Assembly: GCF_025602895.1 (NCBI RefSeq) | Contig: NW_026516340.1 | Coordinates: 43,375 to 107,374, forward strand | Source of the DNA: Polychytrium aggregatum | Taxonomy: Eukaryota; Chytridiomycota; Chytridiomycetes; Polychytriales | Reading direction: 5' to 3' | Length of the DNA stretch: 64,000 nucleotides | Shown: positions 1 to 64,000 of the stretch, piece after piece | Layout: every line of letters starts with the position of its first letter | How positions within the stretch are numbered: the stretch's first letter is position 1 | Translations under genes and position numbers: made by a program | The notes under the pieces: generated by a model | What the model was told of the DNA's origin: nothing | The model's input: the letters and a program-made list of their open reading frames with translations, nothing else | The model's database searches: none

Positions 1-3000
1 GCCTACATCGACGAGGCCAACCCACACTCGATGCACCGCGGCGTGGATCTCCGGAAGGAGCCGCCCGAAGATACCGCCTATCGCTTCGGCGAGTTCTTGC
101 GGCTGCTCAAGTTCAAGGACGCATATGACGGGTGGGTAGATAAGGCCGGGCGAATGCACTGTGTCGAGCTGCAGAAGGAGTACCGTTTGTGTTGTCGGGG
201 GAGTCGAAGGAACACCAATGAATATGCGACAGAGCGACCCCTGGTCCCAGCATCTCATCGAGGACAGATCCTGGACGCGATTCAACGGACGGCATGGTCG
301 GTCGGCACGAAAACGGAGCCAGATTACTGACGGGATGGCGACCACAGCGAGCTCTTTTCCAAATACATCGTCGAGGGAAGCAGACCGTGCCTGCTGGATA
401 TTCTGTACTTTCTTCTCAAGGACCTGGCAACGCACAAGAAGCGAGCATATCTCGCGCCGTACCTTGCTGTCGTGGACGTGCCGCCCGAGTATATGCAGGA
501 CGAAGGCAAGTCTCGCGCGTCGAGGGAAGCAAGCCTGTGGCAAACGCCGGCTGGGTCTGGTGTCTGGACATTTCTGTCTCACATAGCGGCATCGCGCAAC
601 AGTGGTTGACCTGGTGACTCAGGTCGAAAGCCTGCAGGATCAATTCAAAGCAGTCCACAAGCATGTCGATGGGCTTCGCAGCTCTGGTATGTCGGAAAAA
701 GCAGCCATACGCTTCGGGCTCGGGCATTCTTTCATTCCAATCGGCGATCGGATGGGCAGCACATTCCTGATTCCTTGCGTCCGCACGTTCAGGCAACAAT
801 GCGGCAATTGTGAAACGCGAGATCCAGCAGATGGAGGAAGAGAAACAGCAGGTTCTCAGCAAGATTGCAAAGATCCGGAAGAAAGTCGAGCAAGTGGTGA
901 GTAGATTGCGCCAGCAGTGCGACGCTGTGATTATCCGTCGATGTGATGGGCGCGTGCTGACGCTCTGATTGCCACCAGCCCAACCACGAGGCTTGGATCC
1001 AGGCCGCAAAGAACCTGAGGCTGGAGCAGAAATCCGAGATCACGATCAGTGACAAGTACGTCCACTTGCACGGGAGAAGCAGCGTATCGTGGACGACGAG
1101 CCTGACGATTGGATCGAGAACCACGACTGATCCGTGCTGGATTCGTCGCCAGGATCAAGGAGCAGAAATCCCAGATTGCGATACATGAGAAAAAGATCCA
1201 GGCGATGCAGCAGAAGCTCAAGGAAGTCCAGGTGAGACTGGCAGGGAAAACACTGTCCCATGCACACGGCTTGCAGATAACCTGTTCCCTGAGTAGATTC
1301 GAATATGCTTGGTGACCGTCATGCTGCTGTTGACGTTTGGGACCATTCCATGCTGGCGGCTAGTCCTTGTACAGCGGTGCTGGCGCCGATGTGATATTTG
1401 GGAAGATGCAGGAGGAAACCAAGATGAACAAGTATCTCGCCACCGAGAACTTACCGAAGGTGAGCAACCGAGTCGGCTGGGGTATGGGGCCTTCAATCCA
1501 GCCGGAGTATCCAAAGGGCCCTCATCGATATCGATAGCATCCGGTGCGTTGACGCGTTGACATGACTCTGTTCTTGAATCGCAGGGAATCGAGGAGACCA
1601 AGAAGCAGATCGCAGAAGTTGTGCAGCTGATGTCGCATTCGGTTGTAAGTGAGACGGACATGCGTCCCCTCGAAGCCGAGATCAAGGAGCTCAACGAGCA
1701 GATTGCAAAGCTGGCTGAGAAGCGACTGCTCAAAAATAGGTGAGTACATCGAAGGGACTGTGCCAAAGCTTTTGATACAGACCAGCGATTTGCATGGGTT
1801 AGGACGAATGGACAGCGATGATTGCATTGCATCGGACCATTCGCTGGGTATCTCGGGAACTGGCGGTCTGACAAACTGTACCCGGCACCGAAAACTGCAT
1901 CTGGATGCCTTTGGCGAACGGCCACAGCAACGGAGAGGACAAGTTGGCACTGTTTCGACAGCAAGCGGCGATCATATCCCGCAAAAAGGAAGGCACTGCG
2001 CAAAAGTTGGCAACTCTGGGTGAGGAGATCAACCTGCTGCAGACAGATCTTGCCAAGAAGCGAGAGCAGGCCAAAGGGGTCCAAGGTGCCAAGGTAAGGC
2101 GGGACTGCTTGCTCAGGAAGAAAAGAGACAGATCGTCTCACAGACCCACCAACGACTACACCTTGGGCTTACTGCTGTACAGATCCTCAAGGGCGAGGAG
2201 TTCAAGCGCTATGTCAGCGAGCTCCGTGGCAAATCGATGGTGTACAAGCGCAAGAAGGCGGAGCTCTCCGAAATGACTGCCGAGTACGGGATCCTGCAGC
2301 GCACCGAGGAGGTCAGTCCCGGAATATGCGAACGATATTGCTCTGCCACACGATCAAAGATCATACCCGATTGCCCTATTACTCCCAGCATCCAATAACA
2401 CAATTCACTCTCCCCACCCGACAAACAGTTGCTGAAAATCCGAGAGCGGCCCCTGCAGGAGGCTTTGACTGCTCTCGAGAAGCAGAGCGGCGTCGCGGGC
2501 TTCCATGCCGCTCAGGAAACGCTCGAGAAGGTGGGTAGTGGCACCGGAGACCCATGTGCACTTGAGACTGGCCTCGGCGCAGCAGCTCTGCTGGAAGGGC
2601 TGGAATTCGCATTCTTGAAGTAATGCTGGCTCCTTGGACATGGCAGGTTTCCGAACGCAAGAGCGAGATTGACGAGGCCAAAGGGAAGACTTTGGAAGAG
2701 ATCTCGAATCTCATCCAGAAGCTGACCCAGACCATCAACGTACGTATCACAGACGAGGAGGCGGTGCATTGGTGCAAGGAATATGCGAATGCTTGCAGCT
2801 GCAGAGGAGAGGTCAAGAAAGCATGCTCTCGTGGCTTCACACCAACTCGCTCGCGTGGATCTCATATCGCCCACATTCCTCCACGCACTCGCACTCAGGA
2901 CAAGAAATCGCTCCTTGCGCCGGTGATCCAGCAGCTGCGCCAGCTCAGGCAGCCTGTTCAGGATCTCGAGGCCGAGTATCATGAAAAGAAGCGCATCTAC

Positions 3001-3793
3001 GACTCCACCATGGCGGGGCTGACCTCAGAGACCACTCAGATCGAGCAGGAAGTCAAGTCGTATCGCCAGGACATCATGAATGATCAGAGCCGCGAGCACT
3101 ATCTCAACACCATGATTGAGATCTGTGAAATCGCTCAGGAGCGAGGTAGGTTGGGCAGCGGGACTGTAGGCAGGGAGAGGGTCCCTTTGGAAATAGAACA
3201 GTGGGACTAGCACAAGACTTGATGCTTTCTTTGCTCACGCTGCCTGGTGGCTGCGTGGCCTTCGCAGTGATGCATGAAATGAAGGCGTACATTGGAGGCG
3301 ACGACTCCATCGAAGCCCAGCAAAAGGCACGCGGTTTCAAGACCTACCGCGACCTCTACAACAAGCGAATCATGGAGCAGGAGAACCTCGGCAAGTCCTT
3401 CCGAGAGCAGCAAAAGGAGATTAAGGTGAGTAGCGGCGATATATATTGGGTGGTCATCGATCGTGTTAAACTCACAGAGGACTGATCTCGCAGGCAAAAT
3501 ACGAGCCCAACATCAAGCAACTGGGTATGTTTGCCGACGTCAAGAAACTGCTGCTTCTGAAGCTCGCACACAACAAGCGACTGCTAGCGACTGGCGGCCA
3601 GAAGGACGAGATCGGCGGGGTAAGCTGGCGAGCTGGGCACTCGAAGCACCGACAGACACAGCGATATCCTGTCGCGGATGAACTGTGGGTGATGTTGGTA
3701 TAGAGGCGCCAAGAGGACAGGATGTGCTGATTGTATGCTCTGACCGCCCGCACTCTCGACCAACAGGGCACCCAGGATAGACTCGTCCTCTAG
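1..3793 (+). CDS. IFT81: Intraflagellar transport protein IFT81, 5' truncated
   Basis: IFT81 is a coiled-coil subunit of the IFT-B train that carries tubulin and other cargo along the flagellum. The window opens inside the N-terminal CH-like domain; by comparison with animal IFT81 about 40 residues are missing. Sixteen exons join in phase: 1-131, 348-505, 603-686, 793-896, 979-1055, 1153-1231, 1364-1459, 1585-1739, 1928-2093, 2183-2311, 2429-2530, 2647-2739, 2899-3145, 3268-3425, 3494-3619, 3776-3793, giving 640 codons plus stop. Recognisable blocks are KKRAYLAPYL in exon 2, QQAAIISRKKE in exon 9, GEEFKRYVSELR in exon 10, QQLRQLRQ in exon 13 and the terminal DRLVL. The last exon is only 18 nt. 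Intron 506-602 has a GC donor (GCAAGT). The rest is heptad-rich coiled coil. Presence of the gene argues for a flagellated organism. Confidence 0.95.
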
Positions 3794-3929
3794 ATTCAAT
3801 GCCCAGGCGCTTATCTGGACCAGTGACGCGGCAATAGCAGCAGCATGGCCGCGTCGCCATCGCACAAAGAAATGTACAGGGAAATGCTCATGCTGCAAAT
3901 GGAATGACAGAACTGTGTCGACTATATTA

Positions 3930-5294
3930 CTAATAGCGCTCGGCAGAGGTCTCGGCTGCTGGCGACTTGGTTTCAGTCGCATTGGCCTGTTGGTTTGCTC
4001 GGGTCGATTTTGGCTTGGCATGTTGCGACTGCCAGTGATCCTCCGATCGACGGGCAACGGAGAGGCTGGCGCGCTTCTGGGCCTCCAGCTGCTGCTCCCG
4101 TCGGATGATGCGGTCAAACTTGGGCTTCAAGCGGACAGTCTTTCCGTTGATGACCAGGGGAGCCTTGACGGCAACCCGGGTCTTGGCACGGTATCGGCGG
4201 GCATACCACTCAAAGGCGAGCTGGTGCAGCTGGGGAGGGTGCGGTGACGGGATCTCGACGGCGTTGGGTTGTGGCAGCGGCGATCGGAGGAAGACTGTCG
4301 AGCAGGTGTTGTAGTCGACCTCGAGGTACTCGGGGATGAACATGAAGGGTCCCATGAAGGGCACGGGCGCAAAGGAGCGCTCGTTGGGCTGCTCGGGGTT
4401 GGTTGCCTTGAGGGTGGGCACGACGGAGGGAGAGACAGTGACGATGTCGCCATCCTCGAGCCGGCGCGACGGATGAATGCACTGGCGCAACAGAGGAGCA
4501 GGGGTAAGCAGCAGGACACGGCGGTCGAGTTGGGCACCGGTGCAGCATACAGCCATCCGCGATACTTAATCCATGCGCGACACCGTGACTCGCAGCGATG
4601 GACATGTTGACTCCAGCCATCAGTAAGCAGTGCCATGGAGGTGAACAGCCTCTCGTTGCCATCTGGCCAACGGGAGCAGTGCATCTGTGTCGCTCAGGAA
4701 CCAGCCGCGGCCGGAAAGCCGACGGGATCGAGCACGATCACGAAGCCGCTGCGTTGTGCCTCGGATCAGCCATGCCTGGAGACCAAGCCGCCATAGCGCT
4801 TTCCGAGTCGACTGCATGATCCCTCAACACCACGCCTCATCGCTGCGAGTGCCCCGCTATCGATCGAAACGCACCTTGACGCCGTTCACCTTGACGTGGC
4901 CTCGGACGACGTGCGATCGGGCCTGCAGGTCACTTGATGCAAAGTGGCTCCTGAAGATGACAACGTCGAGTCTCCTCTCGAGCTCGGCAAACATGAGCGC
5001 CTGGATGGGCGGGGTCTGTTCCCGCTCCTTGCGGGTCAGCAGCTGGGTGGGCAGCTTTGTGTTGAAGTGCCGATCGAGGAATTGCCGCTCGCAGATCTCG
5101 TTGCCGTGATACGATCGCACCTCGCGCTTGCAGGTGAAGCGCTGCTGGTAGACGGATCCTCGCGAGATGTCGGTGCGGTTGGTGCGCTGGGCAAGGTTGT
5201 AGAGGTTGTACTTGTCCCATGACATGCGGATCAGCTGCTTCTTGGGATCGAAGAGCTGCTTGACCTTTTGGTTCTTCCAGACAAGGAAGCGCAT
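3930..5294 (-). CDS. Mitochondrial small-subunit ribosomal protein uS4m
   Basis: Homologue of bacterial S4 and yeast Nam9, an early-binding protein of the mitochondrial small ribosomal subunit. Two exons, 5294-4875 and 4481-3930, are joined across a 393-nt intron with a GTGCGT donor; the product is 323 residues. Exon 1 begins MRFLVWKNQK and holds the S4 RNA-binding fold, with RRLDVVIFRSHFA followed by the turn HVKVNGVK. The intron interrupts that fold, and exon 2 resumes with RRLEDGDIVTV, where S4 proteins usually read as a lysine/proline plus GD motif. The fungal mitochondrial tail follows, with IPEYLEVDY, FLRSP and LHQLAFEWYARRYR, then a basic C-terminus. The open frame runs further upstream of 5294, but the conserved MRFLVWKN start matches the family. 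Confidence 0.9.
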
Positions 5295-6131
5295 GGCTGC
5301 TGTTGGGCCGGACGAGGGATGCGTATGCGCGGGATGTGGGCAGCGGCGGCGAGGCTCGGAGACAGATGTCGCAGGGGCTATGGGCGGCTCGTGCGGCTTG
5401 TGCGGCTCGGCTTGGTCGTGTGTCGGCAGGGAGTCGATCAGATCCAGTCCGCGGTCGCTTGGAGTGCCTTGGTGATCTGCATCATGCTGCTTGGAGAGCG
5501 AAAATTTTTTTCGCATTGCGGTTCTGTGCGGGGGTTCTGTGGCTCCGGCGTGGCGCAGACATGTGACAAACACATGACTGCGCTCTGTGCAACGGCGCTC
5601 CCCCTGGCCTGTCTTGTGCATCGGCGCGCGCCCCTGGATTCTGCGGCCGAAAAAGCCCGCCCTGCTGGCCCCTGCCGGTCCAGCCTCCTCTGTCCGGCGG
5701 TCGCTCCCCCCGGCGGCTGCCGCTCTTTTTTCCCTCTCTTCCTCTGCAGCGTCGGCAGGGGACTCGGGAGGGGACGTGAGAAGCAAGCCTTGGTCGCTCC
5801 GTGGATTGCTCCAGCTCCAGGATCTTGGATATCGATTGTTCAACGAAGCAGCATATCGATTGCTCGAGCATCGCGGATAGGGCCTGCGCCAGAGTAGCGA
5901 ATATCATCTGGCCTTTCTATCGCCGACACCGCCTCTGTCTCGATCGCAGACGCTTCCTGAATCAGAGCTGCGGATCTGTGGGGACTCGATAAGTGTGCTC
6001 GAGTCGGTGCGCCTTCTTCTTTGTCTGGCTGTGTCGCAATTCGTCCTTGAACCAGCAATCGCTCTGCCAAGACTGCAACTACAGAGCCCAAACCTCAAGC
6101 AGCGAGCACTCCAAGTTCAAGTCGGACGATC
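5295..6131. other. Divergent intergenic region, no gene seen
   Basis: About 0.84 kb separates the start of uS4m (minus) from the next plus-strand gene. Long frames here are GC-driven shadows. A TC/CT-rich stretch at about 5680-5760 and a repeated ATCGATTG motif at 5827-5868 are visible. It presumably holds both promoters; no clear TATA box was found. Confidence 0.5.
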
Positions 6132-7496
6132 ATGACGCAGGATCAGATGCAGATCGATCAGGCTGTCGATCAGACTGTCGAGGCGAGCCCAGGCTTGCCG
6201 GGGAGCATCGTCGAGGCATCACAACCAGAGCACCTCAGAAACTGGAACAGAGCGGTCGCTGAGCACACTCGTCAGCGCCCCCGAGTCCACCAGGTTTGAT
6301 TGCTCGAGCAAGCCAAGAAGGCATATGTCTGTGTGTTGCTGCTATGCATGGCCCACCACCGGGAACGCTCAAGCACAAACTCACCCAGATCGAATCGCGG
6401 GCCCCCAAAATCCAGATGCTCGAGCAGATGAAGATTCGTCTCCAAGTTGCAGCTTTCCGCATCGCCTCCGGGCGAGTCCAGGGGCCTCTATCGAATCTGG
6501 AGAAGAGCGTGAAGAAACGATGCCTCGATCGCCAGAAGATGCTCGCCGCCAGCACCAGGGGAGCATTGGCCGTCCTTCCCTCACGCGACGGCCGGGGTGA
6601 TGGTACCACCGGATCCAAAGGCAGCAAATCGGCCGAGGCTGGCATATCATCTGGCTCAGGCAAAACAAGTAACGAAGAATCCCCAGCGCTTAAGCAGGAT
6701 GCTCAGTTGGGACACGACTCGCCAAGCACAGAGGCCCTCCGAGCTGCCTTTGGGCTGCCATCCCGGCGACAGACGGCGGTCGCTCGTGCACATATAAGAG
6801 AGCCAGGTGTGAACATGCGACAGCAGCTTGCCACATTCGATGTATGCGGGTACTAGCGCATGGGCTCAGCTTTAGCAGCGATACCTCAAGACCTCGCGCC
6901 TTCGCCAGCTTGTCTCTGCTGACAGATAGAAACGACGGCTGTATTGATGGTCGATGTGATCTGCTAACCATATGGATGCACAACTGCCTTCTTTGTTTCC
7001 ACGACTGTGTTTGGTCGATGTGGAACCAGCCGCTCAAACCAGCCGAGTGCCAGCACGTCCACACTCGATCCTTGGTTCGTCCCGTGGGAGATGCGAGTCC
7101 CACTCGCTGCCGAGCGGCGGTGGTAGCGGACAAAATCGAACCGGATCCACGTTTGCCTCATGGATGACGACAGAGGGGCTTGATACGGTGCCGATTCAAG
7201 CACTGGCTGGAGTAGAATCTTCGCGGACAAACCACGGCTCTGTATCTGCCGCACCAGGGGAGCTGAGAGGCCAAGATGCCACCGACGATGCAATCGGCGC
7301 AGCGGGACCATCGCGGATGAACGCCCTGTCGTCAGCAGAAACTGTGGCTGCTGGATCAAACGCCGACAGCCACTCGGAACCTGGTTCTGGCCGGCTATGC
7401 TCGATGGAGGACGCAATCATTGAGTGCGCATCGCATTCGCCTTACGCACAGCCACCGACGGCACTGGCGGCCGAGCCACGAATGCGGACGGATTGA
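6132..7496 (+). CDS. Unidentified protein, tentative multi-exon model
   Basis: A plausible first exon is 6132-6293, starting MTQDQMQIDQAVDQ and ending RPRVHQ before a GTTTGA donor. An exon from about 6375 encodes HKLTQIESRAPKIQMLEQMK and continues in frame to a stop at 6856. A GTATGC donor just before that stop (6841) could splice into the Ser/Ala-rich frame ending RMRTD at 7496. The region near residues 55-90 is amphipathic and Gln/Leu-rich; the rest is low complexity. I do not recognise a family. Exon limits after 6293 are uncertain, and the 6972-7496 part may not belong. Confidence 0.35.
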
Positions 7497-8022
7497 ATCG
7501 CCACGCAGATAGCTGACTCCGCGACCTGGCACCGCTGCATCAGGCAAGCGCAATGTGAATACAGTCCGGGTGCATTTTGAAGACAGCCGGACGAACGATC
7601 ATGCAAAGTTTGATATCGAGCGCTGTGCAATAGAATCCCGCCGTCCATGTACTTCCAGATCCCGCACATTGGAACGAGTGTCGATGCAACCGACTAGGAC
7701 GGCTATATTGAGATCCGGGACATGCATATGATGTCGAATTAGGCGTGTATCACGCGGCGATAAGTGCGGACGTCCATGGCCAGATGGAGCGACAGGCGGT
7801 GGTGGTTGTGGGGAAAAGGAGGGAGTAAGGCACTCTGCGATTATTAAGTGAGCATGCAATCACCAAGCGATTCTCGGGCTCGAGACTGAGGACCATGCTG
7901 CATTATGTGCTGCATTACGGACTGATTATGTTTGAGGTGCGTGAGCGGAATGGCGAGGTGAGGGATTGAGTCAGGCGATACAGGGCCGATGCTCCATAAG
8001 GCCCACAGGCGGTCATGCAGGA
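7497..8022. other. Intergenic, no gene seen
   Basis: Between the tentative gene on the plus strand and the 3' end of the single-TM protein on the minus strand. Short overlapping frames only, with no recognisable domain. Confidence 0.4.
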
Positions 8023-8850
8023 CTACAGCGACCGGTTGATGAATCGGCGGGGCGGGGTAGCTGCTGAACCCACGGTGGTGCCCGAGGACAGCATATCGCC
8101 CTCGAGCCGAGAGTACTGTCCGCGCCGTGCATGATAGTGTCGGCTGGCCATGGCCGCGAGCATCGACGACTGTGAGGGCTGAGACGAACTGCCTGGGCGA
8201 TTGAGACTCGAATCTCGGTCCTTGAAGATTGGCTTGGGCGCGAACGAACGACGGCTGGCGGACCCGCCTGATGGAGCGAGCGGCGACATCAAGTATGCCT
8301 TGGAGGGCTTCTTGGCGATCGAGACCCTGCCGGTGTGGGCTCTTCGTTCGCGGCGTGGTCGCGACGGCCGGCCGGATGACGAAGAGTTGAGGTGAGCCGA
8401 AGCGGTTGGGTCTTGGAACCCAGCCGCCTGCGATGCAGATAAGGCAGGTCTCCGGGATGAGGCAGGAGGCGGTCGCCACCTTGCGCTTGGCTGCTGAAAG
8501 TCAGCAGCACTGTCGCTGACGAGAATGACCGATCCTCTCACAACCCGGGATGAGGGCGGCTTCGTGGGCGACGCAACGCGATTGAGGCTTGGTGGTGGAG
8601 ACTCAAGCTCATGGTCAAGGAACTGGTTCCACAGCAGGCGGTCTTGGCGGATCCAGAGAAAGATGCGAAGCGATGAGAGAGCAAAGGCCGCGATGCAGAG
8701 AGCGAGCCAGGCGATGGCGATGCTGCTTGAGAGAGGGACGGGGGCATCCGGGTAGTAGAGCAGCTTCTGGGGGGAAACATGGCCGCTGGCGTCAGTGAGA
8801 TTGAGGCCAAAGGGCAGCGTGTAAAGATCCATGGAGCTGCCGGAGGACAT
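8023..8850 (-). CDS. Hypothetical single-pass membrane protein
   Basis: Uninterrupted 275-codon frame starting MSSGSSMDLYTLPFG. Residues about 38-68 form one strongly hydrophobic segment (SIAIAWLALCIAAFALSSLRIFLWI), followed by an acidic-basic juxtamembrane stretch and about 200 residues of Ser/Pro/Arg-rich, probably disordered tail ending RRFINRSL. No signal peptide precedes the helix, so a signal-anchor topology is likely. A possible N-glycosylation site (NLT) lies before the helix. No family is recognised. The tail has many RxxS-type sites that could be phosphorylated. The frame could in principle be a GC shadow, but the helix and stop-free length make a real gene likely. Confidence 0.5.
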   Translation of the reverse strand: MSSGSSMDLYTLPFGLNLTDASGHVSPQKLLYYPDAPVPLSSSIAIAWLALCIAAFALSSLRIFLWIRQDRLLWNQFLDHELESPPPSLNRVASPTKPPSSRVVRGSVILVSDSAADFQQPSARWRPPPASSRRPALSASQAAGFQDPTASAHLNSSSSGRPSRPRRERRAHTGRVSIAKKPSKAYLMSPLAPSGGSASRRSFAPKPIFKDRDSSLNRPGSSSQPSQSSMLAAMASRHYHARRGQYSRLEGDMLSSGTTVGSAATPPRRFINRSL

Positions 8851-10224
8851 TCTGCAGCAGCTGGTGCATCCAGAGCACAGGGAACCTGGCCTGCGGCGAC
8901 GAAACTGGAGCAGAGGCGGGTGGGAGGATGCGATTGGTCTAAATTCAAGCGAGAAGTCATAGCGGATGCTCGTGGCCGGGGTCGACGGTGGTTTTCAGCG
9001 CAAGCCCGTCGAGCAAGCAAGCGGGGGAGGGTGGGGCTGGAGACAAGACCAGGCAAGCAACAAGACCCGGCTGGCGACGCGGCTTGTCTGGCTGAATGGG
9101 CAGAGTTGGGAGGCAAGGCCGGATCGTGCAATCTTGGCTCTGCAAGGGAGGGAGGGTTCGTGCCCTGCACACGACCGCTGTGCAGAGCGACAGGGTCGAC
9201 AAGGCCCGTGGGAACGCCGGACAGAGCAGCAGGGGAGGCGTGGGTCCAGGTTGTGCCCTTGTGGCAGGGCCGACATCCAAGCGCCTTTTTTCTTTCGGGA
9301 GGGCGGCCTTGTGGAACGGGGCGGGGTGGTGCAAGGGGCGGGCTGGAGCAAAGGGAGGTGTGACCGGGCATGCGATGGTGCTGGATCGGACGAAACAAGG
9401 CCCTGGGATGGGCATGAATGCGACAGACCTGTATCCTCATGAGCAGGATAGTCGCGCGTGGGAGCAGATGGGGCGGATGCGGCGGCTCGATGCCGCTGAC
9501 GCTGCCTGTGCCTGTGTGCTGGTTTCGATGCCATGGACTGGTTGTTGCCGATGCCGGGGTGCTGGTTGGCAGTTGCGGTGATCGACAGTTGCGGTGATCA
9601 GCCAGCAGGTGACCGTCTGCTTTCGCCGCCCAAACGCGCCCGCCAACTCGGGCCGCGCACGTCGTGCAGACGTCGCACACACAGGCGCGCACGCAGGCGG
9701 CGCCGGCTGGAGTGCATGTGCGCTGGCTCGATCCAAGTCGATCCGGCTGCGGCGGTGGATTTCCAAATGCGGGCGGGGCGACACAGGGAGCGACCAAATT
9801 TGGACCGGCTATTGCACGTGTGTGACATGACGCGCGCAGGGAGGCGCGGCACACACGGGCGCTGAGCGACAGTCGACACACGGCTGTGCGGCTGCCAGCT
9901 GTCGGCCGCGCACCACGCTGCTGTCCAAACATAGACAGCGCACACGGACACAGACGGGCGCGCCCCTCACACAGACAGCAGCGGCCGGCACAGACCGCGC
10001 ACCCGCAGCTTGTCTGCCCCCACACACACTGCGGCGCGCCGCCGCCCAGCGTCCCCGCCACAGCCGCAGTGCCGCCCAAACCGCACACACACACACTCTC
10101 GACCCGGCTCGCCGTCGCCGTCTCCAAAAAGCCCGCTTTTCTTCGCTTTCTCCTCACGGCTGCCTCTTGCCTTTCATCGCCCACCGCTGCCGCCCCAGCC
10201 GCCTCCATCCGATCTGCCGCAACC
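8851..10224. other. GC-rich intergenic region and septin promoter
   Basis: About 1.4 kb without a supportable gene. A very long antisense frame crosses it but is Cys/Arg-rich and has no domain. From about 9860 to 10110 there are CA-rich runs (CACACACA) and then a pyrimidine-rich stretch directly upstream of the septin ATG, typical of fungal promoters and 5' UTRs. Confidence 0.5.
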
Positions 10225-13111
10225 ATGACCGGTAAGCCCCTGCTCTTGTGCTCCTCGCCGCCTCTCCTGCTGCTGCGTCTCGCCCGTCTTCGCCATCGCC
10301 ATCGTCGTGATTCGTGTCCATCTACCGCCTTGCGTGATTCTCCTGACACACACCCCCGCCCGACTCTGGCCTCGGTTCTGTGGCCCACCCACCCGTCCTC
10401 CACCGTCTGCGACATGTCTCCGTCTCTGACCGTGCTCCTGCGCAAATCGCCATCCTTTGCCACCACAAGTAGACGCCACTGTAAGTTTGCCGGACGCATC
10501 AGCATCCGCTTCGCCGTGCGAGTTGCGGTCCAGCCTGGCTTCAGCAGCAGCAGTAGCAGCACCGGCCGCTCCCTTTTCCATTTTTCGGGGGCGAGCCGGT
10601 GCCTCCTTGGCCGGACTGCGAGGCCCTCGCTTGCCCTGAGGACTGCTCGATACAACATCGGAACAACGGCGTCTCGAGAACGTCATTGCCCAGCGGCGCT
10701 GCAACCGAGCTAGCATTCCGGATGCCGGTGGTGGAGGAGGAAAGCGCCCTTGGCCACACCCATGATGCGCTTTGGCTTTGGCGCTCGCTGCACGCTTCGG
10801 ATCGCCATCAGCTCACACCCGCTCCGTCCGGCACTGGCTCCCTTCCCCGTGTGTCTAGGCCTCTGTTGTCAAGAAGAAGCTCAACGGCTTCGTTGGCTTC
10901 CACAACCTGCCCAACCAAGTCCACCGAAAGTCTATCAAGAAGGGCTTCCAGTTCACCCTCATGGTTGTTGGTACGGACCCTCGTTCGAACTGATGCGCGG
11001 CCTTTGCTACGACAGCCCCACCGACTGGCTGTGCCGCTTCTCCCGGATCCACACAGGATGCTAACAGATTGTCTTGCTCCCCTCCTCCAGGCGAGTCTGG
11101 CCTCGGAAAGTCGACCCTCGTCAACACCATCTTCAACACCTCCCTGTACCCCAACAAGGAGACCGCCGAGCTGACCACCGAGACTCCCAAGACTGTCGAG
11201 ATCCAGACCATCAGCGCTGGTGAGTCCTGATCCTCCAGCACAGTCTCCTTTCGATGGGCCGTGTGCTCAGTCTCGCCATCGTGTCGATCCTGCTCGACTG
11301 CCTGTGCATGTCTGCCCTCTTGTCTCCTGGCTGGGGCACACCGTTGCTCCGCTTGCATCCGATCGGCCTGGTCCTCGTCGTGGCCTAATCATCCGCGCGC
11401 CTCGGCTCAGATATCGAGGAGAACGGTGTCAAGCTCAAGCTCACCGTGATCGACACCCCCGGCTTTGGTGACTTTGTCAACAACGAGGAGAGCTGGAAGC
11501 CCATCCTCGACAACATCGAGGGCCGATACGACGCCTACCTCGAGCAGGAGAACCGCGTCAACCGCAAGCGCACCGTCGACACTCGCGTCCATGCCTGCCT
11601 CTACTTCATTGCCCCCACCGGCCACTCGTAAGTCCATGTCCTGCATCGCGTCATTCATAAGGAGCGGTGTGAGTGAGTGTGTGCCCACGTTATCTGATAA
11701 GCACGTCGCCGCCTGCCAAACTCACACCCCTGTCTCTGTCTTCAGCCTGAAGCCCCTTGACATTGAGTTCATGAAGCGACTGGCTCACCGTGTCAACCTG
11801 ATCCCTGTCATTGCCAAGTCTGACACCTTGACCGAGGACGAAATCAAGGCCTTCAAGATCCGAGTAAGTACCACGCACCGCCGCGTCTCGCCTGTTGATC
11901 GTTGCTGGTGATGTCCGTCCCCGAGCGTCGGCTTGTGTTGACAGCCCCTCCCTCTGTACAGATCCTGGAGGACATTGCCTACAACAAGATCCAGATCTAC
12001 CAGCCGCCGATCTATGAGAACGACGATCCCGAGACTCTCCAGGAGAACAGGGACATCATTGCCCGCATTCCCTTCGCCGTCGTCGGTTCCGACCGTGAGG
12101 TCGAGGTCAACGGCAAGAAGGTCCGTGGACGCAAGTACCCCTGGGGTGTCATTGAGGTCGATAACGAGGACCACTGCGACTTTGTCAAGCTCCGCCAGAT
12201 GCTCGTCCGCACCCACATGGAGGAGCTCAAGGAGTACACCAACGAGGTGCTCTACGAGAGCTACCGTACCCAGAAGCTGGCCGATGGCGACTACGAAACC
12301 GCGACTCTCCAGAAGTAAGGATGCCTGCGAGCGAACCCGCACACTGGATTGCAATCTTGAGGCTGCCGCTGCCGCTGAGTTGTGCCTTGCGTCCGCTACT
12401 GCTTCGTTGGCGGCTCTCGGTCTCGTTGGCACTGTTGTTCCTCTTTCTTACTAACTCGATACTCCTTTGACTCAGCCCCCTGTCCAAGTTCGAGGAGGAG
12501 AAGCAGGCCCACGAGGCCAAGATGGCCAAGATGGAGGCTGAGATGAAGGCTGTCTTCCAGCAGAAGGTCGCCGAGAAGGAATCGAAGCTGAAGCAGTCAG
12601 AAGACGAGGTAAGCACGCGTGCACTTTTTTTTTGAACTTTCCTGCTGCTACCCGCCGCCCGATATCCGGATGCAGCCTCAGCAATTTGTGCACATCGCAC
12701 ATCGCACACCGCACATCGTACATCGCACATCCTCACTCACATGGCCTGAACCGTCCGTCCTACTGCACCAACTAGCTCTACGCCCGTCACCGCGAGATGA
12801 AGGAGCAGCTCGAGAAGCAGCGCGCTGAGTTGGAGGACAAGAGAAGACGACTGGAGACTGGCCGCGGTGGTATGTGGAAGAAGATCATCAACTAGTCTTG
12901 CGATGGCTCTGATGCTGTCTGATCGCAGAGGCTCCTTCGCAGCCTCGTCACGGCCGCTCCTTTGCGATGTGGCCCCTCGCCCCAAGCCAAGCAACTCCAA
13001 GACCGTCCCGATCATTTTTCCCTTTCTCGCTCTTTACCATCTCGCTGTCTTTTCGTCCCTCCGTCTTGTGTCGTTGCAGATGCCGGCGGCAAGAAATGGT
13101 TCAAGGGTTAA
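10225..13111 (+). CDS. CDC3: Septin, Cdc3/AspB-like
   Basis: GTP-binding filament protein of the septin ring, acting in cytokinesis, polarity and zoospore cell-cortex organisation. Ten exons join in phase: 10225-10231, 10470-10480, 10859-10970, 11091-11219, 11411-11627, 11746-11863, 11962-12314, 12476-12608, 12776-12869, 13080-13111; 401 residues. It starts [20 protein letters not shown]. It has the polybasic stretch before the GTPase, P-loop GESGLGKST, switch DTPGFGD, G4 AKSDTL, the septin unique element around [18 protein letters not shown], and a C-terminal coiled coil ([16 protein letters not shown] onward). The length and [10 protein letters not shown] block fit the Cdc3 group, though Cdc12 or another group is not excluded. 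Exon 2 is only 11 nt. Two alternative C-termini are possible at the last intron. Confidence 0.93.
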
Positions 13112-13535
13112 ATCCACTCCATGCTGCAGTCTTTTATACAACCTCCCACGCTTCCTTCCTTTGTTGCCAGCTCTGGCTTAACGATCAGGTTTTTGACTCT
13201 GATGTACTTAATATAGTCGTTCCCTCCCTTCCCACCTCTTGCTGCTTTTCCTCTTCTGTTTTTGAGCCGTTGTGCTGCACTCTTTCGCTCTCCTCCTCCC
13301 ACCTTGGCATTGGGCGACCCCACCGTGTTCGTGTTCCCCTTCACTTTGGCTTTTTTGACCATTTCAACCGGCAACTACAACAAATACACAAAGGGACAAT
13401 AGAATTCATGAAGCTTGGTTGTCCCGTCGGTTAACAGCGTAGCGTGCCTCTGGTTTTATTGCTGCAACGGTGGGGGGGCGATGTCGATGCCCGAGGACTT
13501 GTCTGCCGTTCAGCCGGCCAGCACAGCACCTCGTC
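13112..13535. other. 3' region of septin, convergent spacer
   Basis: About 0.4 kb between the septin stop and the end of the next gene on the opposite strand. T/C-rich; no gene seen. Confidence 0.5.
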
Positions 13536-16035
13536 TCATGGCTCGTGCACGATCGCTCGCTCGAATCTCAGATTCACGACAGGAACATTGTCGATATCTT
13601 CCTCGTCCTCGACCTGCACCACTTCGATGTACTCCCTCGCTGCTGGTAACGTCTTGGGCTGGTATGCTAGCAGTCGTTGTATAGTTTCATCATCATCATC
13701 ATCATCATCGTCGTCGTCGTCGTCGTCGTCATGGATGCTGTTGTCGCCATAGACATAAGCGCCGCTGTCGTCCTTACTGCTTTGACGACCGGTGAGGATG
13801 CCATAAACGTGGCTGTTGGTCCTTTGGCCGTGTTCATCTCGGTCGTCGTTGCCGCCTTTCAGGCCTTGCGGACCTATGCAGGAATGGCACATCCATAGAT
13901 ATACCCATATCCATTTCGGATGCACGGCACCTCATTGTCAGCAATCCCGATCGGGAGTCACAGTTCCCCTTCTCTCCACAGGTTTGCGATGGCACCGATT
14001 CTCACCTCCATCCTCAGTCAGGGGCGAGATTGTCTGTATCCCCGCTGTGTCCGTGGATTGGTTGCTCTGAGTCTGCCGAAGGGTCTTGAGAACGATTCGG
14101 TCATAGTACGAGAGGCCTGTGAGCTGGTGACCAGCGTCGCTGCCGGGCACGAACCTGCCGGACAGATAGACGGACTCGAGTCTGTGCTTGAGGTCCTCGA
14201 TGGACGAGGCGGTGGCGGCTGTTTGCTGAGAGGTGCACTGGAACTCTGGCCTGTCGGATGATACGTTTTCTCCCGGCTCGGATGTGGGACGAGTCTCTGT
14301 GGCAAAACATCAGCCATGTAGGCCCGCACTCCATTAGCGGTGGGAAGGGAGCAAGCCAAGCGAGACTACAGCGCAAAGCCAAGTGAAATTACAGCGCAAA
14401 GCCAAGTGAAATTACAGCGCAAAGCCAAGTGAAATTACAGCGCAGATGAACAAATCTTGTCTCCACTCCCTCCTTATCGATCGCTGCGACCTGTACCAGC
14501 TGGTCTCACCTTTGCTGCCCTGTCTCCACTCCTCCAAGGCCTTTCGAAAATCTTCGCGAGAGGCTCGCTCGTCATAGGTCCCTTCGAGCAATAGTCCCCC
14601 GCCGTTGTCGCTGTCGCCGCCCTGGGCCAACCCTGCCTTGGGACCCATATGCTCGGCCGAGAGTGCCGCCCCGATCGGAGATGGGGTCTCGGGCTGTCCT
14701 GCGAGTAGAGCATGTGCCTGCTGCTGCCACGACTCGAGCGAATTGAGAAATGAGGGTTGGTGGTGGGATGGAGCTGGCTGGGCATGCTGCGGCGGAATCG
14801 GCGCCGGGCTCGAGCCTGGATCGATAGACTGGGTCGGAGCACTTTGTTCATCGGACGGGCCAGGCGTAACCAAGTAAGCTCGCCACTGTGGGAGGGCAAT
14901 GGATGGCAAGGATCCATATTCAGTCGAATTCTGCTCCCCCCCCCTTCTTCCCTTACTTTGAGGCACTCCTCCTTCCACACCCCGATTGATTTATGCACCA
15001 AATCAGGGCGTGGGAAACCCATTGGGTGCTCGCTTTGATACTCACCATGCGCGGCCCGCTTGGTGCCGGCTCCCTCGGCGGATCCGGGGCTCTGCCTGTG
15101 GTCGCTGGGTTCATGTGGGGCTCGCCCATGTCCGGTGCGATCGAGATGGACTTTGATGTCCCGGTCAGTGCCTCGGCTTGCTGCGACCGGCCTGCTGACT
15201 GAACAACGGCCTTTGGCGGCCGCTGCGGCTTCTCGGCTTGGAGCTGGAGGGCCTCCTTGAGCTTGATGCTGTGTCGATCGGCTGGGCGAGATGTATGCGA
15301 GTATGTATGTTTGTATGTATGTATATGTTTGCGGGGGGGGGAGTGCGGAGGGAGAGACACTCAGTGATCATAGCACCAAGTGAGCCAGGAAGAAGCGGGG
15401 CAGCATGGTTGTTTGCCCTGATCACCGCCGACCACTCTGAGAGATTCGCTCCCCCCCCCTATTACCTTCGTCGCCCACGCCGCGAAACTTTTTCTTCTTC
15501 AGATTGGCATTCTTCTTCGCGAGCACGTCATGGGCATAGCTCTTCAAGGACCCTGAAGTCGGCAATCCGCCCCTCCACGTTGATTCTTGTCCTCTTGCAT
15601 TCCCCCCCACCACCACCACCACCACCACATACAAAGAATTGGAGTCAGCAGACACGAGTTTGAGCGTGGCAGTGATAGCGGGAGGTGGGAGACCCAAACA
15701 GTCCGGCCTACTACCGCGCAGGAGCAGAATGGATCTGTGATGGAGAGGACAGCAATCGGGACCTACTGTCGCTTCTCCTTTTGCTTCGCCAACGAGTCGC
15801 GCAGGGCCGCGAGCCGCTCTTCCATGCGCTGATTGTCCAGCTGAAGCTTCTCGACTTCGGTGAGCCTGTAATAGGATATCCAAGACGCAGGTCCGAGAAT
15901 GAGTCCAAGGGCAGTGTTAAAGTCGATGTCCACGACCGAGATCCATTCCATTCCCCTCCCCCCTCTCCAGCCCGTGAGAAAGTGGTGTCGACTCGAGTCG
16001 TCATCGAAGGATGGCGCGGCGTGCCAACCGAGCAT
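13536..16035 (-). CDS. Unidentified multi-exon gene with N-terminal coiled coil and poly-Asp tail
   Basis: Several minus-strand segments look coding but could not be joined with certainty. The 5' part has MEWISVVDIDFNTALG and then a coiled coil (LTEVEKLQLDNQRMEERLAA) near 15955-15765. Next comes a basic segment around 15570-15475 (HDVLAKKNANLKKKKFRG), then Gln/Lys-rich KLKEALQLQAEKPQRPPKA at 15265-15055, a Ser/Pro/Gln-rich block at 14890-14470, and SIEDLKHRLESVYLSGRF near 14200-14140. The 3' end carries a run of 14 Asp, then ETIQRLLAYQPKTLP and a stop at 13536. Introns appear to interrupt every block. No domain is recognised; a cytoskeletal or flagellar scaffold would fit the composition but is a guess. 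Confidence 0.4.
13690..13731. repeat. CAT/CGT trinucleotide microsatellite
   Basis: An ATC/GTC run on the plus strand, read on the minus strand as consecutive Asp codons of the unidentified gene. Confidence 0.9.
14351..14444. repeat. 25-bp tandem repeat, about four copies
   Basis: The unit GCGCAAAGCCAAGTGAAATT plus ACA recurs three times almost perfectly, preceded by one diverged copy. It lies in what appears to be an intron of the minus-strand gene. Confidence 0.85.
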
Positions 16036-17167
16036 GCCATTGGGCGTGTGCCAACGTACTTTTTGGGTTTATCGCCACTGTGTGTTCGAAAAGTGTTTGG
16101 CTGGACAGGTGTCGCAGATTTGGTTTCTCTGGGCTTCATGGCAATCTGGGATTCAACAGCGAGGCGATAGATACCGGGATTTGAAAGATCGAGAGCGATG
16201 CACGATGGAGATGGGGACGTTTGGGACGGGGAGCGTCCAAATGGATCAAGCAGCCCAGACAATCAGGCGCCATTTCAAAATGATGGAGAGGCCAATCATG
16301 TCATGCATGAGCACGAAGGGGGAGGAGTCATCGACAAGCGGCTGCGATCAGACATCATTCCCGTGTTATGCCGATAGGAGCTGCACCACGAAGGAGGATG
16401 CTTTAGCCGTGGTCGACGGATGCTTTCTGCTCTGGATCTCAAACGGGCGTTCACACTCAGATACGTAAAAACTGTATTCCGATACGAACAGGGTGTCCCG
16501 CTCTCTCTTGGAAGAGATGTATAGCGAGAGACAGTTGCTGAGGGCGGCAGCCAAGGTGAGGTACATCAAAACTGTCGTGGTCCGGTTCGATTCGCAGAGC
16601 TCATGACCAGACAATCGGCGAAAAGAGAAGATTCCGGGATCAAGAAATTGGTGTATGGTTGTGAGGGGGGGGTAGAGGGAGGGTAAAAGTGCAAGATATG
16701 GATATCTGTGCAAGATATAGGCCTGAGGCAAGGCAAAGGAAAAAGCAAAAGCGTTCCAAAACAGTGTGACAACGAGGGAGTGCATGGCGGGAGCAAGTCC
16801 AGGCGCAAAGGGGGGGGGCACGCACCACCAGAGGCGGAAGAAAAGGGAAACGGGCGATAGAAGGAGGCACAGCACCGGTGATGATGGTAAGCAAACAGGA
16901 GCTACGGAAGCGAACGGGTGAGGTCAGTGCGGGAAGTGGTGAGTGAAATGACAACGGAGCAATGCAGAGGGGCGAGTGGTGGCTATTGAGCATGGTATGC
17001 ATGTCGCTATGGAGCAAGGAGTCGGTAGTACGTGCAGATGGGCGGTCGGGGCGAGCCGCAGATTGTCCAGCGCGGAGAAGTGCTGCATCCAGACGCTGGC
17101 GTCGGGGCTGAAGCTGAGGGAGGCAGCCGGACGAAAAGTGCAGGTAGAGGCGCTCAGGGGAGGCAAC
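16036..17167. other. Intergenic, no gene seen
   Basis: About 1.1 kb between the putative 5' end of the coiled-coil gene and the 3' end of the F-box gene. Frames on both strands lack any domain. Homopurine/pyrimidine runs are common (for example GGGGGGG near 16661 and 16811). Confidence 0.4.
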
Positions 17168-18720
17168 CTAGTTCGGGAAGGCCTTTTCGATTGCGGCTTC
17201 AAGGTCGTCGTGTTTCTTGAATAAGTACAGCCGACCACAGGACTTGCGGAGAGCCATGCACCTCTCGAGGTTGAGGCACCGCAGTTGCTTGAGTCGCTGG
17301 ACAAGATAGCGCACCAGCTTCTCGGTGACCCAGGGAGCGCCTCTGAGATCGATCGAGATCAAATGCGGGCAGTTGTCGGCGACAGCGAGCAGCCCGTCTG
17401 CGGGAGAGATCTCAATTTGAGTGAGATAGGGCTGCACGCGATAGGCGATGCCCGAGAGATATTCGCCGGTCTCGACAATGTAGACGTCCGAGGAGACGAT
17501 GCAGTCTCCGAGGTGGAGCACCTTGAGATTTGGGCAGTTCTCGGCAAGCTGCACAAGGGAGGATGCCGACACCTCGATTCCCTTTACGACCGGAGAGCAC
17601 TGCCGGGAGCCAACGGTGCTGAGGAGACGGTCTCGTTCTTTCAGTGCGACATCCGACACGGCTGATCCAAAGGTGTGGACCGTGATGATGCTGTCTTCGA
17701 GCTCGACAAAGGGCACTCCGCCGTCGATGCCTGCCGACAAAGGCACTTCGGGAGGCTCCGCTGCGTCCACGACGGGTACAGACCAGTCAAAGGCGTCAAA
17801 GGCCGTGTGACTATGGGAGGCATACGTGGGCGGGTATGGGTGAAGTCCCAGGATAGGCGACGTGTCGGCAAAAAAGCCTGGATCGGTGCTGCTGGAGGGC
17901 AGCGACATGTTTGGCATGATGTGAGGAATGATCGGGGTGGCGTGGGCAGACATTGCGCTGCCGCTGGCGACGTTGGGGCTGTTTGACAGAAAGAGGGATG
18001 GGGCTTGGAAAACGCTCGAGAGACGAAAGTTGCGAGAGCGGAAGGCTCCGAAATAGCTCCGGTAGAGGAGCAATGACAGATTGTTGCTGTTGACTACCAG
18101 TGAAGTCGGCAGCACCGGGATGAGAACGGAGTCGATCGAGGGTTTGGAGTTGAGCGACAAATCAATGACCTGGTGTTTGGATCGGCGCCGGGCGGGTCGA
18201 GGGCCGAGAATAAAAGCCAGATGGGCGGCACGGGGTCAGTAAAGGATGCGAATGTGTGGAAACGCCGACGGTGGTGTGCAGCGGGCCATAGGATGAGCAG
18301 CAGCAACAACAGCAACAGCAACAACAGCAGCCGTGGGCTAAGAAGGCTCACCTGGACGAACTTGCCGTACTGCTTGGCGGGGTGGGTGGCCAGCAAGATG
18401 TGGAACTGAGCCCATGAGAACGTCGACAAAAAGTGCGGCGCCCGGTAGATAAGTGGGCGGGTGCACACGTAGAGCGATTTGCATGTGGCCGAGGCCGCAA
18501 CCCAGTCGGAGCAGTCGTTGACGTAGAGCAGGATGTAGGTCAGGACCTCGTTGGGCAGGGTCTGGAGCGGCGACAAGGCCGCCAGGTCGAGATGCGAGCC
18601 GTGCCGCAGCCGAGGATACGACACAGACGACGGCACCGACCGGGTCGGCAGAGTCGACAGAGACGAGGGCAGCATTGGCGAGTCTTGGGACGAGAGCAGG
18701 GCTCGCTTCCTATGGAGCAT
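17168..18720 (-). CDS. F-box protein with leucine-rich repeats
   Basis: Probable substrate receptor of an SCF ubiquitin ligase. Two exons, 18720-18352 and 18169-17168, flank a 182-nt intron with a GTGAGC donor; 456 residues. Exon 1 carries the F-box from about residue 52 (LQTLPNEVLTYILLYVNDC) through KSLYVCTRPLIYR. Exon 2 has a Ser/Pro-rich linker, then LRR-like units near the C-terminus: LAENCPNLKVLHLGDC, VADNCPHLISIDLRGAPWV and LKQLRCLNLERCMAL. It ends with a basic helix (LFKKHDDLEAAIEKAF). The intron contains a CAG/CAA run at about 18295-18335. The substrate is unknown. The start at 18720 gives the last Met before the F-box; an upstream in-frame extension is Ala/Arg-rich and unlikely. Confidence 0.85.
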
Positions 18721-20148
<1,428 letters not shown>

Positions 20149-20201
20149 AGTGCGAGTCGATCAGCTGTGTATTTATGGGAAATTGCGCTTTTGGGTCCCA
20201 C

Positions 20202-20207
20202 AATAAA
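20202..20207 (+). terminator. Polyadenylation signal AATAAA of ubiquitin-eS31
   Basis: Perfect AATAAA 54 nt after the stop codon and just before the tandem repeat array. Confidence 0.7.
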
Positions 20208-20220
20208 GTGCTTTCTACGT

Positions 20221-20308
20221 AGTTGTGCTTGCTGATGTGCTTGCTGATGTGCTTGCTGATATGCGTGCTGATATGCGTGCTGATGTGCTGCTGATGTGCT
20301 GCTGATAT
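20221..20308. repeat. Tandem GCTGATGTGCTT-type repeat array
   Basis: Units of about 12 bp (TTGCTGATGTGC, CGTGCTGATATG and a 9-bp shorter form) repeat about eight times immediately downstream of the eS31 polyadenylation signal. Confidence 0.85.
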
Positions 20309-20592
20309 ATGGGTCCCCGATGAGTTGTGTCTCGGCGTGCTTGCCTGCATCGTGCCTCCATCTCAGCAACAGTTGTTCCTTGGCTTGGTCTGCATGGGAA
20401 TGGGATGGATGCAATGCCACGGCCCTGTCGACTCATGGTGCGTCCTGGTCGAGTGCAAGTGCAACAGCATTGTGAAGCTGCTGTCTTCTCCATGCGCTGC
20501 GTCCCGTCTCTTCCCTGATCTCTGAGATTTCCTTGCGTTCGACCGGTGCCTCCGTCCCTCGGATCTGTATCGCCGACTCTTGGCCCGCATCC

Positions 20593-23014
20593 ATGTCATC
20601 CACCGAGCACAGCGAGACCAGAAAGCGTCCCGGCGAGCAATCGGCTTCCGATGAGCCCGATCTGGTGAGCTGTCGTTGCTGTCGTTCGGACTGGCTTTGC
20701 ATCCACCAGGCTTTGCATCCACCACGCCGTCGCTCCCGATCATCCGTATTGATCCGATGGCCTCACTATGTGTGCGCCAGAAACGCCTTCATACCGATGG
20801 CCCCATCGTCGCCGAGACCCAGCAACCACGAAAGGTAGAGCTTGACAGCCCGTCAGACGGCCCAGCGTCATCTCTTCGTCGTGCAGTTCGATTGGGGCGA
20901 TCAATTACCATCGCAGCAACCGATCTGCCTGCATTCGCCCGGTTCCGGCCTGGCTCTGGAGTTGGCCATGCTGCTCAAGCATTTGCTGACGCCCTGATGT
21001 CCATGACCATGTTCGCGACCAGAATCGAGGCGATCCAAAGAAGGAAAAGAAGGGCAGGCCTCCAAAGGCTGATGACGACATCGACGAGCCCGCAAAATAC
21101 ACCATCGAAAACGGTATGACCGACCTGCATTTACGGCGGCGACTCGACCCAGGCTTAGTCTCCTGCTGCCTCGGATCGCTGCTCGAGAATTCCACGTTTC
21201 TGAGTCTACCGAGTGCGCAACGGTCCAGGTCTCCGGAAGGTCGAGCCGTATCACTTCAAGTACAAGTCATGCGCAAAGGGCCGATGGTTCGGGCGCACTA
21301 TCATGGATGTGTTTGTCAAGGAGTTTCAAGACGAAACGCCAGAGTACTATGTATGCCTGGCGAGTCTATTACCACTACGACATATGGGATTCGGCCGGCA
21401 TCGCTGCTCCGTCGACGCTGACCGTCGTCCCGCGCTCGATATTCCGACCAGACCCGGGCCATCTCCTCGGGCAAGATCCAGGTGAACGGCAAGACGGTTT
21501 CGCTGGACTACCCCATCAAGAACGGCGATGTCATCATCCACTTTGTCCATCGCCACGAGCCCCCTGTGACTGCCGACAAGATCGACATTGTCCATCAAGA
21601 TGACGAAATGCTCGTTGTTTCCAAGCCGAGCTCGCTGCCAGTACGTAGCTCTGAGTCTGCCGCATGACAAGATGCTCCGTTGCGATCTTGATGTCGAGAC
21701 ACGGCTCTGGCATCCTGTTGTCGCTGCGTCCTTTGACTATTCATCTTCTCGCCGATATTCCTCTGCGCCATAACTGGGGACATCCAGATTCATCCCACAG
21801 GACGATACAACCACAACTCGATGATCCGTATACTGCAGAGCAGCGAGTACGGGTTCGGCAACCTTTACAGTAAGTTGATCGGCATATGTGCCAAGACCGA
21901 GGCCGTCGGTATGGCACATTGCATTGATTTGGCTTGAAGCTCACCTTTCCTCCCGACATACTTTCCATCACCACGACTGCAACCTCGGCCGCAACCGCTG
22001 TCGCCCCTCGATTCAGCGGCAAATCGGCTCGATCGATTGACCTCCGGGCTCGCCTTGATTGCGCTCACCAAGGAAAAGTCCAAGCTTCTCATGACCGAAA
22101 TGATGGAGCGCAACATCAGGAAGACTTATCTCAGCCGAGTCAAAGGAGAGTTCCCCATGTAAGCAGCGGCGTGCCACCCGGTGCTGGCTGCTGCCTCTGC
22201 GTTTGCAGCGACTGTTCCAACCAAGTTGACGACCTCTGTTCCCGCTCTACTCTCAGGGGCGATCTCATCTGCAATGAGCCCATTCTCACGGTTTCATACA
22301 AGCTCGGCCTCAACATTGTCTCGCCGGATGGGAAGCCTTGCACCACTTACTTCCGAAGGCTCAGCTACAACGGTCTCACGAGCGTGGTCGAGTGTGAGTG
22401 TCAAGCGCACCGATGCTTGAGCTTGCCCGAGACAGCAGACACTTCACCATCTGCCGGCATTCTGACCTGTTCTGCCCCTCGACCCTCTAGGCAAACCCGT
22501 CACCGGCCGCACACATCAGATCCGCGTTCATTTGCAGTATCTTGGCTTTCCCATCGCCAACGACCCGCTGTACTGCTCCGAAGCCTGGGGCAAGGATATC
22601 GGCAAGGGCGGCATCGCCGAGGAGGCCAAGCAGGCTATTATCGCAAGGATGGAGCAAGAGGTCTTTCCGTCAACCCCATGCCCAACGGACTCGGCTCCTT
22701 CGTGTAGCTCCAGCAATGCTCCTTGCGAGAGCACTGCTGGCGGGAGTAGCGCTGTGGCCGAGCCCAGCCAGGTCATGGGCGACTTTCGCGACTACTGCTC
22801 CAACTGCATCCACAAACGCTCGGATCCGATCCCACAGCAACTCCAGATCTATCTCCACAGCTGGAGATACGAGAGCGACGGCTGGAACTTCCAGACACAG
22901 CTGCCGGAGTGGGCGCTCGAGTCGTACACCGGTGACAAGGAGCTTGTTGATCGGTTCTGGAAATATGGCGGTAAATGGGATGGTCGGAGTCCCGGTGAGT
23001 GGCTGGGCGATTAG
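20593..23014 (+). CDS. RluA-family RNA pseudouridine synthase (Pus9/Rib2/RPUSD2-like)
   Basis: Converts uridine to pseudouridine in RNA, tRNA position 32 in the yeast homologues. Nine exons join in phase: 20593-20664, 20781-20834, 21023-21113, 21205-21350, 21452-21640, 21788-21869, 22017-22158, 22257-22393, 22491-23014; 478 residues. An S4-like stretch ([20 protein letters not shown]) precedes the catalytic domain. The catalytic motif is [12 protein letters not shown], with the invariant Asp in RLDR, followed by [20 protein letters not shown]. The segment [19 protein letters not shown] is typical of the Pus9/Rib2/RPUSD2 group. No deaminase domain follows, unlike some yeast Rib2 proteins. The start at 20593 is the last upstream Met before a clean GTGAGC donor; the N-terminus is the weakest part. 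The downstream neighbour is the transposon. Confidence 0.9.
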
Positions 23015-23429
23015 CGAGGTCTTGGGCAATGGATCGCTGGCGAGTCACGGATTCTGCCCAGTGACAGCTTCAGAATACGGTTGATGTGCGCATTCATGCC
23101 CCAGATATTCACGCCCCAGATATTCATGCCACACATCTGTCCAATCGAACGAGCCATGCGCCCGAACACGAATTGCATCCGCTGGACACTCAATCGCCAA
23201 TCCTGCCAGCATCACGCGACCAAACCAAAGCCCGGGGCTGCGCTGTCGATAATTCGGTGTATTGGGTTTGCGGTGCAAGTTGCTTAGGCGCACAATCTCC
23301 ACAGGCTCTCTCAAGCAACTCCAGCAACAACCATGGTGCGGCGTTATGGGGGGGGGAACCAACGCGAGGAGCGGCCGTTTCGATGCTACTCGTGGTCCGC
23401 GAGCTATCGGCGATTACAGGCAATCCAAT
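23015..23429. other. Intergenic spacer left of the transposon
   Basis: About 0.4 kb between the pseudouridine synthase stop and the left inverted repeat. A short direct repeat (CCCCAGATATTCAYG) occurs twice at 23099-23130. No gene seen. Confidence 0.6.
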
Positions 23430-23442
23430 AAAAAACGGGACA
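23430..23442 (+). repeat. Left terminal inverted repeat
   Basis: AAAAAACGGGACA; identical over 13 bp to the reverse complement of the right end. It is followed by CCCGGG. Confidence 0.85.
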
Positions 23443-23500
23443 CCCGGGTTTTTGACCATTCATCGAATATTTTGTTACCCAATGTTATCGCACGCTGGCC

Positions 23501-24433
23501 ATGACCATTCGCCACACATCCGACTTTCGCACCGCCGCATTGCGATGCTACGCCCTCATCCATAGCCTGCGTAAGGTCGCCTCCATATTCAGTGTATCCA
23601 AGAGCACCATCCATCGATGGCACCGAGGATGCAAGCTGGATGACCCATCCCGGGTCCCAGCTCGCAGATCCACTTTCTTCGAGCAGGCATGTCCAGTCAT
23701 TCGCACCCTGATTGAACAGGACCCGTTCCAGACTGGTCCTGTGTTGCGATGCAAGCTCGAGTCCATCCTCCAGAGGAAAGTATCACTCTCACTCTGCCAC
23801 ACTGCCATCCACCGAGCAGGTCTCTCACACAAGAGGGCAACACACCTCTACAAGTCCAAGCGACTGGATGAGCGAGTGGCACAGTTCAGGGACCAGGTCC
23901 GTTCCATCGACCCACGACGATTCGTTTTTGTCGATGAGACAGGGATCAGGAGATCCATTTTCCCTCTTTACGGATACTCACCGAAGGGTGCTCCGCTTCG
24001 CCAGCGCAATCACATGAAGCACAAGTCTGTCTCGGTGGCATTTGCCATCAACCACTCTGGTGTGCTGCATCGCATGTACATCCCCACATCATTCAAGACA
24101 CACTCGATGGTCGAGTTCTTTGAGCGAGCGACCTTCCCAGACGACTCTGTGATTGTGATGGACAATGTCAGCATGCACAAGACAATGGCTGTCCTGGACT
24201 GCATCGAGCGCCGAGGATGGTCAGTGATCTTCACCCCACCTGCTTCACCCGACTTCAATCCCATCGAGAACTTCTTTGGGATTGTGAAGCATCAGTACAG
24301 GAAGGCAGCAGCGCTGAATGCGTCCGAGGGGTTCAAGATCGGGATGGTGACCCTGTTTGAGTCCGTCGTGCGGAGGGTGCTTCCAGATGTCTTCCCACGG
24401 CTGATTGAGCGAGCGATGCGCTTCTGGGGTTGA
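23501..24433 (+). CDS. DDE transposase, Tc1/mariner-IS630 superfamily (DD34E)
   Basis: Cuts and rejoins the transposon ends. A single 310-codon frame begins MTIRHTSDFRTAALRCYALI. The N-terminal helix-turn-helix (residues about 12-45, LRKVASIFSVSKSTIHRW) should bind the inverted repeats. The catalytic triad is D145 in FVFVDETG, D221 in VIVMDNVSMHK and E256 in SPDFNPIENFFG; 34 residues lie between the second Asp and the Glu. A GRPR-type linker is absent, and the second DNA-binding part includes a helix before RATHLYKSKRLDE. All key residues are intact and no stop or frameshift is seen. The ATG lies 58 bp inside the left repeat. It is the likely mobilising enzyme for the downstream Fanzor. Confidence 0.93.
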   Translation: MTIRHTSDFRTAALRCYALIHSLRKVASIFSVSKSTIHRWHRGCKLDDPSRVPARRSTFFEQACPVIRTLIEQDPFQTGPVLRCKLESILQRKVSLSLCHTAIHRAGLSHKRATHLYKSKRLDERVAQFRDQVRSIDPRRFVFVDETGIRRSIFPLYGYSPKGAPLRQRNHMKHKSVSVAFAINHSGVLHRMYIPTSFKTHSMVEFFERATFPDDSVIVMDNVSMHKTMAVLDCIERRGWSVIFTPPASPDFNPIENFFGIVKHQYRKAAALNASEGFKIGMVTLFESVVRRVLPDVFPRLIERAMRFWG

Positions 24434-24550
24434 GTTCCCTCCAATCAAGCCGCCATTTTCACGCTCAAATCCCTGGCTTGAACCTCTCGGCGATTTTTGA
24501 ACAGGGTCACTTCCCCAACCAGCCCGCGCAGACGGGTTCCTGCTCTCGGG

Positions 24551-24557
24551 TATAAAT
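24551..24557 (+). promoter_or_regulatory. TATA box upstream of Fanzor
   Basis: TATAAAT 127 nt before the Fanzor ATG and 118 nt after the transposase stop, in the right place to drive Fanzor separately from the transposase. Confidence 0.55.
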
Positions 24558-24683
24558 GCCACACCTTCGTCCTGCTGCTTTCTTCCCTCATCTCGCCTTG
24601 ATCTGATCATCGCGCTATTGTACGATAAAAAAGTCTCTGTTCTGACCAGTACCACTGGCAGGCATCCAGCATCCTCTGCCCCC

Positions 24684-27056
24684 ATGCCTCCGAAGCGCAA
24701 GGGTACCGGTGATGGCCAGCCTCGGCCACCCAGGCCCAAGAAAGCCAAGTCACAGTCGGAGCCTGTCTCTGGTTCGTATTCTGACCCCACGCATGCTTGG
24801 TCGTCTGTTGCTCCGTCGCTCACCACCACTGCTTCTACAGATCCAATGGATGTCGATCCCACCGAGCCTGGTCCATCTACTTCCTCGAGTACCGGCAAGC
24901 GATGTCGCCAGTGCGATGGCACCGATCACGAACGCTGCAACACTAGCAAGTGTCCCAAATACCGGCCCCTCAAGAGTTCTGTCGTCCCACTCGTGGATGG
25001 AAGGTCATCCGCCCCTCAGTTCAGCTGCTTCAAGCAGACGATGGATGGCTGTTGTCTCAATCCCGCTCTCCGCGACAAGATCCAGGCCACCGTCGAGGCC
25101 ATGACCCAGATCCAGTTCGAGGCATCCAGGCTGCTCAACCTGCACATCCTCCGGTGCATCGAGCAGGATCTTCCCGTCCCCGTCATCTCCAGGGCCACCC
25201 CTGCATTCATCCGCCAATGCTTCAGGATCGTCCAGGCCGGTGCCCTCTCGACGGCCAGGGATACCAAGAAATACAACGAGCATCTGGTCGCTTCCTTTCG
25301 CGACTACCAGACCACTCGACACGCAGACCTGCCTCCGGCCCCTCGTCTGCCTGATGGTGCTCACAGTCAGCTTCTCACACTGGCTGTCAACGCCTATGCC
25401 ACCAACTGCACCACCCACCTCGACCTGGCCTACTGGCGACTCCTTCGCCGCTTCTGCGCTGCCGTCTTCCCAGCCAACAAGCATAAGCACGAAGCCATCG
25501 AGGCCTGTCTCGAGCTCTTCGAGAAACCAGGGCAGACTCCACCCAAGGCCGATCTCGAGCTCCTCTACCCGGACTTTGGCCACATCCTGGACAAGTTTCG
25601 GTACAGCAATGACCAGGACCACTTCCGGGCCCTCCATCGCCTCTCACACCATGTGGGAATCCTCGCCCGAGACAAGATGGTCGACAATGTCCACAAGTGG
25701 ATCGACTGTGACATGCCCGCCCTCCGAGTCACCGAGCTGCAGCGCCAGGCCAAGCTGGACGAGCTCACTACCCAAGGCATTCCCTCCGACGACAAGAGGT
25801 TCACCAACGCCAAGTCTGAGCTCGGCACCACCAAGGCCAAGATCAACAAGCTGGCATCCAGGATCAACTGGGCACTCAAGCAGCTCGCCGTCGACACTCC
25901 TCCGGCCGTGTGCACGATAGTTCCTCTATGCACTGCAAGGGCCAAGTGTGTCAAGATTGACACGGTCACTCTCTGGCAACTCCTGGGTCCAAAGAAGCGC
26001 CTTGGACTCACCAGGGACAAGCTCAAGGAAGAAGGTGATGACGGCATCAACAACCAGGATCGTCTCTGGCGCAGTTGCTTCAAGCTGCGTAGTTCCCTCT
26101 TCCAAGAGCGGGACGTGAACAAGAAGCTGTTCAACTACGAGATCAGCACCGATGGAATTGGATGCACCATCGGTCTCGTCAAGTTTGTGCCTCGAACCGA
26201 TCACACCGAGACCATCGAGCCTCCTCCGACTGCCGAGCAGCGTATCCAGGCCCACATCGGCGACCCAGGCCCCGATCGCACCACTTGGATTGGCATCGAT
26301 CCTGGAGTCGGCTCCATCTTCACGGCAGTCATCCAAGCACCGGGCCACCAAGACGAGGTGGTCTCATTCTCGAATGGCCACTACCAGCAAATGTGTGGCC
26401 ATACGTCCAACACCAAGTGGCACAATATCATGAAGTATCGACTCAGCATCGAGACCTGGATGTCGACCACTCCCTCGCCCAAGGTGTCGTCCTCGGAGGC
26501 CTTCAAGGTCCATCTCACCCATGTCCTGCGACCGGAGCTGCGAGTGCAGCTCGACTTCCACCTTGGCAAGAAGGCCCGTCACCATCGCTTCACGGGCCAC
26601 AGGAGACGCCAAGTGGCCGTCGACAGGATGTGCAAGGCCGTCCTGAAGCACGCCCCAATACGGACCGATGTGGTGATCGCCTTTGGCAATGCGTCATGGC
26701 GACAGGGCAAGGGCTATGCATCCAGCCCTCGGAGGCAGCGGTTTGCTCGGTACTTTGAGCAGTTCGAGTACCACCGACGCCGTCCCAATCACCATCATGG
26801 AAGCGTCAAGGTAGTCTCGACGAACGAGTTCAACACCTCGCAAGTGTGCTCCAAGTGCCTGGAGCCAGTTCGGTTGGAAGGACTCGATGCGCCCAGCGTT
26901 GCGAATTCCCACTTTGTCAGGAGCTGCAAGAATCCCAGCTGCCGGACAGTGTGGAATCGCGACGTCAATGCGGCGCGCAACATGATCACAGTATGCAGGT
27001 CGATTGTGGAGACCGGAGAGCGACCGGCGGTCTTCACTCGGAGGCTGCCAAAGTGA
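24684..27056 (+). CDS. Fanzor RNA-guided nuclease (eukaryotic TnpB homologue)
   Basis: 790 residues from the first ATG; the frame is open upstream but only from a non-ATG codon. Two basic clusters at the N-terminus (PPKRKG and RPKKAK) look like nuclear localisation signals. A Cys cluster (CRQCDGTDHERCNTSKC) lies near residues 73-91. The C-terminal half has the RuvC-like nuclease: D539 in WIGIDPGVGSIFTAV, then KKARHHRFTGHRRRQ and VVIAFGNASW. E715 in STNEFNTSQVC precedes zinc-finger cysteines C722/C725 and C748/C753, and D760 lies in WNRDVNAARNM. The order RuvC-I, zinc ribbon, RuvC-III is the TnpB/Fanzor signature. The RuvC-II strand has no acidic residue, so E715 is the candidate alternative Glu, as described for Fanzors. 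No intron, stop or frameshift is seen. It is expected to cut DNA guided by an RNA from the right end of the element. Confidence 0.92.
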   Translation: MPPKRKGTGDGQPRPPRPKKAKSQSEPVSGSYSDPTHAWSSVAPSLTTTASTDPMDVDPTEPGPSTSSSTGKRCRQCDGTDHERCNTSKCPKYRPLKSSVVPLVDGRSSAPQFSCFKQTMDGCCLNPALRDKIQATVEAMTQIQFEASRLLNLHILRCIEQDLPVPVISRATPAFIRQCFRIVQAGALSTARDTKKYNEHLVASFRDYQTTRHADLPPAPRLPDGAHSQLLTLAVNAYATNCTTHLDLAYWRLLRRFCAAVFPANKHKHEAIEACLELFEKPGQTPPKADLELLYPDFGHILDKFRYSNDQDHFRALHRLSHHVGILARDKMVDNVHKWIDCDMPALRVTELQRQAKLDELTTQGIPSDDKRFTNAKSELGTTKAKINKLASRINWALKQLAVDTPPAVCTIVPLCTARAKCVKIDTVTLWQLLGPKKRLGLTRDKLKEEGDDGINNQDRLWRSCFKLRSSLFQERDVNKKLFNYEISTDGIGCTIGLVKFVPRTDHTETIEPPPTAEQRIQAHIGDPGPDRTTWIGIDPGVGSIFTAVIQAPGHQDEVVSFSNGHYQQMCGHTSNTKWHNIMKYRLSIETWMSTTPSPKVSSSEAFKVHLTHVLRPELRVQLDFHLGKKARHHRFTGHRRRQVAVDRMCKAVLKHAPIRTDVVIAFGNASWRQGKGYASSPRRQRFARYFEQFEYHRRRPNHHHGSVKVVSTNEFNTSQVCSKCLEPVRLEGLDAPSVANSHFVRSCKNPSCRTVWNRDVNAARNMITVCRSIVETGERPAVFTRRLPK

Positions 27057-27142
27057 TCTGTTTTATTTCTTGTGGCTTTGCTTGACGCAAGCACAGCACA
27101 TACTACATGTTCATGGAAACGGCTATATTGTCCCGTTTTTTT
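27057..27142 (+). ncRNA. Candidate Fanzor guide RNA scaffold at the right end
   Basis: In TnpB and Fanzor systems the guide RNA overlaps the 3' end of the nuclease gene and runs through the transposon end into flanking DNA. Here the 86 nt after the stop contain a hairpin, TGCTTG-ACG-CAAGCA, at 27079-27093, and end at the inverted repeat. The first bases of the guide would then be host sequence from 27143. The position is inferred from the system, not shown by expression. Confidence 0.45.
27129..27141 (-). repeat. Right terminal inverted repeat
   Basis: TGTCCCGTTTTTT, the exact reverse complement of the left repeat, with one further T at 27142. Confidence 0.85.
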
Positions 27143-27145
27143 CTG

Positions 27146-27151
27146 AATAAA
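27146..27151 (+). terminator. AATAAA just outside the right transposon end
   Basis: A plus-strand AATAAA four nucleotides past the element could polyadenylate a Fanzor transcript that has crossed the right repeat. Confidence 0.35.
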
Positions 27152-27250
27152 GTGTAGTAGAGACCGGACGGCTTGTGGGTGTAAGGCGTGTGCCCTCACT
27201 GAGCCGCAATGTCTGCTCTGTGGCCTGCTGTCGTTCGCGAGACATGTCGC

Positions 27251-30200
27251 TTACGGCTCGTCCCGATATCGCTTGGGCATCTGTCGAGCACGATAGATGT
27301 CGTGGTCTGGCGGAGGGCGGCTTGCGTGTCCGCCTCCTGTAGAGCAATTGGGTGTGGATGGGATGGGCCAGTCAGCGATTCAACGCCACTCCATACGAGA
27401 GTATCTCCATCTGCAACAGCAAGAGGGGACGAGCTCTGTGCTTACTTCCAAAGTCATCGTCTTCGTTTCCGCCGTATTCCTGCGCACCCTTCCGCTTGAT
27501 GCCGGCTCCTCGACGACCACCCTGTGGTTGCTGTGCTTGGGGTTGTTGTTGTTGTTGCTGCTGCTGCTGATTCAGAGATGGATCAAATCAGAAACGTGTG
27601 TGATGGGCCATCGTGGTCCTAGCCAAGTTCAAACATACGAAGCTCAACCCGCTTGTCCAATCCGCTCGCTCAATCATCGACTCGGTCCATCGACTCGGTC
27701 CACTTGCTCAGTCGCACAGCCAGGAAAGGCATTCGTTACTTTACCCATCCTGCTCCGCCACGGCCTCGTCCAGGTCCGCCACGCGGTCCGTCGTCGTATC
27801 CTCGGTTTCCGAAGCCGCGTTCCCCAGGCCGTCCCGAGAACCCTCCGACGCCACCTGGTGCGCCAATGTCACTTTGGTAAGGAGGAGGGCCGCCGCCTGG
27901 AGGCGCGTTTGGCAGCGGAATCTGGATCTTGCGCAGACAGTCGATGAGATCGTCTGGTTTCAGGATCACGCCTAGAATCAGCAGAAAAATTACCCCCTGA
28001 GGGCGTCAGTGGAGACCGTGGGTTTGTGGCGGGGGGAGGGGGCACAGGACGAGAGTACGCAGATTGGGCCCCGCGACTCGGCACTCCCGCTCTCCCTCAC
28101 CGTTGTAGTGGGCTGGAGGCGGAAGTACAGAAAGCATCCACGAGATTGGATCGGCGGCGCGCTCGGCCGCGGGCGGCTTGGAAAATGCCGGACCCTGCTG
28201 TTCAAAGCTGTGCGGGGCTTGGAGGAACGGCTGTTGTTGTTGAGCTGGCGGTATGGCGGATTTCGGTGGCTGGTTCTGCTGCTGGAATCCTCGTCCCGAG
28301 TGTCCTTGCGAGCCATGGCCGGAGGATCCGCCCTGGCCGTGGTGCGAAGGGCCATGCTTGTGATGGCCATCGGGGGCGTTGCCGGAGCGCGAGTCGTTGG
28401 TCCTGGATCCGCCATCCTTGCGCGAAGATTGCTTGGAGGACTTTGGTGCGGTTGTGCCTGAGCCACTGGTTGCGACTGTAGCGGCCGATGCGCTGGGCTG
28501 AACCGTGCCGCCTTCCACCAGCGCCTTGATTGAGGGATAGCCGAGCTCTACCCTTTCGATATGATGCAGACCCGAATACGACCACTGCTGTGCTTGATCA
28601 TACAAACTGTCGAGCAAGGGCCGGTCACCTAAGACATCGGGGAGCGGAGTCCATGCATTAGCCATGGACAGCGAGATGCCATCACGATCCTCACTTTGCA
28701 ACAGTGCAGATTGCCGATCAAAGAGTCAGTCCATCATCTTGCAGCGGATTCACATCCCAACCACGCGGCCGATCCTTCCCCATTCCCAGCGTCCATTTTC
28801 TCCCGCACTGTACAGGACGGCGCATGGCACATACTCTCCGGGAACACCTCAGCGATGCGCTTCTCCACTTTGCGCACATTGACCAGATCGCCGTAATTGC
28901 GCTCGTGCTCGAGCAGACGGTTCCAGATCGGCTTGGACTTTTCGGGCGAGATGTTGGCCAGGACTCGCTCGCACAAGGCACGGAAATCTGCCCAAGGAGA
29001 CAAGGGAACGAGTCAAAACCACATATCAAATCCACCATCGCCTCTTCACCTCTCTTTCGACTCACAGTCTGTGGCCGATCGAGTCCGTCGCTTGGCGTAG
29101 CATGATACTCACTGTTCTCGTCGTTGATGCCGATTAGAAAGTCAAAGTAGGCGGTGAGATATTTGAAGGAGCTCTCGTCCTCGTTCATACCAAAGAGCTT
29201 GAGACCGAGTTCGAAAACTTTGCCGGCAACCGTGGCGTCCTTGTTGCAATGATACTCCATAAGCGCTGTCCATGAATGTTCGATCAGCCATCGAGCCGGT
29301 ACAAGTACATCCTCGCCAGACTGAATTGACTCCCGTTCTCCGAGACTGTCTGCGTGAATCGAGCGGCACACCGCAACAGCCCACACCGCAGCAGTCTGAT
29401 GCAAGCCATTGAGACGTACCCGAAGCGACAAACACTTGATAGGTGCAACTCGACTTCCTGGCGCGCCCAAAGATCACCCGAGCTGCACGAATGTTCTGAT
29501 AAAAACAGGCCGATGTAAGAAACAGAGAGCCCTGTCCGAGAAGAGGCATGTGATTCCACACCGTGCTGCTCTCCAACCGGCCTTGGTCAATCACAGACTC
29601 TGGACATTGCTTGCCTAGATGCTATTCGAATCATGCATACCTCCACACGGCGGGCGACCTTCATGTAGGTGATCCAGATCGATCCAAGCGCATCCTTGGC
29701 CTCAGCCAGCTGCCTCTCTTTCTCCTCATCGAGCTTCTGGCTGACTGCTGCCTCACGCTGCTTGAACTTGGCGCGCTCCTGCTCTCGCTTCTCGCCATCC
29801 CACTCGGCCTCCTCGGCGGCCGTGGGCTGATCGATGCCGAGCAAGCGCTCGCGTTCCTGATCGTACTTGGCATTGATTAGCTCGATCTCGCGCTCGTACT
29901 CGGTAACAAGCGAATCAAAGATCGGAGCAATCTCGGAAAACGGCTTCTTGGCGGCCTCTTCAAACTCGGCCAGGGCAAACGACAAAAGGAGACTATGGAA
30001 GCACAGAGTGAGTGTGGCTCGCAGAGTATCGCCATAACCACACGCAAGCCCGTGTTCAGAGTGATAGGGCAGAGTGCTTTGCAAGTGCAAGGCCATAGCC
30101 GTTCTCGTTGCCCGCCGCTGCTCCAAACCGCCGCGCTGGGCCGTACCTCCTGGGATTGGCTTCAAGTCCTGACTTGAGCATGGCCAGGGATTCATCCGGC

Positions 30201-33200
30201 TTTCCAACCTCGGCCAGGTACATCACCGCTTCGTGCCTGTCCATGGCCCGACACATGGAAGGTGAGTGCGATTGGACGCATGATGTGCTCTGGTGCAACC
30301 GGTGCCCGTCCTAGCTCTGCTGCTGGACATCGAGAGCGAACTCACCAGACTTGCGGATAGAGCCTCAGCATCAGGAGAGCGCATTTGTATGCATGCATCA
30401 CTCGGGCCACAACGGCGCTCTTCTCTTCCAGAGCCAAGGGGTTGGACTTTTCCCACTGAATGACCTTGTGCCATGATTGAACCTGATTCCCAAGGCATTG
30501 TCAGTCATACGCCTGCAACTGCCCCCGTGGACACCAAAGAGGGTCGTTCTCGCGTGGTGCTGATGCGTTCGGCACAAGGCTCACCATCCGGCATTCCCGC
30601 TCAGTCCAGCGGGTTGGAACAGCCATCCAGGTCTTTTGCTTGTCGATAAACTCGGTCAGGTTCTTCAGGTTTTTGTAATTGACTCTCGCGGTGATGTAGC
30701 CCGGGGACTTTTCGCTCAGGAACTTCTTGGCCTGTGGCGCGGGCAGATCCAGATGGGAACGATTCGTCAACGCCGCTGGCTCGACTTGGACGCACTCGCG
30801 GATGCAGAACATCCGGCAGAACATCCGGCAGAACATCCGGCAGAACATCCGGCAGAACATCCGGCAGAACATCCGGCAGAAGCGGAGCAAGCAACGTTGC
30901 TGTCGGTGTCATGTTCGCTCGTGTGGTGGCCAGGAGAGGAGAAGTGAGGAGAGGAGCGATTCTTACCATCAACTTGTTGAGCCCATTCTCAAAGACATCG
31001 TACTCTTTCCAGATCGCTTCGATGTTGGATATCGGAATGGCGATGACGCGGTGATAGACGGCACGGAGCTGAGCCATTTTCTGTTGCTCTTCGTAGGTTG
31101 ACTTGGTCTGTCCCAGAAATAGCCCGGAGCGCGCCAGAGGTTGATCAAGTGTGCAGTGCCGGGCGACGATGGCCAGCCCGGATTGTTCGAGCCGTAGGGT
31201 TCATACAAGCAATCCCCGGGAATAACCAGAGAAAGTTACGCCGGACGTGTTCATGGATTCAATGTACCAGTGGGCGTACGCCGTCCGCATTCCGCAGTGG
31301 CCAAGAGAGGACGACACCGTTAGCATGTTGATACAAGTCGACAAGTTGCGTCGCCGTTCCACCACAGCGGTGCACCCCTTGCTCGTTCAGATCCGCTTCG
31401 GCAGAAGCATTCCAAGGATGCTATGGATGAGCTCGAATTGCCACATAGACAGCCGGTCGGTGCCATCCAGTCAAATCCCATGTGCCACAGCTTTATCGTC
31501 TTGCTCTACTTGATGTCCAGCGAGTGACTCCAGCGTGATCCAGTTGTTCACCCAGTCGTCAGTACCGCAAGCGTAAATGGCGGTAGTACATCCCAGACAT
31601 AAGTGACAGTAATGCACGGTTGCCCAGCATCAAGGTGCATCAATAAAGCACAGCGCTGACACAGCCCGAGCGTGCCAATGTCCATAGCATATTGATATGG
31701 CAGCGCATGCCAGCTCGACGGCAAAGTAAAATAGCATAAGCACTGCAGCACAGCCATAATAGCACAGGCCATCCCAACAGCCTGCTCCAGACATCCCTCG
31801 CTGCTTCTCGGCCCTTGGCTTTGCCGACTGCCAGTCGCCACCGCCGAGTCGTTCCGGACTGTGCTGATAGTTTGGATCCTGGTAGGCCCTCGATCGCCGC
31901 CGTCACAATGACTTCGATGCAACGGTCATAGTTTATTTTCCCATGTTCCCGCCATGTGCACCTCGCCAAGTTTTGCACAATACCTCCCCCTCTCCCGCCT
32001 CCACGCCGCTTCCCTCGTCTTCCGCGCACAGCTGTGCTCTTACCTCTCCACTCTTGATAAAGTTCAAATAGTCGCTCCAGATCGAGCCGCTTTCCTTGTC
32101 GATGCCAATGTTCTGGAGGACAAATTCGTATGCCTTGGTGATCGTGGCCCGGTTCTCGGTCCGCTTTTCGACAGAGACATTGGTCACAGGGTGGATCTTG
32201 CGGATGTACGTCAGATACACCTTCCACAGGTCTACGTTGACCACAGATCGCAGACACCGTGTGAAAATTGCATCGACCTTGTCGAAACACTGCAGCTTTT
32301 GCTCAAACTCGACGTATGAAATCCAGTGGCGAGCCTGAAGGGGGACAGCCTGTTGTTAGTGCACTGATATCCGATCTGGAGCGGACCATTGTGTCTTGGA
32401 TGGGCGCCGTGTTGCCGCCAAGGGTTCCTCGGGAAGGATCCCTCGCAGCAGCGATGCTGCCTGGCAGCTCTCCTACTCTTACCGAGGTAGGAAACTGGAC
32501 CAAGATATCCTCGTAGGCCTTGCGGACAATCTCAGGGTCCGGCCGCCGATTGGCTTCCAGCACCAGCGCACTCCAGTAGTCGGTGCCCCAGGGATGCTCC
32601 TGCACTTTGGCATAGAGTTCCTCCAGCTTGTCGACTCGGGAGGCCTCGCCCTTGCGCGAGGATGCTGGCTGCACCAGGCTCTCTGTCGGGGCAAGAGAGG
32701 TGATATCCGGCGGAGAAATATTGCAGTAGATGGGTGAGCAGATACACATCACTCTATGCGCGCGATACCGGCACTGGCCGGACAGACCGCCGACTGAGGC
32801 AGTGCAGATCTCATACCTGACTTGAGCTGTTCAGACGACGAGTCTTCTTGCTGGTCGCTGTGATCGAAGCCACTGCCCTCTGCTGCAGTCGAGTCATGCA
32901 TGGCATCATCGCCTTCGTATGCCTCGCCGCTTGGGGCTGGGCGGTCGGGGTCAGCCTCTGCGCCGTCAGCGACCAAGATCTCGTCATCAGGGCGTTCCGA
33001 GTCGGCATAGTCCTCATCGCCCTGATCATTGAGCCGATCGCCATCGGTCATGTCATGATCGTAGGCTTGGTGAGCATCCACGTCGCTGACGGGGATATGG
33101 CCACCGGACCGATCTTCGGACCGATCTCTGTCCTGGTCCTGGTCATCGTTGGACGGGCCAAGAGGCAACCCGTGCTGGTCGAGAGCGTCGCCCGAGGAGA

Positions 33201-33558
33201 GTAAAGAGACTGGATCTTCGTGCTGGCGATCGGCCATTTCGAGCGGTGACTCGTAAGGATTATAGGCACGGCTGTGGCTGTGGCTGTGGCTCTCGAATGA
33301 ATCAGAGTGGACGGTGGCCGAAAGGAGGGTTGAGCCGCTTGGGTCGGAGAGCGCGGTCCCGAAGCCATCATCCGATATCGTCTGGATAGACCCACTTGCA
33401 TCCACGTGCGTATAAGAATACGCTGTGTCGGCTGCATCCGCGGCTTCGGGTGCTGGGCCGCCGCCAGAGCGCTGGGCGGACCGATCTGGCTCCGAGGGGC
33501 TTCCGGACGCCGACTCATGCTCGTGCAGAGCGTCATTGGCCCACTGGCGGGGATCCAT
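27251..33558 (-). CDS. RNA14: Rna14/CstF-77, mRNA 3'-end processing factor
   Basis: HAT-repeat scaffold of the cleavage and polyadenylation machinery. Fifteen exons join in phase: 33558-32817, 32682-32483, 32334-32044, 31107-30967, 30731-30585, 30482-30346, 30236-30147, 29992-29641, 29495-29420, 29265-29113, 28987-28835, 28628-28101, 27971-27745, 27566-27446, 27336-27251; 1147 residues. The first 220 residues are acidic Ser/Asp-rich. HAT repeats run from KLEELYAKVQEHPWGTDYW through LWKVYLTYIRK, NIEAIWKEYDVFE, SWHKVIQWEKSNPL, HEAVMYLAEVGKPD and IWNRLLEHERNYGDL. The C-terminal monkeytail region shows SWMLSVLPPPAHYNG, LKPDDLIDCLRKIQIP and the terminal HDIYRARQMPKR, which matches the animal CstF-77 end. 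One HAT exon carries an extra charged coiled segment (EREIELINAKYDQERERL). The intron 32043-31108 is 936 nt, far longer than the others. Confidence 0.93.
30804..30880. repeat. 12-bp minisatellite in an Rna14 intron
   Basis: GGCAGAACATCC repeats six times in perfect register inside the intron between exons 4 and 5 of Rna14 (30732-30966). Confidence 0.95.
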
Positions 33559-34346
33559 GCCAGGCAGTTGTACGCAGTATAAGAGAGCCGCGCAGCAAAG
33601 CGGGAAGATAGATAGAGCAGGATGCAGATCAAGCGCAGGACGGCGCTGGCGGCGGTCGATCGGGGAGAGAAAGGTGCGAAAACGCAGAGCGATCTGTCCA
33701 AGTGAACCGGCGCGGGGCAAGACCGGATGCGGTGTGTGTGTGTGTGTGGCCGAGCCAGGACGAGCCCTCCCGGTTCCGAGACGCGCAGCCGGGGCGCAAG
33801 CGCAGCCGCCAGGGTGTTGTGTTTGAATGAGTCGGAGGTATGTTCGGGTGGGTTGGAGGTATGTTCGGGTGGGTTGGAGGTATGCTCGGGTGGGTTGGCG
33901 CACTGTTCGGGTGGGTTGGAGGTATGCTCGGATTGAATCGGGGCACCTTTTCAAGCACCAGTTTGTTCGTGTGGTCCTTGAGTTGCTCGGAGTACTTGGC
34001 GAGCTGCAGCCCCTCCTCAGATTGCATCTCAACCCGAAAAGCTCCAAAGGCAGATCGTTCCATTTCATGAGCAAAATATATTACGCCTTGGTAGGAGCAC
34101 AAGACTAGCGCGTGGCAAAGACCGATTGAAATCAACAGCAGACACCACGAGGATGTTTCGTGGACGAAGGGAACGACAGACTGCGCGGCCATCACAGATG
34201 GACGGGCTTGCTCGTGGAGGAGCATCAAGAGCATGGGGTAAGCAGGAGAGGAAGCAAAGAAAGCCGAGGCACCATATCGCTCTATCTGTACTTGTACCGG
34301 CATACGGACGTAGTCCCGCAAGCGGGAGCATCATGACTGCAGGGCT
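33559..34346. other. Rna14 upstream region
   Basis: About 0.8 kb between the Rna14 start and the 3' end of the DPBB gene, both on the minus strand. It contains a GT microsatellite (33733-33746) and a 21-bp minisatellite. No gene seen. Confidence 0.5.
33836..33935. repeat. 21-bp minisatellite
   Basis: GGTATGTTCGGGTGGGTTGGA repeats about five times with small changes (TGTTC/TGCTC, one copy GCGCACTG). Confidence 0.9.
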
Positions 34347-35784
34347 TTAGAAGCCAGTGAGCCACTTGGCGAGACCATTCCATGTGGACCGCAAGGTCCC
34401 GCGCTCGTCTGTTGCCCGACGATCGACCAGGGTCTGGCCAAGCGCACGCTTTCTAATCATAGAGGACGAGTTGGAATAGCAAGCCTTGCGCTGGAACAGA
34501 GGCGGAACAACATAGCCCGTGGGCTGGGAAGCGGCACTGGACGCAGCCGAGCCAACCGTGGAGGACAGGGTGGCGTTGGCTGAGATCGAGACGATGGTGC
34601 TGGATGCAGCGGCGCTGCTGCTCGCAGTGGTGGTGGTGGTGGTGGTGGTGGTGGTAGTAGTGGTGGTCTTTGTCGTTGTGGTCGTGGTTGTGGACTTTGG
34701 AGGCGGCGGCGGAGGAGGGCGAGGGGGAGGGGGAGGCGGACTGCTTTTGCATCCTGTGCATCCGTGGGTCGAGCAGCTCGATACCGACCAGGTGATGTCG
34801 ACGATGCCGGCTCCCAGGCTGGCGATTTCGGAGAAAGCCTGGGGAGAAAGATCGAGATGGCCGTAGGTGCACTGGATGGCAGAGATTGAGCATCGGGATG
34901 AGTTTGGGAAGACAGAGAGAGCACGTCGATAGAGATAGCAGAGTACAAGCATTGGAGCGAGCATCTGATCCGATGGCACATCACGCCGTGCCGAGCAAGA
35001 GAAGTATGCTTCGGGATGCGAGTGCTCACCTGGGCATCGGGGCACTCATCGACAATCGGAACTTCGACGCTATCGGGGCGAAATCAGATGAGGGCAGTGG
35101 TGAGGCCACAGTCTTCCCGATGGATGAGTGGGTAGGTGTACGCCCAACTGCCGATCAGGCTCGCCAAGCGCTCTCGCTGGGGACGCTGGATCGCCGATCG
35201 ATCGAGGGCCGAATCGACTGATGGTGCTGGCTCGGAGATGGACGGGAGAGATCGGCTGCATTACCTTCCTTTGGGGCCGTGGACCGTCACGCAGTAGCCA
35301 CAGTTGGCACCGCCATCCCACATGGTGTGGGTCTGTGCTCACATGCAGAAGGTGTAAGTGAAGGGACGGACAGAGAAGACGCAGTCGGCCGGGGGAGGGA
35401 GGCGGATGATGCTGTTGGTGCAGGGGGGGGGGCATGGCGAGGACATGGACAGCGCCTTACCAGAGCCGCATAGTAGTACTTGTCGGTCGGGAAGTTGCTT
35501 CCGCAAGCACCGGGTGTTCCGGGCCAGGGAGGGGACGCTCCGTCGCTAACACCGGCTGCACAGCATCAGGTCAGCATCGAGCCAAGGGTCCTGGGCAGTT
35601 CGGCGACATGGCGCGCAAGCGGCAGAAGAAATGCACTGCAGACGAAATGCATTGGGGGCCAAGACATACCTCCTGTGCCGTACCAGGTGGCCTGGCCGCT
35701 GTAGGGTCCGCTGAGCGATGCTTGGACGGTGCTCGCCGCGGCAAGCACGGCGACGAGCGAGACGGCGTTGTGGATGGCCACCAT
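34347..35784 (-). CDS. Secreted double-psi beta-barrel (expansin/RlpA-like) protein
   Basis: Five exons join in phase: 35784-35670, 35555-35461, 35332-35265, 35069-35030, 34871-34347; 280 residues. It begins with a signal peptide (MVAIHNAVSLVAVLAAAST, cleavage near VQA-SL). The DPBB domain follows: GQATWYGTG, PGACGSN, MWDGGANCGYCVTVHGPKG, VEVPIVDECPDAQ, CTYGHLDLSPQAFSEIA and GAGIVDITW. Such proteins bind or loosen cell-wall polysaccharide or act as protease-inhibitor-like effectors; which applies here is unknown. A CSTHGCTGC motif, a Pro run and a run of more than 20 Thr form a mucin-like, probably O-glycosylated stalk, then a Ser/Ala-rich region and a basic tail with IRKRALGQTL. The catalytic Asp of EG45/RlpA-type folds could be D in DECP, but no enzyme activity is implied. 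Confidence 0.88.
34629..34740. repeat. GGT/GTT and GGC/GGA codon repeats of the DPBB stalk
   Basis: Read on the minus strand as Pro and Thr runs. The trinucleotide tract is near-perfect at 34629-34690. Confidence 0.85.
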
Positions 35785-36284
35785 GTCTGTTGCGGCGGTG
35801 GCAGCGGCGACTTGCGGGTTGCAGATGCGGGAGAGCCTGGGGAGAAAAGGGCAAACTCGCTCCTGGCCAAGCGTCGGCGGGAAAGACGGGCAGGCCGGGG
35901 GACGAAAAAATGGGCTTCGGCACAAGGACGCGGCAACAGCGACACAGCAACGGCGCCGTGTGCCCACAGCAAGGGCCAATGTCGCGCAAATGTGTCCGTG
36001 TATGACACTGTCGCACAGAGCGCGTCGCACGGCGACACACCGCGCCCGGGCCGTGCACTCGATCCGGACTGGCTCGATCCACATTCGACCGGGATGCACA
36101 CACACACAGCGCACACACGCACACGCACGCGCTCGTCGCCGACATGGTGCATCGCTGTCCTGCATCGCTGTCCTGCATCGGCATTTGCATCGGCATCGGC
36201 ATTTGCATCGGCATTTGCATCGCAAGTCCGTCCAGCCCCCGTCCATCGCATCGCGCACGCACCGTCCTGCTTCATGCATATGCA
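35785..36284. other. Bidirectional promoter between DPBB gene and MSH1
   Basis: 500 bp between divergent starts. Contains an ACACAC/CGCACAC run (36098-36131) and a GCATCGGCATTT repeat (about 36176-36225). No TATA box was recognised. Confidence 0.55.
36176..36225. repeat. GCATCGGCATTT short tandem repeat
   Basis: 6- and 12-bp units of GCATCG/GCATTT alternate just upstream of the MSH1 start. Confidence 0.8.
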
Positions 36285-39200
36285 ATGTCGGTTCTGAGCC
36301 GCCTCCGCCAGTGTGCTGTCGCTCGGCCAGCGTCCGTCCACAGCTACGTCGCCGCGGCTTCGCTGCTCCATATCCAACCGAACTTTCAGCAGACGCAATT
36401 CCGATCCGACTCATCCCACACCGCCAGCGCCACAGCAAAGAGAACCCGCAGTGGGAAACCCCAGAGTCCGTTGCCATCGCCAGATCCACTCTCGATCGAC
36501 GGCTCCTCCTCTGCCCCATTGAGCAAAGGCGTCAGTCAGCCAGTGTCCATCGCCCTGTCCGATCCGACACCTGTGCCTGTCAGAGCAAGAACCCGACGAG
36601 CTTCCTCCAAGCCCATCGACATCAAGATCCCGATCGACCTCTCGCTACGCGATGCCGAAGAGGCCATCACCCTCCAGCCCACGACCCTTCCCGATATTCA
36701 CGACACTCCCCTCATGGGCGAGATTCGCGAGATCCAAAGCAAGCATCCCGACCACATCCTCCTCGTTCAAGTCGGAGGATTCTATGAGGTCTACAAACTT
36801 CCGGGGTACGATTATTTCCAGCAAGTCGCCGAGATATGCGATCTCAGGGTCGCGAACGGGAAGGTGCCGTTTGTGGGCTTCCCAGTCTCGCAGCTTCTGC
36901 GCTATCTTGAGCGTCTACTCAAGGCCGGCAAGACCGTCGCCGTCGTCGACCAGGTGGATGACGACCGCCTGTCAAGGACGAAAACCAAGCTCAGGGCTGT
37001 CACACGGATAGCCACTCCCGGAGCCATGCTGGACGAACACTGGCTCGAGAGCAAGGACAACAACTTCTTCATGTCACTGCTCGTTCTGCAGCCCGATGAC
37101 CTGTCACCTTCGAGCCCGCTGGCCCTCGCGTGGCTGGACATCTCCACGGGCGAATTCTTTGTCGGCAGCTCAACCCTCGGCTCGCTTCCGTCTGTCCTCG
37201 TCAAGGTCCAGCCCAGAGAATTTGTCGTCGAGAAATCGCTCGTGGACCAGGGCCATCCAGCCGCTGTCGCCGTTCAGGACTACATCCAACGGGAGAGCAG
37301 CGGCATCACCCCGCTGATCGCCCGAAAGCCGTCAAAGGAGTTTTCCCATGCAACCGCCCATCCGACCTTTGTGAAACTACTCCAGAGCAACATGGCCAAG
37401 CTCGGGACGGCCCGCCAGCGGCATGCTGTGACCCCGCTGTCCCATCCAGCTCACGAAGCGACGGACGTCTCGGAGCTGCTCGGCCAATTCACCAAGCCAC
37501 AGATCCAAGCGGCTGGAGCACTCCTGAGACACGTAGCCGCCATCTATCCCACGCGATCACTGTCGCTCTTCAACCCAAGCAAGGATGCAGCCTTGGGGGA
37601 GACCATGACAATCGACGCCGTTACGCATGCCTCGCTCGAACTCACAAAAACTCAGCGAACCGGGCTCACCAAGGGCAGCCTGCTCAGTGAAATCGACGAA
37701 ACCGTTACGGCGGTCGGCTCCCGACTACTTGTCCAGCGTATCAGTCGGTATCGAACGTGTGTCTGGTGCAGTTTGTCTGCAGGTTTGGCGCCGCCCCTGT
37801 GGCTAGAGTCTCACCCATGCACGCTCTCGTATCCCAGAGGCTCCTTCGACGTCGGTCCCGGAGATTGAGCGGCGGCTCAATCTGGTCGAAGTGTTTTTCA
37901 CCAACTCGCACCTGCTTGTCGATGTGCGCACCGCCCTCAAGTCCTTCAAAGATATTGAACGCGCCCTGTCCAAACTGCACCTCAACCGCGGCGGGCCAGC
38001 AGACTTCCACCATGTCATACAGAGCCTTAAGATCTCCCGCGATCTACGACAGCTCTTGCTGGACTACGCAGAGTCTCCACAGGGTCAGGCATTGGCTCCA
38101 AAGCTCAGACAATCGCTCCTTGGCCTGACCAGGGCCATCCCCCTGTTTGATGATCTGATCGAAAGGTACGAAGGCTTTGTTTCCGAGGATTACCTGGTCG
38201 AGAACATTGACACAACCGACCAGCCGCGGATTATTCGAGCGGGGTTCGCCCATGAGTTGGACAGGCTCTTGGAACAACGAGCTGAGCTCATTCAGCGAAG
38301 CGAGGCTCTGCGACAGGATCTGACAAAGGAGTATGTGAGCCCTCGGTCTGGTACGTTGCCGCAGCGATCGTTTTATCACGCCGAGTCCCTCCCCGCTGAG
38401 CCGGAGAATGACCACTCTCGGACTCCACCGTCACATCGAATCGAATTGAAGCAAGTGAGGCTCGGTTTTGCCGCGACGAAAGCGCTGCATGTGCGAGTCA
38501 CTTACGTCAACTGATTTGTATATTTACACGACAATCGACCCTGCCCGATGTCGATGTACACCCTTCCACCACCTGCTCACGCACACTCAGCCAATGCTGC
38601 AAACCTTTGCTTCGACCCAAAGCACGGCTGTCTCGTCGAATTCCGGACAGCAGCCCTTCTGAACCAAAAGGTTGAGGCCTCAAGGGACCTGAAGCCCTTG
38701 AGCGTGCAAAAAAACTCAAAGCTGACGCGCTTTCAGAGCGAGGTGAGTTCGGGTGCGTCGCGCCACAGCGATGATCCCGCCTGCCTTTGATTGCAAGAGG
38801 CTGTGTGCGTTGAGAAACGCAGATCTGCTCGCTGTTTCATCAACATCGGTGGCCTGGTCTCCACACGGCTTGATTGAAGGCCGATTGGTCTATCGTCGGA
38901 GCGAAAGCACCCCGCCGGGTGACAGATACGCCCTAACCTCTGGTCCTCCAACGATCCCGATGCTTCAGAAATGGACCAAACTATACAATTTGATTCAGCT
39001 CAACTCGGAGCAGATCTCGATTCTGCAAAAGGACATCTTTGCGGATGCCGTTCGCCGGGTTGGTATTGGGTGTATCCCTTGAGGCTGTGTGTCGCGGCTC
39101 TTGCTGCGTTCACTATCAAACCACGTCGAGCAATTGGATCGAGCCGCTAGATCGGACAATTGCGGTGGGCGATGTAGTGCCAACCGCACCTCGATGCAGA

Positions 39201-41085
39201 CGGGGCCGGCCGTGTCATACAGCTTACTGGTTTCATCTCAATATGGCCTCCGTCCCCCGCAGCTGATTGTAGAGTCGTTTCTGATCAAGGAGGCCGCCAG
39301 CGCAGTCGCAGAGATCGATGTCAGCGCCGCTCTTGCTCACTGCGCGCTCGAGCGCAAGTTTACTCGGCCACAAATCACGACAGAGTAACGTATCGCATGG
39401 TGTTGATGGCGCTCATGAGGGTCGGCCATGCATGAACCAGATCGTGAGCCTGCTGATGATCCTCCTCGTCTTTCCATGTTTTGATCCATCGGTTCGCTGG
39501 GAACGGTTGCATAAGACCCGTACACAGGATTGTAGGTTTGTATTTGCTGCCGTTGGACGAACGGAGCTGCATTTCTCTTCATTTATTCAATACTTCAACG
39601 AGCTGTCATCGGGCGATATGCCCGAGAGTGCACGATCTGCAGTGCAGCCAACGGCTTTTGATGTCATACTATCTCAAATACAGGCGGTAGACACCCCACG
39701 GTCGAGCGGATGCAACAGCTGCGCGGAATCCAGGTGGGCCAAACGCATGTTCATATGCAAGGGATGCTTTCTTGCTCGGTCCTATGTCTGTCTGGATGAT
39801 ACATCATGGAGGCATGGCCTGGCGACTGTCCTCCGGCAAGCTGACATTGTGGATCACGGATGGGTGCCAGTTTGTCAGGAACGACTCGAATCTCAATCCC
39901 AACGAAAGCATATGGGTGATCACTGGGGTAAGTGTGCTGGTGCTCCTTCACTCGTCGGGTGGGCCGCAGGGCTGTTGGCAGAGCACTCGGCGTCGGTTCA
40001 GGTGCAGAGTAACTCATGGCTGTGCTTGTTTCTGCATCGCACTTGCATCACCCGGAACAATACGCGGCGACTTGGACGAAATGCCTAGCCCAATATGGGA
40101 GGAAAGTCCACATATCTCCGGCAATGGTGAGAATCCTGGAATCACTTCACGCAGAGCGGGCTGCACCGACACTCCAGACGCTGGACGGCTGACGACATAC
40201 GCTGTGGGCGAGCCAGCGCCATCCTCTCGGTTCTTGCCCAGATCGGCAGCTTTGTCCCTGCCGAGTCGGCCCTGATCGGCATTGCAGACCGCATCTTTAC
40301 TCGAATCGGCTCATCGGATGACCTTGGTGGCAATCGTTCGACTTTTATGGTAGGCAAAGTTGACATGCCCCCTCCCACACTAGACAACTCAAGCCATCGC
40401 TGGCTCCACTCTATCTGCGGCCGCACTCGATTGACGCTGGAGTACTTTTGACAATAGGTCGAAATGGAGGAAACGGCCTCGATCCTGGCCAATGCAACAG
40501 CCCAGAGTCTGGTACGCATTGCTCTACCGGCCGCATTTGCAAATACCGATGGCTAGCTGACATACAGCGTTGCAGGTGATCATGGATGAGGTTGGACGGG
40601 GAACCTCGTCACAGGACGGTGTTGCGCTGGCGATGGCCATCATCCAGTACCTCCACGACCGTGTGCGATGCCGGACGCTTTTTGCAACGCACTACCACGA
40701 ACTGGCGAATCTACTGGAGATGCCTGGGTCAAGCCCATCCGCAGACAGCACCCGCATTCAGCTCGAGCATGTGCGATTCTACCACACCGGAATCCACTTT
40801 GGCCAGGTGGGTCGGAGAATGTGGACCGCTGGGGCGCCCATCGTTCCGCCGCTAACCGGACCTGCCGATCGATGCTTCTCCATGCTTCTCGATGCTTCTC
40901 GGTGCTGCTCGGTGCTGCAGAACGGCAAGTTTGCGCTTGTGTACAAGGTCCTCCCGGGTGTGATGACCAAGTCGCATGGCATCGATATTGCCCGGCTCAT
41001 GGGCCTTCCGGCGTCGGTGGTCGACAACGCAGCCATGTTCTTCTCGCGTCTTGGCTCCTCCGAGCCAGGGCAAAGTCCTCGCTGA
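36285..41085 (+). CDS. MSH1: MutS homologue 1, mitochondrial
   Basis: Mismatch-recognition ATPase of the MutS family, placed as MSH1 by its mitochondrial-type N-terminus ([20 protein letters not shown]) and an early mismatch-binding block, [20 protein letters not shown], with the Phe-x-Glu of MutS domain I. The first exon runs to about 37745. Further exons hold [15 protein letters not shown], the clamp and lever region to about 39390, [15 protein letters not shown] near 39690, [19 protein letters not shown] at 39870-39930, Walker [13 protein letters not shown] at about 40090-40123, [20 protein letters not shown] at 40240, and Walker [12 protein letters not shown] with [12 protein letters not shown] at 40577-40715. 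The end is [19 protein letters not shown] to a stop at 41085. The junction near 37745-37835 and those between 38336 and 39690 are approximate. No GIY-YIG domain follows, unlike plant MSH1. Confidence 0.88.
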
Positions 41086-42377
41086 TCGCAGCCGGGCCGA
41101 CGAGATCCTCTGCGGCAGTCTTGGCAAGACGATCCGCTCAGAGAAAAGCGACGCTCAGCTGGTGGCGACCAACCAAGGGGCCCGTGCACTGCAACCGGGC
41201 CGTGCACGAAACGTGGTTGATTGTGATTTGACAAGCGGCCGAAAGCTGATGCGCAGACGATCGCATCGGCCCGTGGAAGTGACGGCGGGCTGTTTTCAGC
41301 GGCCTGGGCGGATCCCGCCTTTGACGCTTGGCAATCTCCCTTCCTTGGCGATGGTTCTTGTGACATGCTCGCAGGTCCTGCCACCTGCCCATCGACCATG
41401 CACAACACAGACGGGCTCGTCGGCTGCCCAAGTCCATGTGGCCTCTCTGAAAACTTGGCTCGCGGGTCCCTCCAGCGGATGGTTTGCATCTGCCAACCGC
41501 GCCTTGGCTGCTTCAACAAAGCTAGCTGCTTCTCGACTTGATTCGAAACTGCCTGGCGGGCATAGACATGGGCGACACCGCCGCATCGGGAGGGCTGTGC
41601 TGGAGATTTGGGCTTTGGTCGTTGGCCTTGATGGGCCGTGTGTGGGGCAAGTCCTGGGCGGCATTCAGTGAGAGGCGATGCGGACGAGACGGATAGCGCA
41701 TGTCCCCTCGTTGGGCAGACGGATCAGGCAAAGAACAGGTGCCCGCCAGGACGGGGATGTATCCTCGGCAGCCGGATTGTCAGACATTGTCTGATAGACC
41801 GCCCTGGTAATGTCGGCCGCTGCGGGGATGCCGACCGCCGGCTGCTCTGCCGCCCTTGCTCGCACAGCCAGTGCCGATACTTTCCTGGACCGTGTCTGTG
41901 TCCATCACCTTGAGACCATGCCAAGCACCACGAGCGTCTGCCAAACAAAAAGCGCTTCGATGGCCAGCTGCCCCTTTCGTCATCTTGCTCCCAAGGCAAA
42001 GCGTCGCTGTCGCCCTGTCCGGCCTGTTGTCTTCCGGCTCCAACGCAAGCGCTCTTCTTGCATCCCCCCCTCCGGCGTCCCTCCGCACGTTGATGCTGGA
42101 CGGCAGGTGCAACAGGGCAGACAACGGCAACTCTCCGCGCACTCCTCTTGCATCCACTGTCATTGTCTTCTACCCCACCACCACCACCACCACCGCTAAC
42201 TCCTTTTGGGCAAAATATTCCTCCGCCCTTTCTTTCTCTCCTCGTCTTTTGGCTTAAATCCCCCCCTCAATCCCTTTCTCGTTCGTCTTGTTCTTTCGTT
42301 GCTCGGCTCCCTTTCGTTGTTCCTTCCCTCGCTTCCTTCCCAGTGTAGTCCCCCCCCCCAGATAGCTGTTCTTACCG
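41086..42377. other. Intergenic region and cyclin promoter
   Basis: About 1.3 kb. A plus-strand frame to 41671 after MSH1 is probably an open frame without a domain. From about 42170 there is a CCA run (CCACCACCACCACCACC, 42176-42192) and a long T/C-rich tract, as in fungal promoters. Confidence 0.5.
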
Positions 42378-43316
42378 ATGCATCACGTAGCTCTACCTGT
42401 TCAGCACCGGGACATGTCTCTAAAGCGCCCTCGAGACTGCTCAGTCGGTCGCCGTCCGTCCATGGCAAACAGCCCGGGGTTGGAGCTCGAGGCGGTCGTC
42501 ATCGACCGGGACGCCATGCGGGCCATATCATCCAAACTTCGGCATCAGTCGCACACCTCTTATTCCCATACGACACCGATAGAGCTAGAAGCCAGCCATC
42601 GGCCGTGCAAACGACGCAAGCCCGCTTCGGCACCGTCGTCGAGCCAGGTTGCTATGCACGGGATACCGCCAGCAAGCCAGCCGCCGACACCGCTGTCGAC
42701 GCTCTCGACCATCCCATCGTTATCCGCTCGGCCAGTCAGTGTCGTCGATCCGGCAGAGCTGACCATCTACTCGCTTTCGCACCTCTTCGCCGATGCCTGT
42801 GGATCGGACCCGTCGGCATACCCTGGCTCGGTGCCATGGCAAGAAAACTTTTGTGTCCGCTCACAGCGGCTGAAGAAGCTGCTTGTCCGGACCCGCTGCA
42901 CACTTCCCCTTCTGATCATCTCGTTCTTCAACACATCGAAATTCGAGACTGCGCGGCAGTCGCTGACATCCCGCGGCCTCTCGGCGGGGCCATCAAGCTC
43001 GCTGAAAGACGTCTTGTCGCTGCACATCGATACAATCTTTGCCGTTTCGCTCATCGTGTCGCAAAAGTACCACCAAGACAACCGCTACTCGAACCGGACC
43101 TGGTCCACCTTGCTGAACATTGGCGACGTAGAGATACTCAACCGCTACGAACGGGGCTTCCTGGAGCTGATCGAGTGGAAGGTGCACATGAGCCAAGCCG
43201 AGTACACCACATGGTGCAATATCATCGGCCGCTTGCGTGCCGACTACGGCTGTCTGGTCAACAGCAGCCACAGCCCGAGCTTTACAGGGGCGCCTTTGAC
43301 CCCAAATAGCGAGTGA
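42378..43316 (+). CDS. Pho80/Pcl-type cyclin
   Basis: Regulatory partner of a Pho85-like cyclin-dependent kinase. A single exon of 312 codons; the second in-frame Met at 42414 (MSLKRPRDCS) is an alternative start. The first 120 residues are basic and Ser/Pro-rich, with a possible nuclear signal CKRRKP. The cyclin box covers roughly residues 185-285: LSLHIDTIFAVSLIVSQKYH, the Lys of SQKY, then RTWSTLLNIGDVEILNRYE, GFLELIEWKVHMSQAEYTTW. That order (SxKY, N-xxW-xx-IGxxxxNxxE, LExDWxxxVxxxEY) is typical of PCL cyclins. It is intronless, unusual here. Which PCL subgroup, phosphate, glycogen or cell-cycle, cannot be told. Confidence 0.8.
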   Translation: MHHVALPVQHRDMSLKRPRDCSVGRRPSMANSPGLELEAVVIDRDAMRAISSKLRHQSHTSYSHTTPIELEASHRPCKRRKPASAPSSSQVAMHGIPPASQPPTPLSTLSTIPSLSARPVSVVDPAELTIYSLSHLFADACGSDPSAYPGSVPWQENFCVRSQRLKKLLVRTRCTLPLLIISFFNTSKFETARQSLTSRGLSAGPSSSLKDVLSLHIDTIFAVSLIVSQKYHQDNRYSNRTWSTLLNIGDVEILNRYERGFLELIEWKVHMSQAEYTTWCNIIGRLRADYGCLVNSSHSPSFTGAPLTPNSE

Positions 43317-44448
43317 ACCGACGACTCAAGACATGTGAACTCTTTCCCAAACCCGTCCAAGAATTGCACAAGCCCAGATGTATGCCGAGCCTCGCTTTAC
43401 TCTCCTTCCCCTCCTGGCATATTTGAATTTCGAGCCTTGGCGTGGTTTTAACCATCCCGGCTGCGGTTACAATTTGACAATTTCCCGCTGGACTCGTTGG
43501 TGGCGATTTTGATTTGCCACCGTGGCCTCTGAAGTCGCTGGGTCCCCCTTCCCCATCAATCTGCACCAACCGCAATCGCAGGCCATGGGCCAGCTTTCGA
43601 TGACTCGACTGCCCCGTCGACATGCTTTCTGGACGCTCCCTGCCTCAAATTTTGGATAATATGACTAGGTGTCCCTGGCAATAAATCACACCGTTCTTCT
43701 GCCCTCGTCCTCGTCCGTCCTCTGTCTGTCTGTCCGTGGCCGGCTTTGGAATGGCGAGTTGGATCCTGGCGTTTCTGGTTTTCAATCAGGCCGCGCGACT
43801 GAGCGTCTGTGTCCCCACGGTGGGGATATGCGCTTTTTTTGCGCTAGTTGGTGCTGCAGAGCGCCCTCGGACATGCATGCAGTTCGGGTGGCGTGTGCGG
43901 GTGCCTGTCCAATTGCCTCGCCGCAAAGTTCATCTACAGCCGCACTGGTATCACCGGCTTGTAATTGGCTGGTGGCAAGGCGATGGGCATGCCGGCCGAC
44001 AGCGCTTGTCCCGGCGCCTCGGTCGCTCGGTGGTATCCAAGATACCCAATTCCCCCTTCCGCCCACGGCTTGGCCCCGTGTGGAGGATGCGCCCACGATG
44101 GCATTAAGCCGAGACGGGTGTGGTGGCGAATGAAATCGATGCGATTTGCTCCGCCAAGGGGGAGGGAGGAACCGAGGAGCCGCAGTGCCCATTGCAGTGT
44201 ATTTGTCAGACGGGCCAAACGACAGCGAGTAAGACTGATTCAAACACACTGGCCGCTTGCTTTGGCTGCTCGCCGCAGCGGCCGCTGGAAAAGCAGCCGA
44301 AGCAACAGGGGAGGGGCATGCGATTTCGCCAGAGCGAGGCACAGCCGCTTGTTTGGAGTGTCTGCCAGTCCGCCGACGTTTGTATCCAAGGGGTCAAGCA
44401 GCGGTGGCGGGATATTGCGTCTTGTCTGTCGACCGAGAGGCTGGCCAG

Positions 44449-44470
44449 ACAGACAGACAGATAGACAGAC
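44449..44470. repeat. CAGA tetranucleotide microsatellite
   Basis: AGACAGACAGACAGATAGAC. Confidence 0.85.
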
Positions 44471-45038
44471 GGAATGTACCCGCCGGCCGAGCTTCTCTCT
44501 GTTGCGGTTTCCCTCGGGTACGCTGGGGCCATGCCTCTTCTCCGGACCATCCGCCACCCACCAGCGAGCAGAGCCAAGGGGGTGGAGGCAACACCCAAAC
44601 AGCCAGGGGGGGGGGAGGCAAAACCCTCGCGGCAGCCCTGGCGCGACTGGTCGCAAAAGAAAAAATGTGCCTCATCTCATGACCGGATTTGAAACCCACA
44701 GGCTTTGGGGAAAGAAAGAGGCCACGCCAGCGGATCACCGGGTCTCACCGGCTTGGCAAGGCTGTCCACCCGCGATACCGGCTCTCTGAAGGTTCTGGAT
44801 TGGCCGGGCCGATGCCAGACGGCGCACCCTGGCCCCAGGCCATTCAGGCAAATTGCCCTTGGTTTCAGCTCCGAGCCGGACCAGTCGCACCCATCGGCTC
44901 GCACGTTCGCTCGCTGTTGCTGTTGCTGTTGGTTCATACAGCCGCTCTTGGCCGTGATCTGCTGCTCCCCCTGGAGCGCTGTATTGGATGGAGCTGTTGC
45001 TCGTCTGTCAGCAGCCGGCCGCCAGGGACACGCCCCCA

Positions 45039-45062
45039 AGCAAAGCAAAGCAAAGCAAAGCA
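45039..45062. repeat. AAGCA pentanucleotide microsatellite
   Basis: CAAGCAAAGCAAAGCAAAGC followed by one more unit. Confidence 0.85.
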
Positions 45063-45096
45063 GAGTCATGCAAGGCCAAGCCACCTCCACCGAGGG

Positions 45097-48000
45097 CTAA
45101 GCGTATCGCTGGACAATGACGGCGTTGAGCAGACCAGCGTCCTTCAGGGTTGCGCTTGCGTCCGTCAGCTGCTTGTTCGGGAAGGTCGTCATCAAGACAT
45201 ATCCGCGGGCAGCCTCGCCGGGCCGGGATCTAATTGAGGAGCCAGAGGAGCGCACATACGACAGCGCCACCAGAGCAGGAATCGTGGGAATGGGTTGCAT
45301 GTTGCCCGAGGCGGCAGTGCGGATGTGCCACCATAGCCAGGAGCGTGAGAACCGAGTCGCGAATCAGGACAATGGGCACGGAGGCGGTGTTCTTCAGGGA
45401 CCGACCCGTAATTCGTCGGGCTGTGTCGCAAAGTGACCGGGTTCCTTCGTTCCCACGAGCCTGATAATGCCGGTCGCTCTCGCTGATACCCTCCCTCCTC
45501 CGCTGACACATGGGCAACCAAAGCACACCACCGCCACTCGCTGAAACGAGCAATCCTCACCGGTTGATGAAGGCGCGGATATCGCCGACCGTGTGCGTGT
45601 GGTTGAACTTGGACACCAAGCTGCAGGACCAAGCAGAGGATGTCAGCCGGCGAGAGCAGCCAGGTCGGTTTCGTCAGTGCATTTGAGGGGGCATACCAAA
45701 CCAGTCCCAAGGACGGGATCGATGGCCCGCGCTGATAATGCCATCGCCTGCACCTCGAATCGTGGTTCTTACCGTGTTCCATCCGCAAGCCGGAGCTGGA
45801 TGCTGGTGACGGGCTGAGTGTTGTCCACGACCAGGTCTGGTCCGGCGGCTGCAGCAGTTGCTGACGCCGACCCCGATGGGAAGCCGCCAGGGAGGAAGCC
45901 CTCGCCCGACGCTGACGAACTCACGCCTCCAAGTCTCTGGCCGGCGCCACTGAATGCTTGGGTTGGCTTCTTGGGAGGAGGCGCATAGTTCTCGGAGCGG
46001 CGCTCGGCCACACGGAGCTCGACGGGCTGTCCGTAAGCAACGTTGAGGAATGACGTTGGGGCACGACTGAGCATTCAGAGACAACGAGACAAGGTCAGCG
46101 AGCTGCCTGAAAGCGCCGCGGCAACCTGGCTCACAGGGCCACAGGGCATGCGAATTCCAGCTCGGGTGAGAGGACCGATCGCCACTCACCCGCTTTGAAT
46201 CGCCCGCAGGAACTCTTGGTTCTCGGGATCATCGTAGGATTTGAGCTCTCCATCGTCAATGCTGAAGCCATCCTTCCAGAAGGTGATTTTGCGCTCAACC
46301 TGAGGGAAGAAGGGGGAGGGAGTGCAGGCGCTCGGATCAGCTTCAAACGGTGACCGAGAGAGTGCGGCACGCAAGCAAAACCCAACCAAAGGCAGCGATG
46401 CCTCGCACCAGCTAAATCGAGTGTCGTTGGCGATGGCATCAAGTATCGGACAGTTTGCCTCGCAGCATCCACAGACACGACGACAGCAACTTCATACCCA
46501 CTGTACCCACCGGCTTCATGCTGATTGCGGGGTTCTGGGGCGGGGTGCCGGCTCGGCGAGGGAGGCCGGAAGGACCCGCGGTAGGCGCCGGCTCTGCTTC
46601 GGTTCCGAGCCGGTGGCCTGGGAGCGCAGATATCAAGTGCGTAGGTTGGACATGGCAGATGGAATTTGGGCACCAGCGCGTCAGAAGTGCTCGTCGTGGA
46701 ATCGCTCAACACCGCCAGTCTTCAATGGGGGCCCGCGGACCGACACCCACCTGCTCCGCCAAAGAAGCTCCTCTGCTCGGGGGGAGTTGGCTCGCGCTCG
46801 GCAATGGCCTCGGAGCCTCTGCGGCATTCCATGCAATGTGTGTGGAGGAGCGAAGGATTGGAAAGGTAAGTTCTCGATCGGCACTTGTGGGACAGACGGT
46901 GGCTGTCGGGAGCACACTTCCGCAAAGACATCCCATGCATTTCCAAAGAGCGTTCTGCGTGAGACTGTTTCGTACTCTTGGGCCTTTTTTAGGATGTTTT
47001 CGACCAAATCGGCGCCTTCCCTATTGGCTTTTTTCGAGGGAGCCTGCATCATGACGCCACTGCGAGCCATGGACGTCGAAGCATCGAGACAAAGCACAAG
47101 TGTCAGCAAACGTCACAGCCATCGCTGCTCGGCGACAGCCTGTCCGTCTCGATTCTCTCGTGCTTTGATTATTCACAAAGGTTCTTGCTGTGGAAGAAGG
47201 ATGGGAGTTGATGTGCTTGGGATACCCACGATTTTTCACCCCCGGCAAAGTAGTTTTGGAGCTCGTCACGATCGCCGTCGTCCTCGCTGCTGTCCTGGTT
47301 GAGATCAGAGAAGGTTCTCAACTTGGAACTTGGACCCGATCGAGACTTTTTCTGGCTATTGAGATAGGGAATGGGAGAGGAGGTGCGGCGATGTGGGGTT
47401 ATGAGCGACTATTTCACCAACCGCTGGTCGATGGCTCGATCGGCATTGTGCTCTCCATCATGCACGGCATGGTGGATGTTTACCTGGCCGAAAATTCCTG
47501 TCCAGAGGATCGGGCAGAGGCAGAGGCAGAGGCAGCCGGCTGGGGAATCGGGGCCGACGAAGACGACGAGGCGGTCGCAGCAGCGTGCTGATTGTTGTCC
47601 TGGTTCTCGAGGTATGCCAGCATGGCGGCCTACGATGCAGGACAGTCAGAGCATGTCAGCCACAGAGTCCTCGCGATTGATCATGAGCAGATTCCAGGCG
47701 TGCACAATGCAGGGCGGCGAGCAGCATTCGGACAGTGTCCCTCGGTTGTCGGGGTGGATGTCTGGCCGTGTTCAAAGCATGTCTGTCCTATGGGGTCTGA
47801 TCGGTCAGCGTACATTCAGATCATCGCGGTTGGCATCGAGGTAGAACTCGGCTGGGAAAGATTTCCGTTGGTAGAGGCGGCCAAGAGTCGACCAAGAGGC
47901 GGCCAAGAGTCGACCAAGAGGCGGCCAAGAAGCCGACGGCGACGGGCAACGGAAGCGAATAGCAGCAGCGTGGTTGGGACAATGTTGGTGCCCAGACGAT

Positions 48001-48298
48001 GGGGTAAAGCGCATCGAGTGATCACGGATAGGCAGTGGTCAGTATCGATCGACACACGAGTCGTCTGAGCTGCCTCTGGTGTCGAGCCATCCGCGGAGCC
48101 ATCCGCCGGTCCGATCCGCTGGTCCGATCCAGGCCACCCCATCCCAGCGGATGGCATGATAGCCAGATGCGCGGAGCAAAAAGAGCCGATGTGAATGGCC
48201 GTCGTCCCTTTGGCAGCGAACGCAGCGTTCTATTTACCAACTTCGGGTGTGCAGCCGTTGATAGACACAAACTGGGCAATGGCTTGGTTGCGGTCCAT
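45097..48298 (-). CDS. SHP1: Shp1/p47, UBA-SEP-UBX cofactor of Cdc48/p97
   Basis: Adaptor that brings ubiquitinated cargo and membranes to the AAA ATPase Cdc48/p97. Exons clearly placed: 48298-48238, 47851-47814, 47629-47484, 47316-47226 (phases agree), then one starting 47043, a SEP exon 46299-46190, one ending 45773, and a last exon to 45097. Order of domains: N-terminal UBA ([20 protein letters not shown], then [20 protein letters not shown]), an acidic linker with [13 protein letters not shown], a helix [16 protein letters not shown] ([38 protein letters not shown]), then [11 protein letters not shown] and UBX ([45 protein letters not shown]). The p97-contacting UBX loop reads FPN rather than FPR, as in other p47 proteins. 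Exons between 46330 and 46950 are not resolved. Confidence 0.9.
47884..47936. repeat. 18-bp minisatellite in a Shp1 intron
   Basis: Units of GAGGCGGCCAAGAGTCGACC-type sequence repeat about three times in the first intron of Shp1. Confidence 0.8.
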
Positions 48299-48568
48299 GG
48301 TCGGCGAAGCAGAGCGAATGCAGATCCTGGCCGTGGCGACGTGGAGCTGATGGGAGCAGAGCCAAGAGCAGCCCAGCAAACCAGCAAACAGCAAGGGTCA
48401 GGGCCGACTCGAACCGGCGGCTCCAGCCAGATCTCAGTCATCCCGGCATTGCCTGTTTTGGCGGGTCAGTGTTGCTGGGCCTGTCGCTCGCTCTTGCTTC
48501 CGTCTGCCGCGACAGACCTCCTCCCGATCCCGAGCCCCTGGGCGACTGCCGAGTGCCAACTGCCGACA
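48299..48568. promoter_or_regulatory. Short bidirectional promoter between Shp1 and GRASP
   Basis: Only about 270 bp separate the Shp1 start on the minus strand from the AT of the GRASP start codon, so the two genes must share upstream sequence. The GRASP 5' UTR must lie inside it. Confidence 0.5.
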
Positions 48569-51500
48569 ATGTAAGTGCCGCGCGGCTGGGTGTTTCAGGC
48601 CGCAGATGTGTGATGCATGAACGGCGTGCTGTTGTCCGTCGCAGGCAGCACCAACGCAGCTCGGTGCGTGCACAAGGACCTGCACCCACATAGATTTGGC
48701 TTGAGCTTGAGCTTGAGCTTGAGCCTGGGTCCTATCCGAGCGAATGGCTTAGGGTCGCTTGCCTGTCCGCTAATCGGTTGCACACAACGATCGCTGGTGG
48801 AAACGAATGCGTCGACTGCTCGAACCGGCGGCATCAAAATCATCTGAATTGCGGGACCCTTGGCCACGGCGCTCTTGACGCCCATGCGACAGGGGCAACA
48901 ACCAATCGACTTTTGGAGGATCAAGCCGGGGATACCATGTGCTGAAGGTACTGAGCTCCGTCCCGTCCCTATCTGGAATATAGTGTCGATGGTATCGGCC
49001 ATGGGCGATCCATGTCAGCCAGTGACGGCGGATCAACCAACCGATGATGGCCAGTACTTTCACCCGCACAACCGCCGATACCCGGCTCTTCGCCGCATCC
49101 CGGAGCGACCGGCTGAACCATCCTCTCGCCATGCAGGTCGTCGAAGGCAGCCCCGCCGACATTGCCGGGCTGGAGCCCTACTTTGACTTTATTATAGGTG
49201 TCAACGGAAAGTACGTTCATCCGTCGAGCGATCCCCAGCGCAGAGTGGAACCACACAAGCTGGGCCGCTGCATGTGCGAGCCAATGTGCCCGGACGATGT
49301 GCCTAACTGTTCTGTGATCCTGTGTTCTCCTCGCTTCCCTGTGTGCCTTCTTCGGTATCCTCCGTACTGGACTTCTGCTTTGCTTCCATGCTCGGTATGC
49401 ACCGCCTGTCTCTTGGTGCCTATTGGCAATTGCCAGGCGACTGGTAAGCTCAACCGGGAGCCTATGTCGTCGATGATATGCACAGTCTCGTTCAGGAGCT
49501 TGGATCGCGCAACGTCCCGGCCAGGATGCTCCCGTTTAGAGTTCGGGTACTTTGTCCGAGAGGGCGGTTCGCGAACCGCTCGAATTCCAAATAACGATAC
49601 GGATGCGATGCAAACTCCCTGCTTCGATTCATAGGACACAGAAGGACCAACGCTGTTGAGCCAGGTTTCGCAGAGCCTGGGCAGGGCCGTCTCCCTGGAT
49701 GTGTACAGCAGCAAGCTGCATTCGATCCGAGGTTTGTGTTGGGCACAGCATTTGGGGCCCTTGGGCAAGCGCAGAATGGGGGGGAGCACGCCACTTGACT
49801 GAAGCTATGCAGCGGCCGTGTCGGAATGACGGCTTCTGGCGAGCGGTTGTTATGGGACATGAGTTTCTGTGCGCAACCAACATTCGCTCACCCCCGATGC
49901 TCGTTTGTGGCGGCTGTTCACAGAGGTCAAGATTGTGCCCTCCAACACGTGGTCGTATCCGGAGGATGGCCTGGTGGGCTGCCACCTGAGGTTTTGTGAT
50001 TTCGAAGGCATCGCGGATCATGTGTGGCACGTTTTGGTAAGGTCTCGATGCGGCACCATGCTCAGAGCAGCTGTCTCGCATAATATCTAGCCTGTTGCCC
50101 ACGCGACTTGAGTTCGCTGGATCGCCACGACGGGCTGTATGGGAGGATCAGAGTGTGCAGCAGCATGCAATGGTGTGCAGTGGTATCGATTGTGCGTGGC
50201 GGTCGCAGATGCGCTGATTGGACTAAATTGTCCACAGCAGCAGCACCTCCTGATAGTTGTCCCTTCGTATTTCCCAAAACGCAACCACATTCCAGGACAT
50301 GTAAGTTGGATTTCAGTGAACATCGATGCGACTAAGGCTTCTCTCGTTGACGAAGCCGCCCAGGGAGCAACGTTTGAGATTGTCGCAGCGCCTGTACGGC
50401 GCTCGAGCACTGAGGCACTCATGAAGCTGTTCCTGGTATCGCACCAGAAGAGCTGCATAGAATGAACCGGCGATTCTGATCTCCACACGACTGGTTTGCT
50501 GGCAGCCACCCTGACTCGCCTGCTGAGGTCGCCGGACTCAAGGCCCAGACGGACTATATCATTGGTACACCGCACTTTACCCTGCGCGAGCCGGATGACT
50601 TGTATCTGATGATCCAGAAGAATCTCGGCATCCCCTTGCGCCTGTACGTTTACAACTCGGAGCTCGATTCGATCCGGGAGGTTATTCTTGCGCCGACTCA
50701 AGGTGAGCACGCGATTGAGAGGATACGGTGCCGATGCTGTGTTTTGAGTCCGGTGGGCCACAGGTTCGTGCCGACGAAGCGCGACCGGAAGGCGATGCTG
50801 ACTCTGCGATCGCTGCCCCACATGTGATTTCCAAAAGGACCCAACGGGGCGGGCAGGTAAGCACGTGTGTGCGAGCATGACTGCTGATTTCATATCAAGA
50901 CGGCGGTGTCGACGTCAATGCCGATTAAGGACGAGCAACAGGCGTCGCGCTTTCGGCACCGCCGTGGCATCCAGGAGTAAATCCTTGCGCTTGTGGCTCC
51001 ATGGATAGAGACTGACTTTGAACTTGAATGGCATCTGGGGGGTGGGCGCAAGTAGCCTTGGATGCGACATTGGATATGGATTCCTGCATCGGATCCAGCT
51101 CCACGGCCAAACGGGCAAGAAGGATAGCTTGGAGCATATGCTTGGGGACTATGTGCGCGAGCACCACCAACACTCTGCTCAACCGACGGGCGCTGATCAC
51201 GACCACGGCCATGATCACCACGACCACGATCATCACGACCACGATCATCACCATGACCATGACCATGACCACGACCATGACCATGAACACCATGATCACG
51301 ATCACGATCACCACCACGATCACGATCACCACCACGGCCATGACCACGACCACGACCATGATCACAATCACGGCCATGATCATGGCCATCCTCACGATCA
51401 CGTCGACGGACACCACGAATCCCATCCAATGTATCTCGAAAACGAGGCTGCGTTGCTGGCCTACGAATCCCACGCCGCAAACTCCAGCGGGCTCTTGCGG

Positions 51501-52076
51501 GCCATCGACTACCAGTCTCAGCCGTCACCGGCTCTCTCGGCGGCCCAGCCGCTGCCGCACATTGAAGCTGGCGTTCCGGTTTCCACCCAGGAATCGACCA
51601 AGCCGCTGCTGGACCAGTCGCCATCGGCCGATCTGCATACCGATTTGGCATCCGCCCCGCCAATGACCCGCGGGTACGGTAGCGGATCTGGTCTGCCCAG
51701 ACACCCGCAAGCATACCATTCGGCAAGCATTGCGACGGCGTCATCGCTGCCACCGGCCATCGCCGGTCCAGCGGCGCACCCGGGACGGTCGCCCCAACTT
51801 TCGGCGGTGGCGGCGGCGGTGGGCAACTCTACTCACTTTTTCGACGAGCTCTCGGGGCTTGCGACGGGTGCTCCCGCTGCCAGCAACGGCACAGCGAGAG
51901 TCCCTGGAGCGGCATACCATCCTCATCCTCACCCTTCGCCTCCGACAGCGGCGCTGTCCCCGTCGATGGGTGTGGGAGGCCTGGTCATGTCACGGACCCT
52001 CTCCAACACCTCAAGTGCCTCCAGGAAAGTGCACGATCCTCAAGACTTGGCGCCGGCCTCGGAGCTGTTCAAGTGA
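48569..52076 (+). CDS. GRASP (Golgi reassembly/stacking protein) with His/Asp-repeat tail
   Basis: Peripheral membrane protein of the early secretory pathway. Nine exons in phase: 48569-48570, 48893-48947, 49137-49210, 49486-49546, 49926-50036, 50296-50300, 50506-50702, 50838-50856, 51053-52076; 515 residues. The product begins MGNNQSTFGGSSRGYHVLK, a good N-myristoylation context. PDZ1 has EGSPADIAGLEPYFDFIIGV and VKIVPSNTWSYPEDGLVG to HLRFCDFEG; PDZ2 has HPDSPAEVAGLKAQTDYIIG, PLRLYVYNSELD and the hallmark LGCDIGYGFLHRI. The ATG is split between exons 1 and 2, exon 6 is 5 nt (GACAT, giving the conserved Asp-hydrophobic before HPDSPA) and exon 8 supplies GPNGAG. After the GRASP domain come about 75 residues almost entirely His and Asp, then a Ser/Pro/Ala-rich spacer. 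Such His/Asp runs bind divalent metals in other proteins; here that is inference. Confidence 0.9.
48712..48731. repeat. GAGCTT hexanucleotide repeat in GRASP intron 1
   Basis: TTGAGC units repeat about four times in the intron that splits the start codon. Confidence 0.8.
51196..51420 (+). repeat. CAC/GAC codon repeat encoding a His/Asp tract
   Basis: An in-frame run of CAY and GAY codons about 220 nt long inside the last GRASP exon. Codons vary at the third base and GGC, AAT and CCT codons break it up, so it is not a pure microsatellite. Confidence 0.9.
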
Positions 52077-52396
52077 GGCCATGCAAGATCGATGGCCTCT
52101 GCCGCGGAACCGGTTATCGATCAGGGGCCTCGCCACCCAGATAAGCGTAACTCTCGGCCAGGAAGGCGGATGGTGGTGGTCGAATGCAGCAGCTACAAAA
52201 TGAAAGAGAGCCACCATGCATTATTTGCCTCCGCTGTTTGCTCTTTTCTGTGCACACGCCATTGCGCCATGTCGATACACGGGTGCGTGTGTTCCCAGGG
52301 GGCTGATTGCGACCAAGAGGGCCTTGAGACATCCTGCGAGTCGGCCATCACACCGAACGACGCTGCCTCTTTGGGAAGGGAGGGGGACAGAGACAC

Positions 52397-52437
52397 CCTG
52401 GACAGACACCCTGGACAGACACCCTGGACAGACACAG
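52397..52437. repeat. 13-bp tandem repeat ACCCTGGACAGAC
   Basis: Three perfect copies. Confidence 0.9.
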
Positions 52438-53185
52438 CCCGCACAAAATTGTGGTGGCAACGCAGGCCCGGGCCAGAACGGCGCTCCACTCGAGACTGGT
52501 CACGCGCGAACCAGGTGGGCGGGTGTGGACAGGGACCGCCAAGGAGGGGAGGCGATGACGCTCACAGGCGAACCACTTGAGGCCGAGCGGATGCAGGACG
52601 CGAGCCAGAGACAACAGGCAGGCCGGAGGCGCAGACGCCTGCAGGGGAGGTGAAGGAGAAGGGATCCGTGCGAAGGCGGGGTGCGGTGCTGACCACGCCG
52701 GCTGCGTGGACTGGGCGCTCCGCCAGATGCGCCAGCCACGGCACCGGCTCCGTCTCGATGCGCCAAGCACCCGCTTCTCTCTGGAGGAAGACTGGAGGCT
52801 CGCGATTCAGGCGCCCGCATGCCGGTTCCAGATGCCGGTGTACTCTGGTTCTCATCGACCACCAACCCGCACAGCACCGCGTCCTTCGCTGGGAATCGCC
52901 TCCGGGAAAATGCCTCTGGCGAGCCCCAAGCAGATCTACCGGCAAGAGGGCCCGTGCCAAGGGCTTTTCTTGGAACAGGCCCGTAACGCGCCCGGCGACC
53001 GCCACCGCTGTGGCGCGGACGCACAGCCGTCAAGCATTGGCCGCCTCCGGATTACGTCAGCAGGAGGAGCGTTTTTTTCTTTGGGCGGCGCGGCTTGTTG
53101 GCTGCGGCAAGGGCGTGGGTCTCGGCGCGTTGTGCAGTGCCGTTGCTGTTGTTGTTGTTGTTGTTCTTGTTGGTGCTGGGGAGGA

Positions 53186-53258
53186 CAGCACAACAGCACA
53201 ACAGCACAACAGCACAACAGCACAACAGCACAACAGCACAACAGCACAACAGCACAAC
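53186..53258. repeat. 8-bp tandem repeat CACAACAG
   Basis: About nine perfect copies. The 8-bp period cycles all reading frames, which produces spurious frames on both strands. Confidence 0.93.
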
Positions 53259-53973
53259 ACCGGCTGCGTGTGTCGATTGGCACTGCCGGCTGCCTGCTGG
53301 TGCTGCTGCTCCTTGCTCTGTTGGCCGGCATCACGCCGCTTGGTTGGGATGCGCTTGTTGGCAACCCTGTCTCGGCAGCAGTGTCTGCGCTGTCTCTGTG
53401 TGCTCCGGAACACAGTTCCCACCCGCATCCGCCCGTCTCGCCCGCACCTCGCCTGCACCTCGCTCCCGCGGCGCAGCCACTCTGCAGCTGGCGCGCCGCA
53501 CTCTTGCTGTGGCCGCGGGTCCTCGCTGCGCTCTCGCACTGCTCTCGCTGGGGCTATTTCTGGCCCGGTCTGTTATTTGTCACCTCGCCCGAGCCTCTGA
53601 GTTCTCTTGAGTTCTCCCACAGCCCTGCTACTTAAGCCTGTCTCGGTCCCCGCTCAGCCTTTCCCTTTTCGCATCGGTCCATCGACCTTCTGGCCTCCGT
53701 GTGCACAACTCGACTTTACCCCCATCTGACCGTGCCCATCGCCTTCTCTCTCTCCCTCCCTCGCCGTCTACTCGACCCTATCAGGAGGATCTCCGTCTCG
53801 TCCATAGCTCGTCGGATCCTCCAACTCCCGCCCAGTCTCCTGTCCAATCCGCGGCGCTATTGCCGGCATCGCTCCAAGCCCAAAGGATCTCCCAGTCGCA
53901 AAGTGCTCACCCGCATCCACCGCACCTCCAGGCATCTCCAGCCACTCCCAGGCACCCCCCATCTCCCGCAACA

Positions 53974-56553
53974 ATGCCCCACACCAGCCAGTCTGGAAAC
54001 GACTCTCTGCAGCCGCTGCCCCATCGAACCCCGTCGATGCTTCTGCGGCACGCTCGATCTCACTCGCACGATTTCATCTCGGTGATGAAGGCCCAGCCCC
54101 AGTCGCTGCAGAGCCAAAGCCAGCCCCAAAGCCAGACCCAACAGCCTCAGCAACAGCAGCCGCAACTGCGATCCATCTATGACAACTATACCTTCCCTTC
54201 GCAGGCTTCGCAGACACCGCAGCAGCCGCAGGCGTCGTCTCCCCCATCACTATACCAGCAGCAAAACCACTCCACCCCAACCCTGCCCTCGTCCTCCTCC
54301 GTCAGCGTCGGCCGACAGTCTCCCGCACGAGGCCACCACAGAGCCCAGTCGGTCTCGTCCTCGTCGCCTCCTCCTGCTGCTCCCGTGACCATGACCAACA
54401 CCATCCATGTGGCCTACCGCCCAGGCATCACCGACCGTGGCGATCTCTTTGTCCATTTCCGAACCTATCCCGAGTTCAAGCTGATGGCCTTCTACGACCA
54501 CTGTAAGTCTCTCTGTCGCCTGTTTGTGTCGACTGCTGCAGGTCGATCTGTCTCCACGAGCCCGCCCTCGGCTGCTGCTGCATTCGCATCGTCTCCCTTG
54601 TCCCCCCCGTCGTGGCTGTCTTGCCGTGGCTGTCTTGCCCTCCACGTCATTGGCTGCGCCGGCACAGGCTTTGCATGTGCTTGACCCCACCGGTCCATCT
54701 ACCGCCTCCCTCGTCTGCTACCGACTCGGCCTTTAATCACCCCATCGCTGTCCTATTACTTGCCCCTTCTCCAATCGCCTCTCCCATGTCGGCACGCGCC
54801 ACCATCACCACTGCTCTGCCTCGCCAGACTGCTTTGTGCGCTTCGAGTCTCCCGAAGGCGCCGCCAGCGCCCTCTCGAGACCCTACCCCAACGGCATCGT
54901 CAACTTTGACATGGCCAAGCAGAACTACGAAGTGCCCTATCCACAGCCCGACGACGATCCCATCACCTGCTGCACCCTGCACATTACCCATCTGCCGACC
55001 AACTACTCCAAAGAGGAGATGACCAAGATCTTTAAGGTGTTCAGCGGGTATGCACGGCGTCTCGCTTTCTGCGTCGTTTGCTGGCTGTCTTGCATTGTCT
55101 GTTGCATTGCTTGTTGCATTGCCTGTTACTTCGTTTGTTGCATTGCTTGTTACTTCGTTTGTTGCATTGCTTGTTACTTCGTTTGTTGCATTGCTTGTTG
55201 TTCTCTATCCATCTGCCTGTCGTCACAGTCTGACTCTTCTGTCACCGTTCATACAGATTCCTCAGCGTCCACTTTTATGGCAAGTACGGCTACGCCTACT
55301 TTGACGAAGACAGCAACGCTGCCGCCGCGCGCAACATCCTGCGTGCCCAGACCAACCTTGTCGTGAGCTTCGCCAAGAATGCCGTCAAGCCCGCCGTCGA
55401 CGCCGCAGACCACTCGGACGACCTTCTCGCCAAAACAGCCGTCTCTACCATCGCACCCTTCTCTGTCGCTCCTCCCTCTGTCACTAACCACCAAGCCCCC
55501 ATCCAGTCCTACCAGCAGTCGTTCTTGTCGGCGCCTTTCCAGCGCAGCGTGCACCTGGGCCATCATCGCCGCGCCTCAGCCGCCGATGTCGAGCACCAGT
55601 CGTTCATGAACCCGCCTTTCCGAAAGGAGTCGCCTCTGCCCAGTGGCGAGCCTCAGAAGGTCATGCAGCGATGGGGCCACCAGCGCAAGGTGTCCTCGAT
55701 CGAGCTTGGCCAGCACAACAACCCGCCTGTGCCCACCATGCCCTGGGGCCGATCTGCCTCGTACATGAACTCCCGCCTCAGCAACGAGGACCGGCTCTGG
55801 CAGCCCATGTCTTCGGCGGCGCACCCGAGCGTCGCCTTTGATCCGGACGAAGGCGCCGATATTCTGCAGGAGGTCTCCAAGGTGCACGACCGCCGTAACA
55901 ACAGCATGATGGACCCCCTCCTGGGCGGTCGCATCCCCGCTCCCGCTGCGGCCAACCGATATCCCTATGTCGACGGCGACGTGTCCTCGCTCGTCGATAG
56001 CCTCTCCCCCCTGACGCTTTCTGAGTCCAACACCCCGCGAACCTCGCCTCACCTGCGCCACATGCAGCAGCCGCAGCCCTCCCAGCGGCCCTTTGCCGTG
56101 CCCGGCCCCATCGTCTCTCTGTCGCCTCCCCACTCTGACTCTCGATCTGCGCTCTCGTGGACTGCCTCGTCGAGCGGTCTGCAGGCTCCCGAGCCGCTGC
56201 CCCGCGAGCTCGCCTTTCAGCAGGAGCTCTCGCGCGTCTTCCAGGCGAACCAGTCGTCCATGTTCAGCCACGACATTGGCTTTGCTCCTGATGCTCCGAT
56301 CATCATGGGCGCTGCCGCCGTCAGCGGATCTCCCGGATACTCGAGCCGACCGTCCAACCCGGCCTCGATGGGCCTCGGCGGCCTGACCTTCCGCCCAGAC
56401 GACTTCGACTATGTGCCGCCGGTCAACCAGGACCCGATCATCTCGAGCGGACCCAAGTGGTCCTTTGACCTGCCCCGAGATCACATCCCCGCCACCAGCT
56501 CGGACTGGACGCCGCTGAGCTCCCGTGCCCAGCTGGACTTTGGTCTGAATTGA
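53974..56553 (+). CDS. RNA-binding protein with two RRMs and long disordered regions
   Basis: Three exons in phase, 53974-54502, 54828-55047 and 55257-56553; 681 residues. The start is the first ATG in the frame, in context CAACAATGC. The N-terminal 130 residues are Gln/Ser/Pro-rich. RRM1 is split by intron 1: TIHVAYRPGITDRGDLFVHF with YPEFKLMAFYDHY, then CFVRFESPEGAASALS. RRM2 is split by intron 2: CCTLHITHLPTNYSKEEMTK, then FLSVHFYGKYGYAYFDEDSN and NLVVSFAKN. The aromatic RNP1 residues are CFVRF and YGYAYF. The tail is 350 residues of Ser/Pro/Gln-rich sequence with several RRxSS-type sites. It resembles the Whi3/Scw1/RBPMS class of mRNA regulators, but I cannot place it further. Intron 2 holds a 24-bp repeat. 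Confidence 0.85.
55085..55203. repeat. 24-bp minisatellite in RRM-gene intron 2
   Basis: TTGCATTGCTTGTTACTTCG plus TTTG repeats about four times, with a shorter form at the start. Confidence 0.9.
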
Positions 56554-57502
56554 ACCCAGCCAACCGAATGGCGTTGACTGAATCCGGCGGCTGGCTCGGG
56601 CGATGCAACCGGCTGCCAGAGTGGTCTGGGACTCGCCTCCCCCTCCCTCTCTTGCTCCTCCATCTTGTGCTCAGTGTGTGTGCGCGAATCTTGCGCCTTT
56701 CGCCTATTTAATCATTATCCTGTTGTACTCTTCCCGTGGCAAGCCTCCTCGGCTGCCCTGCACTCTGTTTGCCCGTCTGGCATAATTTGCCTGCTTCTCA
56801 CTCGCGTATTCCTCCCTGTTTTCCGGCTCCTCTTTCCTCTCTTCCTCTCTCCCTCTCTTACTTCCTCTGCTCTCGTGTTTCTCATGTGCTCTCATGCGCT
56901 TGCTCCTGCCTCTCCTTCTCCCAAATCCAAAAAAAAGAAAAGAACGGAATATCCACCTTCTCAGCCCAATCCAGAACCTCACTGCAGCTGCACTGGCCCC
57001 TCCACTTTACCTCACTCTGCTGTTACAGCTCTTCGGGAGAAAGAGAGGAAGAATCTCAACGCCGCCCCGAGATTCCTGGAATCGCTGCCGCGCAATACGA
57101 AGCTCATCCATCGATCTCAGCGGCCGTTGTTCGATTCATCATCCCACCACCAGCATTACTGTTTTGGGCAGCATGATCTTGAATATACGAGGGCGATCCA
57201 CATGAGACGATCTGCTTGGACACTGTGACGGTGCTATCTTGTGGGGGGGGGTGGATGGCCGCTTCGTGAGCCGCCTCCGTATCGTCCATGAGTCGTTTTC
57301 ATGTCATCCATGAGTCGTCTCCACATTGTGCATGCGCCGTCATTCCCTGCCCTGGCTTGGCTGCGCCTTTGCTGTCCCGCATCCGACACCAGACATTGCC
57401 GCCCTGGATGTGTGCTGCTGTCCCATGCCGCCGCATTGCTCTGATATATAGCCGATGACCATTTGCTGCCATCTTCCCGCCCCCCACAGCAGACCAAACG
57501 TC
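56554..57502. other. Intergenic, promoter of PhyH-like gene
   Basis: About 0.95 kb, T/C-rich to 57060. Two nearly identical CATCCATGAGTCGT/ATCGTCCATGAGTCGT copies lie at 57282-57320. A TATATA motif lies 60 nt before the next gene's start. No gene seen. Confidence 0.5.
57441..57447 (+). promoter_or_regulatory. TATA-like box of the PhyH-like gene
   Basis: ATATATA about 56 nt upstream of the chosen ATG at 57503. It lies too close to the earlier in-frame ATG at 57455 for that one to be used from this box. Confidence 0.4.
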
Positions 57503-58519
57503 ATGAACATGGCGTCCGTATCCATCGTCACCCCCAGCCCTGGCGGTCGCATCTACCAGAACTACGATGTCGATCTCGAGGGCGCCATGAGGCAGCTCTC
57601 CGACATTGGCATCGCCGTCATCCCCAACGTCCTCAGTCCCGAAGAATGCGAATCGCTGCGGGCCCAGACCTGGAGGGGACTCAAGCACATCACTCGCAAC
57701 GAGTTCGACCATGAAAATGCCAGCACTTGGTCTCAGTACCGCAGCATTCTCAAGCCCTTCAAAGACATGCTGCTGCATCGAGGCGATATCGGCCACCTGC
57801 AGTCGCTGTGGGACGTCCGCCAGCACCCCAACGTCGTCCAGGCCTTCTCCCGCCTGTGGCCCACGCCCCCGGCCGATCTCATCTGCTCGTTCGATGGGCT
57901 GTCGGTGCACCTGCCGCTCCCGACCGACATGCAGGAGGATGCCAAAGGCGAGGAAGCCACCCGAGTCCCAGGCAAAGGACTCCATGTCGACCAAGGCCGC
58001 ACCAAGCCAGGCTTTCAGTGTATCCAGGGTCTGGTCACCCTGTATGATGTGCACCATGGCGACTCGTCGCTGCATCTCATCGAGAGCTCGCATCTCCACT
58101 ACGACGACTACTTCAAGCAATACCCATTCCGGAACGACAACGACTTTCTCTTTATCGATCACCCCGAGTTCCACCTGAACCGCGGCTGCCGCGAGACTTT
58201 TATCCAGGCCGCTGCCGGCTCGCTGGTCCTGTGGGATTCCAGGCTCGTCCATGAGGGCGGCTCGGTGCTGCCCCAGAGCCTGCGAGCGATGCCCAGCAAC
58301 CCTCGCATGGTCTTCTATGTCTGCATGGTGCCGCGCGAGCGGGCCTCGCAAACGGATCTCCAGAAGCGCATCGAGGCTTTCAAGAATCTGCAGACAACCT
58401 CGCACTATCCGGTACCTGTTCGCAGCTTTGGTCCTCCACGCAGCCACAGGAGCTTGAATCCGGTGCGGCGGCCGCTCTTGACACCGCAGGGCAGACGGCT
58501 CATTGGTTTCGACGAGTGA
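57503..58519 (+). CDS. PhyH-like Fe(II)/2-oxoglutarate dioxygenase
   Basis: Member of the phytanoyl-CoA dioxygenase-like family; the substrate is not known. A single exon of 338 codons starting MNMASVSIVTPSPGG. The N-terminal part has the family helix and loop IGIAVIPNVLSPEECESLRA. The facial triad is visible: HxD in GKGLHVDQGRTK near residue 160 and the distal His in DSRLVHEGGSVLP, followed by an Arg in SNPRMVFYVCMV that would bind 2-oxoglutarate. GLVTLYDVHHGDSSLHLIES is the conserved beta-strand region. It ends with a basic tail. A frame start at 57455 would add 16 residues. No targeting signal such as PTS1 is seen at the C-terminus (GFDE). Confidence 0.85.
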   Translation: MNMASVSIVTPSPGGRIYQNYDVDLEGAMRQLSDIGIAVIPNVLSPEECESLRAQTWRGLKHITRNEFDHENASTWSQYRSILKPFKDMLLHRGDIGHLQSLWDVRQHPNVVQAFSRLWPTPPADLICSFDGLSVHLPLPTDMQEDAKGEEATRVPGKGLHVDQGRTKPGFQCIQGLVTLYDVHHGDSSLHLIESSHLHYDDYFKQYPFRNDNDFLFIDHPEFHLNRGCRETFIQAAAGSLVLWDSRLVHEGGSVLPQSLRAMPSNPRMVFYVCMVPRERASQTDLQKRIEAFKNLQTTSHYPVPVRSFGPPRSHRSLNPVRRPLLTPQGRRLIGFDE

Positions 58520-59271
58520 GTTGGGGTAGGCGTGGAGCTTGGGCGGCGAGGCTCTCGGGACCGCCGATTTTCGGGAATACGGAACCGACTGGAATATATT
58601 GCATGTGGATCGAAAGTAGTCCTGATCTGCAAATCTACACCCGTCCATCGCTCATGGAAGGGGGGGGAGATGGGCAGCTAATTCCGAACACTGTCAGCAC
58701 TCGACAACTGCCAGTCCGGTTTCGCCGCTGATTCGATCGATTGTCGGGCTCTGAAAGTACTCGACTGGCTCGACCGACCACCAGAGCGCAAATGTTTGCC
58801 AGCCTCGCTGTTGTCGGGGGGGGGGAGGAGTGCGGCCCCTCTGTCTGCAGAGTTTGAGCCGACTCGACTCGGTGCTGGGCTTGCCCTCTCCACGATGTCT
58901 GGTCTGCTTCCGCGAGATCCTGGCACCCGCAAACATTTGCTCCAGCGATCTACAACAGATGTGCTCAGCCCCTCTCCCGCCTGCTAGTGTGCGAACGAGG
59001 CTCGACCGACCCCCATTGCTCTTCACTTGCCCGATCCCCGCCCGGCCTGAGCGGCGGTGGCATGCTTCAAAGTGTGCATCGTTGCCACCTCCAAACCCAG
59101 GCACAAGCCCCTCCCGCCTGGCTTGTTCATCTCAGACGCTTGGACCACTATCCCAGCACCGACATCCGTGATATCATACCTCTTTGCACAAGCATCCTAT
59201 TCGCCTGCCGTCTTCCTTCCGCCTCCCTTCCTCCACACACACATCGGCTGCCACTTGCCTGCTCCGCTGCG
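58520..59271. other. Intergenic, no gene seen
   Basis: About 0.75 kb between two plus-strand genes, with TC-rich sequence before the SWIRM gene. Confidence 0.5.
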
Positions 59272-60184
59272 ATGGCGCCCTCGACATCTGCACCGACCAC
59301 AGCCGCCAGCACTCCAAGCCCATCCAAGTCAAGCAATTCCCACGACGACCACCTGCACTTGAACTACCGCCGGTCGCATGCACCCTTCAACCACACCAGC
59401 CGCAAGCAGCTCTCGCCCAAGCGATCGGTGCCGTCGTCGATGCTGTCCGACAAGGAACGCAACAAGATTGTCCGGCTCGATGTGTACGAAAAGTTCCTCA
59501 ACAACCCGGCCATCCTGCTCTACAACCTCGACTACCGTAAGCGCGCGCTCGAGGCCGTCCAGCGGGAACAGGACCAGCTCAAGGATGCCGACATGATCTT
59601 GAAGGAGACCGAAAAGACTCGCGGCGGCGGTCGTCGACAGCGAGGACGCCCGGGCAACGCACGAGGTTTGTCGCTGGGAGAAGGATGGGTGGATGAGGAA
59701 GAGAGAAAATGACAGAGAGCAAAGCGTTGTCCATGTCGCTAGCCGCTGGACAGCCCTCTGATGCTGCTGTCAGTACCGGGTTGCCAAGTACTTGTGTTGA
59801 CTCAAGATGCCTGCAGGTCGATTCGCCCTCCCCTCTTGCGCAGTGATACTCGACGATATCGCATCGCTGAATTGACCACTCTGCTAACATTCACCGCTCA
59901 CTCCCAATGGCCGCCGATGGTTCTCACGCCGTCTTCCAGCCCGGGCTCCCTTCGAAATCACCGAGCTGACCGAGGGATTCGCCGAGCTGTCTTCCGACGA
60001 AGTAGCCTTCTGCACCAGCATCTCGCTCAACCCCCGAACGTACATCAAGGGCAAGAAGGCCCTCATTCTGGAATACGAAACCCGCGGCCCATTCAAGAAG
60101 AAGGACGCTCATCGGGTGTGTCGCATCGATGCCAACAAGAGTGGCAAGCTCTACGACTGGATTATCAAGCAGGGTTGGATGTGA
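59272..60184 (+). CDS. SWIRM-domain protein (Fun19-like)
   Basis: Small chromatin-type protein. Two exons in phase, 59272-59665 and 59940-60184; 212 residues. Exon 1 is Ser/Thr-rich, then NHTSRKQLSPKRSVPSSML and a helical KERNKIVRLDVYEKFLNNP. A basic RGGGRRQRGRPGNAR lies before the intron. Exon 2 is the SWIRM fold: APFEITELTEGFAELSSDEV, ISLNPRTYIKGKKALI, then the conserved KKKDAHRVCRIDAN and KLYDWIIKQGWM. The same arrangement occurs in fungal Fun19-type proteins. The SWIRM domain binds DNA and nucleosomal partners in Swi3/Rsc8 and LSD1; a role in transcription is likely but unproven here. An AATAAA lies at 60391. Confidence 0.85.
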
Positions 60185-60820
60185 CCAGAGCACAGCGGCG
60201 TTGGCTCTTGCGAATGTGGTGCGAGCCTGTATTGGCAGCCGTGCGGACACAGAGTGGTCAAAGACCGACTCGGGCAGGACAGTCATTACGCCGTGGATAG
60301 AGGGATTTGGAACCCGCCGCTGTTGCTGGAAGGAGCGAGAAACAGATAGACACATGAACAGTCCTCAAGACAGCCGTCGGGGAAGTGTGGAATAAAGAGC
60401 GGAATAATAAACGAGCTAGCTGCAACCGAGCCAAGCGGCAGACAGGGTGGATCGGAGAAAAGAAAGGAAGCCGGGGAAAAAGGAAACGAGAAGACAAACT
60501 GGAGGTAGCAACGGGCAAAGCGGACGAGAAACGGCCTGTGACGGCCTGTGATGGTCTGTGATGGTCTGTGATGGCCTGTTTCGACACACGTCCATTATGC
60601 CGCTCTTGCGCATGAAGTATATACAGGCGGAGGGGCGGAGGGGCGGCGGTGCCAGTAGAGCGTGCGAACTCAAGCATGGTCGTCCAAGAACAGGCCAAGA
60701 GATATCTGCGACTGCCACAGAGTCAGATGCGTCCGCTGTCGAGGAGAGCAGGGTGTCCAAAGCAATCTGCAGTTGTAGGGTCCTTGGGGCGAGTGAGAAC
60801 ACCGCTGCCGTTTCGCACCT
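60185..60820. other. Convergent intergenic spacer
   Basis: Between the SWIRM gene and the membrane-protein gene. Contains an 11-bp GGCCTGTGATG/GGTCTGTGATG repeat (about 60533-60580). No gene seen. Confidence 0.5.
60391..60396 (+). terminator. Polyadenylation signal of the SWIRM gene
   Basis: AATAAA 207 nt after the stop, with a second (AATAAA within AATAATAAAC) about 13 nt further on. Confidence 0.5.
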
Positions 60821-62857
60821 CTATCGAAGCGCCACCTTGGATTTGGGCTCCAGAACGAGAGTGGGCTTGCACAGGTCCTCCTTTTCAACATTTGCGCCAT
60901 AGGCGGTGGAGTAGTGGTGAGACGACTGGCTGTCATCGTCGTTCTCGCCGGCGCCCTCTGGCAGCGTCGGTGTCGATGGATGCGACGTCGCTCCTAGATT
61001 GCCGGATGGCGAGGGCGACGGTGTCAGCCGCAGAAAGGCGGTGTATCGATAGATTCCGGCCAGGATGGCGTTGTTGGAGCCGTGCGGTGAGTTGGCTGCC
61101 GACGCAACCGCTGCCCTGACTCCCGCGGGCTCGACGAGCTCGGTTGTGTGGGGGAAAGCCGACTTCCATTCGGGATCCAGAAACAAAGGCGAGCAGTCTC
61201 TTGTCTGCTCCGCCGGTGCCAGGTAAACCTGGGAAACAACCCACCATGGAGTTCAGAGGAATTGGACGGTTAGCAAAGGTAACCACAGCTCCATGGACAG
61301 CGATTGAGGGTACGGGATAGCGATGGGACCATTACCTCGCGATCCACGAGCGTGGCCGAGGTGATGACTATGTACAAGAACTCGACGAGTCTCCAGGCGA
61401 TTCGGCCAATCGTGGAGCCAACAATGTCGCTGTCCTGAATGACACCAAGGTCGATCATCTTGAGCGCCAGTCCCGCCAGCACACTCAAGCACGGCAGCCA
61501 TATCAAGATCGTGAGCTGTGCGTCCATACGATAGAGTCCATACGGTGGCAGTCCATACGATGGCAGTCCACACAATCGCAGAATGTCCGCATAGCGTCAG
61601 TGGGTGCATCCCAAGTCGTGCGCCAGTCCACAGGATTCCACGACATCGAGTGAAGGTTCAATGCACAGCGTTGACAAGACCGGCCGCAAGTCGGGAATCA
61701 AACAACGAAGACTCGGTGAGCATGGACACAGGACCACCACAGCTCCGGCCAAGGGTACCAAGAAAGGCGCAGGGACAAATCGGACGATCGAGAGGGGGGG
61801 GGATGCCAAAGTTCATTCATCAGCACAACATTGATCTACATGCCTTGCATATGTCGTGCTCAAGATTCGCTTTGCCGTAGGGATGCGGGTTGCCGGCGGC
61901 CAGGGCCTTGCGAAGTGCTCTCCGGACCTTGAGGCCATAGTTCATGTAGAGAGGGAGGAGAAAGACCTGGTCCGAATACAGCGAGGGTAAGAGCCAGAGA
62001 CACATCGGCACATGTTGCCAAATCCGACGCATGCTGGCAGGCGAGACCGCTTCCGTACGCACCGAGAGCCCGAGGCTGTAGTATATGAACTTGACGTCGA
62101 CAACGGGTATGTCGCTCGCAAGACTGTACTGCCCCAGCACACATGCCGCAGCGAAATATGCCAGGATGACGGCGATAAGGCCGATTCGTCGCCAGAAGAC
62201 GGTCCGCTGGCGGCCGACGGCTGGCGAGGTCTGGAAATAGAGCAACCAGTCCATCCTGGCAGAGGGACACCAGTCAGGACCGGTGTTTGATATCGGCGCC
62301 AGAGCGTAGACTTTTCGCCGGGACGACGTGCTCGAGGGCCACCAAGTGCCCGACCGAACCTACCACACGACGATGAGAAGACTGATTTGAGAAAAGAAGA
62401 GCGGATACAGAGAGTAAAAGACGTTGGTTGCGACAATGTCGGGGATGGTCGTGGGCCTCAGCGGGACGACAGCTCGCACTGGGGTTGTCCGATAAAAGTT
62501 GGTTGCGTTGCGAGCCAGACATGTGCAGAGCAAAAGTGAGAATGAGAATGAGATGGCGGCGACGACAACGGCGATGCCGACGATGTTGGAGCCCAGCCAG
62601 AGCACAGCAGGTCAGCAACGCTCCTCAAGCAGGAGCGACATCTGGGGAGCCTCCACATTCTCGCTCGCATCCATACCAACTGCAGCAAAAAGGATCAGCA
62701 GCAGCGAGCCGGCCTTGGCTGGGCGACAGGCAGACCGGATGGCCTCGCCAACCAGGTAAGACAGAACAAGCAGGGCTGCGAGGGTAAAGATGACCGTCCA
62801 GACGGTGGCATACACAAGGTCGACGATGTCGGCTGCATTGGACAAAGTCGGATCCAT
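60821..62857 (-). CDS. Multi-pass membrane protein, possibly receptor-like
   Basis: Starts MDPTLSNAADIVDLVYATVW at 62857; the first exon ends at 62677 with a GTATGG donor. Predicted helices in order: WTVIFTLAALLVLSYLVG, GSLLLILFAAVG, SNIVGIAVVVAAISFSFSLL, VFYSLYPLFFSQISLLIVVW, RIGLIAVILAYFAAACVLGQ, MCLWLLPSLYSDQVFLLPLY, AQLTILIWLPCLSVLAGLAL and RLVEFLYIVITSATL, so seven or eight passes. The cytoplasmic tail is acidic and Ser-rich, ending DDDSQSSHHYSTAYG and KSKVALR at 60821. The layout resembles fungal seven-TM proteins with an RGS-like or G-protein function, but no diagnostic motif was found. Exon boundaries inside are uncertain; the junction after exon 1 has no obvious acceptor. Confidence 0.65.
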
Positions 62858-63444
62858 TCTGGCGGCGCCTGGTGGGCAATGAGGAGGGTCGAGAGACAGA
62901 TGAGCAGAGACCCGCAGACGATGGAGGCACAGAGCGGCGCAGATGTACGGGGAAGTGCTGACCTCTTCCTTCGCTGGTGACGGGATGGAGGGCCAGCGAG
63001 GGAGATGCAGGCGGACGCTGGCGTGGTGTGGGCCAGGAAGGAGATGCGGGTCCAAGCAAATGAAGGCAACGGGCTGTGGCGAAATGCAGCACACCCAAAC
63101 AGGACACCCTGTTCTGGTTGGCAGCGCAAAGAACATTTGGATCCTGTCCCAGTAACGCTGCCGTCGGCTGGTCGTCGACTATCCAACTGTCCAACTGTCC
63201 AACTGTCCAACTATCCAACTATCCAACTGTCCAACAATTCAACTGTTCAACTGTCCAAACAGACCGACCGACGACTCTGGCCGTGCGAGCAGTCTCTGTC
63301 GAGTGTCTTCTCGCTGTGTGTTCATGGCGAGCGGCGATGAATGCACACACACACATCACGTGGCATCCGCCCTGGCTCGCCCTCGCACCATCTCAACCGC
63401 CTTCGCTTCGTGCCAGACCGATCCCCTGCTCTTCCCCATCCACG
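62858..63444. other. Divergent promoter region with 8-bp repeat
   Basis: 0.59 kb between two divergent starts. It holds the TCCAACTG array and a CACACACACAC run just before the next start. Confidence 0.5.
63181..63258. repeat. 8-bp tandem repeat TCCAACTG
   Basis: Nine to ten copies with scattered substitutions (CTAT, TTCAACTG). Confidence 0.9.
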
Positions 63445-64000
63445 ATGAACGCCCTGCGGCTCGCCCACACCATCCCTGCCGACAGGAGATTCAGCAAGCT
63501 CAAGTCCGATTACTTTGACCGCCAGCTCCAGTCGCTGCGCTTCAACCCATATCTGGCGCTGAGTGTGGTACACAATGCCGTGTTGTCATCGCTGTCCATC
63601 GAACGGACCGATGAACGATTGTGAGTTCCGCGCGGGGCTGGATCGCACCTGAGAAACCTGGCGAGACATGTCTGCGATCGCTGTGGTACCGCTGGGTTTT
63701 CAGATACATGCTGCTGCGGTATACATGTTGGCATTGCTGCTACGTAGTTGTCTGCTGGTCCTGCAAATATCGCAAGTTGGCCTGAGCCAATGTGTTGCCG
63801 AAGCTGACCCTGGATCGGGTGCATTCGACCTCGTCAGTCTCCTCGCCGGATCGACCGATGGATCGCTGTTTATCTATGATCTTGACCAAGCTCCGGACGA
63901 CAAGGACTCGATGTTTGGCAGTGACCAAGTGCTGGATTCGCTGCTCTCCGTAGAAAGGTGAGGCAGCGAGTCCCCGTCGAGTCCCGTCGAGTCCCAATGC
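63445..64000 (+). CDS. WD-repeat protein resembling CSA/ERCC8 (3' truncated)
   Basis: 5' end of a gene leaving the window. Exon 1, 63445-63620, encodes MNALRLAHTIPADRRFSKLK, SDYFDRQLQSLRFNPYLALS, then VVHNAVLSSLSIERTDE. Exon 2, 63838-63957, continues in phase with RFLLAGSTDGSLFIYDLDQA, the first WD blade, and ends at a GTGAGG donor. The order (a short basic helix, HN-xx-SLxIE, LAGSxDGxxxIYDL) matches CSA/ERCC8, the substrate receptor of a CRL4 ligase in transcription-coupled repair. Only one blade is visible, so the assignment rests on this order. Confidence 0.55.

Follow-up and report, generated by a model that had tools for sequence, protein, structure and literature searches.

Mariner-Fanzor1 elements with their own transposase, PGv-1 and PUl-1, were described by Bao and Jurka in 2013 (PMC3627910). 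The presence of Fanzor in eukaryotic DNA transposons was thus already known, as the sequence-only reading of this locus had stated, and the element described here is a further example of that pairing, because Mariner-Fanzor1 elements of this constitution had been published. The biological role of the RNA-guided cutting by Fanzors is given as unknown (PMC10432273), and TnpB has been proposed to help IS200/IS605 keep its place (PMC11870625). Within the parts of the open-licence literature on Fanzor and related transposons that were accessible to us, no description of the present element was found.

The window (the whole 64-kb stretch of DNA analysed), from a eukaryotic and probably fungal genome, contains one apparently intact copy of an element of ~3.7 kb, which is probably an IS630/Tc1/mariner DNA transposon with a Fanzor1 nuclease as its second gene. 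Its features are as follows.

23430–23442, + strand: left terminal inverted repeat, AAAAAACGGGACA, perfect over 13 bp.
23501–24433, + strand: IS630/Tc1/mariner DD34E transposase, 310 aa, identified by DDE_3, NCBIfam IS630, alignment to relatives from bacteria and viral contigs, and fold.
24551–24557, + strand: TATAAAT, a putative promoter that would serve the nuclease gene alone, by match to the consensus only.
24684–27056, + strand: predicted RNA-guided nuclease of the Fanzor1 type (790 aa when started at the first ATG), identified by PF07282 and motifs.
27067–27147, + strand: candidate guide-RNA scaffold, suggested by a predicted fold (z about −2).
27129–27141, − strand: right terminal inverted repeat, the perfect 13-bp partner of the left arm.
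27146–27151, + strand: AATAAA, outside the right repeat, containing the nearest TA on the right and reading as a polyadenylation signal.

The transposase and Fanzor1-type open reading frames point in the same direction and are enclosed by a single pair of inverted repeats, of which the left arm lies 58 bp upstream of the transposase ATG and the right arm 72 bp downstream of the nuclease stop codon. Both frames are uninterrupted on the + strand over the coordinates listed, and for both genes the codon score of the true frame exceeds that of either alternative frame. These results bear out three proposals of the sequence-only reading, namely that both genes are intact and in the same direction, that a Fanzor is paired with a DD34E transposase in one unit bounded by terminal inverted repeats, and that perfect 13-bp repeats close the element: motifs, family models and repeats agree, and the two arms match exactly. 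A search of the 64-kb window for a further copy of either protein gave no other match better than E 0.69. A scan of the full 64 kb against Rfam with gathering thresholds gave no match, and TRF and ARAGORN added nothing on the element.

The assignment of the first gene as an IS630/Tc1/mariner DD34E transposase is supported. The protein matches Pfam DDE_3 (5.3e-24) and passes the cut-off of the NCBIfam IS630 model (125.3 bits, cut-off 100). The catalytic triad is formed by D145, D221 and E256, with exactly 34 residues separating D221 and E256. These three columns are invariant in both the 5-sequence and the 14-sequence alignment, and four bacterial IS630 relatives are 25–31% identical to the transposase in alignment. 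Among PDB entries, the predicted structure of the transposase (mean pLDDT 78.4) is most similar to Mos1 complexes (best 1.7e-9) and to Sleeping Beauty (1.2e-7). The Mos1 matches across the whole transposase superpose poorly, with TM-scores up to 0.47 and an rmsd of ~22, whereas matches to the catalytic domain superpose better than these full-length matches. In the model, the N-terminal part has two three-helix groups (residues 7–41 and 54–105), which, like the best fold match to full-length Mos1, would fit the DNA-binding region with two helix-turn-helix motifs of this superfamily; but HTH_23 stays below its cut-off (18.6 against 24.6 bits), and the second three-helix domain has no family match. 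Two features of the IS630-Tc1-mariner superfamily are present in the element: terminal inverted repeats and a DDE triad of DD34E type on an RNase H fold. Against the genome collection, the transposase matched 84 stretches and yielded one relative, at 30%. Against viral contigs, the single sequence matched 10 stretches, none of which was confirmed, and the 5-sequence alignment matched 77 stretches and yielded 23 loci.

Sequence motifs support the assignment of the second gene as a Fanzor, of Fanzor1 type by its DPG, displaced Glu, C4 zinc finger, RD and TDG. The predicted protein matches PF07282 (TNB zinc-finger domain) at 1.8e-9, above the cut-off, and contains TDG at 489–491, D539 in a DPG, E715, zinc-finger cysteines C722, C725, C748 and C753, and R759–D760. 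Fanzors (1 and 2) are described as having DPG in RuvC1 and a Glu six residues ahead of the zinc finger (PMC10711439); consistent with this arrangement, D539 opens a DPG, E715 lies six residues ahead of C722, at the displaced-Glu position, and the C4 finger and R759–D760 of the same published arrangement follow. The WED domain of Fanzor1 is reported to carry a TDG motif (PMC10711439 section 28), and the TDG of the nuclease is the only one in the protein, a three-residue motif being weak alone. Furthermore, the published Fanzor1 pattern D-X(125,275)-[TS][TS]-X-X-[C4 finger]-X(5,50)-RD (PMC3627910) matches from D539 when the spacing within the finger is allowed to vary, the motif being one common to TnpB. 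The strict Fanzor-like TnpB pattern DPG-x(120-160)-E-x6-CxxC-x(12-18)-CxxC-x(4-8)-D (PMC10711439) does not match in its published form, and matches only with a D–E distance of up to 180, a finger gap of up to 25 and CxxxxC as the second pair; we did not take it to define Fanzor1, because according to its source it was made for retrieving Fanzor-related TnpBs. A canonical TnpB is not favoured, because the Glu is displaced and the NCBIfam guided_TnpB score of 27.2 bits is below the cut-off of 100.

The nuclease had also been credited with every residue needed for activity. This holds for both catalytic triads of the element and for the C4 zinc ligands, but not for one metal ligand. Specifically, the ligands of SpuFz1 are D383, N385, E541 and D606 (PMC10432273), of which D, E and D have counterparts in the nuclease, while the counterpart of N385 is the G of DPG. 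We do not count this G against activity, because DPG is described as near exclusive in Fanzors (PMC10711439). The start of the nuclease is a choice, since its frame stays open as far back as 24501, and the part upstream of 24684 contains a TTG at 24618 but no ATG.

Over its last 49 residues, the nuclease can be aligned with SpuFz1 (8gkh), at E-values of 0.15 and 0.28 that fall short of significance, and LaTranC chains reach scores about equal to or above that of 8gkh. The AlphaFold model of the Fanzor, made without relatives, has a mean pLDDT of 40.8 and is unusable. In viral contigs, where only close relatives are detectable, the whole Fanzor matched no stretch, and its C-terminal part matched one that was not confirmed; plasmids and phages gave no match at E 0.01. 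A degenerate WNRD...NM pattern of the C-terminus was found at nine loci in viral contigs, all of which were read as chance because the frames at the match span only 9 to 54 aa.

The candidate guide-RNA scaffold folds into hairpin 1 (27071–27102) and hairpin 2 (27110–27147), with the right repeat in the 3′ arm of hairpin 2. In Fanzor1 reRNAs, the right repeat is likewise reported to lie in the last hairpin (PMC10711439 section 27). The fold is marginal, as 11/200 and 9/200 shuffles fold equally well, and the longer stretch 27040–27142 shows no folding excess (equalled by 144 of 300 shuffles). The modelled fold of the Fanzor 3′ UTR is compatible with a Fanzor1 guide RNA, at a stability marginally better than chance.

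By analogy with described systems, cut-and-paste transposition combined with Fanzor re-cutting of emptied sites is the likely mechanism. Judged from its family, the DD34E transposase would bind the terminal repeats and move the element by cut-and-paste into TA sites. As in SpuFz1 and the SfAV Fanzor, the 3′ UTR of the Fanzor gene and the right repeat would form the guide-RNA scaffold, and the host DNA immediately past the right end would provide the guide. Upon excision, the guide would pair with the rejoined empty site next to a target motif whose final bases are TA. The nuclease would then cut the emptied site, and repair from the sister copy would restore the element. We tentatively consider it possible that the element is an autonomous fungal Fanzor1-mariner element whose right repeat would both be bound by the transposase and form the final hairpin of the guide RNA, so that one sequence would serve both cut-and-paste and RNA-guided re-cutting.

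The nuclease could instead be a passenger, with the transposase alone moving the element and Fanzor adding nothing measurable to transposition or retention. We regard this as unlikely. At least five transposon superfamilies are reported to have captured Fanzor1 (PMC3627910), its nuclease activity is stated to have an unknown role (PMC10432273), and the RNA fold is marginal, all of which fit a passenger. However, the 790-codon frame retains the triad, the zinc ligands and coding-type codon use, and a useless gene should decay, although a recent insertion would likewise show an intact Fanzor frame.

At the left edge of the element, a TA at 23429–23430 has its A in common with the left arm; if this is the target site, the element would start at 23431. 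A TA duplication directly at both arms was sought and not found, the right-hand counterpart at 27141–27142 being TT. The nearest TA on the right is at 27148–27149, six bases further on past the right repeat, and if this is the target site, the element would end at 27147. An end at 27147 has TA on both sides of the element and lengthens the hairpin by TTCA/TGAA. AATAAA, which contains the right TA, also occurs at 23427–23432. The chance frequencies of 2.6% (4-mer in common) and 0.19% (TA on both sides) are not fair tests, since the nearby AATA had already been noticed when they were calculated. The right end without a clean TA duplication is what an old or domesticated single immobile copy would show, in which the genes are open and the ends no longer functional, and so are the short repeats, the one copy in 64 kb and the GC content of 0.570, like that of the flanks (0.570 and 0.577). 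Such a copy is nevertheless improbable in our judgement, because the 13-bp repeats are perfect and both frames intact.

A perfect match of at least 13 bp was obtained in none of the dinucleotide shuffles (0/300 with 100-bp flanks, 0/300 with 200-bp flanks and 0/150 with 300-bp flanks) and in 0/250 control pairs, for which two 200-bp stretches with that spacing were drawn at random from other parts of the window. The length of the repeats would not settle the matter by itself, since the same 5.5 kb also contains a perfect inverted repeat of 14 nt with no evident meaning; it is the position that counts. A search of the window for the 12-base core of the repeats, allowing ≤2 mismatches, revealed no second copy; its 2 occurrences, against a shuffle mean of 2.98, are no excess. 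That the two genes are adjacent by accident and the repeats coincidental, as the 14-nt repeat and the unenriched core might suggest, is very improbable and was rejected, because neither the 750 shuffles nor the 250 control pairs ever reached such repeats at these positions, and the order, transposase 5′ and Fanzor 3′, is that published for PGv-1 (PMC3627910).

A compact element in which the DD34E transposase and the Fanzor are both intact would offer a direct test of nuclease-aided retention in a double-strand cut-and-paste transposon. Bacterial IS630 elements encode a DDE transposase with the same triad, but tblastn (E up to 0.01) found no Fanzor at 28 loci of transposase relatives, each covering at most 5 kb on either side of the match. 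Compared by description only, PGv-1 has its transposase in the 5′ part and its Fanzor in the 3′ part, as in the present element, and additionally encodes a GIY-YIG endonuclease; PGv-1 and PUl-1 are flanked by TA duplications, whereas that of the present element is not clean (PMC3627910). For SPu-1, a self-mobile element of this kind is reported to have been looked for in Spizellomyces and not found. SPu-1 of Spizellomyces punctatus, the element of SpuFz1, resembles the present one in carrying a Fanzor1 between terminal inverted repeats (PMC10432273, PMC3627910), and the C-terminus of SpuFz1 is weakly similar to that of the present nuclease. SPu-1 has putative TA duplications (PMC10432273, PMC3627910), where the present element has a TA at its left edge and its nearest right TA at 27148–27149. 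The RNA scaffold of SPu-1 lies between the stop codon and the right repeat (PMC10432273), as does the candidate scaffold here. SPu-1 is described as ~2.1 kb long, with repeats of 30–33 bp, many copies and no transposase between the repeats (PMC10432273, PMC3627910); in contrast, the element described here encodes a transposase of its own, is bounded by 13-bp repeats and is known from one copy.

The element at 23430–27142 holds two uninterrupted frames on the + strand, encoding a DD34E transposase (310 aa) and a Fanzor1-type nuclease (790 aa), between perfect 13-bp inverted repeats. This confirms the observation of the sequence-only reading, which had described an intact Fanzor packaged with a transposase in one repeat-bounded element; the interpretation given there is partly supported.

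Features of the element and its neighbourhood
19672–20148, upstream of the element: ubiquitin-eS31 gene (strong PDB matches)
23430–23442: left arm of the inverted repeat, 13 bp, perfect
23501–24433, + strand: transposase, stop-free frame
24684 (ATG) to 27056 (end of stop), + strand: nuclease, stop-free frame
27129–27141: right arm, 13 bp, perfect
29587–30207, − strand, downstream: Suf/RNA14-like gene
36006–37865, farther downstream: MutS (Pfam)
57452–58516, farther downstream: PhyH protein (Pfam)

The two genes are separated by a 250-bp spacer. The nuclease frame is open upstream to 24501, with a TTG at 24618 and no ATG between 24501 and 24684. Codon use of both genes resembles that of four host ORFs more in-frame than in either other frame (transposase, 0.123 versus −0.097 and −0.204; nuclease, 0.254 versus −0.067 and −0.164), and element and flanks agree in GC content (0.570 against 0.570 and 0.577). 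The surrounding DNA is eukaryotic and probably fungal, the fungal placement being tentative. Pfam matched four of ten ORFs of the window and found no match for the open frame 22521–23011, immediately upstream. The best full-length PDB match of the ubiquitin-eS31 gene is 7r81, named an S27a fusion, which we take to be a Neurospora structure. Tandem repeats occur in the surroundings: a 12-bp unit at 20224–20306 (7.1 copies, TGTGCTTGCTGA), soon after the ubiquitin-eS31 gene; a perfect 12-bp unit at 30804–30881 (6.5 copies, GCAGAACATCCG), ~600 bp past the Suf/RNA14-like stretch; a long degenerate array at 51194–51389 (units of 6, 12, 15 and 18 bp) within the open frame 51009–52073; and a 24-bp unit at 55090–55200 (4.6 copies at 93%), immediately before the 439-aa open frame 55234–56550 (third-position GC 0.80). 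Neither of these two frames has a Pfam match.

The 310-aa protein is an IS630/Tc1/mariner transposase, as established by family models, catalytic triad and fold. Specifically, it matches Pfam DDE_3 (5.3e-24) and NCBIfam IS630 (3.2e-36, 125.3 bits, cut-off 100), and its triad (D145, D221 and E256) is invariant in an alignment with four bacterial relatives of 25–31% identity. In tblastn, 764 plasmid records match it, all at <60% identity (26.8–34.4% in the 20 listed). Among solved structures, its structure model (14 aligned sequences, mean pLDDT 78.4) best matches complexes of the Mos1 mariner (1.7e-9 to 2.6e-8), along with the catalytic domain of Sleeping Beauty (1.2e-7). Whole-chain superposition on Mos1 is poor (TM-scores ≤0.47, rmsd about 22), as would be seen if the domains differed in relative placement; superposition on the Sleeping Beauty domain is better (rmsd 5.8, TM-score 0.64 by the length of that domain).

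The nuclease matches PF07282, the TNB zinc-finger domain (1.8e-9, 38.0 bits versus a cut-off of 26.3); its matches to NCBIfam TnpB models lie far under their cut-offs, as expected for a distant relative. Motifs, rather than a tree, suggest its assignment to Fanzor1. It carries DPG with D539, E715 six residues ahead of C722, zinc-finger cysteines C722, C725, C748 and C753, R759-D760, and TDG at 489. According to PMC10711439, DPG and a displaced glutamate mark Fanzors, TDG typifies the WED domain of Fanzor1, and Fanzor1 proteins reach about 800 residues. The nuclease conforms to the general TnpB/Fanzor motif of PMC3627910 and fails to match the strict search pattern of PMC10711439, because its finger is wider and its spacing longer. 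The claim that it has every residue needed for activity holds for D539, E715, the C4 cysteines and D760. N385 of SpuFz1 (the Spizellomyces punctatus Fanzor), a metal ligand according to PMC10432273, has no counterpart, its equivalent place being the G of DPG; as PMC10711439 describes DPG as nearly exclusive to Fanzors, this does not speak against activity. SpuFz1 (8gkh) is the only Fanzor-labelled solved-structure match, over the last 49 residues (E-values 0.15 with the C-terminal part as query and 0.28 with the whole protein); LaTranC chains equal or beat it (0.062 and 0.07; 0.27 and 0.31), and this C-terminal match is only suggestive. Judged by eye, the basic N-terminus (PPKRK at 2, PKKAKS at 18) may contain a nuclear signal, and a CxxC at 74 may be a zinc knuckle; no Pfam family matches this region. 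The single-sequence structure model of the nuclease was too poor for use.

The arms extend outward to 20 nt at 85%. The longest flank-to-flank match, 13, is equalled in none of 300, 300 and 150 shuffles (100-, 200- and 300-bp flanks, respectively), nor does it arise in any of 250 pairs of 200-bp control stretches. With ≤2 mismatches allowed, the arms are the sole sites of their 12-base core in the window; two matches are not above the chance mean of 2.98, so their number alone is uninformative and it is their placement that informs. Tc1/mariner insertion duplicates TA. At the left edge a TA lies at 23429–23430, its A doubling as base 1 of the arm; at the corresponding right edge TA is absent, 27141–27142 being TT. 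AATAAA flanks the element on both sides (23427–23432 and, just outside the repeat, 27146–27151), and the pair may be a trace of the TA duplication and also a polyadenylation signal. A right end at 27147 would place TA on both sides, at the cost of lying 6 bp beyond the arm; alternatively, the TT may be a decayed TA duplication, and we do not rank these two readings.

The right end also provides a candidate guide RNA. The fold of 27067–27142 reaches −18.7 kcal/mol (z −2.00; 11/200 shuffles equally good), and that of 27067–27147 reaches −20.1 kcal/mol (z −1.93; 9/200). In separate shuffles, folds as good arose in 10/300 for 27067–27142, 24/300 for 27057–27142, 20/300 for 26990–27142 and 144/300 for 27040–27142. 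Since several starts were tried (nine ranges folded, four shuffled), fold energy gives weak support; the predicted shape, rather than the energy, fits a guide-RNA scaffold, with a strong hairpin followed by one pairing the right-repeat CCGTTTTT with the internal GGAAACGG, which gains TTCA/TGAA pairing if the element ends at 27147. Rfam models, applied to the whole window at their gathering thresholds, match nothing. The seven-T run at 27136–27142 disfavours a polymerase III transcript, and processing from a messenger would then be required.

Intact frames, catalytic residues and repeats are observed; beyond these, we infer from relatives a mechanism in which the transposase would cleave at the repeats and insert at TA, a right-end read-through transcript would supply a scaffold and a guide taken from the flank, Fanzor would cut the rejoined empty site next to a motif ending in TA, and repair from the sister copy would restore the element. 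The filled site would escape cutting because the right repeat would then occupy the bases ahead of the guide. The left flank reads CCAATA; the SpuFz1 target motif is CATA according to PMC10432273. The same cut-and-restore logic is described for TnpB in PMC11870625.

According to PMC3627910, the published elements PGv-1 and PUl-1 carry Fanzor1 with Mariner-like transposases, and fungal Fanzor1 are known, including SPu-1 with putative TA duplications; SPu-1, the source of SpuFz1, has no transposase between its repeats, as PMC10432273 reports. Given these precedents, the present kind of element is already known. The element differs from SPu-1 in having its own transposase and resembles PGv-1 and PUl-1 in joining Fanzor1 to a Mariner-type transposase; its contribution is an example, probably from a fungus, in which neither gene is disrupted.
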